DNA of 64,000 nt from Luteibacter jiangsuensis (GTDB lineage Bacteria; Pseudomonadota; Gammaproteobacteria; Xanthomonadales; Rhodanobacteraceae), in NCBI RefSeq assembly GCF_030812295.1, contig NZ_JAUSSK010000002.1:310001-374000 (forward strand). Reading direction: 5' to 3'. The notes under the pieces were generated by a model. The model ran no database searches. It had not been told where the DNA came from and saw nothing but the letters and a program-made list of their open reading frames with translations. A program made the position numbers and the translations under genes. This document shows positions 1 to 64,000 of the stretch, piece by piece. Numbering within the stretch: position 1 is the stretch's first letter; each line of letters begins with the position of its first letter.

Positions 1-1346
1 GGGGCGGCATGGTGCCCCACGAGCAAGTCGTCGATCACAAGAGCTATAAGATCGTCGAGAAGGACATCACCGGCCTGCCGAACGCACCCTGGGCGCTGCA
101 CACGGGCGACGGCGCGCCGCTGCCGCACGGCCTCGTCACGCGCGACCTCGTGCATGCCTTCTACAACAACCAGCTACAGATCAACGGCGGCAAGAACGAC
201 GGTTTCGTGGCCTGGGGCGACAACGGCGCCCTCACGATGGGCTACTACGCCAGTACGCCGGTGCACCTGCGCCTCTGGCGCCTCGCCGAGCAGTTCACTC
301 TCTGCGACAACTTCTTCATGGGTGCTTTCGGCGGCTCCTTCCTCAACCACCAATACCTCGTGGCCGCGCAGCCGCCCTTCTATCCCGACGCGGACAAGAG
401 CCCGGCGCAGTTCAACATCGCGGTGACCGAAAGCGGCGATCCGAAGGATCACCGCCTGAAGATGGCGGAGGACTCCCCGGCCAGTGCCATGCAGGGCAAG
501 CCGAAGTTCGCCCACCACAATTCGCTGACGCCGGATTTCTGGGCCGTGAACACCCTGGGCCCGCCCTATTCGCCCGGCTTCAACGTGGATCGAAAGAACC
601 CGCTGCTCACCGATGCCACCAGCGCGAACACGCTGCCGCCGCAAACGCACAAGCATATCGGTGACCTCCTGTCCGACAAGGAGATCGACTGGGCCTGGTA
701 CGCCGGCGGCTTCCAGGCCGCGCTCGACGGCAAGGGCGACGGCACGGACGGCGCCTTCCCGCAGACGCCGAACTTCCAGGCCCACCACCAGCCGTTGAAT
801 TACTTCGTTTCCCTCGCTCCAGGCAGCGAGGCGCGCAAGCGGCACCTGCGTGACGGCGGCTTGGGCGAGACATCCGCGACCAACCGTTTCCTCGCCGACG
901 TGGACGCGGGCAAGCTACCGCCGGTGACGTTCTACAAGCCGCAAGGCAACCTCAACATGCACGCGGGTTACTCCGACGTGGAAGCCGGCGATCGTCACAT
1001 CGCCAATGTGCTCCACCATCTGCGCAAGAGCGCGCAGTGGAAGAACATGCTGGTCATCGTCACCTTCGACGAGAACGGTGGCTGGTGGGACCACGTCGCG
1101 CCACCCAAGGGCGATCGCTGGGGCCCGGGCACGCGCATTCCCGCGCTCGTGATATCGCCCTACGCGAAGCGCGGACACGTGGAACACACGATCTACGACA
1201 CGGGCTCCATCGCGCGCTTCATCACCCGCAGGTTCAAGCTGGAAACCTTGCCTGGCCTGAAGATGCGAGACGACGCGATGATCGCCGCTGGCGGACCCGC
1301 ACCAGGCGACCTGACCGAGACGCTCGACTTCAGCCTCAAGCAATAG
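1..1346 (+). CDS. Phosphoesterase-family protein (acid phosphatase / phospholipase C type), 5' end missing
   Basis: The reading frame is open from the window edge, so the true start lies upstream; the ATG at position 9 is internal. The visible 445 residues match the C-terminal two thirds of the PF04185 phosphoesterase family (AcpA acid phosphatases, phospholipase C), which cleave phosphomonoesters or phospholipid head groups outside the cytoplasm. Supporting blocks are GGSFLNHQYLVAAQ near visible residue 110 and the metal-site-like FDENGGWWDHVAPP near residues 354-367, followed by RIPALVISPYAKRG. The N-terminal metal-binding block and any signal peptide are outside the window. Phosphatase and phospholipase activity cannot be separated from this sequence alone. 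Confidence 0.85.
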   Translation, partial: GGMVPHEQVVDHKSYKIVEKDITGLPNAPWALHTGDGAPLPHGLVTRDLVHAFYNNQLQINGGKNDGFVAWGDNGALTMGYYASTPVHLRLWRLAEQFTLCDNFFMGAFGGSFLNHQYLVAAQPPFYPDADKSPAQFNIAVTESGDPKDHRLKMAEDSPASAMQGKPKFAHHNSLTPDFWAVNTLGPPYSPGFNVDRKNPLLTDATSANTLPPQTHKHIGDLLSDKEIDWAWYAGGFQAALDGKGDGTDGAFPQTPNFQAHHQPLNYFVSLAPGSEARKRHLRDGGLGETSATNRFLADVDAGKLPPVTFYKPQGNLNMHAGYSDVEAGDRHIANVLHHLRKSAQWKNMLVIVTFDENGGWWDHVAPPKGDRWGPGTRIPALVISPYAKRGHVEHTIYDTGSIARFITRRFKLETLPGLKMRDDAMIAAGGPAPGDLTETLDFSLKQ

Positions 1347-1568
1347 CCACCCACTTCGGCGGCGCGGGCTTGCCCGACGGCCGCGGCCACGGCGTCCTTT
1401 TGCTTACCCCAGAGAGGTCGGCACCGGAAATTCTTGCGGCCGGACGGTCCGCGAGACCTCCCGCCATGCGTCACCGCACATATCGGCGCCCCGCATGGGC
1501 AACGCGTGACGACGCGGGGTGCCCTGCGGCTAAGCTATGGGGCCGTCCCCCATCGGAAAGTCCCCGAC

Positions 1569-2363
1569 GTGAACGACCTGATCAGCGCCATCCTCCTCGG
1601 CATCGTCGAGGGGATCACCGAATTCCTGCCCATCTCAAGCACCGGTCACCTTCTCATCGCCGAGCGTTGGCTCGGAGCGCGGTCGGACCTGTTCAACGTG
1701 GCGATCCAGGCCGGCGCGATCCTCGCGGTCACCTTCATCTACTGGCGCACGCTGTGGAGTCTCGCCATGAACTGGCGCAGGCCGGAGACGCGCGACTACG
1801 TGCTGAAACTGCTGGTCGCCTTCCTTATCACCGCCGCGCTCGGTCTCGTCGTGGCCAAGCTCGGCTTCAAGCTGCCGGAGACCGTGACACCCATCGCCTG
1901 GGCGCTCATCATCGGCGGTATCTGGATGATGGCCGCCGAAAAGCTCGCCGCGCAGCGTCCCGAGCGCGCCTTCATCACCTGGAAGGTGGCGATCCTCGTC
2001 GGCCTGGCCCAGATCGTCGCGGGGATCTTCCCCGGAACGTCACGCTCCGCGGCCACGATCTTCATCGCCATGCTCGCCGGCACGAACAACCGCGCCGCGG
2101 CAACGGAGTTCGCGTTCCTCGTCGGCATCCCCACGATGTACGCGGCGACCGGCTACGAACTGTTGAAGACCTTCCAGCATGGCGGTGCCGCCGGAGAGGA
2201 CTGGACCGGTCTGGGTGTGGCTTTCGTGGTGTCCACCATCGTCGCCTTCGTGGCGGTGAAGTGGTTGCTCGGCTACATCCGTTCGCATCGGTTCACGGCG
2301 TTCGCGATTTATCGCATCGCGCTGGGCATCGCGCTGTTGCTGCTCCTGCCGGCCGGCGGCTGA
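1569..2363 (+). CDS. uppP: Undecaprenyl-diphosphatase UppP (BacA)
   Basis: This integral membrane enzyme of 264 residues removes a phosphate from undecaprenyl pyrophosphate. That recycles the lipid carrier for peptidoglycan and other wall polymers and confers bacitracin tolerance. The two family signatures are present: GIVEGITEFLPISSTGH at residues 11-27 and PGTSRS at 155-160, with several hydrophobic helices between and after them. I chose the GTG at 1569 because it gives the canonical N-terminus MNDLISAILLGIVEG and the usual length; the frame stays open for 45 more codons upstream with no family homology. A regulator gene begins 20 bp downstream on the same strand. Confidence 0.93.
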   Translation: MNDLISAILLGIVEGITEFLPISSTGHLLIAERWLGARSDLFNVAIQAGAILAVTFIYWRTLWSLAMNWRRPETRDYVLKLLVAFLITAALGLVVAKLGFKLPETVTPIAWALIIGGIWMMAAEKLAAQRPERAFITWKVAILVGLAQIVAGIFPGTSRSAATIFIAMLAGTNNRAAATEFAFLVGIPTMYAATGYELLKTFQHGGAAGEDWTGLGVAFVVSTIVAFVAVKWLLGYIRSHRFTAFAIYRIALGIALLLLLPAGG

Positions 2364-2383
2364 GACCCGCGACAGCCGCCCAC

Positions 2384-3940
2384 ATGGACACGGTGACCCG
2401 CTACCGCTTGCTCGACCTCACGATCGACCTCGCACGCCAGCGGATCGAGCGCGATGGCACGCCGCTGGACGTCGCCGGGCTGAGCTTCCAGTTGCTCGCC
2501 TGCCTGGTCGAGCACGGCGACCGCGTCGTCGGTTTCGACGAACTGATGTCCGAGGTGTGGGCACCGGCGGTGGTGAACGAGGAAACGGTGACCCAGCGGG
2601 TGCGCCTGCTTCGGCAGGCCCTGGGTGACGACGCGCGCCAGCCACGCTACATCCGCACCGTGCGCAGTCGTGGCTACCAACTCGGCGCGCCGCCGGAGCC
2701 GCTTACGGAGACCGCACCCCGCCGGCGCACGCTGTGGCCAGCCGTCGCCGCCGTCGGCATCCTCGCCGCGACGTCGGTCGGCGTGGGCTTCCTCGCCCGC
2801 GAACAGAAACCTGTTGTGGGCGCGCAACAGGAGGTGCTGGATCGCGCACGCTGGTATGCCGCCATGGGCCAGCGCGACAACAACGAGCGCGCACTCGCAC
2901 TGTATGACCGCGCCTTGCGCGAGGCGCCGGACGACGTCGAGGCACTTTCGGGCGCCAGCCGTGCGCGCTCCGCGCGCAGCTGCCTCTATAACGCCGGACC
3001 GGCGGAGGCGCGCGATGCGCTGCGGCTCGCCACGCGCGCGGTCGCCGTGCGGCCCGACAGCGCCACCGCGTGGTCCGCACTCGGTTACGCCCGGGATTGC
3101 CTCGGCGATATTCCCGGTGCCATCGCCGGCTACGAGCGTGCGGTGCGCCTCGATCCCACCGACGATCCGAGCCGCGCCTCCGCCGCCTACCTCTATCAGG
3201 AACAAGGCCGCCTGGCCGATGCCTTGCACGCGAACCTGGACATGCGCGGCGACCCTTCCCGCGTGCGCTTCCGTGAGGTGCAACTCGCCCGCGAATACGA
3301 GTTGCTGGGTTTCGACAGCGCCGCGGAGACCCGCTATCGGCGTCTCTTCGACCTCGCGCCGGACAACGTCTTCGGCAACATCGGCTGGCCCGCCTTCCTG
3401 TTCGCCCATGGCCGTTTCGAAGAAGCACGCGGCGCGCTGGCCCAGGCACGCACACGCGGCACCGCGCGCGCCGAGCTAGCCCAGCTGGACGGCGAACTGG
3501 CCCTGCACCGTGGCGATCGCACGGCCGCCGCCAACGCGTTCGCCGAAGCCAGGGCGCTGCGGCCCGATGCCTCCTTGCCCACCACGCTGGCGGTGCTGCA
3601 TGGCGTGGCGCCGGTCGACCCGGCGTGGCTGACGCAGCGCATCGCGGCCACCCGTGCATCGCTGGCGGGTGACCCCTGGCCGGCGAGCCGGCTCGAACTG
3701 GCCCTGCTGTTGCAAGCCACGGGCGATCGGAGAGGCGCGGTCGCCGCCCTCTCCGATGCCGTGGACAAGGGCTGGCGCGATGCCGGTTATCTGCGCGCGT
3801 CGCCGCTGTTCTCGCCGCTGGCAGGCGCCCCGGGCTTCGAAGCGGTGCTCGATACCATCGCGCGCCGCGTCGCCGCCGACCGGGATCGGGTGCTCCAGGC
3901 GCCCTGGCGTCCGGCCGACCTCGGCGCGGATCACCGCTAA
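2384..3940 (+). CDS. CadC/ToxR-like transmembrane regulator with C-terminal TPR-like repeats
   Basis: The 518-residue protein has an OmpR/ToxR-type winged-helix DNA-binding domain at about residues 1-100 (ending in RQALGDDARQPRYIRTVRSRGYQL). One membrane segment follows at about 116-137, then a long Ala/Arg-rich helical region that reads as TPR-like repeats (for example AVRPDSATAWSALGYARDCLGDIPGAIAGYERAVRLDP). The layout is that of CadC-type one-component regulators, which bind DNA in the cytoplasm and sense through a periplasmic domain. The ATG at 2384 lies 20 bp after uppP, so the two may be cotranscribed. The signal and target genes are unknown. The gene overlaps the convergent serine hydrolase gene by 4 bp. 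Confidence 0.85.
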   Translation: MDTVTRYRLLDLTIDLARQRIERDGTPLDVAGLSFQLLACLVEHGDRVVGFDELMSEVWAPAVVNEETVTQRVRLLRQALGDDARQPRYIRTVRSRGYQLGAPPEPLTETAPRRRTLWPAVAAVGILAATSVGVGFLAREQKPVVGAQQEVLDRARWYAAMGQRDNNERALALYDRALREAPDDVEALSGASRARSARSCLYNAGPAEARDALRLATRAVAVRPDSATAWSALGYARDCLGDIPGAIAGYERAVRLDPTDDPSRASAAYLYQEQGRLADALHANLDMRGDPSRVRFREVQLAREYELLGFDSAAETRYRRLFDLAPDNVFGNIGWPAFLFAHGRFEEARGALAQARTRGTARAELAQLDGELALHRGDRTAAANAFAEARALRPDASLPTTLAVLHGVAPVDPAWLTQRIAATRASLAGDPWPASRLELALLLQATGDRRGAVAALSDAVDKGWRDAGYLRASPLFSPLAGAPGFEAVLDTIARRVAADRDRVLQAPWRPADLGADHR

Positions 3941-5079
3941 GGCAACGCTTTCAGCACGATGTCACGGAAAATCGCCTGCGATTGAGCGTGTGCGTAGCCC
4001 TGGTTGTAGGCCTGGCTGGTGATGACCGTGACCAGGCCACGCTCGGGCAGCACGAAGACATAGTTGCCGCCGTTGCCACCCATCGCCCACACCTTCGTCT
4101 CCACCCCGCCGATCGGAAAACGGAACTGCCACCAGAGGTAACCGTAGTCCGCGTCGTCTCGCGCCTGGGCATGTGGCGTCAGCATCTTGCCAACCCAGGC
4201 AGCCGGCAGCACGGCCTTCCCCTGCCAGCGGCCCGCGTCCGCGGCAAGCTGGCCGAGCTTTGCCAGGTCACGCGAACGGTAGCGCGTTCCGCCGCCGCCC
4301 ATGCCGATACCCTCGCTCGACACGTTCCATTTCACCTGCGAAATGCCCAACGGTGCCTCCAACACCTCATGCGCGAACGAAGCCAGCGGCTGCTTCGTCG
4401 CCCGTTCGACCACGGCTCCGGCGACGAACGCACCCGCCGTGCAATAGGAGAACGTACGACCATAGGGCGAGTCCTTGGGCCGACTAACCCACGGCGCATA
4501 GCCGCGGACCGGCAGGTTGAGCGCGAAATCCAGCCAGCGCTCGGAGACGTACATGCGCTCTTCGTTGCCCGTGGAGAACGAATTGTCGTCGTCGCACTCC
4601 CAGATCGAACTCATCGTCAGCAGATCTTCGAGTGTGATCGCCTCGCGGCGGGGGTCCGGATGTTCTAGGTGGATATCGGGAAAGAACGCGTACACCGGCG
4701 CCGTCACATCGCGGATCGCGCCGCGCTGGATGGCCGCTCCCACCAACATCGCGGTCAGGCTTTTGGTCGCCGAACGGACATCGTTGAGCAGGTCGGCGGA
4801 ACCGCCGTTGAAGTAGTGCTCGTAGACCAGGCGGCCGTGGTCGGCGACGACCACGCTGGTGATCTTCTTGTACGTCCCGTCGGCGATCTTGTCCTCGACG
4901 GTGGCGAGGGTGGCGGTCTTCCAGCCGAGCGCGCCGGCGTCGGCCGAGGGCCAGCCGTCGTCGGCCTGCTTAGGCGCTTGGTATTGGCCTGCGCTGGTGG
5001 GAAGGGCGATGGCGAGCATCAGCGCCGCGATCGTGCGGCGCGTGCTGGAGAGGGACGGACGGATGGAGATGCGGCGCAT
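3937..5079 (-). CDS. Secreted serine hydrolase of the beta-lactamase/esterase (class C, DUF-like) family
   Basis: The 380-residue precursor has an N-terminal signal sequence (RRTIAALMLAIALPTSAG, roughly residues 14-31). The SxxK nucleophile motif is Ser103-Ala-Thr-Lys106. A later SYCTAGAFVAG block occupies the place of the usual YxN motif. The family includes esterases, peptidases and beta-lactamase-like proteins of unknown substrate, and I would not call this an antibiotic resistance enzyme. The start at 5079 is preferred over the longer frame because it begins the signal peptide and follows an AAGGGAG-type ribosome site. That site lies within a small GGGCTC/GAGCCC hairpin at 5083-5104, which could limit translation. 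Confidence 0.85.
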   Translation of the reverse strand: MRRISIRPSLSSTRRTIAALMLAIALPTSAGQYQAPKQADDGWPSADAGALGWKTATLATVEDKIADGTYKKITSVVVADHGRLVYEHYFNGGSADLLNDVRSATKSLTAMLVGAAIQRGAIRDVTAPVYAFFPDIHLEHPDPRREAITLEDLLTMSSIWECDDDNSFSTGNEERMYVSERWLDFALNLPVRGYAPWVSRPKDSPYGRTFSYCTAGAFVAGAVVERATKQPLASFAHEVLEAPLGISQVKWNVSSEGIGMGGGGTRYRSRDLAKLGQLAADAGRWQGKAVLPAAWVGKMLTPHAQARDDADYGYLWWQFRFPIGGVETKVWAMGGNGGNYVFVLPERGLVTVITSQAYNQGYAHAQSQAIFRDIVLKALP

Positions 5080-5173
5080 GGTCTGGGCTCCCTTGGTGGA
5101 GCCCGGAGTGAAGCGCGCGGCTGGGTGAAGCGCCTGAAGTGCGTATGAAGATTTGTGAAGCGGGGGGCGCCGC

Positions 5174-6157
5174 CTAGGCGACCGCCGCGATTTCCAATGG
5201 CTGGGACTTGCGCATGCGGGCCAGTTCCGCCTGCTGCTGTTGCACGAGCTTGCACTTCGGCTCACTGGTGCGTTGGAACAGCTCGCTGGTCCACTCGATG
5301 AAAGCCTGGACCCTGGCCGACAGGTGACGTTTCTGCGGATAGACGATCCACAAGTTGGAGCCCGTGGAAATGGTATCGGTCATGATGATCTCCAGCAGGC
5401 CCTTCTCCAGGGCACTCGCGGCCAGGCAATGCGGTGCCTGGATGATGCCCAGGCCGGCGATGGCCGCCTGGATCACCGACTCGCCGTCGTTGATCAGCAT
5501 GTGCGCGTCGACATCCACCGACACACGGCCGCTCGGTGAATCGAACTGCCATTGGTAAGGCTTGCCGGTGCTCGGGTGGACGAAATTCACCGAGCGGTGG
5601 TTCTTCAGGTCATCGATCGAGCTTGGCATGCCGTGCCTTGCCAGATAGGACGGGGCCGCGCAGAGGACGTTGCTGAAATGACCGATCTTGCGCGCGATCA
5701 GGCTCGAATCGGCCAGTTCGCCCATCCGGATGGCGCAATCGAAGCCTTCCTCGTTCAGGTCGAACGGGAAGTCGCACATCGTCAGTTCGAGGCGGATATC
5801 GGGGAATTTGTGCTCGAATTCGGCGAGGTTGGGGATCAGTGCCGCCCGTCCCACGGCCGAAGACGCCGCCACGCGCAACTTGCCCGCCGGCTTGGTCTTG
5901 GCGTATCCGAGAGCCTCCGTGGCCTCGGTGAGGTCGGCAAGGATTTCCTTGCAACGTGAATAGAACGCGGCGCCATCGTCGCTCAATCTCAGCGAACGTG
6001 TCGATCTGAAGAACAGTCGCGCACCCAGGCTTTCCTCAAGGCGCGAGATGGCCCGGCTGACCCCCGACGGGGTCATCTGCAAGTGTTGCGCGGCGGCGGA
6101 AAAGCTCTTTGCCTCCACCACGCGGACGAAAACGCTGATCGCGGAAAAGTCTTCCAT
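5174..6157 (-). CDS. LysR-family transcriptional regulator
   Basis: The 327-residue protein has the LysR winged helix-turn-helix at residues 1-60 (MEDFSAISVFVRVVEAKSFS...GVSRAISRLEESLGARLF) and a type 2 periplasmic-binding-like effector domain after it. I chose the ATG at 6157 because GGAG lies six bases upstream; an in-frame ATG eight codons earlier has no visible ribosome site. It is transcribed away from the MexEF-type efflux operon, the standard arrangement for a local LysR regulator such as MexT. That makes it a candidate activator or repressor of the pump. The inducer cannot be read from the sequence. Confidence 0.9.
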   Translation of the reverse strand: MEDFSAISVFVRVVEAKSFSAAAQHLQMTPSGVSRAISRLEESLGARLFFRSTRSLRLSDDGAAFYSRCKEILADLTEATEALGYAKTKPAGKLRVAASSAVGRAALIPNLAEFEHKFPDIRLELTMCDFPFDLNEEGFDCAIRMGELADSSLIARKIGHFSNVLCAAPSYLARHGMPSSIDDLKNHRSVNFVHPSTGKPYQWQFDSPSGRVSVDVDAHMLINDGESVIQAAIAGLGIIQAPHCLAASALEKGLLEIIMTDTISTGSNLWIVYPQKRHLSARVQAFIEWTSELFQRTSEPKCKLVQQQQAELARMRKSQPLEIAAVA

Positions 6158-6267
6158 CGTCGACTCCGGAAATGCATTCATGACTGAGCGTCACAGGCGG
6201 GATGATTGTAGACCCATTTTTCGCTTGACGAGCAAGACCTAGATTTCGCCACCTGCGACGGACCGAC

Positions 6268-6291
6268 TTGACCTCAACCAACGTTGAGGTC
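6268..6291 (+). promoter_or_regulatory. SoxR-box-like inverted repeat upstream of the RND efflux operon
   Basis: GACCTCAAC (6270-6278) and GTTGAGGTC (6283-6291) form a perfect 9-bp inverted repeat with a 4-base spacer. The inner part reads CCTCAA-6 nt-TTGAGG, the same half-sites and spacing as the SoxR box. TTGACC at 6268-6273 could serve as the -35 element, with the repeat in the spacer as in MerR-family promoters, but no good -10 hexamer follows. The centre (CCAACG) differs from the canonical SoxR centre, so LysR or another dimer is an alternative binder. Confidence 0.5.
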
Positions 6292-6348
6292 GCACGCTGC
6301 GCGGCCGACGAAAGATCTTGCATCCCCCTCGACACTCCAGGACCCGTC

Positions 6349-7557
6349 ATGAAGAAGAAAATCCTGTTCGGTTCGACCGCCCTGGCGGTCGCCGTCGCCT
6401 CGGCGATCTGGCTGAGCTCCGGCGGCACGCCAAGCCATGCCGCCGAGCCCGCCGCGGCGCCGCCGGCTCCCGAAGTGACCGTCGCCCAGGTGCTCCTGCG
6501 CCCTGTGTCGGACACCAACGCCTTCACCGGCCGGATCCAGGCGGTGGACACGATCCAGATCAAGCCGCGCGTCAGCGGCTATGTCGATTCGATCCACTTC
6601 CGCGAAGGCGCGACGGTGAAGAAGGGCGACCTGCTCTTCACCATCGACCCGCGCCCGTACCGCGCCGAGGTGGACCGCCTCGCCGCCAACCTCGCCCAGG
6701 CCAGGGCCGAAAGCAAGAACGCCGACGCCAACGCCGCCCGCGGCACCAAGCTGGTGGAACAGCATGCGGTGTCGCGCGAGGAAGCCGACCGCCTCGATAC
6801 CGCTGCCGCCAGCGCCAAGGCCCAGGTGGCTTCGGTGCAGGCCGCACTCGATAACGCCCGCCTCAACCTGTCGTTCACCGAGGTGCGTGCTCCTGTCGAC
6901 GGCAAGGTGAGCAACGCCCAGATCACCCCGGGCAACCTGGTGACCCCCAGCGACACGCTGACCAGCGTGGTGACGGTCGACCCGATGTACGTCTACTTCG
7001 ATGTCGACGAGCAAACCTTCCTGAAGCTGGACCGCCTGCGCCGGCAGAACGGACGCGCCCCGGAAGTGGAAATGGGCCTCGCCGACGAGCAGGCCTATCC
7101 GCACGTCGGCAAGATCGACTTCGTCGACAACCAGGTGCGTGCCGGGGCCGGCACGATCCGCTTGCGCGCCGTGTTCCCGAACGCCGACGGCGCCTACACC
7201 GCGGGTCTCTTCGCACGCGTGCAGCTGCGAAGCGGCAACATGCAGCCACGCGCGCTGATCGACGACAAGGCCGTGGGCACCGACCTCGGCAACAAGTTCG
7301 TCTATGTCGTGGGCAAGGACAAGAAGGTCGAGTACCGCCGCGTCGCGACGGGGGCGCTGGTGGATGGCCTGCGCGTGGTCGATTCCGGCCTCAACGCGGA
7401 CGACGTGGTCGTCGTGAACGGCCTGCAGCGCGTGCGCCCGGGCGTGGAAGTGAATGCCAAGCGCGTGACGATGGCCTCGCTCGTACCGGACACCGCGCGC
7501 GGCGTCGCGGCGGCGCGTCCGGCCGGCATCGACAGCGTGGCGCAGAACCAGGACTGA
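6349..7557 (+). CDS. mexE: RND efflux periplasmic adaptor subunit (MexE-like)
   Basis: This 402-residue membrane fusion protein links the inner-membrane RND pump to the outer-membrane channel. An N-terminal hydrophobic segment (ILFGSTALAVAVASAIWLSS, residues 4-23) is followed by a biotinyl-lipoyl-like domain (IQIKPRVSGYVDSIHFREGATVKKGDLLFTID), an alpha-hairpin rich in Ala, and barrel domains with MYVYFDVDEQTFLKL, typical of MexE. The ATG at 6349 is preceded by CAGGA and starts the signal segment; a TTG-started frame at 6268 runs through the promoter repeat and is rejected. The RND gene follows after 7 bp. Confidence 0.92.
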   Translation: MKKKILFGSTALAVAVASAIWLSSGGTPSHAAEPAAAPPAPEVTVAQVLLRPVSDTNAFTGRIQAVDTIQIKPRVSGYVDSIHFREGATVKKGDLLFTIDPRPYRAEVDRLAANLAQARAESKNADANAARGTKLVEQHAVSREEADRLDTAAASAKAQVASVQAALDNARLNLSFTEVRAPVDGKVSNAQITPGNLVTPSDTLTSVVTVDPMYVYFDVDEQTFLKLDRLRRQNGRAPEVEMGLADEQAYPHVGKIDFVDNQVRAGAGTIRLRAVFPNADGAYTAGLFARVQLRSGNMQPRALIDDKAVGTDLGNKFVYVVGKDKKVEYRRVATGALVDGLRVVDSGLNADDVVVVNGLQRVRPGVEVNAKRVTMASLVPDTARGVAAARPAGIDSVAQNQD

Positions 7558-7564
7558 TTCCGCA

Positions 7565-10500
7565 ATGAAAATCGCTCAATACTTCGTAGAACGCCCGATC
7601 CTCGCGGGCGTGCTGTCGGTGCTGTTCCTGATCGCGGGCGGTATCGCCGTGTTCAAGCTGCCGATCAGTGAATACCCGGAGGTCGTCCCGCCGACCGTCG
7701 TGGTGAAGGCGACCTATCCGGGTGCGAACCCGAAAGTCATCGCCGAAACCGTCGCCACGCCGCTCGAAGAACAGATCAACGGCGTGGAAGGCATGCTCTA
7801 CACCTCCTCGCAGGCGACCAGCGACGGCTCGATGACCCTCACGGTCACGTTCGCCCTGGGCACCGACCTCGACAACGCGCAGGTGCAGACGCAGAACCGC
7901 GTCGCCCAGGCCCTGCCGCGGCTGCCGGAAGAAGTGCAACGCCTCGGTGTGACGACGACCAAGAGTTCGCCCGACCTGACCATGGTCGTGCATCTCACCT
8001 CGCCGGATAACCGGTACGACATGCTGTACCTGTCGAACTACGCCCGCACGCGCATCAAGGACCAGCTCGCCCGTCTCGACGGCGTGGGCGACGTCCAGCT
8101 GTTCGGCGCGGGCGAGTACAGCATGCGCATCTGGATGAACCCGGAGAAGCTGGCAATCCGCAACCTGACCACGGGTGACGTGATCAAGGCGGTGCGCGAG
8201 CAGAACATCGAGGTCGCCGCCGGTGCGCTGAACGCGCCGCCCGGTCCGAATACGAATGCTTTCCAGGTCAACATCAATACGCGTGGCCGCCTCGTCACCG
8301 AGGACGACTTCCTCAATATCATCGTGCGCAGCGACCCGAGCGGTTCCGTCACGCACCTGCGCGACGTCGCCCGCGTCGAACTGGGCTCGAACAACTATGC
8401 CCTACGCAGCCTTCTGAACAACCGTGAAGCGGTGGCGATCCCGATCTTCCAGCGTCCAGGCTCGAACGCCATCGCCATTTCGGACGAGGTCAGGGCGGAG
8501 ATGGCCTTGCTGAAGAAGGACTTCCCGCAAGGCGTCGACTACACCATCGTCTACGATCCCACGGTGTTCGTGCGCGGCTCCATCGAAGCCGTCGTGCACA
8601 CGCTGTTCGAGGCGATCATCCTCGTCGTGCTCGTGGTGATCCTGTTCCTGCAGACGTGGCGTGCGTCCATCATCCCGCTCGTGGCCGTACCGGTTTCACT
8701 CATCGGTACATTCGCGGTGATGTACCTGGTCGGGTTCTCCCTCAACGCGCTGTCCTTGTTCGGACTGGTGCTTGCCATCGGTATCGTCGTCGACGATGCG
8801 ATCGTGGTCGTGGAGAACGTGGAACGCCATATCGAGCATGGGCTCGATCCGAAGATGGCCACGCGCCAGGCCATGACCGAGGTGACCGGCCCGATCGTCG
8901 CGACGGCACTCGTGCTGTGCGCGGTGTTCGTCCCGGCTGCCTTCATCAGCGGTCTGACCGGCCAGTTCTATCGTCAGTTCGCCCTGACCATCGCCATTTC
9001 GACGGTGATCTCCGCGTTCAACTCGCTGACCCTCAGCCCCGCGCTCGCCGCGCTGTTGCTCAAGGGCCGCGATGAGCCGAAGGACAAGCTCACCGTCTGG
9101 ATGGATCGCAGCCTCGGCTGGCTGTTCCGCCCGTTCAACCGCACGTTCGAACGCGCGTCGCATGGCTATGTCGGTGGCGTGCAGAAGATCCTGCGCTTCT
9201 CCGCCGTGGTGCTGTTCATCTACGCCGGCCTCGTCGCCCTGGGTGTCTTCGGTTTCATGAGGACGCCGACAGGTTTCGTGCCGCCGCAGGACAAGCAGTA
9301 TCTCGTCGCCTTCGCGCAGCTGCCCGATGCCGCTTCGCTCGACCGCACCGAAGCGGTGATCCGCCAGATGGGCGATATCGCCCTGAAGGATCCGGGTACC
9401 GCCAACGCCATCCAGTTCCCCGGACTGTCGATCAACGGTTTCACCAACAGCACCAACTCGGGCATCGTCTTCGTCGCGCTGAAGCCGTTCGAGGAACGCC
9501 GCTCGGCCGACCTCTCGGCGGATGCGATCGCCGCTCGCCTCAACGCCCAGTTCGCGTCGATCCAGGGTGCGTACATGGCGATCTTCCCGCCACCGCCGGT
9601 CAACGGTCTCGGCACGATCGGCGGTTTCCGCATGCAGATCGAAGACCGTGGCGACATGGGTTTCGAGGAACTCTACAAGCAGACCCAGGGCATCATCGCG
9701 GCCAGTCAGAAGACGCCGGAACTCGCGCACCTGTTCACCAGTTTCCAGGTGAGCGTGCCGCAGTTCGACGCCGACGTGGATCGCGAGAAGGCCAAGTCGG
9801 AAGGCATCGACCTGGGCGACGTGTTCCAGACGCTGCAGGCATATCTCGGCTCGCTCTACGTGAACGACTTCAACCGCTTCGGCCGCACCTACCAGGTGAA
9901 CGTGTCGGCGGAACCGTCCTTCCGTCACGAGCCGTCCGATGTGGTCGGTCTCAAGACCCGCAACGCCGCCGGCGACCTCGTGCCCCTCGGGTCCTTCCTC
10001 ACCATGCGCCAGACCAACGGCCCGGACCGCGTGCAGCACTACAACGGTTATCCCACGGCCGAGATCAACGGCGGCGCGGCGCCGGGGTACAGCACGGGCC
10101 AAGCACAGGAAGCCATGGAGAAGCTGGTCACCTCGAGCCTGCCCAACGGCATGAGCTACGAGTGGACCGAACTGACCTACCAGCAGATCCTCGCCGGCAA
10201 TACCGCGGTACTGGTGTTCCCGCTGTCCGTGTTGCTCGTGTTCCTGGTGCTGGCGTCGCTGTACGAAAGCCTGAGCCTGCCGCTCGCGGTCATCCTGATC
10301 GTGCCGATGGTGCTGCTCTCCGCCATTACCGGCGTCATCGTCACCGGTGGCGACAACAACATCTTCACCCAGATCGGCCTGATCGTTCTCGTGGGTCTCG
10401 CCTGCAAGAACGCGATCCTGATCGTGGAGTTCGCCCGCGAAGCGGAGATCGGCGGCATGAACCGCATCGATGCGGTACTCGAGGCCGCCCGCCTGCGACT

Positions 10501-10756
10501 GCGCCCGATCCTGATGACCTCGTTCGCTTTCATCATGGGCGTGGTGCCGCTGGTGACCTCGCACGGCGCGGGTGCGGAGATGCGCCACGCGATGGGCGTG
10601 GCGGTGTTCTCCGGCATGCTCGGCGTGACCTTCTTCGGCCTGATCTTCACCCCGCTCTTCTACGTGCTGATCCGCGCGTGGAACGAGCGTTCGGAGGCCC
10701 GCCGCCAGGCGCGCCGCGAGCGCCGTCTCCTCGCCCATGCGGCCCGGGAGTCCTGA
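7565..10756 (+). CDS. mexF: RND multidrug efflux transporter, HAE1 family (MexF-like)
   Basis: This 1063-residue proton-driven inner-membrane pump has the expected full length for the HAE1 family. The start MKIAQYFVERPILAGVLSVLFLIAGGIAVFKLPISEYPEV is the first transmembrane helix and porter entry. GIVVDDAIVVVENVERH carries the paired aspartates of the TM4 proton relay. The string SPDLTMVVHLTSPDNRYDMLYLSNYA is very close to MexF as I remember it. It is the second gene of a four-gene operon with adaptor, outer-membrane factor and SDR. Expected substrates are amphiphilic drugs or metabolites; none can be assigned from sequence. Confidence 0.95.
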   Translation: MKIAQYFVERPILAGVLSVLFLIAGGIAVFKLPISEYPEVVPPTVVVKATYPGANPKVIAETVATPLEEQINGVEGMLYTSSQATSDGSMTLTVTFALGTDLDNAQVQTQNRVAQALPRLPEEVQRLGVTTTKSSPDLTMVVHLTSPDNRYDMLYLSNYARTRIKDQLARLDGVGDVQLFGAGEYSMRIWMNPEKLAIRNLTTGDVIKAVREQNIEVAAGALNAPPGPNTNAFQVNINTRGRLVTEDDFLNIIVRSDPSGSVTHLRDVARVELGSNNYALRSLLNNREAVAIPIFQRPGSNAIAISDEVRAEMALLKKDFPQGVDYTIVYDPTVFVRGSIEAVVHTLFEAIILVVLVVILFLQTWRASIIPLVAVPVSLIGTFAVMYLVGFSLNALSLFGLVLAIGIVVDDAIVVVENVERHIEHGLDPKMATRQAMTEVTGPIVATALVLCAVFVPAAFISGLTGQFYRQFALTIAISTVISAFNSLTLSPALAALLLKGRDEPKDKLTVWMDRSLGWLFRPFNRTFERASHGYVGGVQKILRFSAVVLFIYAGLVALGVFGFMRTPTGFVPPQDKQYLVAFAQLPDAASLDRTEAVIRQMGDIALKDPGTANAIQFPGLSINGFTNSTNSGIVFVALKPFEERRSADLSADAIAARLNAQFASIQGAYMAIFPPPPVNGLGTIGGFRMQIEDRGDMGFEELYKQTQGIIAASQKTPELAHLFTSFQVSVPQFDADVDREKAKSEGIDLGDVFQTLQAYLGSLYVNDFNRFGRTYQVNVSAEPSFRHEPSDVVGLKTRNAAGDLVPLGSFLTMRQTNGPDRVQHYNGYPTAEINGGAAPGYSTGQAQEAMEKLVTSSLPNGMSYEWTELTYQQILAGNTAVLVFPLSVLLVFLVLASLYESLSLPLAVILIVPMVLLSAITGVIVTGGDNNIFTQIGLIVLVGLACKNAILIVEFAREAEIGGMNRIDAVLEAARLRLRPILMTSFAFIMGVVPLVTSHGAGAEMRHAMGVAVFSGMLGVTFFGLIFTPLFYVLIRAWNERSEARRQARRERRLLAHAARES

Positions 10757-10757
10757 T

Positions 10758-12191
10758 ATGAAAATCGTTCTTCGCAGTACCGCGTTGTTCGCGGCCCTCG
10801 TCCTCGCCGGTTGCGCGAGCGTGGGCCCCGACTACCACGCACCCAAGGAAGCGCCGGTGACCTTGCAGGGCGTCGATGCGACGCACCAGAACAACGGCGA
10901 TGTGCAGGCACGTTGGTGGAAGCAGTTCGGCGACCCGACCCTCGACGCGTTGATCGTCCGCGCGGCGCAGGGCTCGCCGGACCTGAAGATCGCGGTGGCA
11001 CGCCTCAACCAGGCGCGTGCCGCGCTCGGCTCGGCGAAATCGCAGCAGATCCCCGACATCGAAACCGGCGTGTCGTACCAGCGTAGCCGCGAGCAGCAGC
11101 CGGGCTTCAGCGACCAGCGCCAGACCGTCACCGCCTACCAGGCCGGATTCGATGCATCGTGGGAACTCGACCTGTTCGGCGGTATCCGCCGGTCGGTCGA
11201 GGCCGCGCGCGCCGACGCCGCCGCCGGCGAGGCGTCGCTGCAGGATGCGCAGGTCACGTTGTTCGCCGAAGTGGCGCGCAACTACTTCGACCTGCGCGGC
11301 ACGCAGCTGCGTATCGACGTGGCCAGGCGGGACATCGCCAACCAGCAGGATTCGCTGAAGGTGATCGCCGCGCGCGTCGAGCTGGGCACCGGGGCCGAAC
11401 AGGACCTCGCCAGCGCGAAGGCGCGGCTTGCCTCGGTGGAAGCGCAGTTGCCCGTGCTCCAGACCCAGGCCAGCGCCGACCAGTTCCGCATCGCGGTGCT
11501 GCTCGGTGCGCGCCCGGGCGAACTCGATGTCGACCTCTCGCCGGCGACCTTCAAGCCCATCGACGTCAGCCTCGCCATCGGCGGTGCCGACGAGGTGTTG
11601 CAACGGCGTCCGGACATCCGCATCGCCGAGCGCGAGCTCGCTGCCGCGAACGCCCGTATCGGCGTGGCCAAGGCCGACTACTTCCCGCACATCACGCTGG
11701 GCGGATTCATCGGCTTCCTCGCCGGCCGCAGCAACGATTTCGGTGGCGCCGACTCGCGCGCCTGGTCGCTCGCCCCAAGCATCTCGTGGTCGGGCCTGAA
11801 CGTGCAGCGCGTGCGTTCGGGCGTGAAGGGGGCGGAGGCACGGGCCGACGAAGCCCGCGCCAATTACGAGCGCACCGTTCTGGCGGCGCTCGAGGACGTC
11901 GACAATTCGCTGGTCGGCTTCAACCAGCAGCGTGAGCGTGTCGAGAAGCTGGTGGTGCAGGCGACGGAGAGCCGCCGCGCGGCTGACCTCGCGAAGATCC
12001 GTTACGACGCCGGCCGCACCGATTATCTCGAACTGCTCGACGCCGAACGTACCCAGCTTTCGGCGGAAGACCAGCTGGCCGAGGCCGAGGCCGCCATCAA
12101 TACCCGCGCGGTGCAGTTGTACAAGGCGCTCGGTGGCGGTTGGCAGGCGTGTGGCGACAACGCGTGCAGCGAGGTTGCGAAGGTGCCATGA
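10758..12191 (+). CDS. RND outer-membrane factor lipoprotein, NodT/OprN family
   Basis: This 477-residue TolC-like outer-membrane channel completes the tripartite pump. The lipobox LVLAGC places the acylated cysteine at residue 19. GPDYHAP follows, a family hallmark, and two repeated OEP halves contain WELDLFGGIRRSVEAARA and RRPDIRIAERELAAANARIG. The ATG at 10758 begins one base after the mexF stop and has GGGAG eight bases upstream. The 3' end overlaps the SDR start as ATGA, so translation is probably coupled. Confidence 0.93.
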   Translation: MKIVLRSTALFAALVLAGCASVGPDYHAPKEAPVTLQGVDATHQNNGDVQARWWKQFGDPTLDALIVRAAQGSPDLKIAVARLNQARAALGSAKSQQIPDIETGVSYQRSREQQPGFSDQRQTVTAYQAGFDASWELDLFGGIRRSVEAARADAAAGEASLQDAQVTLFAEVARNYFDLRGTQLRIDVARRDIANQQDSLKVIAARVELGTGAEQDLASAKARLASVEAQLPVLQTQASADQFRIAVLLGARPGELDVDLSPATFKPIDVSLAIGGADEVLQRRPDIRIAERELAAANARIGVAKADYFPHITLGGFIGFLAGRSNDFGGADSRAWSLAPSISWSGLNVQRVRSGVKGAEARADEARANYERTVLAALEDVDNSLVGFNQQRERVEKLVVQATESRRAADLAKIRYDAGRTDYLELLDAERTQLSAEDQLAEAEAAINTRAVQLYKALGGGWQACGDNACSEVAKVP

Positions 12192-12961
12192 GTGCCGCCA
12201 AGGTTCATCGCCTGCCCCTGCAGGCGAAGCGCTGCAGCGCGATGGCCGTCGAGCCGCCACTCACCCAGCGTGTCGCGCTGGTGAGTGGCGCCAATCGCGG
12301 CATCGGACTGGAGGTATCGCGCCAGCTCGCCTCGCTCGGGGTCACGGTATTCATGGGTATGCGAGAACCCGGCAAGGGCGAGAAAGCCTCCCGCGCCATC
12401 CGTGAACTCGGCGGCGATGCCTATGCGATCAAGCTCGATGTCACCCGCCAGGGCGACATCGAACAGGCTATCGCGCATATCGACGCCCGCTTCGGCCGGC
12501 TCGACATCCTGGTCAACAACGCCGGTGGATACTTCGATTACGACGCTAAGATCTCGGCGCCCGAACTGGATACCATCCGTGGCGCGCTGGAAGTGAATCT
12601 GCTGGGTGCATGGTGCCTTACCGCGGCCGCGCTGCCGCTGATGCGCCGGCATGGCTACGGCAGGATCGTCAACGTGTCGAGCGAATGCGCCGTGCACAAC
12701 ATGTGCAGCGACAAGGCCCCGGCGTACCGCATCTCGAAGGCGGCGCTCAATGCGTATACGCAGGTCACGGCGCGCGAACTCGCCGGCAGCGGCATTCTCG
12801 TCAATGCCGTCTGTCCGGGTTGGACCGCCACCGCGCTCGGCGGCAGCGGTGGCCGGCCCGCCGCTGAAAGCGCCGAAGGCATCGTATGGGCGGCCTTGTT
12901 ACCGGAACGGGAAGCGGCCACGGGCGAATTTTTTCGCGACCGGGTGAAGATCGGCTGGTGA
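12188..12961 (+). CDS. Short-chain dehydrogenase/reductase at the end of the efflux operon
   Basis: The 257-residue classical SDR has the cofactor motif SGANRGIG at residues 33-40, the NNAG strand, and the catalytic Tyr180-x-x-x-Lys184 (YRISK). It probably reduces a carbonyl with NAD(P)H, possibly modifying a toxic compound that the pump also exports. The first 20 or so residues precede the Rossmann fold and lack homology I recognise. The start at 12188 overlaps the outer-membrane factor stop and follows GAAGGTG; ATG at 12242 is a weaker alternative. The gene converges on otnK with a 44-bp gap that shows no clear terminator. Confidence 0.88.
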   Translation: MSAAKVHRLPLQAKRCSAMAVEPPLTQRVALVSGANRGIGLEVSRQLASLGVTVFMGMREPGKGEKASRAIRELGGDAYAIKLDVTRQGDIEQAIAHIDARFGRLDILVNNAGGYFDYDAKISAPELDTIRGALEVNLLGAWCLTAAALPLMRRHGYGRIVNVSSECAVHNMCSDKAPAYRISKAALNAYTQVTARELAGSGILVNAVCPGWTATALGGSGGRPAAESAEGIVWAALLPEREAATGEFFRDRVKIGW

Positions 12962-13005
12962 CGCCGTAGCTGCCCGGTCGCCGGATCGGCAACCGATGAA
13001 TCCCT

Positions 13006-14274
13006 TTATTCGGCCCGCAGGGCGTCCACGAAGAAGTCAGGGCCACCGAAATTTCCCGACTTCAGCACCAGACGCAGATCCGCGTGACGTCGTCCCAGAG
13101 CAAACAGCACGGGTACCCCTGGTGCCAACTCATGTCCGATGAGAAAGGCTTCAATCCCCAGCCTGTCGACCACCGCGCCGGACGTTTCGCCTCCCGCGAC
13201 GATCAGGCGCGATAGGCCTTCGGTGGCAAGTCGCAAGGCGATGTCCGCCAACGCATCTTCAAGCACTTCCGATACACGCTTCGCGCCATGTCGTGCCTGA
13301 AGCTCAAGGACTCGATCCGGTGGAGCGCTGGTGGCGATGACTGCCGGACCTTCGGCAAGCCGCCGCCGTGCCCAGGCGGTGGCGTCGGCGATGTCGCCGT
13401 GACCGGAGAGCAGTGCTTCGCTGTCGAGCCTCAGTACCGGCAGGTCACGTTCGGCGATATCGAGCTGCTCCAGGGTGACGGCCGAACAGCTTCCAGCCAG
13501 CACGAGCGACCCGCGCAGGTCGGGGGAGCCCGCCATCGACAATACATCGCTGTCGACGGCGCGAGCCCTCGCCAGGGCGCGCGCGAGCCCGAGGCCCAGG
13601 CCGGATGCTCCCGTCGACAGCGTGTCGTCGAGGGCGACGCGGCCCAGCACTTCCAGGTCGGTGTCGAATACCGCGTCGGCTATCACGCTGCCGACACCCT
13701 GCACGCGCAGCCGGACCAGCTCGGCCCGGACCGCATCATCGCCATCCCGGACGACGGCCAGTGGCAATAGCGCGACGGGCCTTCGGCTCTGGGTGGCCAT
13801 GAGCCTGACGAGGCTGGAGTCGCGCATGGGTGTCACCGGATGATCCTTGAGCGGGCTCTCGTCCAATCGGTCGCCGCCGACGAAGAGATGGCCTTGATAG
13901 ACCGTCCGCCGGTTTCGCGGGAAGGCGGGACAAACCAGTGGCATCGCGCCCGTGCGTTCCGCCAGCGCGTCGGTCACCGGTCCGATATTTCCTCTTGCCG
14001 TCGAATCGAACGTCGAGCACACCTTGAACAACACGTGGGAGGCGCCGCGCGCACGTAGCCATCGCTCGGCGTCAAGCGATTGGCGTACTGCCTCCGCCGC
14101 CGCGATGGACCGGCTTTTCAGCGCCACGACCACCGCGTCGACATCGGGCAGTTCCATATCGTCCGCCGGAACGCCGATGGTCTGGATCACCCGCAAGCCG
14201 TTGCTCGAGAGGGTGCTTGCCAGGTCCGACGCACCCGTATAGTCATCGGCTATCGCGCCCATGCTCAGGCTCAT
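13006..14274 (-). CDS. otnK: 3-oxo-tetronate kinase OtnK (DUF1537 / four-carbon acid sugar kinase)
   Basis: The 422-residue protein matches the two-domain four-carbon acid sugar kinase family. The substrate domain starts MGAIADDYTGASDLASTL, and the nucleotide-binding C-terminal part holds GLSRLIVAGGETSGAVVDRLG. In the characterised pathway OtnK uses ATP to phosphorylate 3-oxo-tetronate at C4 in the cytoplasm. It is the last gene of ltnD-otnI-otnK and overlaps otnI by 4 bp (ATGA). Assignment as OtnK rather than the D-threonate kinase DtnK rests on the neighbouring otnI, otnC and ltnD. Confidence 0.9.
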   Translation of the reverse strand: MSLSMGAIADDYTGASDLASTLSSNGLRVIQTIGVPADDMELPDVDAVVVALKSRSIAAAEAVRQSLDAERWLRARGASHVLFKVCSTFDSTARGNIGPVTDALAERTGAMPLVCPAFPRNRRTVYQGHLFVGGDRLDESPLKDHPVTPMRDSSLVRLMATQSRRPVALLPLAVVRDGDDAVRAELVRLRVQGVGSVIADAVFDTDLEVLGRVALDDTLSTGASGLGLGLARALARARAVDSDVLSMAGSPDLRGSLVLAGSCSAVTLEQLDIAERDLPVLRLDSEALLSGHGDIADATAWARRRLAEGPAVIATSAPPDRVLELQARHGAKRVSEVLEDALADIALRLATEGLSRLIVAGGETSGAVVDRLGIEAFLIGHELAPGVPVLFALGRRHADLRLVLKSGNFGGPDFFVDALRAE

Positions 14275-15059
14275 GATGTCACCTTCGCGCGGTGACCGTA
14301 GGCCGCAAGCCAGCCGAGACCCTCTTCCGTGCGTCCTCGCGGACGGTATTCGCAGCCGATGCAGCCTTCATACCCCAGGCGATCCAGCTCATCGAAGAGG
14401 AAGGGATAATTCAGTTCTTCCCCGTCCGGTTCGTGTCGCGACGGAACACTGGCGATCTGCACATGGCCGAGGTATTCGATCAACCGGCGGATCCGTGTCG
14501 TCACATCGCCGTGGATGATCTGCGCATGATAGATATCCAGTTGCAGCCGTACGTTCGGCAAGCCGAGCTCTTCGATCAAGTGGACGGCGGCGTCCACGTC
14601 GCTCATGAAATACCCCGGCATGTCCCTGCGGTTCACCGGCTCGAGCATGATGTCAACACCCAGTTCCGCGGCTCGCCCAGCGCACCATGTCACGGCATCA
14701 CGATATGCGCGCTCGTGCTCGTCATCGTTCGGCGCGATGCCCGCCATGAGGTGCACGCGCGGCACATTGAGCGCGCGAATGTAAGGTGTCGCGCGTTCGA
14801 AGGCATCGCGCACCTCGTCGGCGCGCGACGGCAAGGCGGCGATTCCACGTTCACCGGCCTCCCATCGGCCCGCAGGCAGATTCATCAGCACGACCGACAA
14901 CCCGGCTCGCCGTATACGTTCGGCCACCAGTCCGGCCGGATGGTCATAGGGAAAGAGGAACTCGACCTGATCGAATCCAGCCGTCGCGGCCGCATCGAAG
15001 CGGTCGAGGAAGGCGTGCTCGTTGAACATCATCGTCAGGTTGGCGGCGAAGCGGGGCAT
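14271..15059 (-). CDS. otnI: 2-oxo-tetronate isomerase OtnI (hydroxypyruvate isomerase-like)
   Basis: The 262-residue TIM-barrel protein of the xylose-isomerase-like superfamily begins MPRFAANLTMMFNEHAFLDRFDAAATAGFDQVEFLFPYDH, the start typical of Hyi/OtnI proteins. Likely metal-site segments are IMLEPVNRRDMPGYF, LQLDIYHAQIIHGD and the terminal IGCEYRPRGRTEEGLGW. OtnI converts 2-oxo-tetronate to 3-oxo-tetronate ahead of the kinase. The gene lies 10 bp after ltnD and overlaps otnK, so all three form one transcript. Hydroxypyruvate isomerase (glyoxylate pathway) is the alternative, but the kinase and aldolase context argues for OtnI. Confidence 0.88.
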   Translation of the reverse strand: MPRFAANLTMMFNEHAFLDRFDAAATAGFDQVEFLFPYDHPAGLVAERIRRAGLSVVLMNLPAGRWEAGERGIAALPSRADEVRDAFERATPYIRALNVPRVHLMAGIAPNDDEHERAYRDAVTWCAGRAAELGVDIMLEPVNRRDMPGYFMSDVDAAVHLIEELGLPNVRLQLDIYHAQIIHGDVTTRIRRLIEYLGHVQIASVPSRHEPDGEELNYPFLFDELDRLGYEGCIGCEYRPRGRTEEGLGWLAAYGHRAKVTS

Positions 15060-15069
15060 ACGGTTTCCT

Positions 15070-15996
15070 CTAAAGGGACAGGTCGAGGCCGGCGATACGC
15101 GCGTACAGGCGCGCCACGGAGCTATCGTCGTCGCGCCCCATGCCGGCCGCCGAGGTCATGATGAAAAGTTGCAGGGCCGCGCTGGCGAGCGGCGCCGGGA
15201 AACTGCTGGCCCGGCCCATGTCCAGAACGATGCCGAGATCTTTAACGAAGATGTCGACGGCACTGAGCGGCCGGTAATCGCCATCGAGGATGTGCGGCAC
15301 ACGGTTCTCGAACATCCAGGAGTTGCCTGCCGAGGCGGTGATGACTTCGTAGACCCGATGCAGGTCGAGCCCTTCGCGCGCGGCGAAGGCGATCGCCTCC
15401 GATGCCGCGGCGATATGCACGCCGGCGAGGAGTTGGTTGACCATCTTGAAGGCTGCCGCCTCGCCAGGCGCCTCGCCCAGGCGATGAAGCGTCGCCGACA
15501 TCGCGTCGAGCGCAGGCGCCGCGCGAGCGAAAGCCTGCTCGGTTCCCGAGGCGAGAATCGTGAGGCTTCCATCGGCGGCGCGCCGCGCGCCGCCGCTCAC
15601 CGGTGCGTCCAGGTAATGGCGACCTGTCGCTTCCAGGCGAGCCGCCATACGGCGCGCGCGATCGGGCGCCATGGTCGCGCATGAAATGAATACCCCGTCT
15701 TCCGCCATGACCGTGGCTATGCCTTCATCGCCGAAAAGGAGCGCCTCGGTCTGGCCCGCGTCGACCACCACGCTCACCACGAGCGTCGCACCGCGCGATG
15801 CCTCGACGGACGAAACCGCCACCTTTCCGCCCAAGGCGGCGAAATCTTCGCGTTTGTTCGGATCCGGGTCGTATCCCGTCACGTCCGCTCCTGCGCGCAG
15901 GAGCGAAGCAGCCATGCCCAGGCCCATGGAACCAAGTCCCGCGACGGCCACTCCCACTCTGTCCCATCCCGTGCTCGCCACCTCGTTCGAATGCAT
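15070..15996 (-). CDS. ltnD: L-threonate dehydrogenase LtnD (beta-hydroxyacid dehydrogenase family)
   Basis: The 308-residue 6-phosphogluconate dehydrogenase-like protein has the NAD motif GLGSMGLGMA near residue 20, the substrate loop PVSGGARRAADGSL, and the catalytic-lysine segment FKMVNQLLAG. It would oxidise a four-carbon sugar acid, most likely L-threonate, at C2 to give the OtnI substrate. The ATG at 15996 follows a purine-rich GGGAGAGAGAGGA tract; an in-frame start 13 codons upstream would run into the operator. It is the first gene of ltnD-otnI-otnK and diverges from otnC across 74 bp. Exact stereochemistry of the substrate is inferred. Confidence 0.85.
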   Translation of the reverse strand: MHSNEVASTGWDRVGVAVAGLGSMGLGMAASLLRAGADVTGYDPDPNKREDFAALGGKVAVSSVEASRGATLVVSVVVDAGQTEALLFGDEGIATVMAEDGVFISCATMAPDRARRMAARLEATGRHYLDAPVSGGARRAADGSLTILASGTEQAFARAAPALDAMSATLHRLGEAPGEAAAFKMVNQLLAGVHIAAASEAIAFAAREGLDLHRVYEVITASAGNSWMFENRVPHILDGDYRPLSAVDIFVKDLGIVLDMGRASSFPAPLASAALQLFIMTSAAGMGRDDDSSVARLYARIAGLDLSL

Positions 15997-16017
15997 TCCT
16001 CTCTCTCCCTGCCGCTC

Positions 16018-16037
16018 TTCTGATTGCGCTACCATAT
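16018..16037. promoter_or_regulatory. Putative LacI-family operator between ltnD and otnC
   Basis: TTCTGATTGCGCTACCATAT resembles the reverse complement of the operator at 23026-23045 at 15 of 20 positions, and the core TGATTGCGCTACCA differs from it by a single base. It lies in the 74-bp divergent control region, 22 bp from the ltnD start and 34 bp from the otnC start, so one bound regulator could repress both directions. Confidence 0.6.
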
Positions 16038-16070
16038 CCGTGTCGCCAACGGAATCATGTGAGCCGAACC

Positions 16071-16721
16071 ATGAGCGAGTCCCGCCTCAGGGAACAGGTC
16101 TGCCTGCTCGCCCGTTCGATGTTCGAACGGGGACTTACCCACGGATCGTCCGGAAATATCAGCGTGGTCCTCGACGACGGTGGCTTGTTGATGACGCCGA
16201 CCGATGCGTCGCTCGGTTTCCTCGATCCAGCCCGCCTGTCGCGATTCGACGCACAGGGCCGCTTCATCGATGGCGACAAGCCCACCAAGGAAGCACCGTT
16301 GCACCGCGCTCTTTACGAATCCCGCAGCGGGTCCAGAGCGGTGGTGCACCTGCATTCCACACACTCCGTCGCCTTGTCCATGCTTCCGGATGTCGATCCG
16401 GCATCCGTGCTTCCACCGTTGACGCCTTACTACGTGATGCGCGTCGGCGATACCGCACTGGTGCCTTACCACCGTCCCGGCGACCCCATGGTGGCGGATG
16501 CCATTCGCGGACTCGCGGGACGTTATGCATCCGTGCTGCTGGCCAACCACGGTCCGGTGGTTGCAGGCACCTCGCTCACCGCGGCGGTCAACGCCATCGA
16601 GGAACTGGAAGAGACCGCGCGGCTCTTCCTCTTGCTGCGCGGTCTTCATCCCCGCACGTTGTCGCCCGCACAGGTGGAGGAACTTAGCCATGTCTTCGGC
16701 AACGATCACCACCACGGCTGA
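16071..16721 (+). CDS. otnC: 3-oxo-tetronate 4-phosphate decarboxylase OtnC (class II aldolase family)
   Basis: The 216-residue class II aldolase/adducin-domain protein has GLTHGSSGNISV near the N-terminus, catalytic-type Glu in KEAPLHRALYESR, the zinc ligands HLHSTHS, and a third histidine in LLANHGPVVAG. In the known pathway OtnC decarboxylates 3-oxo-tetronate 4-phosphate to dihydroxyacetone phosphate and CO2. The ATG at 16071 gives the usual family N-terminus. Unlike its partner genes it is on the plus strand: its promoter backs onto ltnD, and its stop lies 1 bp from the stop of the convergent racemase-like gene. Confidence 0.87.
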   Translation: MSESRLREQVCLLARSMFERGLTHGSSGNISVVLDDGGLLMTPTDASLGFLDPARLSRFDAQGRFIDGDKPTKEAPLHRALYESRSGSRAVVHLHSTHSVALSMLPDVDPASVLPPLTPYYVMRVGDTALVPYHRPGDPMVADAIRGLAGRYASVLLANHGPVVAGTSLTAAVNAIEELEETARLFLLLRGLHPRTLSPAQVEELSHVFGNDHHHG

Positions 16722-16722
16722 G

Positions 16723-17406
16723 TCAGGCAGCGCGTTCCAAATGTCCACGCAAGGTCTCCGCGACGCGCTCCATGCCAAGGCGCGGACTTGTCAGCACCGG
16801 CACGCCGATCGATCCGCCCGGCTTGTCGGCTATGCGGCCCATCGATACCTGCGCGAGCACGATAAGGTCGACATCCTTCGCCAACCCGATCAATGCCCGC
16901 TCGACGATGGCGTCGTGCTCTTCGGTGCGCCCCGCAAGCAAGGCATCGAACGCGCCCTCGCATAGCGCACGCCTTACCTCTATCTGTTTACCACTGTCCC
17001 GGGCGACGCGTTCGATCAGGCGAACCGTGGGATCGAGTGTCGTCTGTACCGTCGCGGCCACCCCGATACGCCGGCCGGTGGCCACGGCACGTTCGGCCAT
17101 GGCGACGTCGATCTTCACAAGGGGCACGGCGAGCAAGGGGCGAACCGCATCCGCGGCCTCCCCCACGGAAGAACAGGCATTGAGGATCATGGTCGCCCCC
17201 ATGTCCTGGCCGATCATCATGTACTGTGCAAGTCGACGGGTCACTTCGGGCGTGACGTGACCGGCTGCCATGGTGTCCTTGAGCAAGCTATCGTCGACGA
17301 GGTTGACCACGCGCACTCCGGGAATGAGTTCCGGCGCGAGCGCGCTCAGGGGTTGCACGGTGACCGGTCCGGTGTGGACGATCACGAGCGTGGTTTGTGC
17401 GGACAT
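16723..17406 (-). CDS. Aspartate/glutamate racemase-like protein lacking the second catalytic cysteine
   Basis: The 227-residue protein has the Asp/Glu/hydantoin racemase fold signature, with Cys78 in ILNACSSVGEAADAV. The second cysteine is not at the usual C-terminal position: residues 184-190 read VLAQVSM around the expected site. Another cysteine, Cys149 in ALCEGAFDALLAG, lies elsewhere. It is therefore unlikely to be a standard two-base amino acid racemase and may act as an isomerase, lyase or hydrolase on an acid-sugar derivative. It is the last gene of the importer operon, 18 bp after the SDR dehydrogenase. The substrate is unknown. Confidence 0.75.
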   Translation of the reverse strand: MSAQTTLVIVHTGPVTVQPLSALAPELIPGVRVVNLVDDSLLKDTMAAGHVTPEVTRRLAQYMMIGQDMGATMILNACSSVGEAADAVRPLLAVPLVKIDVAMAERAVATGRRIGVAATVQTTLDPTVRLIERVARDSGKQIEVRRALCEGAFDALLAGRTEEHDAIVERALIGLAKDVDLIVLAQVSMGRIADKPGGSIGVPVLTSPRLGMERVAETLRGHLERAA

Positions 17407-17424
17407 GACGAATCCTCCGGCCAG

Positions 17425-18315
17425 TCAGGCCTTCACGTATTTGCGCCAGTTATGGACTTCGCGGAAGCCGAGCACATCGCGCGTCTTCTTGTTGGAGAGC
17501 AGGGTCTCGAATTCCTCCATCTGGCCCCTCACCGGTACGTTCGGGTAGTAGCGGCGCAGCAACTCGGCCGTCGGCAAGTCCGATGAGACATCGTTGTTCG
17601 CCGCATTGAAGATCTGGAAGCCCAGGCCGTCCTTCTTGATGCCCAGGTCGACGATCTGGCCCAGGTCACGGGCATCGATATAGCTCCACGCGATGCGCTT
17701 TCGGAAATCCGGCTTCGAGAAGAATCCCGGGAAATTCGCGTACTCGTGAGGCTCGATGACATTGCCGATGCGGATGGCGTAGATGTCCATGCCGGTGCGT
17801 CCGGCGAACGCCTGCGCCGTCTTCTCGTTGCATATCTTCGACGTGGCATAACTGTCGCGCGGATCCACCGGGTAGTCCTCGTCGAGCGGGAAGTACTCGG
17901 GGTCACGTGGGGTATGGTTGAACACAAGACCGTAGGTGGTTTCGCTGGACGCGATGATCACCTTGCGGATGCCCAGCTTCGCGGCCGCCTCGATGATGTT
18001 GTACGTGCCCATGACATTGACGCGGTAAACCTCGTTGTCCGGCACGATCATGATGCGCGGGATCGCAGCGAAATGGACCACGGCGTCGATCGGCTCAGGG
18101 GAGAGGTCCGGATCGAATTCATGTAGCCCGGTGTAGCTCGACAACGCGTTGAACACCTGGCCTGAATCGGTGATGTCGGTGATCAGGGTGCGCACGGCGG
18201 GATTGTCGAGCGGCTTCGTATCGAGATTGAGCACGCGGTAGCCCTGGTCGACCAGGTACTGCACGACATGCCGGCCGGCCTTTCCGCTCCCGCCGGTAAA
18301 AATCACGCGCTTCAT
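17425..18315 (-). CDS. NAD-dependent epimerase/dehydratase-family oxidoreductase (extended SDR)
   Basis: The 296-residue extended SDR has the nucleotide motif TGGSGKAG at residues 7-14, an acidic residue after the second strand (NLDTKP) that favours NAD, and the catalytic Tyr156-x-x-x-Lys160 (YATSK) with SSETTYG upstream. The start is well supported by GAGGAG five bases before ATG. It lies between the sugar-binding protein and the racemase-like gene, so it probably acts on the imported compound, for example oxidising an aldose to a lactone. D-erythronate dehydrogenase DenD is a related possibility, though I cannot confirm it from memory of that sequence. Confidence 0.8.
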   Translation of the reverse strand: MKRVIFTGGSGKAGRHVVQYLVDQGYRVLNLDTKPLDNPAVRTLITDITDSGQVFNALSSYTGLHEFDPDLSPEPIDAVVHFAAIPRIMIVPDNEVYRVNVMGTYNIIEAAAKLGIRKVIIASSETTYGLVFNHTPRDPEYFPLDEDYPVDPRDSYATSKICNEKTAQAFAGRTGMDIYAIRIGNVIEPHEYANFPGFFSKPDFRKRIAWSYIDARDLGQIVDLGIKKDGLGFQIFNAANNDVSSDLPTAELLRRYYPNVPVRGQMEEFETLLSNKKTRDVLGFREVHNWRKYVKA

Positions 18316-18340
18316 GGGTACTCCTCAAGACGGATGGGGG

Positions 18341-19333
18341 TCAGAACTTGTACTGGTCGATGTTGTCAGCGGTGAAGACCAAGGGCTCGCTGAAGATGAT
18401 GACTTTGTCCTTCACGGTGTAGTTACCGAGGCCAGGCACGCTGAACGTGTCGTTCGGTTTCAAAGCGTTGTTGGCCGCTAGCCGGGCCACGTGCATGACC
18501 AGCTGGCCTTCTTTCACCTCGTCCCAGAGCGGACTTGCCTTGATGACGCCGCTCTTGACGTACTGGCGGATGGCGTCTGGGTTGCTGCACCCGGTCACGA
18601 ACACCTTGCCGGTCTTACCCAGTTTCTCCACCGCCGCCGCGGCGCCAACTTCGGAAGCACCATCCGGCGCGATGATCGCCGCCACGTTCGGGTGGGCCTG
18701 GAGAATGTTCAACCCCGCGGTCAGCGACAACGATGGGTTCGACTGCCCGTACTCCGTAGTGACTATTTTCATCTTCGGGTAGGCCGCCTTCATATATGCG
18801 GTCAACGACTTGATCCATTCGTTCTGGATGGTCGCGTCCTTCGTCGAGGAGAGTATCGCCACCTCGGCGTCCGGTGCGATGTACTTCGCCACCGAGTCGA
18901 CGAGCGCCTTGCCGAAGGCGGGATACTCGGTGTTCTGGATAAAGAAGTCTCGTGCATCGGTCGCCACGTCGCTGTCGTAGGAGATCACCTTGATGCCCTG
19001 CTTCATCGCCCGACGCAGGGCCGGAGCGAGCTGGGTGGGATTGTTCGACGTCGTGGTGATCACATCGAACTTGCGGGCGATGAGACTGTTGAAGACGTCG
19101 ACCTGCCCCTGCGCGGATGCCGTCACCGGCCCGGTATAGAGAAAGTCGATGTTCAGTGTCTTCGACGCGGCCTCCGCGCCCTGCTGGTTCGCCTTGAACA
19201 CCGAGAGGCCGACCAGCTTCGGCACCATGGCTACCTTGATGCGCTTGGATGTATCGACGGTCTGGGCCGGGACGGATGTGGCCATGGTCAGGACGATGGT
19301 GGCCAACGCAAGCATGTGACGTTTACGGATCAT
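18341..19333 (-). CDS. Sugar ABC transporter periplasmic substrate-binding protein
   Basis: The 330-residue precursor has a signal peptide (MIRKRHMLALATIVLTMATSVPA, residues 1-23) and a type 1 periplasmic-binding fold of the rhamnose/AI-2 (RhaS/LsrB) group. Recognisable parts are KVAMVPKLVGLSVFKANQQGAEAA, VISYDSDVATDARDFF and AAIIAPDGASEVGAAAAVEKLG. It captures the substrate in the periplasm for the two permeases encoded just upstream. The ATG overlaps the permease stop (ATGA) and has AGGAGG close by. The ligand is probably a tetronate or a sugar that yields one. Confidence 0.92.
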   Translation of the reverse strand: MIRKRHMLALATIVLTMATSVPAQTVDTSKRIKVAMVPKLVGLSVFKANQQGAEAASKTLNIDFLYTGPVTASAQGQVDVFNSLIARKFDVITTTSNNPTQLAPALRRAMKQGIKVISYDSDVATDARDFFIQNTEYPAFGKALVDSVAKYIAPDAEVAILSSTKDATIQNEWIKSLTAYMKAAYPKMKIVTTEYGQSNPSLSLTAGLNILQAHPNVAAIIAPDGASEVGAAAAVEKLGKTGKVFVTGCSNPDAIRQYVKSGVIKASPLWDEVKEGQLVMHVARLAANNALKPNDTFSVPGLGNYTVKDKVIIFSEPLVFTADNIDQYKF

Positions 19334-20406
19334 TGCTCCCTCCTGTAACGGGTACGACGGACGAGTGCGCGCAGGCGTGCGCCTAAGCCGCCGCCGCGTG
19401 TGCTGAACAGGTTGCGGACAGCGATCGAGGCGATCAGGATCGCGCCGGTCAGCATGGACGTGACCATGTCGGACAAGCCGGCGATCAGCAGGCCCTGGCG
19501 CATGAAGCCCAATAGCAGCACGGCTACGATCACGCCCCCCATACTGCCTTCACCACCGAAGATGCTGACGCCGCCGAGCACGACCATCGCGATCGTCGTC
19601 AACAGCAGTACGTCGCCCATGTCCGGCCGTGCCGCGCTGTAATAGGCGGAAAGGACCAACCCGGCCAGCGCGGCCATGGTGCCGCTGATCACATAGGCAC
19701 CCGCCAGCACGCGGGGAACGCGGATGCCGGAGTAACGCGCGGCTTCCGCGTTGTATCCCACGGTGACGAGCTTGCGGCCGAACGCGCTGCGTGAAAGAAG
19801 CAACCAGAAGACCACCGCCAGCGGGACGAAGAGCAGCAATTGGTATGGAACCTGGAGGCTGCCGATGGGAAGTGCCCCGGCGCCCAGCGCATTGAAGGCG
19901 TCCGGAAAGCCGGAGGGTGGCGAATCACCCGCGACGGCCACGGCCGCACTGCCGTAGATGAAGCTGCTGGCCAGGGTCGCGATCAGCGGTTCGATGCGCA
20001 GCTTTACGATGATCGCGACGTTGATGGCTCCCAGCATGCCACCCAACACGAGCCCGATAAGCGAAGCGATCCAGATATCCAACCCGTAAGTTGCCCACAG
20101 CTGCGCGGCGACCACCGCGGCGAGGCTCGCGGTCGCACCGACCGACAGGTCGATGCCGCCGGTGAAGATCACCAGGGACAGGCCGAGCGCGACCAGGCCG
20201 AACGGGAGGAAATTGCCGGTCATGCCGAGCAGGCCCGATACATCGTTGAAGAATCCGGGCACACCAACCCCGAAGCCGACCAGCACGGCGACGAGTAGCG
20301 CGGCCAGCGACGACTCCCAGCCGCCCATCGGCAGCAGGCGGCGACGCCGCGTGGGTGTCACGATGTTGGGCTTGGTGGCGTGCGTGTCGGCTGGATAGGC
20401 GCTCAT
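19330..20406 (-). CDS. Sugar ABC transporter permease (second)
   Basis: The 358-residue inner-membrane protein of the BPD_transp_2 (ribose/rhamnose) family has about nine hydrophobic segments. The loop motif GGIDLSVGATASLAAVVAAQLW and the end GFMRQGLLIAGLSDMVTSMLTGAILIASI are typical of RbsC-like permeases. The protein has a Lys/Arg-rich cytoplasmic N-terminus (ATKPNIVTPTRRRRLLP) and C-terminus. It overlaps the first permease gene and the binding-protein gene by 4 bp each. Confidence 0.92.
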   Translation of the reverse strand: MSAYPADTHATKPNIVTPTRRRRLLPMGGWESSLAALLVAVLVGFGVGVPGFFNDVSGLLGMTGNFLPFGLVALGLSLVIFTGGIDLSVGATASLAAVVAAQLWATYGLDIWIASLIGLVLGGMLGAINVAIIVKLRIEPLIATLASSFIYGSAAVAVAGDSPPSGFPDAFNALGAGALPIGSLQVPYQLLLFVPLAVVFWLLLSRSAFGRKLVTVGYNAEAARYSGIRVPRVLAGAYVISGTMAALAGLVLSAYYSAARPDMGDVLLLTTIAMVVLGGVSIFGGEGSMGGVIVAVLLLGFMRQGLLIAGLSDMVTSMLTGAILIASIAVRNLFSTRGGGLGARLRALVRRTRYRREQ

Positions 20407-21395
20407 GCCTGCGCACCCCGGCGACGGAACGCACCCTGCACGGCGGCGAGGATCATCAAGCCCTCGCCCGCGGAATACCAGATTGGCGGAACATGGAGGA
20501 AAACCAGCGCCGTGAGCACCACGGAGAGGAACAGGCTGCCGAGCACGGTGCCAATCAGGTTGCCACGCCCCCCGGCGATCGCCGTGCCACCGATCAACGA
20601 GACCGCGATCGACTGCAACTCGATGTGGTCGCCCGTGCCGGCGGTTACCGTGGCCGACCCTGTGTAGCAGAGGAACATGAGCCCGGAGAAGGCGGCCAGC
20701 ATGCCTGCGAGGGCATAGACACGCACGCGTACCCAGGCCACCGGCAGACCCGCGGCATAGGCGGCGGTCGCGTTGTTACCGACTGCCAGGATCGCACGGC
20801 CGAATGCGGTGTGCCGAAGCATGTACCAACACAGGGCAAGGACGACCATGAGCACGATCGCTGGCGTCGGCAGGGGTATGGCACCGAGGAGGTTGCCGTT
20901 GCCGAAGGCAGCCCAGGCTGCCGGCACGGCGTCGACTTGCGTGCCGTCCGAGTATAGGAAGGTCAGGCCGCTATACAGGCTGTACGTACCCAGCGTCACG
21001 ACGATCGGCGGAATATCCAGTGCCGCCACGAGCACGCCGTTCACCGAACCGAGCACCATCCCCATGCCGACAGCCAGGGGCAAGGCAAGCGACAACGACA
21101 GACCATGCGTCTGCGCCAGCAGGCCGCAGACCATGGCTGAAAGGCCGAGCACCGGGGCCACCGAAAGATCGATGCCGCGCATCGAGATAACGAGCGTCTG
21201 ACCCAGCGCGACCAGTGAAAGAACCACGGAATTGAGCAACATGAAACGCAGGTTCTGGGCGCCAAGGAAGTCGTGGTTGAGTATTCCGACCGCCAGCGTC
21301 AGGCCAACGGTCGCCACGACCAGGGTCGCCTCGCGCGTCATTGCGAAGCGTGGCGAGGCCATGCGTTTGTAGGTGGATATCGTGGCTGTGTTCAC
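20403..21395 (-). CDS. Sugar ABC transporter permease (first)
   Basis: The 330-residue permease of the same RbsC-like family contains the conserved loop RGIDLSVAPVLGLSAMVCGLLA and the motif LIGGTAIAGGRGNLIGTVLGSLFLSV near the C-terminus. With the neighbouring permease it forms a heterodimeric channel, as in rhamnose and AI-2 importers that have two different permeases. It overlaps the ATPase gene stop by 4 bp. Confidence 0.92.
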   Translation of the reverse strand: MNTATISTYKRMASPRFAMTREATLVVATVGLTLAVGILNHDFLGAQNLRFMLLNSVVLSLVALGQTLVISMRGIDLSVAPVLGLSAMVCGLLAQTHGLSLSLALPLAVGMGMVLGSVNGVLVAALDIPPIVVTLGTYSLYSGLTFLYSDGTQVDAVPAAWAAFGNGNLLGAIPLPTPAIVLMVVLALCWYMLRHTAFGRAILAVGNNATAAYAAGLPVAWVRVRVYALAGMLAAFSGLMFLCYTGSATVTAGTGDHIELQSIAVSLIGGTAIAGGRGNLIGTVLGSLFLSVVLTALVFLHVPPIWYSAGEGLMILAAVQGAFRRRGAQA

Positions 21396-22966
21396 AGCGT
21401 CGCCTCATCCCTTGGCTTGCCGAGATATGAAGCGCTGACACCTTCGGGGGTGATCTGCGTCCCGCACAGTTCCGCGACCAGCTCGCCTTCGTAGATGGAC
21501 AGCACGCGGTCGCACAGGCGAACCAGTTCCTCGGTTTCCGACGAAATCACGAGGACGGCCATGCCATCGCGGGCCATCGCCTCGATCAGCTCATAGATTT
21601 CCTCCTTCGATCCGACATCCACGCCCCGTGTCGGTTCGTCGAGGATGGCGACCTTGGGACCGGTGGCTATCCACTTGCTGAAGACGACCTTCTGCTGATT
21701 GCCGCCGGAGAGCTCTCGCAGTGGCTGATCCAGCCCCGCGCAACGCACCCGGAATTCGCGTACGGCGTCGGCCCCGAGGCGGGTCTCGTCGTCGTCGCTC
21801 AACAGGCCCGCGGACTGGCGCACGCGCTCGAGCAGCCCCGAGGTGATGTTCTGCGCGATGCTCATCGACAGGACCGCACCATGTCGCGCACGGTCCTCCG
21901 GGACGTAGACCAGTCCCTTGCGGATGAGTCCGTGACAGGGCTTGGCCGTGATGTCCTCACCGGCCAGACGCACCGCGCCACTGGTGGGGCGGCGGACACC
22001 GAAGATGGTCTCGGCGATTTCGGTGCGGCCGGCGCCAACCAGCCCGGCCAGTCCAAGGATCTCGCCCCGGCGCAGGGTGAACCCGATGCGGCGGAAGACC
22101 GGCTCACTGGCGAGATTCTCGACTTCGAGCACGGCGTCGTCGGTGGCGTGACTTTTCTCGCGACGGGGAATGTCACGTATCGTGCGGCCCACCATCTTCG
22201 ACAGCAGGCGCGTGCGATCGAAATCGCCGCGCTCCACGCAGTCTACCGGCCGCCCATCCCGCAGTACGACGATGTCGTCGCTGATCGACATGACTTCTTC
22301 GGTGCGGTGGCTGATGAAACTCAACGTGCAACCGTCGGTGGCCAGCCGACGCATGATCTTGAACAGGGTATCGACTTCGTACGCGGTCAGGGGCGAGGTG
22401 GGTTCGTCGAACAGAATGATCCTGCAGTCATGCAGCAGGGCTTTCGCGCACTCGATCAGCTGCAACTGCGCGATGCTCAACGTCTTTGCGCATGTATCGA
22501 TGTCGATGTCCAATTCGAGCATGTCCAATACCGTGCGCGAACGACGGCGTACGTCCTTCCAGTCGACATGCCGCAACCAGGTGCCGGCCATGGGCAGGCG
22601 CCCCAAGAACATGGTTTCCGCCACGGTGAGTTCGGGTAGCAGCATCGGTTCCTGTGGCACGAGATGGATCCCATGCGCATGGGCTGCGTGCGGGGAAGCC
22701 AGGTGCAGCGGTCCCCCGTTGAGACTCAGTGTTCCCGCGCTCGGCTGGAGCTGCCCTGCGAGGATGCGGAACATCGTCGATTTGCCTGCGCCGTTCTCGC
22801 CCATGAGGGTGAGGATGCGACCGGGCTTCAGTTGCAGGTCCACGCCACCAAGTACCTCCACCGGGCCGAAACGCTTGACGATGCCATGCGCGGCAAGCAC
22901 GGCCCGCGCCGCGGGTTTGTCTATCGCCGGGGCGTGTGCGTGCGAAGCGTTGGACAACTGGATCAC
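21392..22966 (-). CDS. Sugar ABC transporter ATP-binding protein (two fused ABC domains)
   Basis: The 524-residue ATPase of the RbsA/MglA type has a first domain with Walker A GENGAGKST and a divergent second domain with GLVGAGRTEIAETIFG. The second domain's LRELSGGNQQKVVFSKW signature and ILDEPTRGVDVG Walker B are intact. It energises import through the two downstream permeases. I place the start at the GTG at 22966 because GGAGG lies four bases upstream; the ATG 11 codons earlier has no ribosome site. It is the first gene of the six-gene importer operon. Confidence 0.92.
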   Translation of the reverse strand: MIQLSNASHAHAPAIDKPAARAVLAAHGIVKRFGPVEVLGGVDLQLKPGRILTLMGENGAGKSTMFRILAGQLQPSAGTLSLNGGPLHLASPHAAHAHGIHLVPQEPMLLPELTVAETMFLGRLPMAGTWLRHVDWKDVRRRSRTVLDMLELDIDIDTCAKTLSIAQLQLIECAKALLHDCRIILFDEPTSPLTAYEVDTLFKIMRRLATDGCTLSFISHRTEEVMSISDDIVVLRDGRPVDCVERGDFDRTRLLSKMVGRTIRDIPRREKSHATDDAVLEVENLASEPVFRRIGFTLRRGEILGLAGLVGAGRTEIAETIFGVRRPTSGAVRLAGEDITAKPCHGLIRKGLVYVPEDRARHGAVLSMSIAQNITSGLLERVRQSAGLLSDDDETRLGADAVREFRVRCAGLDQPLRELSGGNQQKVVFSKWIATGPKVAILDEPTRGVDVGSKEEIYELIEAMARDGMAVLVISSETEELVRLCDRVLSIYEGELVAELCGTQITPEGVSASYLGKPRDEATL

Positions 22967-23010
22967 GAAACCTCCGGGACATGAGGAGCGCGGAACCACA
23001 ATGCGTCCGG

Positions 23011-23039
23011 ACTATAGGCCGCCAGAAATGATAGCGCAA
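23011..23039 (-). promoter_or_regulatory. Predicted sigma-70 promoter of the importer operon
   Basis: On the minus strand TTGCGC (plus coordinates 23034-23039) and TATAGT (23011-23016) are separated by exactly 17 bp, giving a weak -35 and a strong -10. The -35 lies inside the palindromic operator, the expected geometry for repression by a LacI-family protein. Confidence 0.6.
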
Positions 23040-23045
23040 TCATTT
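23026..23045. promoter_or_regulatory. LacI-family operator palindrome in the importer/regulator control region
   Basis: AAATGATAGCGCAATCATTT is a 20-bp palindrome with only one mismatched pair (positions 8 and 13) around a central GCGC, the usual layout of LacI/GntR-type operators with a central CG step. A related site is found between ltnD and otnC, and a half-site GCGCAATCAT recurs at 23125-23134. Confidence 0.7.
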
Positions 23046-23070
23046 TTATGCCTTGAGCGCCAACAACTTA

Positions 23071-23085
23071 TTGTGCGATGCACAA
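23071..23085. promoter_or_regulatory. Second perfect inverted repeat upstream of the LacI-type gene
   Basis: TTGTGC and GCACAA flank GAT as a perfect 6-3-6 inverted repeat, between the operator at 23026 and the regulator start at 23184. It could bind a different protein or mark the regulator's own promoter. The sequence differs from the main operator. Confidence 0.4.
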
Positions 23086-23183
23086 GTATACGTGCTCGAC
23101 CGGGCTGGTCAGCGGCGCTGCGTTGCGCAATCATCCCGGTTCGATCAGGGTGGTAGCGCGATCACCGAAGGAGCCGGTCACAC

Positions 23184-24206
23184 ATGAGTCCCACGAAAAT
23201 GCCCACCGAGCGGACCGTCACGCTGAAGGACGTCGCCGAACACGCGGGCGTCTCTCCCATGACCGTGTCGCGTGCATTGAACAAGCCCGCCACCGTATCG
23301 GAAACCCTGCGCGCACGTATTGGCGCTTCGGTGGAATCCCTCGGGTATGTGCAGAATCTTGTTGCGGGCGCCTTGGCCTCCGCAGGTTCGAACGTGATCC
23401 CTGTGATCGTGCCTTCGCTGTCGAACTCCGTGTTCGTCGAAGTGATTGCGGGTATCCAGGACGTCGCGCAGGCAGCCGGATATCAACTGATGCTCGGCAA
23501 CACCGAATACGACCTCGATCGCGAGTACGGGGCGGTGTCCACCTTCCTCGGCTGGTCCCCACCGGGCATGATCATCGCTGGCATGCGTCATCTCGACCGC
23601 ACACGCAACCTGCTCAAGCGCTGGGGCAAGCCCGTGGTGGAAATGATGGAGTACGGAACACAGGCCATCGACATGAATGTCGGCCTTTCCCATTACAAGG
23701 CCGGCGAGACGATGGCGACACATCTCGTCACGCAGGGTTACCGCGAGATCGTTTTCATTGGCTGCCGCATCCAGGCGGATTATCGTGCCGCGCAGCGCTA
23801 CAAGGGCATGGACCGGATCCTGGCACGGCATGGTTTGCATCGGCGAGAGCCCATCTCATACGACGGCCCATCGAACTGGGCGCTCGGCGGCGACGCATTG
23901 ATGGACGTCCTGGAAGCGACGCCGAAGGTGGATGCGATCTTCTTCGCCAATGACGATCTCGCCGTGGGCGCCATCCTGCGCGCGCAACGCGAAGGCGTTG
24001 CCGTTCCGAAGCGGGTGGCCATCGCGGGATTCAACGGCCTGGGCCTGGCCGATCTCGTCCAGCCCGGCCTCACCACGATCATGTCTCCACGACTGGAAAT
24101 AGGCCGCGTCGCTGCCCGACAACTTCTCGACCGTTTCGCCGGGCACACGCCGGCGAAACGGCGTGTGGACGTTTCGTTCCAGTTGCAGGTGCGCGGCAGT
24201 ACCTGA
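23184..24206 (+). CDS. LacI-family transcriptional regulator of the acid-sugar island
   Basis: The 340-residue protein has the LacI helix-turn-helix and hinge (VTLKDVAEHAGVSPMTVSRALNKPATVSETLRARI, residues 12-46). A periplasmic-binding-like effector domain follows, ending TTIMSPRLEIGRVAARQLLDRFAG, most like the GntR (gluconate) branch. It diverges from the ABC importer operon and is the likely repressor acting at the operators near 23.0 kb and 16.0 kb, released by a pathway metabolite. The ATG at 23184 follows GAAGGAG by ten bases. Confidence 0.92.
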   Translation: MSPTKMPTERTVTLKDVAEHAGVSPMTVSRALNKPATVSETLRARIGASVESLGYVQNLVAGALASAGSNVIPVIVPSLSNSVFVEVIAGIQDVAQAAGYQLMLGNTEYDLDREYGAVSTFLGWSPPGMIIAGMRHLDRTRNLLKRWGKPVVEMMEYGTQAIDMNVGLSHYKAGETMATHLVTQGYREIVFIGCRIQADYRAAQRYKGMDRILARHGLHRREPISYDGPSNWALGGDALMDVLEATPKVDAIFFANDDLAVGAILRAQREGVAVPKRVAIAGFNGLGLADLVQPGLTTIMSPRLEIGRVAARQLLDRFAGHTPAKRRVDVSFQLQVRGST

Positions 24207-24215
24207 AAATGGCGT

Positions 24216-25379
24216 TCAGCGCGAAATGATATGCGCGAACCACTGCCAACCACGCAGCTTGGCGGTGATCAACTTCACGCAGGTGAGCATCGGCACGGCC
24301 AGCAGTGCGCCGGGCACGCCCCAGAGCCAGCCCCACACCAGCAACCAGAGCAGGATCGCCACTGGACTCAGCCGCGAGCGGCGCCCCTGCAACATGGGCG
24401 TGATCATGTTGCCTTCGACCGCCGTGATGCCCGCGAACGTGGCGGCTGGGAGCAAGGCGGGGCCAAGCTCCTGGAAGTGCAACGCGCCGACGATGGCGAG
24501 CACGGTCGTGGTGGTGATGGCGCCGACGTACGGAATGAAGTTGGCGATCGTGGCCACGGTGCCCCATAACAGCGGATCGGGTACGCCGTAGAGGTAAAGC
24601 ATGCCCGCGGTGACGAGGCCGAGCGTGACATTGATCGCCGCCGTGAGCAGGAGGTAGCTCGACACCTCCACCTGGATGCTACGTACGATGCTTACCGTGT
24701 GTCGCTTATAAGCGAAGGTGGGCGATATCTCGACGGCGCGCCGAAGGATCTCGTCACCGTAGACGAGGAAGAAGAACACAAGCAAGGCGACCGTCAACAC
24801 GCTCGCCAGTACCTTCGGCGCGCCCGCGAGGATGTCCCATGCCGTGAAGGCGAAGTTGTTGGGACTCTGCGGCACGTTGCGCGCCATCGTCCCGCCGACC
24901 AGGTTCTGCGTCGCCCGGCTGGCGGCCTCGATCTGCTGGGTCATCGGCTTGATCTTCGGTGCGAAGGCACGCATCGCCGTCGGCGCCTCGTGGAACCAGT
25001 TGAGCGCGGGCTCCGAAAGCGTCGTCACGGCCGATACGAGACCGAAGCCGAGCAGCACCATCACCGTCACCGCGGACAACCAGCGCGGTATGCGCAGGTG
25101 CGCGGCGGCGGCGACGATGGGGTTGAGCGCGAGGCCGATGAACCCCGCGAGCACGAGCGGTACCAGCAACGACTTGCCGATGGCCACCGTGTAGATCGCC
25201 GCCAGCAGGACGAGGCCGGTCAGCGAAATGCGGATCGCGCGGAGGTTGCGCGACATCCGCCGGCTGCTCCGCCCGCTTGCGGGCGTCCGGCGTGGGGGCA
25301 CGGCGATCGTGGAAACGGCGGCACCCGGTGCCGCCGTCGAAGGGACCGGCGTGGGCAGTGGACTGGGAACGTCGCTCAC
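24216..25379 (-). CDS. AI-2E family transporter (PerM/YdiK-type membrane protein)
   Basis: The 387-residue polytopic membrane protein of the AI-2E/PerM family has an N-terminal pair of helices near RISLTGLVLLAAIYTVAIGKSLLVPLVLAGFIGLALNPIV and the conserved C-terminal blocks GTVATIANFIPYVGAIT and LQGRRSRLSPVAILLWLLVWGWLWGVPGALLAVPMLTCVK. The function of most members is unknown; some export small molecules or ions. A Pro/Ser/Arg-rich cytoplasmic tail of about 45 residues comes first. Translation starts at a GTG that overlaps the stop of the upstream small gene. It converges on the LacI-type gene with a 9-bp gap. Confidence 0.88.
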   Translation of the reverse strand: MSDVPSPLPTPVPSTAAPGAAVSTIAVPPRRTPASGRSSRRMSRNLRAIRISLTGLVLLAAIYTVAIGKSLLVPLVLAGFIGLALNPIVAAAAHLRIPRWLSAVTVMVLLGFGLVSAVTTLSEPALNWFHEAPTAMRAFAPKIKPMTQQIEAASRATQNLVGGTMARNVPQSPNNFAFTAWDILAGAPKVLASVLTVALLVFFFLVYGDEILRRAVEISPTFAYKRHTVSIVRSIQVEVSSYLLLTAAINVTLGLVTAGMLYLYGVPDPLLWGTVATIANFIPYVGAITTTTVLAIVGALHFQELGPALLPAATFAGITAVEGNMITPMLQGRRSRLSPVAILLWLLVWGWLWGVPGALLAVPMLTCVKLITAKLRGWQWFAHIISR

Positions 25380-25693
25380 GGTGCCTCTTCGGCCGCGTCC
25401 GCGACATCGCCGGCCATCTTGCCGAGGAAACTTCCGGCGGCGATGGAAACGATCTTGCCGATGAGGTCGGCGCTACCCGTCGCCACCAGGCCTGTGACGC
25501 CGGGCACCGCGAGCGGGTTGAGCTTGACCTTGCTGAGCAGGAATCCGGAGCCGGCGGCCATGCCAAGCACCGTGAGGGGGTGTTCGTAGCCACGCGCTAT
25601 CAAGGCGGCGGCCGGTTCGACGGTATCCCGCCGCGCCGCCGCGACCCGGGCCCGGGCGGCGGTGACTTTCGCCATGCTGCTGAAAATGCTCAT
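25376..25693 (-). CDS. Small hydrophobic hypothetical protein (105 aa)
   Basis: I do not recognise this family. The protein starts MSIFSSMAKVTAARARVAAARRDTVEP, an amphipathic helix rich in Ala and Arg. Two Gly/Ala-rich hydrophobic stretches (LTVLGMAAGSGFLLSKVKLNPLAVPG and GKIVSIAAGSFLGKMAG) could insert into a membrane. It is translationally coupled on both sides, overlapping the holin-like gene before it and the AI-2E gene after it by 4 bp each, so it probably belongs to the same membrane-associated unit. A GGGAG ribosome site precedes the ATG. Confidence 0.7.
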   Translation of the reverse strand: MSIFSSMAKVTAARARVAAARRDTVEPAAALIARGYEHPLTVLGMAAGSGFLLSKVKLNPLAVPGVTGLVATGSADLIGKIVSIAAGSFLGKMAGDVADAAEEAP

Positions 25694-26172
25694 GCCTGCT
25701 CTCCCGCCTGCTCGCTTTCCGCCTTGCCTTGCTTCGCGGCGTCCCGTGCCAGCGTGGAAAGTTCGGCGCGCGTGGCGGGGAGCGTAAGCCAGTGCATGCC
25801 GCGGCGGAAGACGAGGATCGCACCGACCAGCAGCACGGCCTGCAACGCCGCCAGCACGGTCAATGCCCACGCCCACGAACCGAACCATTGGGCCAGCCCC
25901 CAGCCGGCCAGCGCCAGCAGGGTGAATCCCAACGCCACCGCGAAGACGATGGCGGCCAGCCCCATGAAGAGCATCATGACGATGCCGCTCCTGGCCAGGC
26001 CGATCTCAGCGCCCAGCAGCTTCAGCTGCGCGGCGAAGAGCTTCTTCAGCCCGGCACCCAGGCGGCGGACATCCGCGACCCAGGCAGGCATGGTCAGCTT
26101 GGGACCGGCTGCCGCATCCGCCGGCGCCGTTCCGTCAGCATCGTCTCGCCCCGAGGGGCCGTCTTCCAGCAT
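25690..26172 (-). CDS. Phage-holin-family (actinobacterial holin X-like) membrane protein
   Basis: The 160-residue protein has two central transmembrane helices (GIVMMLFMGLAAIVFAVALGFTLLALAGWGLAQWF and ALTVLAALQAVLLVGAILVF). They are preceded by an acidic N-terminus and an amphipathic stretch (VRRLGAGLKKLFAAQLKLLGAEIG), the pattern of PF07332 proteins. Despite the name these are ordinary chromosomal proteins often found beside DUF883/ElaB-like genes. The ATG at 26172 follows AGGGG by eight bases and gives the family length; the longer frame upstream is unsupported. No phage genes are nearby. Confidence 0.8.
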   Translation of the reverse strand: MLEDGPSGRDDADGTAPADAAAGPKLTMPAWVADVRRLGAGLKKLFAAQLKLLGAEIGLARSGIVMMLFMGLAAIVFAVALGFTLLALAGWGLAQWFGSWAWALTVLAALQAVLLVGAILVFRRGMHWLTLPATRAELSTLARDAAKQGKAESEQAGEQA

Positions 26173-26197
26173 GTGTCGCGCCCCTGGAAGGAAAGGA

Positions 26198-26587
26198 TCA
26201 GTTGCGCAGGATACGGCCGGCCAGCCAACCCGCGGCCAGGGCCAGCGCGATGGACTGCACGGGTTTCTCGCGGACATAGTCGCGGGCCGTGTCCAGCCAG
26301 TCGTTCGCGGTCTCCACGGCCTCGCCATAGGCTTCCTTGCCGCGCAGCTTGGCTTCCTCGGCCTTTTCGGCCGCGCGCGTGGCGCCATGGGCGGCCTTGT
26401 CGGTGGCGTGATGCAAGGTGTTCTCCACCTTGTCGGCGGCGCGGTCGACCACTTCCTTGGTCCGGTCCACGACCTCGGAGGTGGCCTGCTTCACTCGCTC
26501 GGCGCGTGCATCGATGCGCTCGGCGGCCGAAACGGTGTTCGCGGCGGCGGTCGCGGCGTTGGCGACGGGGTCGGCAGGATTGTTCAT
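26198..26587 (-). CDS. DUF883/ElaB-like membrane-anchored protein
   Basis: The 129-residue protein consists of a long charged helical region (ERIDARAERVKQATSEVVDRTKEVVDRAADKVENTLHHATDKAAHG) and a C-terminal membrane anchor with a glycine zipper (PVQSIALALAAGWLAGRILRN). This is the layout of ElaB/YgaM/YqjD proteins that tether to the inner membrane and can bind ribosomes in stationary phase. It lies 25 bp before the holin-like gene, as in E. coli yqjD-yqjE. The ATG at 26587 follows GGAG. Confidence 0.82.
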   Translation of the reverse strand: MNNPADPVANAATAAANTVSAAERIDARAERVKQATSEVVDRTKEVVDRAADKVENTLHHATDKAAHGATRAAEKAEEAKLRGKEAYGEAVETANDWLDTARDYVREKPVQSIALALAAGWLAGRILRN

Positions 26588-26645
26588 TTGACGGTCTCCG
26601 GGGCTGGGATTGGACAAGGTACGGCAAAAAGGGTGACGCCGTGGT

Positions 26646-26804
26646 CTATACGTTACGGCCACGGAAGAAGGAGATGATCGCCAGGATCAGGAAGATCACG
26701 AAGAGGATCTTCGCGATGCCGGCCGCCGTGCCCGCGATGCCGCCGAAGCCGAATACGGCAGCGATGATCGCGATGACGAGGAAGACGAGGGCGTAGTGCA
26801 GCAT
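26646..26804 (-). CDS. DUF1328-family small membrane protein
   Basis: The 52-residue protein is almost entirely two transmembrane helices ([52 protein letters not shown]), a near-textbook DUF1328/YtjA-type sequence. The function is unknown; relatives are associated with envelope stress. A CGGAGAAA ribosome site precedes the ATG at 26804. The 58-bp gap to the DUF883-like gene suggests a possible shared transcript. Confidence 0.88.
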
Positions 26805-26917
26805 GGTGGTTTCTCCGTGGGTAGCGCGAGACCATTTAGTCCCGCGCGCCGCGCATGCCGCGTGAAGCCCGCCGGCCTCGCTCAATAGGCATTCAGCCAG
26901 TGCCCTTCACCTCGCCC

Positions 26918-27541
26918 TCACGCCTTGACCTTCGGGTTCAGCGAATAGGTTCCGGTGATCGTCGCCTGGTCCACGACGTGCCCTTCGATCACGTCACGAA
27001 ACTCGGCCAGTGAAAAGCCGGTTTCCAGCGGCACGCTCTCGACGTCCAGAGCATAGACGTGGAAGTGGTAATGGTGGGGGATGGTGTCGTTCCACGGCGG
27101 GCAGGGGCCGTCGTAGCCGTGGTAGTGGCCCTCCATGTCGCGGTCGCCCTTGAACCAGCCCGTGTAGTCGTTGAGGCCCTGCACCGAGCCGGGCGGGCCC
27201 ACCGGGTCCTTCTTTCCACGGGGCACGATGCCTTCGCCGCAGGCACCTTCGCCCAACTCGCGGCATTCCAGGGGAATGTTGGCCATCAGCCAGTGCACGA
27301 ATTCCACGCGTGGCAGGTCGCGGCGTACTTCGCGGCCCTCGACGTTCACATCGTCCGGCTTGGAGGGCACGTCGGTGTCGATGACGGCGATGGCGAAGGA
27401 TCGCGCGCCGGCGGGAACCTCGGTCCAGGCCAGGTGCGGCGTGACGTTGCCGGCTGGCTTGATCGGGTCGCCGGCCTCCATGAAGGCGAAGTTCGAGGGA
27501 ATGGGCTTGCCGTTCTGGATGCTGTCGCTGTTGAGACGCAT
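26918..27541 (-). CDS. YbhB/YbcL-family PEBP (Raf kinase inhibitor-like) protein
   Basis: The 207-residue protein begins MRLNSDSIQNGKPIPSNFAF and contains the phosphatidylethanolamine-binding core: NVTPHLAWTEVPAGARSFAIAVIDTDVP, FVHWLMANIP, and YDGPCPPWNDTIPHHYHFHVYALDVESVPLETG. The DxDxP and GPCPP-x-HHYHF ligand-pocket motifs are intact. There is no signal peptide, so it is cytoplasmic. Bacterial members bind small ligands; their physiological role is unclear. It follows the sugar dehydrogenase-like gene by 11 bp on the same strand. Confidence 0.9.
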   Translation of the reverse strand: MRLNSDSIQNGKPIPSNFAFMEAGDPIKPAGNVTPHLAWTEVPAGARSFAIAVIDTDVPSKPDDVNVEGREVRRDLPRVEFVHWLMANIPLECRELGEGACGEGIVPRGKKDPVGPPGSVQGLNDYTGWFKGDRDMEGHYHGYDGPCPPWNDTIPHHYHFHVYALDVESVPLETGFSLAEFRDVIEGHVVDQATITGTYSLNPKVKA

Positions 27542-27552
27542 GGGGGACTCCT

Positions 27553-28647
27553 TTATTGCTTCTTATAGGTCACGCGATAGATGGCGCCGTTGTCGTCGTC
27601 GCTGATCAGCAGGCTGCCATCGGGGAGCGGTTGTACGTCGGCAGGACGGCCGGACACCTTTTCGTCGACGAGGAAACCTTCGACGAGCGGCTCGTAGCTG
27701 ACTACCTTGTTGCCGTTCAAGCGCACGGTCATTACCCGGTAACCGGATTTCGCCGTGCGGTTCCACGAGCCGTGCTCGGCGACGATGACGGCGCCATGGT
27801 AGGCGGCGGGAAATTGCGTTCCGTTGTAGAAGCGCATGCCGAGCGCCGCCACATGGGCGCCCAGCTTGAGCACAGGCGGCGTGAAGTCCTTGCAGTTCCT
27901 GCCCTTGCCGAATTCCGGATCGAGCGTATCGCCCTGGTGACAGTAGGGATAACCGAAGTGTTCACCGGGCTTGGTCAGATGGTTGAGTTCGTCGCTGGGC
28001 ATGTCGTCGCCGAGCATGTCGCGGCCGTTGTCGGTGAACCACAACGACTTGTCCGTGGGGCGCCAGTCGAAGCCCACCGTGTTACGGATGCCCCGCGCCA
28101 CCGTCTCGACACCGCTGCCATCGGGATTCATGCGCAACAGCTGGGCGAAGCCTTCGTCGCCGCGATCGCAGATGTTGCATGGTGCGCCGACCGGCACGTA
28201 GAGCTTGTTGTCCGGACCGAAGGCGATGAATTTCCAGCCGTGGGCCGTCTCGGTATGCAGCTTGTCGGTGACCAGTTCGGGCTTCGGTGGCGCATCGAGG
28301 TGGTTCTCGATGTCGCGGATCACGTAGATCCGGCTGATCGCGGACACGTAGAGATCGCCGCCATGAAAGGCCACCCCCACCGGAAGCTGCAGGCCACTGG
28401 CGACGGTGCGTACCTTGTCCGCCTTGCCATCGGCGGCGTAGGTCACGGCGAATACCTTGCCCGCGTCGCGCGATCCCACGAACACCGTGTTCTTCGCCCC
28501 AAGAGCCATCTCGCGGGCGTCCGGCACCTGGTCGGTCCAGACCGCGATCTGGAAACCGGGAGGTAACTTCAACGATTCCAGGGGAGGAGTGGCGGCAAAG
28601 GCCGGGGCGGCGAGAAGGACCAGGCCGAGGACGAAGGCGCTACGCAT
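27553..28647 (-). CDS. Secreted PQQ-dependent sugar (sorbosone-type) dehydrogenase
   Basis: The 364-residue precursor has signal peptide MRSAFVLGLVLLAAPAFA and a six-bladed beta-propeller of the glucose/sorbosone dehydrogenase family. Typical segments are LPVGVAFHGGDLYVSAISRIYVIRDI, KLYVPVGAPCNICDRG, GIRNTVGFDWRPTDKSLWFTDNGRDMLGDDMPSDELN, HFGYPYCHQGD and ADVQPLPDGSLLISDDDNGAIYRVTY. It would oxidise a sugar or polyol in the periplasm with pyrroloquinoline quinone; no PQQ biosynthesis genes are in the window. The ATG at 28647 follows GGGAG. The much longer upstream frame runs through the next gene and is rejected. Confidence 0.87.
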   Translation of the reverse strand: MRSAFVLGLVLLAAPAFAATPPLESLKLPPGFQIAVWTDQVPDAREMALGAKNTVFVGSRDAGKVFAVTYAADGKADKVRTVASGLQLPVGVAFHGGDLYVSAISRIYVIRDIENHLDAPPKPELVTDKLHTETAHGWKFIAFGPDNKLYVPVGAPCNICDRGDEGFAQLLRMNPDGSGVETVARGIRNTVGFDWRPTDKSLWFTDNGRDMLGDDMPSDELNHLTKPGEHFGYPYCHQGDTLDPEFGKGRNCKDFTPPVLKLGAHVAALGMRFYNGTQFPAAYHGAVIVAEHGSWNRTAKSGYRVMTVRLNGNKVVSYEPLVEGFLVDEKVSGRPADVQPLPDGSLLISDDDNGAIYRVTYKKQ

Positions 28648-28697
28648 GAACGGACTCCCAGTTGAGGCCCGTCTGTCCCTGTCCAGGCGTGGAAGGT

Positions 28698-29699
28698 TCA
28701 ACGGGTGATGGCGTCGAAACGGGCTGCGATGTAGTCGTCGGTGAAACTGGTCATGCTGAAATCGCGGATGAAGCCGCAATGGCCACCATAAGTCGCGATA
28801 TCCAGCTCGATGTTCGGTGGCACGCGCAACTGATCGAACGCGCCGACCGGGATCACGGGATCGTCGCGGGAGGTGAGAATGGTTGCCGGCAGATGCAGGT
28901 CCATCAGCCGGTCGCCAGCCACGGAATAACCGTCGAGGTAGGCCTCGAGCGAACCGAAATCGGTGTGCCGCAGCACCAGCGAGCGGGTGAGGTCGCGCAT
29001 GTTCTGGCGCAGTTCCTCGAGTTCGAAGTACGTCGCGTGCGGGAACGCCTGCTGCTTGAGTTGCAGCGAGCGGCGCCACTTGCGCATGAAATAGGCCTGG
29101 TAGAACCAGGGCGCCTCGCTCTCCAGGGAGAACAGGCCTTCGCTGGGGTCGATGATCGGACAGACGGCCAGCACGTAGTCCAGCGAGACGCCCTGCTTGG
29201 GCGCCAGCATGCCGGCGCGCAGCGCGAAGTTGCCGCCCAGGGAAAATCCGGCCACGCCCACGGCCTTCGCCGGGAACATCCTGGCGATCTCGCCGAGGGC
29301 GGTCACCACCTCGTCGATACGGCAGGAGTGGAAGAGGGCTTCATTGAGACCGTGGCTGTCGCCGTGGTCGCGGAAATTCAGGCGGAACACATCCCAGCCT
29401 TCCTCCAGCAAGCGGCTGCCCGTCTGCAATACGTACGTGGAGTCGACGCTGCCCTCCCAGCCATGGAACAGGATGGCCAGGCCACGCGACTCACGGCCCG
29501 TGCGCTGGGCGGTGAAACGGCCGCTCAATCGATCGCCGCGGCCGACATCGATCAGCACCTCTTGCGCGTTCTCCTGCACCTGGTGGGCCCGTTTCGGCAG
29601 CAGGCGGCGGCGGATGCCGCTGGAGGAAAGCATGGTCTGGATGTGCCCGCTGCGCAGCGGCAACGGCGGCAGGAAGTCGGAACCCCGCGGCAGGCTCAT
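28698..29699 (-). CDS. YheT-like alpha/beta-hydrolase
   Basis: The 333-residue protein of the UPF0017/YheT esterase family starts SDFLPPLPLRSGHIQTMLSS. It has the nucleophile elbow GVAGFSLGGNFALRAG, an acidic residue in the TSRDDPVIP block, and the final histidine in YGGHCGFIRDF, a complete Ser-Asp-His triad. The Gly-rich loop LFHGWEGS forms the oxyanion site. The substrate is not known. Its start overlaps the stop of the acyltransferase gene (ATGA), so the two are cotranslated, which hints at a lipid-related role. Confidence 0.9.
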   Translation of the reverse strand: MSLPRGSDFLPPLPLRSGHIQTMLSSSGIRRRLLPKRAHQVQENAQEVLIDVGRGDRLSGRFTAQRTGRESRGLAILFHGWEGSVDSTYVLQTGSRLLEEGWDVFRLNFRDHGDSHGLNEALFHSCRIDEVVTALGEIARMFPAKAVGVAGFSLGGNFALRAGMLAPKQGVSLDYVLAVCPIIDPSEGLFSLESEAPWFYQAYFMRKWRRSLQLKQQAFPHATYFELEELRQNMRDLTRSLVLRHTDFGSLEAYLDGYSVAGDRLMDLHLPATILTSRDDPVIPVGAFDQLRVPPNIELDIATYGGHCGFIRDFSMTSFTDDYIAARFDAITR

Positions 29700-30496
29700 G
29701 CCGGGGTGTCGGTATCCAGGGCCTGCGCGATGCGTTCGCGCGAGGCCTCCGCCATGCGGCGGCGTCCGTCGGCCGAGACCGGAACCGGCTCGAGGAAATG
29801 CACTTCCACGTCGAGCGGCGGCTCGCCCAGCAAGCGCAGGAAATTACCCATGAAGCTTTCGCCTTCTCGGAACCCGGCATCGATCAGCCGCTTGCCGTGA
29901 CGGGCGAAACGCAGGGCCACCGGCTGCACCGGCACCCCGGCATCGAGGGCGGCCTGGAAGATGCGCGCATGAAACACGCGCAGCACGCCGTTGTGGCCCG
30001 TCCCACCCTCGGGGAACACCGCCACGGAACGCCCTTCGCGCAGGCGCTCCACCATCGAGGCCATGACCGAGGCCAGCGAGTGGTTATTGCCCCGGCGGTG
30101 GAAGATGGTACCGCCGCGCGCGGCCATCCAGCCGACCAGCGGCCAGCTGGCGATCTCGGCCTTGGCGACGAAACAGGCGGCGCGCTGCGAATGAAGCAAC
30201 TCGATGTCCAGCCACGACGTGTGGTTGGCCACGAACAGCACCGGGTCCGGCAAAGGCTGGCCGAAGCGGCGGCTACGGAACCCGAACACGCGCAACAGCA
30301 GGGTCGACCACATGCGGATGGTTCGGTGGGCCAGTGGCTCACGCCCGTTCTTCATCACCCCGCCCGCCCAACTCAGGATCAGCGCACAGATGACGACGCC
30401 AAACAGGACGTGGAGCACCAACAACGGCACTCGCCACACATAGCGCAGCGGACGCAGTCGGTCGCGTGGGGTCGGGTTGGCGGAGGCGGCTTCCAT
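29696..30496 (-). CDS. 1-acyl-glycerol-3-phosphate acyltransferase (PlsC family)
   Basis: The 266-residue membrane-associated acyltransferase has the catalytic NHTSWLD (HX4D) motif and the phosphate-binding FPEGGTGHNGV, with an N-terminal transmembrane helix (RVPLLVLHVLFGVVICALILSW). It transfers an acyl chain to lysophosphatidic acid or a related lysolipid at the inner membrane. I use the ATG at 30496; a GTG three codons upstream (30505) is equally open and neither has a strong ribosome site. Coupling to the YheT-like gene suggests lipid remodelling. Confidence 0.88.
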   Translation of the reverse strand: MEAASANPTPRDRLRPLRYVWRVPLLVLHVLFGVVICALILSWAGGVMKNGREPLAHRTIRMWSTLLLRVFGFRSRRFGQPLPDPVLFVANHTSWLDIELLHSQRAACFVAKAEIASWPLVGWMAARGGTIFHRRGNNHSLASVMASMVERLREGRSVAVFPEGGTGHNGVLRVFHARIFQAALDAGVPVQPVALRFARHGKRLIDAGFREGESFMGNFLRLLGEPPLDVEVHFLEPVPVSADGRRRMAEASRERIAQALDTDTPA

Positions 30497-30579
30497 CGAG
30501 CACACAAGATTAACGATGGGCGGTCGCTGCCGCTAGGGGAAGTTGTCTTTATTCTTATGACACGTGGGCTTGCGCCGTG

Positions 30580-31059
30580 CTAAGTGCGGACATTCCCCAG
30601 GGGAAGAGCCGTGGAAGCCTTCACGGTGCGCAGGACAAAGCTGGTATTGACGTCCGCCACCCCCGCCGCGTTCAACAGGCGATCGAGCAGGAACCGGGAA
30701 AATCCGTCCAGATCGGCCACGTAGACCTGAAGCAGGTAATCCATGTCGCCGGTCAACGCGTAGCAGGACACGACCTCCTCCCATTCGGCCACCCGATCGG
30801 TGAAGGAGTCGATGGCCGCGGACTCATGTCGGCTCAGCTGCACGCGCACGAAGGCCTGCAGGCCGAGGCCCAGGGAGCGAGGCTCCAGGCGGGCACCATA
30901 GCCGGCAATGACGCCGTCGGCCTCCAGCTTCTGCACGCGACGCAGGCAGGCCGACGGGGAAAGGTTCACCTCGGCGGCGAGTTCGGCGTTGCTGATCCTG
31001 CCGTTCGCTTGCAGCGTGGCGAGGATCCGCAGGTCTGTACGGTCAAGACTGAGCTGCAC
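30580..31059 (-). CDS. Lrp/AsnC-family transcriptional regulator
   Basis: The 159-residue protein has the Lrp helix-turn-helix (LDRTDLRILATLQANGRISNAELAAEVNLSPSACLRRVQKLEADGVI, residues 5-51) and the RAM/AsnC ligand domain (AFVRVQLSRHESAAIDSFTDRVAEWEEVVSCYALTGDMDYLLQVYVADLDGFSRFL). It diverges from phhA. Lrp-type regulators commonly sense aromatic or branched amino acids and control such neighbours, so it is a plausible phenylalanine-responsive regulator of phhA. Confidence 0.92.
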   Translation of the reverse strand: MQLSLDRTDLRILATLQANGRISNAELAAEVNLSPSACLRRVQKLEADGVIAGYGARLEPRSLGLGLQAFVRVQLSRHESAAIDSFTDRVAEWEEVVSCYALTGDMDYLLQVYVADLDGFSRFLLDRLLNAAGVADVNTSFVLRTVKASTALPLGNVRT

Positions 31060-31095
31060 GATTATTCTGTCTCATACCTTAATTTCGACTAATCA

Positions 31096-31122
31096 TTGCA
31101 CAAACACCTCTTCTTTGCGCAA
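31096..31122. promoter_or_regulatory. Paired TTGC(A/G)CAA sites between the Lrp gene and phhA
   Basis: TTGCACAA at 31096-31103 and the perfect palindrome TTGCGCAA at 31115-31122 are spaced 19 bp centre to centre, on nearly the same helix face, in the divergent region. They are candidate binding sites for the Lrp-type regulator. Confidence 0.4.
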
Positions 31123-31197
31123 CAAGGCAAGCCTATTGCGTCACTTCATCGCTATGCTCTTGCTTCACAACCACCCACAGCCCAAAGGAGGCCCGCC

Positions 31198-32085
31198 ATG
31201 GACACCCCCCGTCGTGTCGAACACCAGCAGACCGACCGCGGATACGTGCCCGTCTATGCGACCGGCACCGTGGAGCAGCCGTGGGCGAGTTACTCGAAGG
31301 TCGACCACGAGGTATGGGACACCCTGTACCGCCGCCAGCGAGAGCTGTTGCCGGCCTACGCCTGCCAGGAGTTCCTTGACGGCGTCGACCGCTTTGGCTT
31401 GGGCGACGGCGGCATTCCCCGCTTCGACGACCTGAACAAGGTGCTCGGCAAGGCCACCGGCTGGGAAGTGGTCGGGGTGGAGGGGCTGTTGCCGGATGAG
31501 GTCTTCTTCGACCATCTCGCCAACCGCCGTTTTCCCGTGAGCTGGTGGATCCGCAAGCCGGACCAGCTCGATTACCTCGCGGAGCCGGACCTTTTCCACG
31601 ACCTGTTCGGCCACGTGCCGCTTCTGCTCAATCCGGTATTCGCCGATTACATGCAGGCCTACGGCAAGGGTGGCATGAAGGCCCATGCGATCGGCCCGGA
31701 CGCGCTGATGAACCTCACGCGCCTCTACTGGTACACGGTGGAGTTCGGCCTGATCCGGACCGACGCGGGGCTGCGCATCTACGGCGCGGGCATCGTCAGC
31801 TCAAAGGGCGAGTCCATCTATTCGATCGATTCGCCGGCGCCGAACCGGATCGGGTTCGACCTGGAGCGCGTCATGAATACCCGGTACAAGATCGATACCT
31901 ACCAGCAGACCTACTTCGTGATCGACGACTTCGAGCAGTTGTTCGACGCGACCCGGCCGGACTTCACTCCAATCTACGCCAGGCTCGCCGGCGGGACGCC
32001 GGTAGCGGCTGGCGACGTGCTGGCGACGGACAAGGTGTATCAGCGCGGTACGCGCGAAGGCTTCGTTTCCGGCGCAGACAACTGA
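31198..32085 (+). CDS. phhA: Phenylalanine 4-monooxygenase PhhA
   Basis: The 295-residue pterin-dependent, non-haem iron hydroxylase converts phenylalanine to tyrosine in the cytoplasm. The iron site is visible as the two histidines of PDLFHDLFGHVPLL and the glutamate of YWYTVEFGLI. The pterin and substrate region IYGAGIVSSKGESIYSIDSP is also typical. The ATG at 31198 has a strong AAAGGAGG ribosome site. No pterin-4a-carbinolamine dehydratase gene (phhB) follows within the window. Confidence 0.95.
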   Translation: MDTPRRVEHQQTDRGYVPVYATGTVEQPWASYSKVDHEVWDTLYRRQRELLPAYACQEFLDGVDRFGLGDGGIPRFDDLNKVLGKATGWEVVGVEGLLPDEVFFDHLANRRFPVSWWIRKPDQLDYLAEPDLFHDLFGHVPLLLNPVFADYMQAYGKGGMKAHAIGPDALMNLTRLYWYTVEFGLIRTDAGLRIYGAGIVSSKGESIYSIDSPAPNRIGFDLERVMNTRYKIDTYQQTYFVIDDFEQLFDATRPDFTPIYARLAGGTPVAAGDVLATDKVYQRGTREGFVSGADN

Positions 32086-32154
32086 AACTCAACGGTGGCC
32101 TAACGAACGGGCCTCTACGATGGGCCCAACTCCATTGAACAGGGTGGGTCCATC

Positions 32155-32403
32155 GTGGTCGTCTTCGACATTCCGTTCGAGTCCGTCGGTCCCGGTCTTT
32201 GGTTGCTGCAGAAGAACGAGTTCGAGTACGGGGAATTCTGCTCACGCGATGACGCGCTCGAATGCGCCTTGCAGGAGGCGCGCCGTATCGAGGCCGCCAA
32301 CGCGGCATCGGACATCGTGCTGAACATCGAAGGTAATGACGGCGTCTGGCGGGCGTTCGACACGTCGATTCGTCCCTATGCGACGCGGATACATCACGTC
32401 TGA
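32155..32403 (+). CDS. Small DUF2188-like hypothetical protein (82 aa)
   Basis: Translation would start at GTG 32155, after AGGGTGGG. The protein reads WLLQKNEFEYGEFCSRDDALECALQEARRIEAANAASDIVLNIEGNDGVWRAFDTS. This is a short beta-alpha-beta pattern like DUF2188 domains, in which a residue name and sequence-handling helix precede a final strand. Function is unknown. It is 69 bp after phhA on the same strand and may be a separate unit, since the gap holds a small GGGCC/GGCCC hairpin. Confidence 0.6.
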   Translation: MVVFDIPFESVGPGLWLLQKNEFEYGEFCSRDDALECALQEARRIEAANAASDIVLNIEGNDGVWRAFDTSIRPYATRIHHV

Positions 32404-32718
32404 CGACAACCTATGAGGTCGCCTGGGCATCGCCGACGAAGTCGGCTCCCACAAGGGCGATGAGGGCGGGTTGGCCGAAAGGCTGGCCCGCCTTTTTCTT
32501 TGGTGGGATCGTGCGTTGATGGCAGCCTTTGTCTTTGGTGGAACCTTTTCTCCGGTGGAACCTTTTCTTGGTGGGAGCCGACCTTGTCGGCGATCCCGCG
32601 GCAGCGGGCCAGGTTGAGGCAAGCACCCATCGCCGACAAGGTCGGCTCCCACAAGAACCGCTCCCACACAAGGGCTGCTCCCACAAGAGAGCGGCTTCTA
32701 TCGGGGAAAGTCAAAAAT
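32404..32718. repeat. Repeat-rich intergenic stretch with palindromic REP-like elements
   Basis: No gene is supported here. A complete palindromic unit spans 32571-32652: its two 22-bp arms (core GAGCCGACCTTGTCGGC) are perfect inverse copies around a 38-bp spacer. A single degenerate arm sits at 32431-32453 and partial copies of the CTCCCAC end occur at 32659-32690. A 15-bp direct repeat, GGTGGAACCTTTTCT, occurs at 32537-32551 and 32554-32568. Related units lie near 45.7 and 55.5 kb. Confidence 0.8.
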
Positions 32719-32719
32719 C

Positions 32720-32763
32720 AGACAAAATAAAACCCCGGCAGCCAGGGGAGGAGCTGCCGGGGT
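32720..32763 (-). terminator. Strong intrinsic terminator (minus strand)
   Basis: CCCCGGCAGC (32733-32742) and GCTGCCGGGG (32753-32762) pair perfectly around a 10-base loop, with one extra A-T pair. On the minus strand the stem is followed directly by TTTTATTTTG. It ends either the GDSL-hydrolase transcript or, more likely, the structured RNA candidate that lies between. Confidence 0.85.
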
Positions 32764-32858
32764 CGCGTCGGGTCCAGGCTATCAGGGGAAATAGCGGGAC
32801 CCGGGACAACGAGCGAATCAATCGCGCCTGTTGCCAACAGGTCGCCTCTCGGCGATCG
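32724..32858 (-). ncRNA. Candidate structured small RNA with C-rich loops (sX13-like)
   Basis: Reading the minus strand, four stem-loops lie in tandem. TCGCC-GAGA-GGCGA is at 32855-32842, CCTGTT-GGC-AACAGG at 32841-32827, CGGGTCC...GGACCCG with an inner GCTAT/ATAGC stem at 32803-32769, and the terminator hairpin at 32763-32733. The third loop contains TTCCCCTG and the fourth TCCTCCCCTG, so both expose CCCCTG. TATCTA at 32870-32865 could be a -10. Tandem hairpins with C-rich loops and an intrinsic terminator are what I recall of the Xanthomonas sX13 sRNA, which pairs with G-rich ribosome sites. I could not align the two, and a structured 3' UTR is the alternative. Confidence 0.55.
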
Positions 32859-32895
32859 AATACTTAGATAAGGGCGGCGCCGTGAAGTTCCCGTA

Positions 32896-33603
32896 TCACT
32901 TCATGGCTGCGTTTGGGTCCCGTTTAACTTCGGCCGCCGTAGCGTGCTCCGCCAACCACGGACGTACTTGCGCGACCCACAGCGCATAACCTTTCGGATT
33001 CATGTGCAGGCCATCGCCGACGAACAGTTCCTGCTTCGGCTGTCCGTTCGCATCCAGCATCGCCGGCGCCACGTCGAGGAAGGCGACGCCCTTCTGCGCC
33101 ATCGACCAGTCACTGATCAGTGCGTTGGCCCTTTCGATATTGGACAGCAGGTTCATGCGGGCCACGCTGGGCTTGATCGAGATGAAAGCGATCGGTACCT
33201 CTGGCTGGTCCTGGCGCACCCTGGTCACGAAGGCGGCGAAATCATCGCGGACCTGTTCGGGCGTGTCGCCATTCTGCAGGTCGTTGTCCCCCGCGTAGAT
33301 CACGATGGCCACCGGGTGGTACGGCTTGACGATGCGGTCGGCGAAGGCAGTGGCATCGTCGAGATCGGAGCCGCCGAAACCCCGGTTGATGAGGCGGTAC
33401 TCCGGAAAGTCGGCCGCGAGGCTCGCCCACAAGCGGATCGAGGAACTGCCGACGAACAACACGGCGTTGGCCGGCGGGGGACTGCTCCGGTCCGCGGCCT
33501 CGAAAGCCTGGATGTCGTGTTCCCACTGGCTGTGGTCCGGCCCCTTGGCATGGGCGGCGAAGGAAAGGGCAAGCAGGGTGAGGAGGATCGTCAGGCGTTT
33601 CAT
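32896..33603 (-). CDS. Secreted SGNH/GDSL-family hydrolase
   Basis: The 235-residue precursor starts with a signal peptide (MKRLTILLTLLALSFAAHA). SGNH blocks are present: block I FVGSSSIRLW with the nucleophilic serine, block II RGFGGSDLDD, block III YAGDNDLQNG, and block V DGLHMNPKGY with the catalytic Asp and His. This subgroup includes acetylhydrolases and esterases acting on carbohydrate esters or phospholipids. The ATG at 33603 is favoured because it starts the signal peptide. Location is periplasmic or extracellular. Confidence 0.9.
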   Translation of the reverse strand: MKRLTILLTLLALSFAAHAKGPDHSQWEHDIQAFEAADRSSPPPANAVLFVGSSSIRLWASLAADFPEYRLINRGFGGSDLDDATAFADRIVKPYHPVAIVIYAGDNDLQNGDTPEQVRDDFAAFVTRVRQDQPEVPIAFISIKPSVARMNLLSNIERANALISDWSMAQKGVAFLDVAPAMLDANGQPKQELFVGDGLHMNPKGYALWVAQVRPWLAEHATAAEVKRDPNAAMK

Positions 33604-33621
33604 CCCGCGCACCGTAACCCC

Positions 33622-34323
33622 TTACGGACGCCGGGGTAAACCCTGTCGCTCGACGGGCGTCACCTTGAGCACCGCTTCGATCCGGCTCCCGTTCCAGCGG
33701 TAGATGAAGTGTTCGGCCTGCACACAGGGAGCGACGAGGTCGGGATAGAACACCGCCACGCATTCACCACCGGCATGCCGCGCGCTGTCGTAGACGATGC
33801 CATTGGAGCCCTGCCCGCGCAGCGTCCGTGCGAGCTTCGCACTGGCCGCGTAGGAATCGGGATCGTGCTCGGCCGCCCAACCACCGCGGATGTCGTGGAA
33901 GCGCCCGGAGATGGAGGTCTTGTAGCAGCGCACCTGCACGTCGGTGGGCGGCTCGTGCGTGGCGGCGAGAAAGGCCTCGCGATGGAAGACGGTTTCCTCG
34001 ATCGCCGTCGGCACGCTGTGCGCGGCGTAGAACACGCCCCAGTGGCCATCGCTGAAACGGCTGCCTTCCGGCGGGATATGGGTGAAAGCGGCCATGATGG
34101 GCGAGGTGCCGGGACCGGAGACGCGGCGCTCGGGCGGGGTGAGCCGGAGTGCGCCCATTTCCTCGCGCAGGCGCGGATTGGTCAGCGATTCGATGGCCAT
34201 GACCGCGTCGATGTCCTTCGGCTCGGCGATGCGATCGAATAAACCCACGGGTGGGAACCGGCTGGGCACGATCCGGTAGGCCTGGCTCCAGCGGATCCGG
34301 CGGAGCGGTGGCGCCGGGCTCAT
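33622..34323 (-). CDS. RES-domain toxin of a RES-Xre toxin-antitoxin pair
   Basis: The 233-residue protein carries the RES domain, named for conserved Arg, Glu and Ser. Candidates are the Arg in AYRIVPSRF, the Glu in VPTAIEETVFHRE, and the Ser in GQGSNGIVYDSARH. Known RES toxins (for example MbcT and Res) consume NAD+ as NADases or NAD+ phosphorylases and halt growth. The ATG at 34323 overlaps the antitoxin stop (ATGA), so toxin is made after antitoxin. It is longer than many RES toxins (about 160-230 residues) because of an N-terminal segment of about 75 residues. Confidence 0.87.
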   Translation of the reverse strand: MSPAPPLRRIRWSQAYRIVPSRFPPVGLFDRIAEPKDIDAVMAIESLTNPRLREEMGALRLTPPERRVSGPGTSPIMAAFTHIPPEGSRFSDGHWGVFYAAHSVPTAIEETVFHREAFLAATHEPPTDVQVRCYKTSISGRFHDIRGGWAAEHDPDSYAASAKLARTLRGQGSNGIVYDSARHAGGECVAVFYPDLVAPCVQAEHFIYRWNGSRIEAVLKVTPVERQGLPRRP

Positions 34324-34721
34324 CCGTTCCAGCCGCGTTGGGCGTCCAGGTATTGGCGGACGACGTAGAGGTCGGCGACGTTGCCCGAGAGCATCCGCTC
34401 CAGGGCCGAATGGCCGCCGAAGAGCGGCGCGTCGTTCGGCTTGCGTATCCAGGCGTCCGCCTGGGCCGGATCGGGGAAGAGAATCTGCAGGTCTTTCCAG
34501 ATGCCGAGCAGGTAGCTGATCCGCTCGATCACGTCGCGCGAGAGCGCGCCGTCCTGCTGCTTCTTCCATTTGAAATAGGTGGATTCCGGTGGCTCGCCGA
34601 GCAGGGTGCGCTGCTCGGCGGCACGCAATTTCCAACGCTCCGCGAGGGCGAAGAAGGCGCGCAGGGCGGGACCGCCAAGGTCCCCGGCGTGGATCGGTTC
34701 GGCGTGGATGGCTGGCTGCAT
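34320..34721 (-). CDS. Xre/MbcA/ParS-type antitoxin of the RES-Xre pair
   Basis: The 133-residue protein has the Xre-like antitoxin layout. A helical N-terminal DNA-binding region includes LRAFFALAERWKLRAAEQRTLLGEPPESTYFKWKKQQ. A C-terminal domain (SRDVIERISYLLGIWKDLQILFPDPAQADAWIRKPNDAPLFGGHSALERMLSG) matches the conserved PDP-x-A-x-x-W-x-x-x-PN-x-x-F-x-G antitoxin signature and blocks the RES active site in known pairs. It precedes and overlaps the toxin gene, and a 20-bp palindrome sits 31 bp upstream, fitting autoregulation. Confidence 0.88.
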   Translation of the reverse strand: MQPAIHAEPIHAGDLGGPALRAFFALAERWKLRAAEQRTLLGEPPESTYFKWKKQQDGALSRDVIERISYLLGIWKDLQILFPDPAQADAWIRKPNDAPLFGGHSALERMLSGNVADLYVVRQYLDAQRGWNG

Positions 34722-34752
34722 CGTGGCTTTACCTATGTAGTTAGGATGCAGT

Positions 34753-34772
34753 TTACTCCACTTATGGAGTAA
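34753..34772. promoter_or_regulatory. Palindromic operator upstream of the RES-Xre module
   Basis: TTACTCCACTTATGGAGTAA has perfect 8-bp arms around four bases and lies 31 bp upstream of the antitoxin ATG. Location and symmetry suit binding by an Xre-type antitoxin dimer. It sits only 12 bp from the end of the upstream DUF885 gene, so the module has a very compact promoter. Confidence 0.65.
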
Positions 34773-34784
34773 TTGGAGGTGCGC

Positions 34785-36515
34785 CTACGACTTCCTCGAG
34801 GCGATCCAGGCGTCGACGTGCTGTTCGAGTACCGGCAACGGCACGGAACCCAGCGCCAGCACGGTGTCGTGGAACGCGCGCAGGTCGAATTTCTCACCCA
34901 GCTGCTTCTCGGCGCGCTCGCGCAACTCACGGATCTTCAGGTAGCCCAGCTCGTACGACAGCGCCTGCCCCGGCCAGCTGATATACCGGTCCACCTCGTT
35001 GGCGATCTCGCGGTCGCTCAGGGCCGTGTTCTGCGTGAGGTAGTCGATCGCCTGCTGGCGCGTCCAGCCCAGGTGGTGGATACCGGTGTCCACGACCAGG
35101 CGGCAAGCACGCCACATCTGGTAGGTCAGATAGCCGAAGTGCTCATAGGGCGTGTGGTAGATGCCCATCTCCTCACCCAGGTACTCCGAATACAACGCCC
35201 AGCCTTCGCCGTAGGCGGATATGTAGCCGTCGCGGCGGAACGGCGGCAAACCCTGCTGCTCCGCCGAAAGCGCCAGCTGCAGGGCATGGCCGGGCATGGA
35301 TTCGTGCAGCGTCAGCGCGGGCATGTTGAACAGCGGTCGCGACGGCAGGTCGTAGGTGTTCACCAGATAGACGTCCGCGCCCCCGCGGCCGGAGGTGTAA
35401 TAAGGCGCGATGTCGGCGGGCACCGGTTCGATCGCGAAGCGCTGTCTTGGCAGCAAGCCGAAGTACTTGCCCAGCTTCGCATCGACCTGCTTGGCGACCC
35501 ACGCCGTACGCATCAGCAGTTCGTCCGGCGTCTTCGCATAGAACCGCGGGTCGGTGCGCAGGAAGGTGAGGAAGGCCGGGAAGTCCCCCTTGAAACCGGT
35601 CTCCTTCATCGTCTCCAGCATGTCCGCATGGATACGGGCGACTTCACGCAGGCCGATCGCGTGGATCTCGTCGGGTGACAGGTCGAGCGTGGTGTATTCG
35701 TGGATCTGCTGGCGATAGTAGGCCTTGCCATCGGGCAATGACTCGGCGGCCAACGTCGGCCGCGCCCCGGGCACGTACTCGTTGCGGAAGAAGGTCAACA
35801 GTCGCCCATAGGCCGGGATCACGCCCTCGGCGATCGCCTTGCGCGCGTCCTTGCGCAAGGCCTCGGCATCGGCCGCCGGGAGGTTCTTCGGCATCGCCTT
35901 GAAAGGCTTGTACAGCGCGCTGTCCTCGGGACTCTTCAGTTCCGCCACCGCGGCGATCGAGACATCGCGGCCACCGAGGACTTCGCGCGGCACGGTGAAG
36001 CCCCGCGCCAGGCCCAGGCGCATGTTCGCGATTTCCTGGTCCATATACGCGGGAATCTGACGCAGGCGCTCGACGTAGTGGCGATAGTCGTCGCGCGTGC
36101 GCAGGTCGTCTCCGTGCAGCACATAGGAGATATCGGACCAGAACGCGGAGTCGCTGTTGAATGGCATCTGCCACTGCGCGAAACGCTGCGCGGCGGCGAG
36201 GTTACCGATCTGTTCGCGGTAGATGGCGTAGTCGACGCGAACGGTGCCGCTCAACGACGCCGGGTCGATACGGTCGAGTTGCGCCAGCACGTCGTTCCAG
36301 TAGGCGAGCCGCTTGGCCTGGCTCGCGGCATCCACCGTGTCGAGCCGTCCGTCGCCCGGCTGCGCCTCGCCCGAGGTGAGGATGCCCGCCTGGCCGTTAC
36401 GCCACGTCCATTCCTTGGTGTAGATGGCCTTGAACGCGTCGTCGGCCGGCGGAGCGGCATGGGCGGTGCCGGCGAACAGTCCGGCGAAGGCGATGGCTCG
36501 GATCCAGGGGGACAT
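34785..36515 (-). CDS. Secreted DUF885-family (zinc peptidase-like) protein
   Basis: The 576-residue precursor starts with the signal peptide MSPWIRAIAFAGLFAGTAHA. The C-terminal half carries the family's zinc-site motif in ALTLHESMPGHALQLAL (HESxPGH), the GWALYSEYLGEEMG helix with a further glutamate, and RACRLVVDTGIHHLGWTRQQAIDYLTQNTALSDREIANEVDRYISWPGQALSYELG, a near-invariant stretch. DUF885 proteins resemble metallo-carboxypeptidases structurally; a substrate has not been established to my knowledge. GGAG precedes the ATG at 36515. Confidence 0.9.
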   Translation of the reverse strand: MSPWIRAIAFAGLFAGTAHAAPPADDAFKAIYTKEWTWRNGQAGILTSGEAQPGDGRLDTVDAASQAKRLAYWNDVLAQLDRIDPASLSGTVRVDYAIYREQIGNLAAAQRFAQWQMPFNSDSAFWSDISYVLHGDDLRTRDDYRHYVERLRQIPAYMDQEIANMRLGLARGFTVPREVLGGRDVSIAAVAELKSPEDSALYKPFKAMPKNLPAADAEALRKDARKAIAEGVIPAYGRLLTFFRNEYVPGARPTLAAESLPDGKAYYRQQIHEYTTLDLSPDEIHAIGLREVARIHADMLETMKETGFKGDFPAFLTFLRTDPRFYAKTPDELLMRTAWVAKQVDAKLGKYFGLLPRQRFAIEPVPADIAPYYTSGRGGADVYLVNTYDLPSRPLFNMPALTLHESMPGHALQLALSAEQQGLPPFRRDGYISAYGEGWALYSEYLGEEMGIYHTPYEHFGYLTYQMWRACRLVVDTGIHHLGWTRQQAIDYLTQNTALSDREIANEVDRYISWPGQALSYELGYLKIRELRERAEKQLGEKFDLRAFHDTVLALGSVPLPVLEQHVDAWIASRKS

Positions 36516-36905
36516 GCGGGCTCCGTGGGTGCGGGGAAAACCCCGATCATCGCACGGCTTTATTCATGCTCGGCTTTGCGTTGGGATGTGCCGGGCAGAG
36601 CCATCGGCCGCCACCCTCGGCGCGACATTAGGAGCCGAGGACGGGCGGACACGGCCCGTAGGGGATCGGCCAGGACGGCCGATCGTTTCCGCTGAGCCAG
36701 GAGGGCGAATCGGAAACCCCCGCCCGACCGTCCGAGCCCGCCGGGGCGCAGCCATCGGACACGGCCGCGCAGCGGCATCCCTTCCCAAGGGACGGCGACT
36801 ACCGTCGCGCCGAGGGTGGCGCCCGGCAGCTCCCCCGCCACGCACACAACGAACGCGAGGGCGAAGCCGAGCCGAAGCGCCGTCCGGAACCTCCGCGGAG
36901 AACCT
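36516..36905. repeat. Intergenic region with nested inverted repeats
   Basis: No supported gene. CCACCCTCGGCGCGAC (36611-36626) and its exact complement (36804-36819) bracket 177 bp, and GCCGGGC/GCCCGGC (36590-36596, 36821-36827) bracket those in turn. Inside are perfect stems GATCGGCC-5-GGCCGATC (36664-36684) and GTTTCCG/CGGAAAC (36685-36691, 36711-36717), and CGGACACGGCC occurs twice (36646-36656, 36756-36766). It could be a small non-autonomous element or a structured region. No target-site duplication is evident by eye. Confidence 0.65.
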
Positions 36906-37610
36906 TTACTCGAGTCCCGCGTAATGCCCGCGCATGGTGTCGAGGTAGGCTTCGAGGTTACGGCCGGGAAGATCGGCGAAGGTCTCGCCTGCGTCGCGGC
37001 AGTCGGCGATACGGTCGGGACGGAAATTGCGAAATGCCTGGCGGTGACGGCACCAGGTACCGAGGGTCCACGCGCCACCCCAGAAGGACAGGCACAACGG
37101 CTCCACTTCGCGCGTGGTGCCGCGCCCTTCGGCATCGCGGTAGTCGAGACAGAGCACCCGGTGCGCCAGCACGGCCGCGTGCAGGCGGTCCAGCATCGCC
37201 GCGACGTGGTTCTGAAAGGGGTCGCGCCAGATGGGCGCGAAGATCTTCGACTGTGCGGACTTCTCGCGCAGGTCGGGCGGCAACACCGCCTCGATCTTGA
37301 TCAGGGCGGCCTGCGCCTCCCGCGCCAGCCGTTCACCGGCGAATGCCCGGACGAAGCGGGTTCCGGCGACCAGTGCCTCGAGTTCGTCGGCGGAGAACAT
37401 CAGCGGCGGGATGTCCGAGCCCTTGCGCAGGATGTAGCCCACGCCAGCCTCGCCTTCGATGGGTACACCGGAGAGCTGGAGGTCGGCGACATCGCGGTAG
37501 ACCGTGCGCAGCGAGACCTCGAGGGTACTGGCCAGTTGTCGCGCGGGCAGCGCGGTGCGCCGCCCGCGCAGGGCGTTGATGATGAGGAAGAGACGGTCGG
37601 CGCGGCGCAT
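36906..37610 (-). CDS. YafY-type HTH regulator with WYL domain
   Basis: The 234-residue protein has an N-terminal helix-turn-helix of the HTH_11 type (MRRADRLFLIINALRGRRTALPARQLASTLEVSLRTVYRDVADLQLSGVPIEGEAGVGYIL). A WYL-like domain follows (HRVLCLDYRDAEGRGTTREVEPLCLSFWGGAWTLGTWCRHRQAFRNFRPDRIADC) in which the WYL triad reads LSF/WTL. WYL domains are thought to sense ligands such as nucleotides. It is likely to regulate the adjacent glutathione-transferase-like gene or act elsewhere. Confidence 0.9.
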   Translation of the reverse strand: MRRADRLFLIINALRGRRTALPARQLASTLEVSLRTVYRDVADLQLSGVPIEGEAGVGYILRKGSDIPPLMFSADELEALVAGTRFVRAFAGERLAREAQAALIKIEAVLPPDLREKSAQSKIFAPIWRDPFQNHVAAMLDRLHAAVLAHRVLCLDYRDAEGRGTTREVEPLCLSFWGGAWTLGTWCRHRQAFRNFRPDRIADCRDAGETFADLPGRNLEAYLDTMRGHYAGLE

Positions 37611-37679
37611 GCCCGAATCATCGCCTCCCGCGCGCGGCGCGGGAAGCGGCGATGGTCACGGCCGCGCATATCCGCCGGC

Positions 37680-38318
37680 TCAGGCGGCGGCCAGGGTCTG
37701 GGCGCGGGCCAGCGCCGCGTCCTGCGTCACGGCGCGGACAATGGCCGGTCGCACCATCAGCCTCGCCACGTAGTGCTCGAAGGCATCGCGGCGCGGCACG
37801 ATACCGAACTTCATCGTCCAGTCCAGCGCACTGGCCCAGAGGATGTCCGCCGCGGTGAAGCGCTCACCGAACAGCCAGGGCCCCGGCGTGAGCTGTGCCT
37901 CGATGGTGTCCATCACCGTGTCGAAGTCGCCATAGGGACAGGTCGAGACAGGCGCGGGCTCGTGCTTCATGAAGCGGTCCATCACCGCCGGCTCGAAACA
38001 CGAACCGTAGAACGCCAGCCAGCGGAGGTACGGACCGCGCAGGGGATCGCGCAGCCCCGGCGCCAGGTCCGCTTCCGGGTAGAGGTCGGCGAGGTAGGTG
38101 AAGATCGCCGGCCGCTCGGTGACCAGGCCGTCCAGGTGCTCGATGGCCGGAACCTTGCCCATGGGATTGACCTTCAGGTACTCCGGCCGGCGCTGCTCGC
38201 CCTGGGTGAGGTCCATCACGTGCATGTCGTACTGCGCTCCCAGTTCCTCCAGCAACATCAGCGTGCTGCCCGAGCGGCTGTTCGGCGCGTGGTGAAACTT
38301 GATCCTGTTGGCGTTCAT
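37680..38318 (-). CDS. Glutathione S-transferase family protein
   Basis: The 212-residue protein has the thioredoxin-like GST N-terminal domain (IKFHHAPNSRSGSTLMLLEELGAQYDMHVMDLT, with NPMGKVPAIEHLDGLVTERPAIFTYLADLYP carrying the cis-proline and the E-R/S glutathione contacts). A helical C-terminal domain contains GPWLFGERFTAADILWASALDW. An active-site serine in NSRSGS fits the beta/zeta-like classes. The ATG at 38318 follows AAGGGAA. It lies between a WYL regulator and a small unknown gene on the same strand. Confidence 0.9.
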   Translation of the reverse strand: MNANRIKFHHAPNSRSGSTLMLLEELGAQYDMHVMDLTQGEQRRPEYLKVNPMGKVPAIEHLDGLVTERPAIFTYLADLYPEADLAPGLRDPLRGPYLRWLAFYGSCFEPAVMDRFMKHEPAPVSTCPYGDFDTVMDTIEAQLTPGPWLFGERFTAADILWASALDWTMKFGIVPRRDAFEHYVARLMVRPAIVRAVTQDAALARAQTLAAA

Positions 38319-38337
38319 GCGGTGATTCCCTTGTCTG

Positions 38338-38580
38338 TCAGCGATGAAATGGATGGGCGATGCGGAGGACGAGCGAGCGGTTGGGCGACGCGACGCCGGC
38401 GGCCGCCTGCCCCGGCCGGGCCTGGTCCGCCGTCGCGGAACGGCCGCCGAGGCGGTTCCCACGGGCGGCGCCGGTGTCGTTGTCGCTGTCGGAGGCGAAG
38501 CGGTACTGGCCGTCCATCAGCATGCCGCGGCGCCCCAGTGGCGCGTAAAGGTCGGCGAGCCGTTCGAGGAACCGATTCAT
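38338..38580 (-). CDS. Small hypothetical protein (80 aa)
   Basis: I do not recognise the family. The N-terminus [35 protein letters not shown] is ordered-looking and amphipathic, whereas the rest ([45 protein letters not shown]) is low-complexity and basic. A good GGGAAGGGG ribosome site seven bases before ATG 38580, and its place 19 bp before the GST gene on the same strand, support translation. Only database conservation would show whether it is real. Confidence 0.5.
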
Positions 38581-38712
38581 GCGACTACCCCTTCCCGTTG
38601 GTGTGAAAGAGAGTCTGCGCGGGAGCTGCTGACAACGTGCTGTCAGCAGTCCCTCTGGCGCCATTCACCCGCCACCCGGACAATGCGGGTTTTCGCGCCA
38701 GGGCTCCTTCCG

Positions 38713-39738
38713 ATGACGAAACCCATTTCCCTGATCCAGTTCCTGATCGAAGAGAAGCGTGCGGGCCATATCAACGCCCAGCTCAGCTTGCTCATCGAGG
38801 TGGTGGCCCGCGCCTGCAAGCGCATCTCCGTCGCCACCGGCAAGGGTGCGCTGGGCGGGGTGCTGGGCAACGCCGGCTCGGACAACGTACAGGGCGAGGC
38901 ACAGAAGAAGCTCGACGTGATCTCCAACGAGATCCTGCTCGAGGCCAACGCCTGGGGCGGCCACCTGGCCGCATGCGCCTCGGAGGAAATGGAAGATCCG
39001 CAGCCGATTCCGGACGCCTACCCCAAGGGCAACCACCTGCTCCTGTTCGACCCGCTCGATGGCTCGTCCAATATCGACGTCAACGTCTCGGTGGGCACCA
39101 TCTTCTCCGTCCTGCGCTGCCCGGATGGCGTCACCGAGCCGAAGGTGGAGGATTTCCTCCAACCCGGCACCGAGCAGGTGGCGGCGGGCTACGTGGTCTA
39201 TGGCCCTAGCACCCTGCTGGTGCTGACCTTCGGCCACGGAGTGCACGAGTTCACCCTCGACCGCGAGCACGGCAGCTTCGTGCTCACCCGCCGAGGCATC
39301 ACCATTCCCCCGGAGACGGGCGAGTTCGCCGTGAACATGTCGAACCAGCGCCATTGGGAAGCCCCGATGCAGCGCTACATCGGCGAGCTGCTGGCCGGTG
39401 CCGCCGGCCCGCGCGGACGCGACTTCAACATGCGCTGGGTCGCCTCGATGGTGGCGGACGTACACCGCATCATCACCCGTGGTGGCGTCTTCATCTATCC
39501 GCTCGATGCCAAGATCACGGCCAAGGGCGGCACCGGCAAGCTGCGTCTGATGTACGAGGCCAACCCGATGGCCTTCATCGTGGAGCAGGCCGGCGGCGCC
39601 GCCACCACCGGTCGTGAACGCATCATGGATATCCAGCCCAGCGCCCTGCACCAGCGTGTTCCGGTCTTCCTCGGATCGCGTAACGAGATCGAGGTGGCGA
39701 CCCGCTACCACCTCGAGGCCGACCAGACCCGCGGTTGA
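38713..39738 (+). CDS. fbp: Fructose-1,6-bisphosphatase class 1
   Basis: This 341-residue cytoplasmic gluconeogenic enzyme converts fructose 1,6-bisphosphate to fructose 6-phosphate. The metal-binding signature [22 protein letters not shown] is intact, with SEEMEDP upstream and [20 protein letters not shown] at the C-terminal substrate site. The ATG at 38713 gives the family start [18 protein letters not shown]; the frame is open further upstream but without homology. The DHAP made by the acid-sugar pathway would reach this enzyme via aldolase, a metabolic rather than operonic link. Confidence 0.96.
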
Positions 39739-39745
39739 CGTTCCC

Positions 39746-39768
39746 GCCGGGCGGCCGCGCCGCCCGGC
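39746..39768 (+). terminator. Hairpin after fbp, candidate terminator
   Basis: GCCGGGCGG and CCGCCCGGC pair perfectly over 9 bp around a 5-base loop, 8 bp after the fbp stop. The tail is TTCCGCC, a poor uridine tract, so termination may be weak or assisted by Rho. Confidence 0.5.
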
Positions 39769-39842
39769 TTCCGCCATGAACCGGTCATGCCGCCGCCGCG
39801 CGCATGCCCGATGATCCGCCAGCCATCCTCCCGGTCCCTTCC

Positions 39843-40772
39843 ATGTCCTTCCGCCGCGCCCGCCATTGGCTCCCGCTGGTTTTCGCCGCCGTGCTCACCG
39901 GCTGTTTCGGCGGCGGCAAGCCGGACACCCGGCCCGACACCGCCCTCCCCGTGCTGGCGGCGAAACCGCGCATCGGGCTTGCCCTGGGTGGCGGCGCGGC
40001 GAAGGGCTTTGCGCATATCGGCGTCATCAAGATGCTGGAAGCGAGCGGCATCCATCCCGACGCTGTCTCCGGCACCAGCGCGGGCAGCGTGGTCGGTGCG
40101 CTCTATGCGAGCGGCATGGATGGTTTCCAGCTACAGGAGCAGGCTTTCGCGCTCGACGAGGGCAAGATCCGCGACGTGCGCTTTTTCTCGGGCGGCCTCG
40201 TCCAGGGCCAGAAGCTGCAGGACTATGTGAACGAATTGCTCAAGCAGACGCCTATCGAGAAACTGCACATACCGTTCGCCGCCGTGGCCACGGAACTGGA
40301 GAACGGCTCGCGCGCCGTCTTCATCCGTGGCAATGCCGGCCAGGCCGTGCGTGCATCGAGCAGCATCCCCGGCGTGTTCGAGCCGGTGGATATCAACGGC
40401 AAGCACTTCGTCGACGGCGGCGTGGTCAGCCCGGTTCCCGTGGACGCCGCACGCCAGCTTGGCGCCGACATCGTCATCGCCGTGGATATCTCGGCGCGCC
40501 CCGATGGCAGCAATCCCGACAGCATGGTCGGTATCGTCGGCCAGTCGATCACGATCATGGGGCGCAAGCTGGCCGAGCAGGAACTCGCCCGGGCCGACAT
40601 CGTGATCCGGCCGAAGGTGGGCCAGATCGGCCCGACCGACTTCGACCAGAAGAACGTCGCGATCCTCGAAGGCGAACGTGCCGCGTTGGCGGCCATCCCG
40701 GCGATCAGGGCGAAGATCGCCGAGAAGGCGGCCGCCATGGGCAAGCCGCCGGTCGCGGCGGCGACGCACTGA
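39843..40772 (+). CDS. Patatin-like phospholipase lipoprotein (RssA-like)
   Basis: The 309-residue protein has a lipobox (VLTGC) at the end of a signal sequence. The patatin oxyanion loop is LGGGAAKGFAHIG, the nucleophile is in GTSAGS, and the catalytic Asp is in VDGGVVSPVPVDAA. It probably hydrolyses acyl chains from lipids and, given the lipobox, is anchored in the envelope. The ATG at 39843 starts the signal peptide; the ATG 13 codons earlier adds only an unconvincing leader. Its stop abuts the convergent TetR gene. Confidence 0.9.
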   Translation: MSFRRARHWLPLVFAAVLTGCFGGGKPDTRPDTALPVLAAKPRIGLALGGGAAKGFAHIGVIKMLEASGIHPDAVSGTSAGSVVGALYASGMDGFQLQEQAFALDEGKIRDVRFFSGGLVQGQKLQDYVNELLKQTPIEKLHIPFAAVATELENGSRAVFIRGNAGQAVRASSSIPGVFEPVDINGKHFVDGGVVSPVPVDAARQLGADIVIAVDISARPDGSNPDSMVGIVGQSITIMGRKLAEQELARADIVIRPKVGQIGPTDFDQKNVAILEGERAALAAIPAIRAKIAEKAAAMGKPPVAAATH

Positions 40773-41357
40773 TCAGCCGGCGTCCACCAGCGCCAGGGCG
40801 GATTGACGGCCCAGCGAGAGGATTTCGTCGGAGAGGGCCGGATCGGCCACCGCGCGGGACAGCGACAGCGAGCCGACCAGAGAGGCGAACACCGCCATGG
40901 CCAGGGTGCGGCGACGCTTGCCACGAATGCCGTCGGGAAGTGTCGAGACGATGAGTTCGACCATGTCGGTATAGCCGTCGGTGAAGGCCGCTCGCGTTTC
41001 GACCGGACGCCGTGCCATCTCCGTCGACAAGGCGGCGGCGACGCAGCCGGCTTCGGGCGCGTCGCGGTGTTCCACCGACAGATAGCTGTTGACCAGCGCG
41101 CGGTAGCTTTCGCCACGCGATGCCGCCACGCGGGCGCCCAACCGTTCGACGGCGCTGGCCGCAGCCATCGCCACGCTTTCGCGGACGAGGTCTTCCTTCG
41201 ACCCGAAGTGGTTGTAGAAGCCGCCCTGGGTAAGGCCGACATCACCCATCAGGCTGACCACCCCGACGGCGTCGATGCCGTCGGCGCGAAAACGCTGCGA
41301 CGCCGCCTCGACGATCTTCTGGCGGGTCTGTTCCTTATGGCCTTTCTCGTAACGCAT
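40773..41357 (-). CDS. TetR/AcrR-family regulator
   Basis: The 194-residue regulator begins MRYEKGHKEQTRQKIVEAASQRFRADGIDAVGVVSLMGDVGLTQGGFYNHFGSKEDLV, a TetR helix-turn-helix of the same subgroup as the second TetR gene at 52125-52766: both share MRYEKGHKExTRQ and FYNHFxSKEDL. The C-terminal ligand domain is unassigned. TACAAT about 35 bp upstream on the minus strand could be its -10. No efflux gene is adjacent; the nearest upstream gene on the same strand is the cytochrome of the IorAB-type operon. Confidence 0.9.
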   Translation of the reverse strand: MRYEKGHKEQTRQKIVEAASQRFRADGIDAVGVVSLMGDVGLTQGGFYNHFGSKEDLVRESVAMAAASAVERLGARVAASRGESYRALVNSYLSVEHRDAPEAGCVAAALSTEMARRPVETRAAFTDGYTDMVELIVSTLPDGIRGKRRRTLAMAVFASLVGSLSLSRAVADPALSDEILSLGRQSALALVDAG

Positions 41358-41454
41358 GCTGCTCGCTCCCCAGGGATTCTCCCTGCCCGGAGCTATTGTA
41401 GCGAATCCTTGCGCGTTGAAATGTCGAGCGTCATGGTCCGTTTCGCCAGGGAGT

Positions 41455-42759
41455 TTACAGCTGACGGCGTTTCGCCACGTCCTCTGCCGTTACCGTGCCT
41501 TCCTTGCCGCCAAAGTGATGGATGACGTAGTTGGCCAGAGCTGCCACTTCGGGATCGCTATAGGCATGGCCGAAGGCGGGCATGTAGATATCGGTCTGGC
41601 CGATGCGCATCTTCACCCCCTGCAGGATCGCCTGGGTGACATTCGCGCCGCCTGGATCGTTGACGCCACGCGTACCGGCCAACCCCGCGTTGGGGGTTTG
41701 CTGGCCCGCTCCGTTCCACTGGTGACAGCTGGCGCAAGCACCTTCGAAAAGGCGCTGTCCATCCACGTTCGCGCTCGGATCGTCACCACCCGGCGCCATG
41801 GCGCTTGAGGCGACCACGGCCTTGGGTGCCGGATCGACCACAATCGGATCCTTGCCTTCGCGTGCCGGCACCGTACGCAACCATGCGACAAGGGCCGCGG
41901 TGTCCTCCGGCTTCAGGAACTGCAGGCTATGCGCCACGGCCTCGCCCATCGGGCCATTGGCCGAGGCATGGCCTTGGGCGTATCCCGTGCGCAGGTACTG
42001 GACGAGGGCCTCGTCGCTCCACTTGCCGACCCCGTGCACCGGATCGGAGGTGATGTTGTAGGCACGCCAACCCTGCAATTCCTGGCCGGCGAGTTCCTGG
42101 CCGTGCTTCAGGCCGTAGCCGATGTTGCGTGGCGTATGGCATTCGGCGCAATGGCCCAACGCACCGGCCAGATAGGCGCCGGAATTCCATTCCGGCGAAC
42201 GCGAGGCATCGGGCTCGAAGCGCTGGCTGCGGAAGAACGCCGCGTTCCAGAAACCCATCGCCCAACGCTGGTTGAACGGGAAGCCGAGATCGTTCGGCGT
42301 CTCCGGCTGGCGCACCTTGGGCAAGGTGAAGAGGTAGGCCTTGATCGCCAGCACATCGGCTCGGCTCAACTGGGTATACGAGGTGTATGGGAAGGCCGGA
42401 TAAAGGTGCTTGCCATCCTTGCGCACGCCTTCGCGCACCGCGCGTACGAACTCGTCGTCGCTCCACCGCCCGATGCCCGTTTCCTCATCGGCGGTGATGT
42501 TGGACGAGTAGATCGTACCGAACGGCAACTTGAAGGCGACGCCGCCAGCAAAGGGCTTTCCGGTCTCGGGCACGGTATGGCACGCGACGCAGTCGGCGGC
42601 GCGGGCAAGGTATTCGCCGCGCGCCACGGGATCGGCGTTGGCTGGCGCGCCGGCGATCACCGGTGCCGTGCCATCGTCATGATCCGTTCGATTGAGCACG
42701 AAGTAGGCGCCGACGCCGATAACGATCAATAGCAGGACGACGATGAGGAAACGTTTCAT
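41455..42759 (-). CDS. Membrane-anchored triheme cytochrome c (dehydrogenase subunit)
   Basis: The 434-residue protein has an N-terminal membrane anchor (FLIVVLLLIVIGVGAYFVL) and three haem-binding motifs: CVACH at 57-61, CAECH near 204, and CASCH near 340. This is the arrangement of alcohol dehydrogenase-type cytochrome subunits, which pass electrons from a periplasmic dehydrogenase to quinone or terminal oxidase. It is the third gene of the IorA-IorB-type operon, overlapping the large-subunit gene by 4 bp, so it is the likely electron acceptor of that molybdoenzyme. Confidence 0.93.
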   Translation of the reverse strand: MKRFLIVVLLLIVIGVGAYFVLNRTDHDDGTAPVIAGAPANADPVARGEYLARAADCVACHTVPETGKPFAGGVAFKLPFGTIYSSNITADEETGIGRWSDDEFVRAVREGVRKDGKHLYPAFPYTSYTQLSRADVLAIKAYLFTLPKVRQPETPNDLGFPFNQRWAMGFWNAAFFRSQRFEPDASRSPEWNSGAYLAGALGHCAECHTPRNIGYGLKHGQELAGQELQGWRAYNITSDPVHGVGKWSDEALVQYLRTGYAQGHASANGPMGEAVAHSLQFLKPEDTAALVAWLRTVPAREGKDPIVVDPAPKAVVASSAMAPGGDDPSANVDGQRLFEGACASCHQWNGAGQQTPNAGLAGTRGVNDPGGANVTQAILQGVKMRIGQTDIYMPAFGHAYSDPEVAALANYVIHHFGGKEGTVTAEDVAKRRQL

Positions 42760-45026
42760 GCCACGTCCTCCTTGCCCGTGAGGATACCGGCCACCTTCTT
42801 CAAGGCATCCGGCGACTCGGCCAGCTGGGTGCGCGACACAGGCAGCTCGCGCAGGCGAATGCCGGTCGCGGCGAAGATCGCATTGGCCAGGGCCGGCGCG
42901 GCGATCGCCGTGCCCACTTCACCGATGCCGCCCGGCGCCTCGTCGTTTTCCACCGAGTACACGTCGATCTGCGGCACCTCGTTGATACGGAGGTTGCGGT
43001 AATCGTGGAAGTTGCTCTGCTCGATGGCACCGTTCTTCAGGGTGATGCCGTTGTAGAGCGCCGCGCTCAATCCGAACAGCAGGCCGCCCTGCATCTGTGC
43101 CTGAACCGAACTCGGGTTGATGGTGATGCCGTTATCCACCGCCACCACCGCGCGGCGCAGCCGCACCTGGCCTTGCGGGGTCACTTCCGCTTCCACGATC
43201 GCGCAGACGTGGCTGCCGAAGGGCGAGCCCACCGCGATTCCGCGCCCGACGCGCGCGGGCAGGGGCTGTCCACCCCAGCCGATCTTCTCGGCGGCGAGGT
43301 TCAGGACGCCCAGGGCACGCGAGCCGGGCTTCATCAGCGACCGGCGGTATTCGAGCGGATCCTTCCCCGCGGTATGCGCCAACTCGTCGATGAAACTCTC
43401 GACGATGAAGAGGTTATGCGTGGGGCCGACGCCACGCCACCAACCCACGACCAGGCCGGGAGGCATCACGTGATAAGCCCACTCGACCAGTACGTTGTCC
43501 ATATCGTAGGGAAGATCGGCGGCGGATTCGATCGCGTCGCTGTCCATGCCGTCCTTGCCCATCGCGGCAGGCAACCAACGGCCCAGCACCGTGCCGCTGG
43601 TGATACGGTGTTGCCATGACGTGGGCTTGCCGTCGTCGCCGAGCGTGGCGGAAATGCGGTCGTAGTACAGCGGACGCACGCGATCGTGGCGAATATCTTC
43701 CTCGCGGCTCCAGATGACCTTCAGCGGGTAGGACACCTGCCTGGCGAAAGCGACCGCCTGCTCGACCTGGTCGGTTTCCAGGCGGCGGCCGAAGCCACCG
43801 CCGAGGTACTGGTTATGCAGCACGACGGCCTGCTCGGGAATACCGCAGATGCGCGCGGCTTCCTTCACCACGCGCGTGGGCACCTGGGTGCCGGTCCACA
43901 CTTCACAGCGGCCGGGGGTGACATGCACGGTGGCGTTCAACGGTTCCATCGGCGCATGGGCGAGCATGGGCGAGACGAAGGCCGCCTCCACACGCTTGCC
44001 GCCCGCGGGCGCTTCACCTTTCGGCTTGCGCCCGACCAGCGCCTTGCCGTTGCGTGAGGTCTCCTGCAACGCCGCAACGAGGGTCTGGGTATCGAGCTTC
44101 GCGTTGACGCCGGGTTTCCATTCGATGTCCAGGGCCTGCAAGCCCTGCTGCGCGGCCCAGTAGTGCTCGCCGACCACCGCCACCGCATCGTCGAGCTTGA
44201 TGACCTCGATGACGCCGGGGATGGTACGGGCCTTGCTGTCGTCCACGGCGCCGAGCGTACCGGCGAGTTCGGGGCTGGTCCTCACCGCCGCGAACTTCAT
44301 GCCCGGCACCTTCACGTCGATGCCGAACTGCGTGCCACCGTTGACCTTGTCCGGCGAGTCGATACGGCGCAAGGGCTTGCCGATCAGCGTGAAATCCTTG
44401 CGTTCCTTCAGCTTGACGCTGGCCGGCTGGGGCAAGCGTCCCGCTGCTTCGGCCACGGCGCCGAAACCCAGCGTGCGTCCGGAAGGAACATGGGTGACGA
44501 CACCGCGGGCAACCGAACAACTCTCCGGATCGACATGCCATTGCGCGGCCGCGGCCGCGACGAGCATCTCGCGCGCCACCGCGCCAGCCTCACGAAGGGC
44601 CTGCCACTGGCCGCGCGTGCTGGTGGAACCACCGGTGATCTGCCCGCCGCCGAGCAGCGGTTGGCCATAGAGCGCATCGCTGGGTGGGGAGTGCTCCACC
44701 TTGATCTGGTCCAGGCCTACGCCGAGTTCCTCGGCCAGCATCATCGCGATACCGGTATAGATCGACTGACCCATTTCCGCCGAGGGCATGACCAGGCGCA
44801 CGCCGCCGTCGGCATCGATGCGTATGAAGGCATTGGGAGCGAATGGCGGGTTGCCGTCGGCCGCCGCGGCGGCTTCGTCGCCAGGCTGACGACGCGGGTT
44901 CATCTGCGCCACGGCGGGCCCCATGCCCGCGCTCCACAGGAAGGCGACGGCGAGGCCGCCGCCAGCGAGGCGGAGCGCCTGGCGGCGCCCTTCATCGACG
45001 GTGCCGGTGTGATCGTGCGCGCTCAT
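42756..45026 (-). CDS. iorB: Molybdopterin-binding large subunit, isoquinoline 1-oxidoreductase beta type
   Basis: The 756-residue precursor has a twin-arginine leader ([28 protein letters not shown]). The xanthine-dehydrogenase-family molybdenum domain comes in the IorB subgroup with two such repeats. The catalytic glutamate lies in [24 protein letters not shown] near the end. It hydroxylates an aldehyde or N-heterocycle in the periplasm using molybdopterin cytosine dinucleotide. With the 2Fe-2S subunit and triheme cytochrome it forms a membrane-linked complex. The substrate is not defined; aldehydes are common for this class. Confidence 0.92.
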
Positions 45027-45517
45027 GCCGCACCTCCATCGACGATCACCTGCAAGCCGTTGGGTTGGCCCGTCGCGGCCTGCTTGATCGCTTCGCGGAT
45101 GCGCACGTAGGTTCCACACCGGCAGATATTGCCCGACATGGCGGCGTCGATATCGCGATCGGTCGGGTTGGGCGTACGCGCCAGCAAGGCCGCCGCGGCC
45201 ATGATCTGGCCTGACTGGCAGTAACCGCACTGGACGACGTCGACGGCCAGCCACGCCTGCTGGACCTTGGTGCCTTCGGGCGTGGCACCGATACCTTCGA
45301 TGGTCGTGATCGCCCTGTCCCCCACGGCCGATACCGGCAACTGGCAGGAACGCACGGGCTGGCCGTCCAGGTGCACCGTGCAGGCGCCGCACTGCGCGAT
45401 GCCGCAACCGAACTTCGTGCCGGTCAGGCCGACCACGTCGCGCAGGACCCATAACAGGGGCATGTCCGGCGGCACGTCCGCCTGACGATCCTCACCATTG
45501 ACGCGCAACGTGACCAT
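45023..45517 (-). CDS. iorA: 2Fe-2S small subunit, isoquinoline 1-oxidoreductase alpha type
   Basis: The 164-residue protein has the plant-type 2Fe-2S motif [22 protein letters not shown] and the second all-helical 2Fe-2S motif CGYCQSGQ...NICRCGTY. It shuttles electrons from the molybdenum site to the cytochrome. There is no signal peptide, so it is probably exported with the Tat-targeted large subunit. It starts the three-gene operon and overlaps the large-subunit gene by 4 bp. Confidence 0.93.
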
Positions 45518-45666
45518 GACGGCTCCTTGGGGCTAGGCGGAGCAAACGGCTCCGCTGGCGGGATGCATGACAACACGCAGCTTACGACGAAAACCCATCC
45601 GGGCGTTTTGCTGGAATCGGCGCATTTGAAGAAAACGGCCGCGCGGGGCGGATGCGGTGCCTCGGC

Positions 45667-45744
45667 GGGAGCCGGCCTTGTCGGCGATGGGTGCTTGCCT
45701 CGACCCCGCCCGCTGCCGCGGGATCACCGACAAGGTCGGCTCCC
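45667..45744. repeat. REP-like palindromic element (inverted copy)
   Basis: The unit GGGAGCCGGCCTTGTCGG (45667-45684) and CCGACAAGGTCGGCTCCC (45727-45744) forms an inverted repeat with one mismatch. The spacer, starting GATGGGTGCTTGCCTC, is the reverse complement of the spacer in the 32571-32652 element, so this is the same element in opposite orientation. It lies in the 246-bp gap between iorA and the GH43 gene. Confidence 0.8.
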
Positions 45745-45763
45745 ACCAGGGCGGGGCCACCCC

Positions 45764-46765
45764 TTATTGGCGCAACGGATTTGCCTCGACACCCTCGTTG
45801 GTGATCTTCACCGGCAGGATGCGTCCGTCCTTGTCGAAATACATGCGATCGATCGCCGTCTCGCGGTCGTTGGCCTTCGTATGCCCCAGCGGCCGCCGGT
45901 GGTAGACGATGTACCAGCTGTCGTCCTTCGGCACATGGAACACCGAATGGTGGCCGGCACCGGTGGCGATCTTCGGGTCTTGCTGGAGGATCTTGCCAAG
46001 CCGCTTGAACGGCCCCATCGGCGAGTCACCGATGGCATAGGCGACGGAATAATCCGGGCCACCCCAACCACCCTCCGACCACATGAAGTAATACTTGCCG
46101 CCACGCTTGAACATCATCGGCCCTTCCACATACTCCGGCGCGGGCGTGATCTCCTTGAACAACGTGCCGTCGGCCATCGGTTCCACGGCGGTGAAGTCGG
46201 CTTTCAGCTTCACGATGTTGGCGTGCTTCCAGCCGCCGTAAATCATGTACCAGGTGCCGTCGTCATCGCGGAACACGAATTGGTCGATCGGTTGCGCGCC
46301 GTTGTGGAACGCGCCGACGAGCGGCTTGCCGAGCAGGTCGTGGAACGGGCCGTCCGGCTTGTCCGCCACCGCCACACCGATGCCGCCGAGTTCGTGGTCG
46401 TTCTGGATGTCGTTGGCGGAAAAGAAGAAGTAATACTTGCCATCCTTCTCGACCACCGATGGTGCCCACAGCGCCTTCCTCGCCCAAGGAATGTCCTTGA
46501 TGTCGAGCACGTGGGTGTGTTTCGTCCAGTGCACCAGGTCCGGCGACGAGAATGCGTCGAAACCGGTCTGGGCGGCGTACTCGCGCGAGGTCGTTGGATA
46601 GATCCAGTAGCTATCGCCGAAGATGGCAGCCTCGGGATCGGCGTACCAACCGGGGAAGACGGGATTGCCCGCATGTCCCGGAGGTGGCGCGGCGACCGCG
46701 GCGGTCGACATCGATACAGCCAGCAGCACGCACTGCCAAACCTTCCGAACTTCCATCCCGATCAT
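45764..46765 (-). CDS. Secreted glycoside hydrolase family 43-like protein
   Basis: The 333-residue precursor has a signal peptide (VWQCVLLAVSMSTAAVAA) and a five-bladed propeller of the GH43 arabinofuranosidase/xylosidase type. The general base Asp is in NPVFPGWYADPEAAIFGDSYWIYPTTS, the pKa-modulating Asp probably in QPIDQFVFRDDDG, and the acid Glu in EYVEGPMMFKRGGKYYFMWSEGGW. It would trim arabinose- or xylose-containing plant polysaccharides. I use the ATG at 46765; another at 46756 is equally possible. Confidence 0.88.
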   Translation of the reverse strand: MIGMEVRKVWQCVLLAVSMSTAAVAAPPPGHAGNPVFPGWYADPEAAIFGDSYWIYPTTSREYAAQTGFDAFSSPDLVHWTKHTHVLDIKDIPWARKALWAPSVVEKDGKYYFFFSANDIQNDHELGGIGVAVADKPDGPFHDLLGKPLVGAFHNGAQPIDQFVFRDDDGTWYMIYGGWKHANIVKLKADFTAVEPMADGTLFKEITPAPEYVEGPMMFKRGGKYYFMWSEGGWGGPDYSVAYAIGDSPMGPFKRLGKILQQDPKIATGAGHHSVFHVPKDDSWYIVYHRRPLGHTKANDRETAIDRMYFDKDGRILPVKITNEGVEANPLRQ

Positions 46766-46826
46766 CCCGTCGTTCGTGTGGAATCTCCGATCGTAACGGG
46801 TTTGGACGGCTGAATGCGAATGGCGG

Positions 46827-48926
46827 TCAGAATTTATAACGTGCGGTGCCGACGATGCTGCGGCGTGGGCCGTAGAAGCAGTCGCCGCGAGCCAGGCACG
46901 TGGCGTTGTAGACCTGATCGGTGACGTTGGCGGCGTTGACCGAGAAACGCCACGGGCCTTGCGTGTAGGCCACCATGGCATCGAATAGCGTCTTCTCGGG
47001 GACCTTCAGCCTTCCCGTCTCGTCGTAGTTCGTTCCGATATAGCGCGCGCCGACACCGATGCTGAAGCCGTCACTATCCACGTCGTTGACATGGTACACG
47101 CCCCACACCGAAGCCTGGTTCTTCGGCAGGCCGGCGACGATCGTGCCGTCGTCGGGACGCGCCTTGGTCCAGGTGTAGGTGCCGATCAGGTCGACATGCC
47201 GACCGATGCGCGTGGAGGCCTCGAGTTCCACGCCCCGGGTCTTCGCCCTGCCCGCCTGGACCTGATTGAGAGGATTGGCCGGATCGGGCGCGAGGCGGTT
47301 TTCCTCGCGCAGATCGTAGTATGTCGCCGTGACCAGGGTGGACGAGCCGACCGGTTGGTACTTCACGCCCGCCTCGTACTGCTTGCCGCGCAAGGGCTCG
47401 TAGGGGCGGTTGTAGAAGTCGAGGCTGTCCAGTGGCTGGAACGACTCGGTATAGCTCACGTATGGCACCAGCCCGTTGTCGAAGCGGTACATGACGCCGA
47501 AGCGCGACGTCGTGGCGTTATCGACCGAACGGCTGTCGCCGGTGGTCAGGGTCGCGCGGTCGTGGCGCAGGCCGAGCGTGGCGATCCAGTGCTCGCCCCA
47601 GTTGACCTGGTCCTGCACATAGACGCCGGTCTGGCGTGTGCGGGTCGAAGCCACCGGGAAGATGTCCGGCGCGACGAAGCCGTTGCCGTAGACGGGCGCG
47701 TAGAGGTCGAAGGGAACGCCATCGAAACCATTGCCCTTGCGACTGTCTGTATGCGAGTAGCCGACGTCCAGTCCGACCAGGACACGGTGGTGCATCGACG
47801 CGAGGTCGAAATCCGCCTCGGCATGCGTGTCGGTGACGAACCGCTTGTGCCGATCGATACTGACATAACTGTAACGCGCGACCGTGCGCTGGGCGTCGTC
47901 GAGGAACGGGTACGACGGATTCGAATACACGTCTGGATAGAGGCTGCGGTAATCGACGTTGTCGTGCGAATAGCGCATGTTCTGCACGAACTTCCAGGTG
48001 TCGTTGAAACGGTGTTCGAACAGTGACGTGAACGACCGCTGCTGCGTGTCGTATCGATCGAAGCCGGGTTCGCTGACGAAGCGTCGTGTATCGATTCGAC
48101 CATTCGGGTTGGGCAGCAAGGTGCCCGCATGCGGCAGGAAGTTCAGCGAGGTGCCATTGTGATCGAACTGCAGGTTGGCCAGCAGCGTCCAGCGGGTATC
48201 CGCGTCGGGCATCCAGGTGATCGAGGGCGAGATCGCGCGGCGGTCGTCCGGCACGTGGTCGATCTGCGAGTCCGCGTCGCGATAGACACCGATCAAGCGG
48301 TATGCCCAATGGCCTGCGGCATCGAGGGGGCCGGTGAAATCGAATGCCACCTGCTTGCGCGCGTTGTTGCCCAACTGCGCTTCCACTTCATGGGATGCCG
48401 TGAATTGGGGCAGCTTGGACGAGAGCGCGATCAGGCCGCCCGTGGTTCCCTGCCCATATAGCACCGACGACGGGCCGCGAACGATCTCGAGGCGATCGAG
48501 GAAGTACGGCTCGGTGCGCGCGTAGGAGTAGCCGAAGTACTGGCGCAGCCCGTCCAGGTACTGGGTGAACGATGTACCACGCAGGAAGGCGTCATCACCG
48601 CGGCTATCCACGCCATAGGCGTCCGCGCGGACGCCAGCCGAGTAACGCAGGGCATCCTGCACGGTCAGCACGCCCTGGTCGATCATCTGCGTGTTGGAGA
48701 TCACCGAGATCGCCTGCGGCGTCTCGATGAGGGGCGTGTCGGTCTTGGTCGCGGCGGAGGCGTCGGTGCGGGCGTAGCCCTCGTCCAATCGCTGCCCGCG
48801 GACGTCGACAGGGGCTAGCTGCACGGCCTTGTCCCCCGACACGGATTCCGCATCCTGGGCATGCGCGGCGAACGACATCAGCACCCCGGCAAGCAGCGGA
48901 GACAAGGTTTTTCTGCGTAGGATCAT
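46827..48926 (-). CDS. TonB-dependent siderophore receptor
   Basis: This 699-residue outer-membrane receptor has a signal peptide (MILRRKTLSPLLAGVLMSFAAHA) and a plug domain (KTDTPLIETPQAISVISNTQMIDQGVLTVQDALRYSAGV, then RGTSFTQYLDGLRQ and LDRLEIVRGPSSVLYGQGTTGGLIALSSKLP). A 22-strand barrel follows, ending ...RRSIVGTARYKF with the terminal aromatic. The plug pattern is that of FhuA/FpvA-type ferric-siderophore receptors. AGGGAAAG precedes the ATG at 48926, and Fur-box-like repeats lie 58 and 111 bp upstream. Confidence 0.93.
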   Translation of the reverse strand: MILRRKTLSPLLAGVLMSFAAHAQDAESVSGDKAVQLAPVDVRGQRLDEGYARTDASAATKTDTPLIETPQAISVISNTQMIDQGVLTVQDALRYSAGVRADAYGVDSRGDDAFLRGTSFTQYLDGLRQYFGYSYARTEPYFLDRLEIVRGPSSVLYGQGTTGGLIALSSKLPQFTASHEVEAQLGNNARKQVAFDFTGPLDAAGHWAYRLIGVYRDADSQIDHVPDDRRAISPSITWMPDADTRWTLLANLQFDHNGTSLNFLPHAGTLLPNPNGRIDTRRFVSEPGFDRYDTQQRSFTSLFEHRFNDTWKFVQNMRYSHDNVDYRSLYPDVYSNPSYPFLDDAQRTVARYSYVSIDRHKRFVTDTHAEADFDLASMHHRVLVGLDVGYSHTDSRKGNGFDGVPFDLYAPVYGNGFVAPDIFPVASTRTRQTGVYVQDQVNWGEHWIATLGLRHDRATLTTGDSRSVDNATTSRFGVMYRFDNGLVPYVSYTESFQPLDSLDFYNRPYEPLRGKQYEAGVKYQPVGSSTLVTATYYDLREENRLAPDPANPLNQVQAGRAKTRGVELEASTRIGRHVDLIGTYTWTKARPDDGTIVAGLPKNQASVWGVYHVNDVDSDGFSIGVGARYIGTNYDETGRLKVPEKTLFDAMVAYTQGPWRFSVNAANVTDQVYNATCLARGDCFYGPRRSIVGTARYKF

Positions 48927-48983
48927 GGACTTTCCCTGGTCTGGCGCATGAAGGCATCGCCGTTCACACCCCGTCATTATTGC

Positions 48984-49051
48984 GAATGAATCTCATTCCA
49001 ATGATGACTTAAAAGTCCATGACCGTGCAATATTGCGAGTGAATCTTATTT
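48984..49051. promoter_or_regulatory. Two Fur-box-like sites upstream of the siderophore receptor
   Basis: GAATGAATCTCATTC at 48984-48998 (perfect 6-3-6 arms) and GAGTGAATCTTATTT at 49037-49051 are direct copies of one motif, both preceded by ATTGC. On the receptor strand the first reads GAATGAGATTCATTC and matches 12 of 16 bases of the inner Fur consensus; the second matches fewer. The second overlaps the 3' end of the next gene. Iron-responsive repression of the receptor is the natural reading. Confidence 0.65.
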
Positions 49052-51331
49052 ACTTACGTGGGCCGAGGGCGCTGCCGGGCCCATGGGAAGGTCAAGATAA
49101 CTGCTGCCCATCCACTCGATCCGCAGCGGCTCACCCGCGTCGGCGACGCTTTCGATACCGACCTCCTTGCCGCTTCCCATGTTGATCGACGCGCCGGGTT
49201 CCTTGACCACGGACACCACCGCGACCAATCGGCTGCCGGGTTCGAACAAGCGGCTGGTGGTACGCCCATTGGTGAACGCGAGCGTCGCGCGTTTGTCCGG
49301 GACCAGAAGGTGCCGCCGCGAGCGGTCCATCATGTAACTGGCGCGTGCCAGGTACCATGACAACTGGAAGTACTCGCCGCTAGCCTTCTTCTCGTACAGC
49401 GTGATGCGCAGGTCGAAGTCGCGCTTGTTCGTCACCACGTCGAGCTTGCCCGAAAACAAGCCGCTCAACTCGGTACCGGCGGACAACGGTTCGCTGGTGA
49501 AGACGAGAGCATTGCGATCATCCAGCGCGGCCGACGGCGCATCCGTCGCGGGAAGGTCGTCCCGCTTGCCGAGGTCCACGGCAAGGAGCGAAGCGCGCGT
49601 GGAAGGACGGTCGCGGAGCCTGGCCGCTCCATCCTCCGTGACGAGAAAGAGCCGCCGCCTTCCCGGCGCCATCCTGTCGACGCCGGACGCGTGTTTCCAC
49701 GCGTTCGCACCCATCACTTCGTAGTTGATCCGGTCCTTCAGCAGGGCCGGCTTCGCCCCACCGCGGAAAACATAGTCGAACCACTGGTAGCGAAGCACGC
49801 GACTGATGTCGATCTTCGCCACCGGGTCGATGGCATAGCCGTCGACCACCGGCCGTGCCTTGCGTTGCGCGCCCACGTGGTCCCAGGGACCGATCAGCAG
49901 GTAATGTTCCGCCCGCGGGTTGTACCGCTGGTGTTCGCGCACGTAATGCAGGGCGCCTATCTGCCCGCCGTCGAAGTAGCCCGTGGTGGTGAGCACGGGA
50001 ATATCGATGGCGGCGAATTCGCGGCCTTGCGGGATCATCTCCCGCCAGTACGCGTCATAGGAGGGATGGTCCAGCCAGCGCTGGAAGACGGGATTCGGCT
50101 TGCCTTCCAGTTCATCGAGCGCGCGGTAGCTCTTGCCGCTTTCGTACCAGCGCCGGTAGAGGTCGTTCCAGTGCGCATGGTCGCCGTAGTGCTTCTCGTC
50201 CAGGCCTTTGCCTTCGGCCACGTACGGTGCCCATGGGTAGACGAAGGTCAACGACACGTTGCCTTCCATCGGCACATCGATACCCGGCGCCACCGTGACC
50301 GATGGCATCAGCGCGCGCAGCGCCTTCGGCCGGTGTTTCGCGGCGGCCCATTGGGTGAAGCCGTTGTAGCTTCCTCCATACATGCCGACGCGGCCGTCGC
50401 TCCATGGCTGCTTCGCGATCCATTCGATCGCGGCGTCGGCGTCCACGCCATCGTGTTCGTACGGAACGGCCGGCCCCGGCGACAGTCCCTTGCCACGCGA
50501 ATAGCCCACCACGGCCGCATAGCCATGCGCGGCGGTGAGGCGCAGTTCGGTCGAGGACCACCACGGATTGGCGTAGATGGTGAAGCCGAGCAAGGTGGGC
50601 AGCGGCGCGGCGCGGTGCCTGGGCAGCATGACGAGCACGGTGACCGATGCGCCGTCGGGGGTCGGCACAAGCATGGGTTCCCGCACGTCGTAGCGGCGGC
50701 GGTCGTCCTCGTCGATCAGCTTCTCGGTAAACGGGCGGAACGCCGTATAGGCTTCGGCGACCTGGTACGCCCTGACCAGGGCTACCGCGTCGTCTACCGC
50801 GACTTCACTTCCCTTCCGCTGCGCGAGCAGCTCCAGGTAATCCGCGTGCAGTTGCGCGGGTTGCGGGCCGTATGGCTCCACATCCGAGCCGAAGCTGGCG
50901 ATGACCTGGGAAGCCATCACGTCGTCGAGCGTGGCGAACACTTCGCGGAACGCGCGTGCATACGCTTCGCCGAACGGTAGGCTTCCTCCGGCCTCGAGTT
51001 GACGCGCACGCGCATAGACCTGCCAACGGAGGGTACCTACCGCATCGAGTGGCTGGGCGCCCGCCTTGCGCAGGACGACGAGTTCACCGAGGCTCCGCGC
51101 GGCATCGTCGTAACGGCGCGCGACCAGTTGCAAGGCCGCCAGGTTGTCGAGATACGTCGCGCGATCCGGCTCCGTGTAGGCGCCGATCGCCTCGGCCGCC
51201 AGATCGCGTATCCCGGCGTCGCCCTTCGAGCCGCCTTTCCACGGCAACATCGCCGTTCCCGCCAGCGCCGGGGCCACGGCGAGCACGAGGGCAAGGGCGG
51301 CGATCCAGCAGCGTACGGTGTGCTTCGGCAT
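49046..51331 (-). CDS. Secreted CocE/NonD-family (X-Pro dipeptidyl peptidase-like) hydrolase
   Basis: The 761-residue precursor has a signal peptide (RCWIAALALVLAVAPALAG). A helical N-terminal region of about 200 residues is unlike the usual CocE start. The alpha/beta-hydrolase domain follows, with the nucleophile in GRVGMYGGSYNGFTQWAAA, and then a jelly-roll domain. Likely Asp and His of the triad lie in TTTGYFDGGQIGALHYV and IGPWDHVGAQ. Family members cleave esters, amides or X-Pro dipeptides. The start at 51331 is chosen for the signal peptide. Confidence 0.85.
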   Translation of the reverse strand: MPKHTVRCWIAALALVLAVAPALAGTAMLPWKGGSKGDAGIRDLAAEAIGAYTEPDRATYLDNLAALQLVARRYDDAARSLGELVVLRKAGAQPLDAVGTLRWQVYARARQLEAGGSLPFGEAYARAFREVFATLDDVMASQVIASFGSDVEPYGPQPAQLHADYLELLAQRKGSEVAVDDAVALVRAYQVAEAYTAFRPFTEKLIDEDDRRRYDVREPMLVPTPDGASVTVLVMLPRHRAAPLPTLLGFTIYANPWWSSTELRLTAAHGYAAVVGYSRGKGLSPGPAVPYEHDGVDADAAIEWIAKQPWSDGRVGMYGGSYNGFTQWAAAKHRPKALRALMPSVTVAPGIDVPMEGNVSLTFVYPWAPYVAEGKGLDEKHYGDHAHWNDLYRRWYESGKSYRALDELEGKPNPVFQRWLDHPSYDAYWREMIPQGREFAAIDIPVLTTTGYFDGGQIGALHYVREHQRYNPRAEHYLLIGPWDHVGAQRKARPVVDGYAIDPVAKIDISRVLRYQWFDYVFRGGAKPALLKDRINYEVMGANAWKHASGVDRMAPGRRRLFLVTEDGAARLRDRPSTRASLLAVDLGKRDDLPATDAPSAALDDRNALVFTSEPLSAGTELSGLFSGKLDVVTNKRDFDLRITLYEKKASGEYFQLSWYLARASYMMDRSRRHLLVPDKRATLAFTNGRTTSRLFEPGSRLVAVVSVVKEPGASINMGSGKEVGIESVADAGEPLRIEWMGSSYLDLPMGPAAPSAHVSK

Positions 51332-51436
51332 GATCGGACATCCATGAGGTTGCCGCGAGGTTGCCCACATCCACCTGCGCCGGACAGTGCCGTCGGGCAT
51401 GTCTTGCCGGTGCGCTTGGGTAGCACACGGCAACAG

Positions 51437-52141
51437 TCAGGCTATCAGAAGGTCTTCGAAGAAGGCGCCGATGGGCAGGGTGGGATGGGCGATCTGTATC
51501 TCGAGAATCCACAGGCCCGGCGCGGGCGTGGCATCGAACTGGCCAAGCGAACCCGCCTTGTGTACCGCATGGGGATAGTCGCCTACGCGATGGCCCTTGG
51601 TCTCGTGATGGAGGCGCCAGCCCATGGCCGCGGCCTCGTCTTCCGCATACGCATACAACGCCGTGCCGGTGACGCCTTGGCGCCACCTCGCCGCCGTCCG
51701 GGCGAAGAGCTCGCGGGCCGCATCAGCGCAGGTGCGCATATCGGCATCGTCGCCGACGACGAAGGTGTCGCCCACGTCGCCTTCGTGCCCATCGAAGACA
51801 GGGCCGAGGTCGATGAAAAAGATGTCGTTGTCCCGGAGCACCGTATCCGGCACGGAAGGCTGCCGGAAGGTCCTCAACGTGTTCGCGCCGAAGCGGACGA
51901 TGCTGGGATGCCAGATGCGCTGCATGCCGGCGGCATCGAGACGCTCCCTTGCCAGCGTGGCGGCATCGGCTTCGTTCATGCCGGGGACGATGCGCGCGGC
52001 AATGTCGCGCAGAGCCGTCCAGGAGCGTTCGCGGGCGGCGAACATACGCTCGCGTGAGAAGGTGGCGCCGACGTTTTCGGCGGAGGAAGTCGCCATGAGC
52101 ACGGCCAGGTTGGGCTGGTCGTCATTATCGGTGCTTTGCAT
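51437..52141 (-). CDS. M24-family metallopeptidase-like protein (Xaa-Pro peptidase fold)
   Basis: The 234-residue pita-bread-fold protein has metal-ligand-like residues in FFIDLGPVFDGHEGDVGDTFVVG (two Asp), HHETKGHRVGDYPHAVH (His), ILEIQIA (Glu) and FFEDLLIA (Glu). It lacks the N-terminal creatinase domain of full-length aminopeptidase P. It may cleave X-Pro bonds or act on a small molecule. The ATG at 52141 overlaps the TetR stop by 17 bp, so it is the last gene of the efflux operon. A resistance-linked role is possible but unproven. Confidence 0.78.
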   Translation of the reverse strand: MQSTDNDDQPNLAVLMATSSAENVGATFSRERMFAARERSWTALRDIAARIVPGMNEADAATLARERLDAAGMQRIWHPSIVRFGANTLRTFRQPSVPDTVLRDNDIFFIDLGPVFDGHEGDVGDTFVVGDDADMRTCADAARELFARTAARWRQGVTGTALYAYAEDEAAAMGWRLHHETKGHRVGDYPHAVHKAGSLGQFDATPAPGLWILEIQIAHPTLPIGAFFEDLLIA

Positions 52142-52766
52142 CCGTTTGGGTACGGCGGATGGCCCTTGTGAGAGCCGCTTCGGCGGCGACAGGTGCTACG
52201 TCCGCCAAAGCCAACGCCGCGTGCATACCGCCGTCGAGGACACGGGCGGATAGGTTCTCGTCGTTGGTAGCGCGGGCGACTTGCATCGTCCCCGCCATGA
52301 GGCCGTAGAGGGCGGTTGCCCGAGACAGTGCCTCGTCGTGCGGCAGACCCGGCCACTGCGTAGCCATCAGTTCGATGAATTCGGTTACGCCGTCCGTATA
52401 GGCAGTGCGCACGATATCGGAGTGTCTTGCCACTTCGGCGGAAAGGATGGCGACGGGGCAACCCGTGCCGGGATGATCGCGATGGCGCGGGGAGAAATAG
52501 CTGCGGATCATGCCCGCCAGGCCTTCGTCCGAACCGATCCAGTGACGCAGCCTGCCCAGGCGCTCGTTCATCGCCGCCGTGATGGCTTCGCGCGCCAGGT
52601 CTTCCTTCGAATCGAAATGGTTGTAGAACGCGCCGTTGGTGAGGCCGGCGGCGGACAGCAGGGATTTCATTCCCTCGGCTTCGATACCGTGTTCGCGGAA
52701 TCGTCGTGACGCGGTGTCGACGATGCGCTGGCGCGTTCGCTCCTTGTGGCCTTTTTCGTAACGCAT
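52125..52766 (-). CDS. TetR-family regulator in the EmrAB-type operon
   Basis: The 213-residue regulator starts MRYEKGHKERTRQRIVDTASRRFREHGIEAEGMKSLLSAAGLTNGAFYNHFDSKEDLAREA, a TetR helix-turn-helix closely matching the TetR gene at 40773-41357. The ligand domain is unassigned. It lies 28 bp after the MFS gene on the same strand, unlike most efflux repressors which diverge from the pump, and would be cotranscribed with its likely target. Confidence 0.9.
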   Translation of the reverse strand: MRYEKGHKERTRQRIVDTASRRFREHGIEAEGMKSLLSAAGLTNGAFYNHFDSKEDLAREAITAAMNERLGRLRHWIGSDEGLAGMIRSYFSPRHRDHPGTGCPVAILSAEVARHSDIVRTAYTDGVTEFIELMATQWPGLPHDEALSRATALYGLMAGTMQVARATNDENLSARVLDGGMHAALALADVAPVAAEAALTRAIRRTQTDAKHR

Positions 52767-52794
52767 GGGTCAGTGCCCTGCTGCGGAGGAAGGA

Positions 52795-54333
52795 TCAGTG
52801 CGCATCGGCGGAAGGCGCCTGGGGTGCCTGCACCTTGCGCATCAAGGGCACCATGACGGTGGCTATCGCAAAGCACACCATGATGGAAAAGAAGGCGTCG
52901 CTATAAGTCAGTGTCTGCGCTTCCCGGAACGTCAGCTGCCATAGCGAGCGCAGTGCGGCGGTATATGCCTCCGTGTCGGGCTGCACGCCTTCGAACAGAC
53001 GGTTCATCGGCTCGTTGGCCGGCGTCAGGCGCTCGGCGAGCCGGTGGAAATGCAGGTTGGTGCGATCGTTGAGGATGGTCGCGCAGGCGGCGATGCCCAT
53101 CGCCCCGCCCAGGTTCCGCATCAGGTTGAACAGGCCGGATGCCTGTTTCAGTCGAGCGGGCGGCAGGCCACCCAGCGTGAGCGTTACCGTGGGCGCCACG
53201 GCGAACTGCTGGCCCAGGCCACGGAAGGCCTGCGGCAGCATCAGTTCTGTGGCGCTCCAATCATGCGTGATCGGCGTGAACTCGAACATCGACAGCGTGA
53301 ACAGCGCCAACCCCACCATCAGCAGCCAGCGCAGATCCACGCGGTTGGCCAGCATCGCGTACACGGGAATCGCCATGATCTGGAAGACGCCCGTCGAGAG
53401 TACGGCCTTGCCGATCTGCAACGCGCTGTATCCTTCCACGCGCCCCAGGAACAGCGGCGTCAGGTAGATCGTGCCGAACAAGCCGATGCCCGTCACGAAG
53501 GAGAAGAAGCATCCGAGGGCGAAGTTGCGATCGCGCAACGCGCGCAGGTCCACGATGGGATGTGCCGCCGTCAGTCCACGCCAGACGAACAACACGCCCG
53601 CCACGAGGCTGGCCCATGCGGTGGCGCGGATGGTGTCGTCTTCCAGCCAGTTCCAGCGCGGACCTTCTTCCAGCGTGTATTCCAGGCAACCGAGGAAGAT
53701 CGCGATCAGAGCGATGCCGATCCAGTCGCCGGCTTTCAACAGGGACAGATCGGCCTCGTCGATCTTCACCAGGAGGGGAACGGCGATCGTGACGAAGGCG
53801 CCCGGCAGCAGGTTGATGAAGAACAGCCAGTGCCACGAATAGTTGTCCGTGATCCATCCACCCAGCGTCGGGCCGAGCGTGGGTGCCAGCGAGGCGATCG
53901 CGCCGATGGTCGCCGCGGCGATGACGCGTTGCTTGCCCTGGAAGAAAACGAAGGCGGTCGTGAAGACCAGCGGGATCATCGAGCCGCCGAGAAAGCCCTG
54001 CGCGGCGCGGAACCAGATCATGCTCTGGATATTCCACGCCATGCCGCAGAGCAGGCTGGTCAGCGTGAAGCCCGCAGCCGACGCGGCGAACAACCAGCGC
54101 GTGGAGAACACCCGGCTCAACCACCCCGATAAGGGAATCACGACGATTTCCGCGATCAGATAGCTGGTCTGCACCCAGGCGGTATCGTCCGCTCCGGCGG
54201 ACAGGCCACCGCCGATGTCACGCAACGAGGCCGAGACGATCTGGATATCCAGCAAGGCGATGAACATGCCCAGGCACATCGACGCGAAGGCGAAGATCTT
54301 CTGCCCCGGCGTGAGGTGCGCGACCGGACTCAT
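52795..54333 (-). CDS. MFS drug:proton antiporter, DHA2 family (EmrB-like)
   Basis: The 512-residue 14-helix transporter has helix 1 MCLGMFIALLDIQIVSASLRDIGGGL (the LDxTIVxVAxP-like motif of DHA2), helix 4 AAQGFLGGSMIPLVFTTAF, and LAPTLGPTLGGWITDNYSWHWLFFINLLPGAF (antiporter motif C). It pairs with the HlyD-like adaptor encoded immediately upstream, overlapping by 4 bp, to export drugs across both membranes through a TolC-like channel not present in this operon. Confidence 0.93.
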   Translation of the reverse strand: MSPVAHLTPGQKIFAFASMCLGMFIALLDIQIVSASLRDIGGGLSAGADDTAWVQTSYLIAEIVVIPLSGWLSRVFSTRWLFAASAAGFTLTSLLCGMAWNIQSMIWFRAAQGFLGGSMIPLVFTTAFVFFQGKQRVIAAATIGAIASLAPTLGPTLGGWITDNYSWHWLFFINLLPGAFVTIAVPLLVKIDEADLSLLKAGDWIGIALIAIFLGCLEYTLEEGPRWNWLEDDTIRATAWASLVAGVLFVWRGLTAAHPIVDLRALRDRNFALGCFFSFVTGIGLFGTIYLTPLFLGRVEGYSALQIGKAVLSTGVFQIMAIPVYAMLANRVDLRWLLMVGLALFTLSMFEFTPITHDWSATELMLPQAFRGLGQQFAVAPTVTLTLGGLPPARLKQASGLFNLMRNLGGAMGIAACATILNDRTNLHFHRLAERLTPANEPMNRLFEGVQPDTEAYTAALRSLWQLTFREAQTLTYSDAFFSIMVCFAIATVMVPLMRKVQAPQAPSADAH

Positions 54334-55394
54334 GGCGCCTTCGTGTCGATGCGCGCGGTGACCGACAAACCGGGACGAAGCACGCCGAGGTCGCCATCGC
54401 TGCCATCGAGGGTCACCCGCACCGGCACGCGCTGCACGATCTTGGTGAAGTTGCCGGTCGCGTTTTCCGGCGGCAGCACGCTGAACTGGGCACCGGTGGC
54501 GGGCGCGAGACTGCTGACATGTCCCTTGAAGCCCTTGCCTGGCAACACGTCCGCGCGCACCTCGACTTCCTGGCCCACGTGCATCCGCGCGAGCTGGTCT
54601 TCCTTGAAGTTGGCGTCCACCCATAAGCCATGCGACGGCACCACCACCAGCAGCTGGCTACCCGTGGCCGCGTAGCTGCCGACGCGGGCGCGGCGATTGC
54701 CGATCACGCCGTCCACCGGTGCGCGCAATTCGGTGTACGAAAGGTTCAAGCGGGCGATATCGGCCTCGGCGCGCGCCTGGGCCAGCGCCGCTTCCACCTG
54801 CCGCTTCTGCGTGTCGATCACGTCGAGTTGCCGCTGTGCGGCTTGCACGGCCGCCGAAGCGCTCGCCGTCGCCGCATGAGCTGTCTGGAAGGTCGCCGTT
54901 GCGCGTTGTGCGCTTTCCACCGACACGGCCGAACGACCGACCAGGAGGCGATAGCGTTCATCGTCGAGTTTCGACCGCGTCGCTTCGGCTTGGGCGGCGC
55001 TCAATCCCGCGTGCGCTTCGGCGATGTGGCTATGCTGCAACGCGAACACCGCGTCGAGGTTGCGCAGCGCGGCTTCCTGCGCGGCCACCGCCGCCTCGGC
55101 TTTTTCGAGCGCGGCGCGATAGTCGCGATCGTCGACCTTCACCAGCAGGTCGCCCTTGTGCACGACCTGGTTGTCCGTGACCGCGATGACCTGGACATAT
55201 CCCGGGACCTTTGGCCCGATCACGGTGATATCGCCACCGACGTAGGCATCGTCCGTGGCCTCGACGAAGCGTCCGCCGCTCCACCAGTGCACGCCGTAGA
55301 GGGCGATGCCCACCATGGCGGCACCCATGGCGATGAATTTCAAGGATTTCTTTCGTTCCGGAACGGGAACGGCGGAGTCGGCGACGGCGGCCAC
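54330..55394 (-). CDS. HlyD/EmrA-family membrane fusion protein
   Basis: The 354-residue adaptor has one N-terminal membrane helix (LKFIAMGAAMVGIALYGVHWW). EATDDAYVGGDITVIGPKVPGYVQVIAVTDNQVVHKGDLLVKVDDRDY, a lipoyl-like half, comes next. A long coiled-coil hairpin of Ala/Gln-rich sequence and a barrel region with LNLSYTELRAPVDGVIGNRRARVGSYAATGSQL follow. It starts at GTG 55394 with no strong ribosome site. It is the first gene of the operon emrA-like, emrB-like, tetR, M24. Confidence 0.92.
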   Translation of the reverse strand: MAAVADSAVPVPERKKSLKFIAMGAAMVGIALYGVHWWSGGRFVEATDDAYVGGDITVIGPKVPGYVQVIAVTDNQVVHKGDLLVKVDDRDYRAALEKAEAAVAAQEAALRNLDAVFALQHSHIAEAHAGLSAAQAEATRSKLDDERYRLLVGRSAVSVESAQRATATFQTAHAATASASAAVQAAQRQLDVIDTQKRQVEAALAQARAEADIARLNLSYTELRAPVDGVIGNRRARVGSYAATGSQLLVVVPSHGLWVDANFKEDQLARMHVGQEVEVRADVLPGKGFKGHVSSLAPATGAQFSVLPPENATGNFTKIVQRVPVRVTLDGSDGDLGVLRPGLSVTARIDTKAP

Positions 55395-55491
55395 GGGGCA
55401 CCAGTGGGAAGTTGAATTACAGGCATACTTTTATGGATGACGGGGATAATTTCAAGGGGTGAGCCGCGGCTGGTCGTGGATCTGGAGATCT

Positions 55492-55550
55492 TGGGAGCCG
55501 ACTACGGGCTGGCCCGCTGACGCGGGATCGCCGACAGGGTCGGCTCCCAC
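55492..55550. repeat. REP-like palindromic element (degenerate copy)
   Basis: TGGGAGCCGAC (55492-55502) and its complement at the end of CGCCGACAGGGTCGGCTCCCA (55530-55550) bracket a shorter spacer that shares GGCCCGCTGACGCGGGATC with the units near 32.6 and 45.7 kb. It lies in the 205-bp gap between the EmrA-like gene and the glycerophosphotransferase-like gene. Confidence 0.7.
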
Positions 55551-55599
55551 AAGGGCCTGGTAGCTTGGCTAGCGGCTTGGCTGATGGCCTGGCGGGTGG

Positions 55600-56655
55600 T
55601 CAGCGCAGGTCGAGCAGCTGCCCGATATCCCGCAGCGCCTTGAAGCGCCGCACCAGGTTGAGCGGTTTCCGTCGCAAAGGGCCGAAGTCACCGCGCAGGA
55701 ACGCATCCACGGCATCGAGCACGCGTTCGCTGGAATGGCCGTCGCGGTACGGATGGATGTCGTCGCCGTGCGCGCGAATGGCGGCCATCAGTTCGGGGGG
55801 ATGCGAAAGGGCACGGTCGATCGCGGTGTCCACAGCGTCCGGCGTCGGCACGTCGAGCATGAACGGCTGCGGCACGCGGTTGGCGATCGTGACCACCGGT
55901 TTGCCCATGACCGTGAACTCATGCACCACCGACGATGTATCGCAAACGAGCACGTCGGCCGCACGCTCCATGTCGACGAGCCGTTCCGAGGTGAAGAAAC
56001 GCGCGTTGGGCGCTTCCAAGCCGCGATAGGCAGCGAACAGTTCCTCCGGACACTTCGGATGCAACGTGAGCAACCACTGCCGGTCGCCACGCGCGATCAT
56101 GGCACGCAGCGGTTCGACCATCGCGGGTGCACTGCTCAGGCGGTGACTGAAGGTGGATGCATACATGACGACGGGGCGGCCGTCCGCAGGCATGTCGAGC
56201 GCCGTTGCGGACGCCGGCCCGAAAAGGGGGTCCAGCTTCGGCCAACCCGTTTCGCGTACCGCGAAGTAACCGTGTTCCCGCGCGAGCGCCTCGAAGGGAA
56301 GCGTGGTGGACGGGCCCTGCGTGACATAGAGGTCGAAGAAGCCGCGAATGGCGAAGTGGCCGCGGTCGGGCTCACGCTTCTGCGCATTGAAGCCGTGGAA
56401 CACCTGCACCTTGATGCCGGGCAAGGCGGGCGAGACCCAGTTGGCCGCGCAGTACACCGCCTCCGGATGCAGCGCCCTCGCCTCGCGCAGGCTGCGCACG
56501 CGGCGTTCGCTGGCTTCGAGCTCTTCCGCCACCGCCGCCGGCACCACCCAGCCGACCTCCTTGCCCCGCGCGCGCGCGGCCGCGGCCAGCGGACGCAGGA
56601 TCGGCAAGGCATAGGTTTCGGTGGCGAACATCAGGCACGTGCTCAAGGCCGGCAC
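55600..56655 (-). CDS. CDP-glycerol glycerophosphotransferase-family protein
   Basis: The 351-residue protein has a two-lobed glycosyltransferase-B-like fold, with conserved blocks VFHGFNAQKREPD, VTQGPSTTLPF, GWPKLDPLF, VVMYASTFSHRLSSAP, WLLTLHPKCPEEL, ADVLVCDTSSVVHEFTVMGKPVVTIAN and HPYRDGHSSERVLDAVDAFL. These match PF04464, best known in teichoic acid synthesis; in Gram-negatives they modify LPS or capsule with phosphopolyols. Translation starts at GTG 56655 (an ATG at residue 9 is an alternative). It diverges from an LPS-type glycosyltransferase gene. Confidence 0.85.
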   Translation of the reverse strand: MPALSTCLMFATETYALPILRPLAAAARARGKEVGWVVPAAVAEELEASERRVRSLREARALHPEAVYCAANWVSPALPGIKVQVFHGFNAQKREPDRGHFAIRGFFDLYVTQGPSTTLPFEALAREHGYFAVRETGWPKLDPLFGPASATALDMPADGRPVVMYASTFSHRLSSAPAMVEPLRAMIARGDRQWLLTLHPKCPEELFAAYRGLEAPNARFFTSERLVDMERAADVLVCDTSSVVHEFTVMGKPVVTIANRVPQPFMLDVPTPDAVDTAIDRALSHPPELMAAIRAHGDDIHPYRDGHSSERVLDAVDAFLRGDFGPLRRKPLNLVRRFKALRDIGQLLDLR

Positions 56656-56709
56656 TCCACGCTGGACGACGTGGCATTATGACGGCTCGATACCCAACCC
56701 CGCACCCCG

Positions 56710-57480
56710 ATGACCCGACGGCCCATTTCCCTTTGCGTGATCACCCAGAACGAGGCCGATCGCATCGGAGATTGCCTGGCGTCGGCTGCACCGTTCTGCG
56801 ACGACCTGGTCGTGGTCGATGGCGGTTCCACCGACGACACTGTCGCCATCGCGCGAAGTGCAGGGGCACGGGTGATCTCACGGCCATTCGATGGTTTCCG
56901 CAGCCAGAAGGCCTTCGCCGTGGCGCAGGCCGTGAACGACTGGGTGCTATGCCTCGATGCGGACGAACGCGTCGGTGCGGATCTGCGGGCCGCGATCGAG
57001 AAGGCGTGCGACGAAGGATTCAGCGGCGCCGCCGGCTTTCGCTTCTATCGCCGCAACGATTTCTTCGGCCGTTTCATGCGCCACGGCAACGCGGGGGCCG
57101 ACAAGGTCTTGCGCCTGTTCGATCGCCGCCAGGGCGGCTGGCGCGGCCCGCGAGAGATCCACGAGTCCGTGAGCGTCGACGGCGAGGTACGGATGTTGCC
57201 TGGCTTCCTCGACCATTACCCGTATCGCTCGCTTTCGGAGCTGATGGCCAAGCAGGAACGCTATGCGCACATGATGGCCACCGAGGAATTCGCCGCGGGC
57301 AAGCGTGCCACGCTCGCCCAGATCGTGGTGAGCCCGATGTGGCGATTCTTTCGTGGCTATGTGTTGCGCGCCGGTTTCCTCGACGGTTGGCGCGGCATCG
57401 TCTATGCCCTGCTGCGCGTGGAATACGTGCGGCGAAAGTACGTGAAGCTGTGGTTGCTGCAACACGGCCAGAAGGCCTGA
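56710..57480 (+). CDS. Family 2 glycosyltransferase (WaaE/KdtX-like LPS core)
   Basis: The 256-residue GT-A enzyme has ISLCVITQNEADRIGDCLASAAPFCDDLVVVDGGSTDDTVAIARSAGARV at the N-terminus and the metal-binding CLDADERV. The conserved tail RGPREIHESV...LDHYPYRSLSELMAKQERYA is characteristic of the lipopolysaccharide core beta-1,4-glucosyltransferase WaaE. It likely adds a sugar to LPS core at the cytoplasmic face. The GTs and the glycerophosphotransferase-like gene share a 54-bp divergent promoter region. Confidence 0.9.
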   Translation: MTRRPISLCVITQNEADRIGDCLASAAPFCDDLVVVDGGSTDDTVAIARSAGARVISRPFDGFRSQKAFAVAQAVNDWVLCLDADERVGADLRAAIEKACDEGFSGAAGFRFYRRNDFFGRFMRHGNAGADKVLRLFDRRQGGWRGPREIHESVSVDGEVRMLPGFLDHYPYRSLSELMAKQERYAHMMATEEFAAGKRATLAQIVVSPMWRFFRGYVLRAGFLDGWRGIVYALLRVEYVRRKYVKLWLLQHGQKA

Positions 57481-57485
57481 GCCGC

Positions 57486-58559
57486 TCAGAGACGGAGCAG
57501 CTGCGCCGCGCTTTCGACCATGTCCGCCGCGATCGCGGTCGCCGAGACCTCTCGGGCCATGGCTGCGGATTGCCCCGCCCATAGCGGCTGGAAATCGCCG
57601 TTGCCGCACGCTTCGGCGATCTTGCGTAGCGGTGCCAGCGGGCCGCCGGCCAGGGGAAACGGCAAGGCATCGCCGGACAATGGACCTATCTCGCGCATGA
57701 TCCGGTTGATCACGCCGCGCGCGGGCCGGCCAGTGAGCACATTGGTGATCGCCGTGTTGTCGTCGCGTGCCGAACGGAGCGCCTGGCGATGCACATCCAC
57801 GCTGGTCGACTCGTCCGAAAGCAAGAAGGCGCTACCTACCTGCACGGCCGATGCCCCCAGGCACAGTGCCGCGGCCATGCCGCGTCCGTCGGCGATGCCA
57901 CCGGCCGCGATCACGGGAATGGTCAAGGCGTCGACCAGTTGTGGCACGAGGGCCATGGTGCCCGGCTGTGCCGACATATCGTCGGTGAGGAAGTTGCCGC
58001 GATGGCCGCCCGCCTCATAACCCTGCGCGATGACCGCGTCGCAGCCGCGCTGTTCCAGCCAGCGGCCCTCGGCCACCGTGGTCGCCGAGGAAAACACCAC
58101 CGAACCGATGGCCTTCACGCGCGCCAACAGGCGTTCCTCCGGCAGGCCGAAATGGAAGCTCACCACTTCCGGACGCAACGCCTCGACCATGGCGCACATG
58201 GCATCGTCGAACGGGGCGCGGCCGCCAGCGGAAGGCAGGTCGCTCGCATCGATCCCGAACTCGTCGAAGTACGGCGCGAGTCGCGCCAGCCATCGTGCCA
58301 TGGCCTCGGCATCCGGCGTGATGGGCCGATGCGCGAAGAAGTTGAGGTTGATCGGCGCGAAAACCGCGGCGCGGTACGCCTCGACCTCCGCGGTCGCCTT
58401 CTCCACGCTGATCGAGGAGCACGGGATGGCGCCGAGCCCACCGGCCCGCGCCACGGCGATGGCCAGCGCGGACAGGCCGGACCCCGCCATCGGTGCCAGC
58501 AGGAGGGGCTGGTCGATCGACAGGAGGTCGAGGATACGGCGGTCGGTCCAGGCAGGCAC
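57486..58559 (-). CDS. Nitronate monooxygenase / 2-nitropropane dioxygenase-family flavoprotein
   Basis: The 357-residue TIM-barrel FMN enzyme has QPLLLAPMAGSGLSALAIAVARAGGLGAIP at the N-terminus, the catalytic-type histidine in AQGYEAGGHRGNF, and the phosphate-binding PVIAAGGIADGRGMAAALCLGASAVQVGSAFL. Members oxidise toxic propionate-3-nitronate or act as FMN-dependent NADH:quinone reductases. The start is GTG at 58559. It converges on the glycosyltransferase gene with 5 bp between stops. Confidence 0.9.
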   Translation of the reverse strand: MPAWTDRRILDLLSIDQPLLLAPMAGSGLSALAIAVARAGGLGAIPCSSISVEKATAEVEAYRAAVFAPINLNFFAHRPITPDAEAMARWLARLAPYFDEFGIDASDLPSAGGRAPFDDAMCAMVEALRPEVVSFHFGLPEERLLARVKAIGSVVFSSATTVAEGRWLEQRGCDAVIAQGYEAGGHRGNFLTDDMSAQPGTMALVPQLVDALTIPVIAAGGIADGRGMAAALCLGASAVQVGSAFLLSDESTSVDVHRQALRSARDDNTAITNVLTGRPARGVINRIMREIGPLSGDALPFPLAGGPLAPLRKIAEACGNGDFQPLWAGQSAAMAREVSATAIAADMVESAAQLLRL

Positions 58560-58736
58560 GGGGAAGCTCGCGAGCGACGGTACGACGTGATTATAGCTCG
58601 CCGTTCATCACCGCAGGCCCGCCTTTCGTCCCTGAACCCGCTGTTTTCCTCACTTCGCGAGCGACACGCGCTCAGCACGGTGCAAAGCTCCGTCCATCCC
58701 AACGGACGCACGCGCGTCCTTCACGAGGCTCCTTCC

Positions 58737-60506
58737 ATGGATCGACGCGCCCTGCTCAAGACCGCCTTGTTCATGCCGCTGCTTCCCTACGCGCTGAAGC
58801 TGAACGCCTTCACCGCGACGCGCGCAGCCACCCGCGTGCGCCCCGGTTCGGCGAGCTGGCCCACCCCGGCGCAATGGCAGGCATTGAGCCGTGAAGTGGG
58901 CGGGCGTTTGTCGGTGCCCCGTTCTCCCTTCCTCGGCGATGCGGCCACCCGCGCCGAAGCGATCGCCCAGCTGACGAACCCCTTCTACATCGGCGACCAG
59001 GTGGCACTGACCCAGACAAGCGGCTACTTCGGAGCCTGGATGTCACGGCCGAGCGCTTATGCCCTTACCGCCGAGAGTGCGAAGGACATCGCCGCCGCCG
59101 TGAAATTCGCCCACAAGCATGGCGTGCGCCTGATCGTGAAAGGCGGTGGCCACAGTTACCAGGGAACCTCCTGCGCCGCCGACTCGCTGCTGGTCTGGAC
59201 ACGGAAGATGAACCATGTGGAGATGCTCGATGCCTTCGTCCCTCGCGGTGCGGCGCCGGGTACACACCCCGTGCCTGCGGTCGACGTGGGCGCCGGCGCC
59301 ATGTGGATCGATGCCTACAGCGAGGTGACCACCCGGGGCGGCCGCTATGTCCAGGGCGGTGGCTGCACCACCGTAGGCGTCGCCGGCCTCGTCACCGGCG
59401 GAGGGTTCGGCAGCTTCTCCAAGCGTTTCGGTACCGCCGCGTCGAACCTGCTGGAAGCCGAGGTGGTCACCGCGGACGGCGAGATCCGCGTGGTTAATGC
59501 CTACCGCGATCCGGAACTCTTCTGGGCCCTCAAGGGCGGCGGCGGCGGTTGTGCCGGCGTCGTCACGCGGTTGACCTTGCGCACCCACGACTTGCCGGAC
59601 ACCGTCGGCGCGGTGTTCGGCGAAATCCAGGCCGATTCCGAGGAAGCCTATCGTGCGCTGGCGTCGGAGACCTTGCGCTTCTATCGCGATGCCTTGTGCA
59701 ACCCGCACTGGGGCGAGCAGATCGGTTTCCGCGACGAACGCAGGATGTCCGTGTCGATGGTTTTCCAGGGCCTGGACCACGCGGCCGCCGAAGCCGTCTG
59801 GGCACCCTTCATCGACTGGGTGAAGCAGCGTCCGGCGTACTCCTTCCGCAAACCGCTCCAGGTGCTCGCCATGCCGGCGCGCCATTACTGGGACGCGGAC
59901 TTCTTCCGCGAGCATGCACCTGACGTGGTCGTCGCCGACGCGCGCGAGGGCGCGCCGCGTGACCACATCCTCTGGAAAGGCGATCAGGGGCAGGTGGGTT
60001 GGTACATCCATGGCTTTGCGTCGGCATGGATGCCCTCGCGCTTCCTTGGCGATGGCGAACGCGAGGCGTTGGCCGCGGCGATATGCGAAGCCGCGAGCCG
60101 GATGGACGTGGGCCTGCACTTCAATAAAGGGCTTTTCGGCGCTCCGCCGGAAGCCATCGCCGCAAGCCGTGACACGGCGACGAATCCCGCCGTGCTCGAC
60201 GCCTTCGCCCTCGCGATCATCGGCAACAGCGGCGATCCCGCTTATGAAGGACTGCCGGGCGCGCACGTGGATGAAGCACGGGCGAAAGACGGCGCGGCCA
60301 GGGTCAAGGCGGCATACGCGCGTCTCTTGAAGACGGTTCCCGGCGCCGGCGCGTATGTTTCGGAAAGCGACTATTTCCAGCAGGACTGGCAACGCGCCTT
60401 CTGGGGCGGCAACTACGCGCGCCTCGCCAAGGCGAAGCGTCGTTACGATCCCGACCGCCTATTCCTCGTGCACCACGGCGTCGGCAGCGAGGGCACCGAC
60501 GCCTGA
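58737..60506 (+). CDS. Secreted FAD-linked oxidase (berberine-bridge/VAO-type)
   Basis: The 589-residue protein has a twin-arginine-like leader (MDRRALLKTALFMPLLPYALKLNA). The PCMH FAD-binding domain contains VKGGGHSYQGTSCAADSLLVWTRKM, whose histidine is the usual site of covalent FAD attachment, and YVQGGGCTTVGVAGLVTGGGFGSFSKRFG. A C-terminal BBE domain ends FWGGNYARLAKAKRRYDPDRLFLVHHGVGSE. It probably oxidises a sugar or aromatic alcohol in the periplasm with oxygen. The ATG at 58737 begins the leader; the long open frame upstream is a shadow. Confidence 0.9.
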   Translation: MDRRALLKTALFMPLLPYALKLNAFTATRAATRVRPGSASWPTPAQWQALSREVGGRLSVPRSPFLGDAATRAEAIAQLTNPFYIGDQVALTQTSGYFGAWMSRPSAYALTAESAKDIAAAVKFAHKHGVRLIVKGGGHSYQGTSCAADSLLVWTRKMNHVEMLDAFVPRGAAPGTHPVPAVDVGAGAMWIDAYSEVTTRGGRYVQGGGCTTVGVAGLVTGGGFGSFSKRFGTAASNLLEAEVVTADGEIRVVNAYRDPELFWALKGGGGGCAGVVTRLTLRTHDLPDTVGAVFGEIQADSEEAYRALASETLRFYRDALCNPHWGEQIGFRDERRMSVSMVFQGLDHAAAEAVWAPFIDWVKQRPAYSFRKPLQVLAMPARHYWDADFFREHAPDVVVADAREGAPRDHILWKGDQGQVGWYIHGFASAWMPSRFLGDGEREALAAAICEAASRMDVGLHFNKGLFGAPPEAIAASRDTATNPAVLDAFALAIIGNSGDPAYEGLPGAHVDEARAKDGAARVKAAYARLLKTVPGAGAYVSESDYFQQDWQRAFWGGNYARLAKAKRRYDPDRLFLVHHGVGSEGTDA

Positions 60507-60518
60507 TGCCCGCCCGGG

Positions 60519-62717
60519 TCAGGCCACGGGCGGCAACGTGTCGATGAACTTGTCCAGGGTCACCGGATAGTCGCGCACGCGTACGCCGGTCGCGTTGTAC
60601 ACGGCGTTGGCCACGGCCGCCGCGACGCCGCATATGCCCAGCTCGCCGACGCCCTTGGCCTTCATGGGCGAGGACATGGGATCGGTCTCGTCGAGGAAGA
60701 CCACGTCCTGGTGCGGGATGTCGGCATGTACGGGGACTTCGTATCCGGCAAGGTCGTGGTTGACGAAGAAGCCCAGACGCCGGTCCACCACGAGTTCTTC
60801 CATCAGCGCCGCGCCGACACCCATCGTCATCGCCCCGATCACCTGGCTGCGTGCCGATTTGGGATTGAGGATGCGCCCGGCGGCGCAGACCGCGAGCATG
60901 CGGTCGACGCGGATCTCCCCCGTGGCCGCGTCGACGCGCGCTTCGACGAAGTGCGCGCCGAATGTCGATTGCTGGTAGCGCTTGCCGAGGTCTCCATATT
61001 CCATGCTGTCCTCGGCCACCACGTCGCCGGCCGCCGCGGCCTGCGTGATCGGCACGCTGCGCTGACCCACGGCCACCTTGCCGTCCTCGAAATTGGCGGC
61101 ATTCGGGTCCAGCCCCAGCTTCTGGGCGATGGCTTCGCGCAACTTCACGCACGCGGCGTAGACACCCGCCGTCGAGCTGTTGCCGCCCCACTGCCCGCCC
61201 GAACCGGACGAGACGGGAAACGTCGAATCGCCAAGGCGCACATCGATGCGATCCAGCGGCAGGCCCATCATTTCCGCGGCGGTCTGCGCGATGATCGTGT
61301 AGCTGCCGGTGCCGATGTCGGTCATGTCGGTTTCCACCGTGACACGTCCGTTGCGATCGAGGCGGACGCGGGCGCCGGATTTCATCACGAGGTTGTTGCG
61401 GAACGCGGCCGCCATGCCCATGCCGACGAGCCAACGCCCGTCGCGTCTTGTCGCCGGTCGCGTGGCACGATGTTCCCAGCCGAAGCGTTTCGCCCCGGTG
61501 CGCAGGCATTCGACCAGCCGGCGTTGCGAGAACGGACGGTCGGGCTTTTCCGGATCGACCTGGGTGTCGTTGAGGATGCGGAACTCGACCGGGTCCATGC
61601 CGAGCTTCTCGGCCATCTCGTCGATCGCGATCTCCAGCGCCATCAAGCCGGATGCCTCGCCAGGCGCGCGCATGGCGTTGCCTTCGGGGAGATCGAGCAC
61701 GGCGAGGCGGGTGGCCGTCATGCGGTTGGCACCGGCATAGAGCAGGCGCGTCTGTTGCACGGCGGTTTCCGGGTCACCGCCGGGAAGGTCGCCCGACCAG
61801 CTCTCGTGGCCGATGGCCTGGATCTTCCCGTCTTTCGAGGCACCGATGCGGATTCGCTGGATCGTCGCGGGGCGGTGCGTCGTGTTGTTGATCATGAAGG
61901 GGCGCGGCAAGGCCACCGCCACGGGACGCTTGGCGGCCCGTGCACCGAGCGCGGCCAGCAGCGCGTCGGAACGGACGAAGAGCTTGCCGCCGAAGCCGCC
62001 GCCGATATACGGCGAGATGAGCCGTACGTTCTCCTTCGGAATGCCCAGCGTGATTGCGACGTCGCCACGCCCCCAGTCGATCATCTGGTTCGCGGTCCAC
62101 AAGGTGAGCTTGTCGCCTTCCCACGCCGCGATGGAGGCATGCGGTTCCATCATCGCGTGCGAGTGGTCCGGCGTGGTGTACATGGCGTCGAGTTTCACCG
62201 CCGAGGCCGCGAAGCCCGCGGCGAAATCGCCCACGGCGGTATCCGACTTACCCCTGTCCGGCTTTCTAGCTGAATCCTTCGCCGCGGCGAGATCGAACTT
62301 GCCGGGGCTGCGCGCGTAATCCACGCGCACCAGCTGTGCCGCGGCGCGGGCCTGCTCGAAGGTTTCCGCGACCACCACCGCGACGGCCTGGTGGTAGTGC
62401 TCGATCTCCGGGCCGCCGAGCAAGCGCGCCGTATTGAACTTGCCCTTGTCCAGCTTGCCCGCCGTCTTCGCGGTGACGATCGCCAGCACGCCGGGCGCGC
62501 GTTGCGCACGGGTGAGGTCGATCGAGACGATGCGGCCCTTGGCGATGGACGAGCCAACGACATAGCCATAGGCGTGATGGGGAACGGCTTCGTGCTGTTC
62601 GTACGCGTAATGCGCGGTGCCCGTGGTCTTGAACGGTCCGTCGATGCGGTCGACCGGCTGGCCGACGACCTTCAGGCGATCGATCGGATTGGTGGTGGCG
62701 GGAGTGTCGAATTTCAT
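60519..62717 (-). CDS. paoC: Molybdopterin-binding subunit PaoC-like aldehyde oxidoreductase
   Basis: The 732-residue xanthine-dehydrogenase-family large subunit has [13 protein letters not shown] near the start, [55 protein letters not shown], and the catalytic Glu in [27 protein letters not shown]. With PaoA and PaoB it detoxifies aromatic aldehydes in the periplasm; it carries no leader and would be exported with the Tat-targeted small subunit. Its start overlaps the PaoB-like gene stop by 4 bp. Confidence 0.93.
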
Positions 62718-63673
62718 GCCTTCGCCTCCTTCGCTTCGGCGAGGCTCGCCGCGATGGTCCGCTCGACCAGCGTGACTTTGAATGCGTTGCCTTCGGTGGG
62801 TTGCGCACCGGCGAGCAGCCGCGTCGCGACCGCCTTGGCCCCCTTCGGGAATTCGGTTTCAGCCGCCTCCACCCGCCATGGCTTGTGCGCCACGCCGCCG
62901 AGCGCCACGCGGCCACTGCCATCGGGCTGCACGATCATGGCGACCGATACCAGGGCGAACGCATAGGACGCGCGGTCGCGAACCTTGTGATAGAGCTGCG
63001 TGCCACCGACGGGCCTGGGCAAGGTGACGGCGGTGATCAGCTCGCCCGGCGCCAGGACGTTTTCGATGTGTGGCGTGTTGCCGGGCAACGTGTGGAAATC
63101 CGCGATGGGGATGCGGCGCGTGCTGCCATCCGGACGCACGGTTTCCACCGTGGCATCGAGCGCACGCATGGCCACGGCCATGTCGCTGGGATGTACGGCG
63201 ATGCACGACTTGCTCGCCCCCACGATCGCGTGCTGCCGGCTGAAGCCGCCGATCGCCGCGCAGCCGCTGCCGGGCAAGCGCTTGTTGCAGGCCTGATTGG
63301 TGTCGTAGAAGTAGGGGCAGCGCGTGCGCTGGAGCAGGTTGCCGCCGGTGGTGGCCTTGTTGCGCAACTGGCCGGAGGCGCCGGCGAGCAAGGCGCGAGA
63401 GAGCAAGGGATAGTCACGCCTGATCCTCGCGTCGGCCGCCAGGTCGGTGTTGCGGACCATGGCACCGAGTCGCAGGCCGCCCTCGTCGGTCGGCTCGATG
63501 GTGTCGAGGTCCAGGCCATTGACGTCGATCAGGTGCGCCGGCTCCTCGACGCCGATCTTCATCAGGTCGAGGAGGTTCGTTCCGCCCGCGATGAACTTCG
63601 CTCCGGGAACACGCGCCGCCGCGGACGCGGCGGCGGCCGGGGTAGTGGCACGCTCGTAGGTAAACGGCTTCAT
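62714..63673 (-). CDS. paoB: FAD-binding subunit PaoB-like aldehyde oxidoreductase
   Basis: The 319-residue subunit of the CoxM/PaoB family has [28 protein letters not shown] and [37 protein letters not shown]. The cysteines in this last stretch form the additional 4Fe-4S cluster described for E. coli PaoB, so the redox chain is intact. The [21 protein letters not shown] and CO-dehydrogenase-like C-terminal domain complete it. It overlaps both neighbouring genes by 4 bp. Confidence 0.93.
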
Positions 63674-64000
63674 GCCTTCACCCCCGCCACTTCGGCGATC
63701 GCTTCCTGGATATTGGAGTACGCACCGCAGCGGCAGATGTTGCCGCTCATCCGCTCACGCAATTCGATGGGGTTTATCCGGGCCTTCGCCGTCAGGTCGC
63801 CCGTGACGTGACTGGGAATGTCGTCGCGGATCTCGTCGAGGACCGCCACGGCCGAGCAGATCTGCCCTGGCGTGCAATAGCCGCACTGGTACCCATCGTG
63901 CTTGATGAAGGCGGCCTGCATCGGATGAAGGCGCGCGGGCGTGCCCAGGCCCTCGATGGTGGTGACCTTCGCACCCTCATGCATCACCGCCAGGGTGAGG
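63670..64000 (-). CDS. paoA: 2Fe-2S subunit PaoA-like aldehyde oxidoreductase, N-terminus outside the window
   Basis: The frame is open to the right edge ([19 protein letters not shown]), so about 110 C-terminal residues of an approximately 200-residue protein are visible. The second 2Fe-2S motif, [13 protein letters not shown]...[17 protein letters not shown], is complete. The plant-type 2Fe-2S site and any Tat leader lie beyond position 64000. It is the first gene of paoABC and overlaps paoB. Confidence 0.92.

Follow-up and report, generated by a model that had tools for sequence, protein, structure and literature searches.

L-Threonate is a breakdown product of plant ascorbate (PMC12540250), and the same paper describes two pathways for its catabolism. 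The four-step pathway, which acts on L-threonate and D-erythronate through LtnD or DenD, OtnI, OtnK, and OtnC, came from work on the DUF1537 family (Zhang et al. 2016, cited in PMC12540250), and the three-step pathway for L-threonate uses LtnD, 2-OtnK, and 2-OtnC (Guo et al. 2024, cited in PMC12540250). Within the 64,000-nucleotide stretch of DNA analyzed here (the window), an 11-kb island in a Luteibacter-like bacterium appears, judging by its genes, to use a known pathway for degrading four-carbon sugar acids. The island is acquired and accessory, being carried by 4 of 23 Luteibacter genomes. Its 11 genes and three putative operators lie between positions 13006 and 24206:

13006 to 14274, minus strand: otnK, 3-oxo-tetronate 4-kinase of the DUF1537 family (NF043035, 514.6 bits; cut-off 350)
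14271 to 15059, minus strand: otnI, 2-oxo-tetronate isomerase (NF043033, 359.4 bits; cut-off 325)
15070 to 15996, minus strand: ltnD, L-threonate dehydrogenase (NF043037, 421.3 bits; cut-off 350)
16021 to 16034, minus strand: putative LacI operator TGGTAGCGCAATCA, between ltnD and otnC; similar sites in relatives
16071 to 16721, plus strand: otnC (NF043034, 320.2 bits; cut-off 250; scanned from 16086)
16723 to 17406, minus strand: racX, one-cysteine protein of the Asp/Glu-racemase fold (PF01177, 48.7 bits)
17425 to 18315, minus strand: extended SDR, NAD-type by motif (PF01370)
18341 to 19333, minus strand: periplasmic binding protein, sugar-type, RhaS/LsrB-like (below both NCBIfam cut-offs)
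19330 to 20406, minus strand: ABC permease 2 (PF02653, 138.6 bits)
20403 to 21395, minus strand: ABC permease 1 (open reading frame; 31% identity to permease 2)
21392 to 22963, minus strand: ABC sugar ATPase with two cassettes (PF00005 in two stretches)
23029 to 23042, plus strand: putative LacI operator TGATAGCGCAATCA, before the importer operon; similar sites in relatives
23151 to 23164, plus strand: putative LacI operator TGGTAGCGCGATCA, immediately before lacI
23184 to 24206, plus strand: lacI-family regulator, GntR/IdnR-like (NF052440, 366.8 bits; cut-off 400)

All of the genes named in the initial annotation lie where it placed them, as uninterrupted open reading frames. Its description of two opposed operons does not hold, since the six-gene operon (22963 to 16723) and ltnD-otnI-otnK (15996 to 13006) share the minus strand; otnC, on the plus strand, is indeed divergent from ltnD and is convergent with racX, the two genes ending one base apart. 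The lacI gene (plus strand) is divergent from the importer ATPase gene. From gene spacing, we infer one transcript per gene run. Other starts are available at 16035 for ltnD, where the start at 15996 keeps the putative operator upstream, and at 22999 for the ATPase gene; the likely otnC start at 16071, read from the sequence, lies upstream of the 16086 used for searches.

OtnK, OtnI, LtnD, and OtnC all exceeded their NCBIfam equivalog cut-offs and make up the predicted four-step L-threonate-to-DHAP gene set, bearing out the earlier claim that this set is complete. The island thus resembles the four-step pathway in holding the same four genes together in one place; it differs in its additional sugar-type ABC importer, non-DenD SDR, RacX, and LacI regulator with shared operator-like sites. 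The three-step pathway was rejected for the window, which has the four-step genes and whose OtnC is an Aldolase_II protein, not the F_bP_aldolase-type kinase partner; a kinase paired with an F_bP_aldolase-type protein is present in related loci L119 and L135. No description of the island's gene set was found among the literature matches listed (open-access PMC).

The importer combines an ATPase and two permeases with a binding protein whose two best NCBIfam matches were RhaS (TIGR02637; 241.3, cut-off 342.25) and LsrB (NF011937; 224.5, cut-off 384). We rejected its assignment as a rhamnose or AI-2 importer because the binding protein falls under both curated cut-offs. The SDR scored best against GalE (62.9) and Azf (61.3), above DenD (NF043036; 27.9, cut-off 325). 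DenD is an extended SDR too, and Azf and uronate dehydrogenase form lactones. With uronate dehydrogenase (PDB 3rft) the island SDR shares the extended SDR fold class, 28% identity over 236 columns, and a RIG...EP..Y stretch. Arg174 of that enzyme, which binds the substrate carboxylate, lies opposite Ala193 in a BLASTP alignment just 28% identical. Foldseek and VIA-align returned mainly nucleotide-sugar epimerases for the SDR and did not separate the hypotheses; the absence of uronate dehydrogenase from the 50 VIA-align rows listed is uninformative.

The regulator contains a LacI HTH domain (PF00356, 61.7 bits; cut-off 27), in agreement with its earlier identification, and is nearest to P. aeruginosa GntR (366.8, under the cut-off of 400). 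A palindrome, TGRTAGCGCYATCA, precedes both operons and lacI. The window has 3 sites that fit the operator pattern where 0.13 would be expected, a count reached in 1 of 100 shuffles with a pattern derived from these same sites. For scans of 17 other, related loci, position 10 of the window pattern was changed from R to Y to make it symmetric, and the shuffles were first-order resamplings, ten per locus. Of these 17 loci, which include close relatives and are not independent, 16 have the palindrome upstream of genes of the island. Together they held 42 operator-like sites (5.0 expected), 32 of them in upstream zones, where about 0.2 would be expected. In 9 of the loci (L014, L015, L017, L018, L052, L055, L058, L059, and L134), each of the two operons has such a site in front of it. 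The position of the palindrome before both operons and lacI, and its recurrence in 16 of 17 loci, suggest a single LacI regulon, in which the importer-SDR-RacX module appears to share its regulator with the tetronate genes.

In several phyla, the importer-SDR-RacX unit is found again next to one or the other of two tetronate routes. Gene calls in the compared loci were filtered by codon usage, and a distant locus (L084, 28%) was removed before neighborhood counts. The neighborhood table holds 23 rows, 21 of them distinct (L140 repeats L119, and the L155 sequence equals L012); the plasmid loci and L144 were hand-picked from hit lists and are not a random sample. In Deinococcus taeanensis, a relative of the unit (identity of 82.6% for the binding protein, 68% for the SDR, and 70% for RacX) is joined to a DUF1537 kinase and a class II FBA-type aldolase. 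Assigned by resemblance alone, this pair fits the three-step route as outlined in PMC12540250, and its linkage to the unit indicates that the unit probably feeds 2-oxo-tetronate. Relatives of both genes also occur in an Arthrobacter locus (L138), together with a relative of LtnD that scores 243.8 bits (cut-off 350). LtnD was not found on the Deinococcus plasmid, a weak negative from one plasmid searched with no positive control. Near some relatives, a second beta-hydroxyacid dehydrogenase, an aldo/keto reductase, a lipase-family hydrolase, and a tartrate dehydrogenase also recur.

These comparisons bear on the possibility that the importer operon handles some unrelated sugar and only happens to adjoin an ordinary L-threonate operon. 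The resemblance of the binding protein to RhaS and LsrB would fit such an arrangement, as would Caballeronia and Paraburkholderia loci that have importer, SDR, and RacX with no OtnK within the stretch shown. Tetronate genes, moreover, are often missing around SDR relatives: among SDR loci 9 kb or longer, 58 showed no LtnD, OtnK, or 2-OtnK-like gene, so the SDR has no fixed tie to tetronates. We nevertheless consider a chance neighborhood quite improbable, given the operator-like sites before both operons in over half of the related loci and their enrichment upstream of island genes, the same cargo genes found with two importer types among related loci, and the Deinococcus link between the unit and a different tetronate-like ending.

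A second possibility is that the SDR is another tetronate dehydrogenase, a DenD analogue for another stereoisomer, and that the importer carries tetronates; the island would then have a wider acid range and no sugar step. In its favor, DenD oxidizes D-erythronate in this pathway (PMC10580937), and the DenD model weakly matches the island SDR. The LacI regulator is similar to regulators of gluconate and idonate use, the island has no apparent lactonase, and the SDR could be the oxidizing step on the Deinococcus plasmid, where no LtnD was found. The match to DenD is, however, below the cut-off (27.9 versus 325 bits), and in a locus from the same class (L144, genome G249) importer, SDR, and RacX stand beside DenD (505.7 bits; cut-off 325), OtnI, OtnC, OtnK, and LtnD, together with an MFS carrier. 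A true DenD beside an SDR relative argues that the SDR is not simply DenD, an identity that we rejected on both counts. Three Labrys loci also pair the SDR with a DenD relative, 46% identical to the L144 DenD. Importers of this type carry mostly neutral sugars, a point that, like the 58 SDR loci lacking a tetronate gene, weighs against a DenD analogue, and we regard this role as rather unlikely.

RacX keeps the first catalytic cysteine (Cys78) of its fold in all 55 aligned rows (51 distinct sequences). The second, whose position was identified by match to the second cysteine of allantoin racemase, is missing from all 55, with Gln in its place in 51 rows and His in the other 4; in one row (L112), a Cys lies one residue beyond. 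RacX differs in this from the Asp/Glu/hydantoin racemase superfamily, and a two-cysteine, two-base racemase was rejected. The description "racemase-like" therefore holds for the fold and not for the second catalytic cysteine. A PDB sequence search with RacX alone gave no match at E 0.001, and a RacX profile gave weak racemase matches only. Since the SDR is not the known tetronate dehydrogenase DenD by score, the initial proposal that the two extra enzymes have no place in the described pathway appears to hold for both.

Of 31 sampled genomes that have RacX and an OtnK-family gene, the window's own among them, 11 have the two no more than 15 kb apart, where about 0.28 would be expected. RacX was absent from 6 of 18 distinct loci with SDR and an OtnK-type kinase (L012, L015, L017, L018, L026, and L134). 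It could stand in for OtnI as a 2-oxo/3-oxo-tetronate isomerase: one catalytic cysteine would fit a one-base proton transfer, and loci L125 and L013 have RacX, OtnK, and OtnC with no OtnI match, as does L139, whose RacX is split in two frames. Simple replacement is weakened because, of the 12 distinct loci that combine SDR and RacX with an OtnK-type kinase, 10 have OtnI as well, and the window adds one more; RacX also accompanies the kinase-aldolase pair, which resembles a route needing no OtnI. We think this substitution unlikely.

On balance, we consider it fairly probable that the island is a LacI-controlled catabolic regulon in which the importer and SDR, with RacX in some lineages, feed LtnD-OtnI-OtnK-OtnC to DHAP. 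The importer would take in a small sugar-like compound, which the NAD-dependent SDR, plus RacX in some lineages, would convert to a four-carbon acid or oxo-acid. Oxidation by LtnD, 2-oxo to 3-oxo isomerization by OtnI, phosphorylation by OtnK, and decarboxylation by OtnC would then lead to DHAP. We infer that the repressor binds the shared sites, that flow runs in this direction, and that entry is at or above 2-oxo-tetronate. The longer upstream route of the initial annotation gains support from the extra module, the common putative operator, the recurrence beside two tetronate routes, and the true DenD beside an SDR relative in L144; its sugar or lactone substrate is favored weakly. The closeness of RacX to OtnK-family genes in the sampled genomes and the SDR's resemblance to GalE, Azf, and uronate dehydrogenase also speak for this explanation. 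We lean slightly toward an aldotetrose or tetronolactone as substrate, the SDR as a lactone-forming aldose 1-dehydrogenase, and RacX as an enzyme that isomerizes or epimerizes an oxo-tetronate by one-base chemistry. Against this explanation stand the lack of an apparent lactonase in the island, the 58 SDR loci without tetronate genes, the loci that lack RacX, and the Deinococcus plasmid with its weak LtnD negative. In the phylum sample, own genome included, the SDR and OtnK were at most 15 kb apart in just 4 of the 21 genomes with both. Slow spontaneous opening is reported for xylonolactone and suspected for D-threono-1,4-lactone (PMC10079672).

More tentatively, the island may represent a horizontally transferred, widespread, and undescribed route for a natural four-carbon sugar or lactone, such as a tetrose from plant or glycan breakdown. 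Such a route would take up its substrate through an LsrB/RhaS-like importer, oxidize it with an SDR that is a new aldose dehydrogenase, and use a new racemase-fold enzyme with one cysteine to isomerize or epimerize an oxo-tetronate, plugging into either known tetronate route. If the importer-SDR-RacX unit does feed these routes, it would name a missing sugar-level entry to tetronate catabolism and assign a role to each of two enzyme families that lack one, and the binding protein and operator would be directly usable to test the inducer.

The island at 13006-24206 comprises eleven uninterrupted genes, listed here with its two flanking genes and three intergenic near-palindromes.

Minus strand: importer operon, transcribed in the order ABC ATPase, permease, permease, binding protein, extended short-chain dehydrogenase (SDR), one-cysteine Asp/Glu-racemase-fold protein (RacX)
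Minus strand: ltnD, otnI and otnK, transcribed in that order, standing after the importer operon
Plus strand: otnC, its 3' end one base from the racX end
Plus strand: lacI
10737-12191: flanking gene, outer-membrane efflux-type lipoprotein (NodT-like by eye)
24216-25379: flanking gene, AI-2E-type permease (named by eye)
23029: putative operator TGATAGCGCAATCA
23151: putative operator TGGTAGCGCGATCA
16021, reverse orientation: putative operator TGGTAGCGCAATCA

The initial annotation described two opposed operons; both lie on the minus strand and therefore run in the same direction. Its complete L-threonate-to-DHAP gene set was borne out, with LtnD (421.3 bits versus 350), OtnI (359.4 versus 325), OtnK (514.6 versus 350), and OtnC (320.2 versus 250) each above the NCBIfam equivalog cutoff. 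By homology, these enzymes would convert L-threonate through 2-oxo-tetronate, 3-oxo-tetronate, and its phosphate to DHAP, the four-step route described in PMC12540250. The core genes are ordinary, a sound new representative of that known pathway.

We located both flanking genes in 23 Luteibacter genomes and took the gap between them. The gap was 12.0 to 13.7 kb in four genomes, the same four that carry the SDR, 7.3 to 7.5 kb in two, and 0.8 to 3.3 kb in 16; in one genome the flanking genes lay on separate contigs. The SDR was detected (E 1e-80) in 5 of the 233 family genomes searched, own genome included, and its nearest relatives are in two Luteibacter genomes (93 to 94%). This pattern suggests that the island was inserted, and that its site, which has the appearance of an insertion hot spot, accepts other cargo too. 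Two other Luteibacter genomes carry a different insert there (L141:2730-7265 and L142:2210-6754; L-numbers denote related loci in other genomes or plasmids), which includes one reading frame some 1,510 residues long.

The SDR has Asp32 after the second strand, and Ser124, Tyr156, and Lys160 are invariant in 33 SDR sequences, motifs that we take to mark an NAD-type extended SDR. Its best catabolic likenesses are Azf (61.3 bits) and uronate dehydrogenase (28%), both of which oxidize an aldose to a lactone, and this likeness points weakly to an aldose 1-dehydrogenase. A uronate substrate is not favored, since Arg174 of uronate dehydrogenase falls opposite Ala193 in the 28% identical alignment. 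A structure model (mean pLDDT 89.4) matched mainly nucleotide-sugar epimerases. D-Erythronate dehydrogenase (DenD) was rejected (27.9 bits versus a cutoff of 325); a true DenD (505.7 bits) occurs in L144 with OtnI, an MFS carrier, OtnC, OtnK, and LtnD, adjoining RacX, importer, and SDR. The L144 genome, of the same class as the window, is probably from the Burkholderiales, given its likeness to Caballeronia loci.

The LacI protein is nearest to gluconate/idonate regulators and would bind the near-palindromes. With one mismatch allowed, the window holds 3 sites versus 0.13 expected (1 of 100 shuffles reached 3), a count that is no independent test because the pattern was built from those very sites. 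The better test covered 17 related loci, using the symmetrized pattern TGRTAGCGCYATCA with two mismatches allowed and first-order resampling as the expectation. These loci held 42 sites versus 5.0 expected; the zones upstream of island genes accounted for 32 of these, against an expectation of about 0.2. At least one site lay inside such a zone in 16 of the 17 loci; the two sites in L033 were both outside the zones as defined. In nine of these loci (L014, L015, L017, L018, L052, L055, L058, L059, and L134), sites preceded the genes on the importer (or racX) side as well as those on the ltnD/otnK/otnC side. The window, L009, and L010 show the same arrangement; L013, L023, and L051 show sites on one side only. 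The importer module appears to be coregulated with the tetronate core.

Several distributions count against our favored reading, in which importer, SDR, and RacX would feed the tetronate pathway, perhaps from a tetrose or tetronolactone. Of the 76 SDR relatives found, the distant match L084 was left out; with plasmid and genome loci hand-picked from match lists, the SDR stands in 89 locus rows. LtnD, OtnK, or a Deinococcus-type kinase accompanies it in 23 of these (21 distinct); none of the three is present in 58 rows that span 9 kb or more, which counts against that reading. Likewise against it, SDR and OtnK lie within 15 kb in only 4 of 21 genomes with both (phylum sample, own genome included), RacX is absent from 6 of 18 distinct loci with SDR and an OtnK-type kinase (L012, L015, L017, L018, L026, and L134), and no OtnK accompanies the importer, SDR, and RacX of Caballeronia and Paraburkholderia in the stretches examined. 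The island also has no apparent lactonase, a further point against the reading; xylonolactone opens spontaneously, if slowly, and D-threono-1,4-lactone is suspected to do likewise, according to PMC10079672.

Other genes recur around these relatives. Tartrate dehydrogenase stands beside SDR loci at L013:14741-15787, L030:8849-9907, L052:12961-14019, L055:13386-14432, L131:2154-3242, and L144:5842-6933; the L144 copy scores 548.6 bits versus 470.4 (TIGR02089), and the other five are 68 to 88% identical to it. PMC12540250 lists both L-tartrate and L-threonate among the compounds that plants derive from ascorbate. Three loci with SDR and LtnD (L026:11856-12914, L033, and L083) carry a hormone-sensitive-lipase-family hydrolase (391.9 bits versus 380; N terminus signal-peptide-like by eye), which may act on the substrate as an esterase or lactonase. 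A second beta-hydroxyacid dehydrogenase (L026:10909-11805 and relatives), rejected as LtnD (131.8 bits versus 350), adjoins the SDR in RacX-less L015, L017, L018, and L026; L014 and L063 have both it and RacX. In Sinorhizobium/Ensifer and related rhizobia (L038-L049 and L056), the SDR relative stands away from any tetronate gene and adjoins a nusG-like gene, with a tuf-like gene too where the stretch extends far enough (both named by eye). On an Arthrobacter plasmid (L139:7950-8718), RacX, split across two frames or by sequence error, lies immediately ahead of OtnK and OtnC. Rhodococcus antarcticus (L135:171-2479) has another DUF1537 kinase (81.9 bits, under the D-threonate kinase cutoff of 450) and a PdxA gene near RacX and a kinase-aldolase pair, possibly a multi-tetronate plasmid cluster.

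The same cargo of SDR, LtnD, OtnK, OtnC, and often RacX goes with either of two importer types, whose binding proteins share about 30% identity. In another phylum, Deinococcus taeanensis has the module (binding protein 82.6%, SDR 68%, and RacX 70% identical to the window) followed by a DUF1537 kinase and a class II FBA-type aldolase. Relatives of this pair and of LtnD (about 39 to 41%; LtnD relative, 243.8 bits versus a cutoff of 350) occur in Arthrobacter L138, and R. antarcticus has RacX, kinase, and aldolase next to an importer, together with a distantly related SDR (31%) and a relative of LtnD (37%; 210.4 bits versus 350). The Deinococcus pair resembles 2-OtnK and the F_bP_aldolase-type 2-OtnC, which act on 2-oxo-L-threonate in the three-step route, as set out in PMC12540250. 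No assignment of the module substrate, SDR, or RacX was found in the open-access literature, among the matches listed. The module ahead of the core is real and recurrent across phyla. Because the Deinococcus, Arthrobacter, and Rhodococcus endings resemble the three-step route, a single uptake unit seems to end in either known tetronate route. Both routes run via 2-oxo-tetronate, and this joining to either one makes the strongest case as to what the module would feed.
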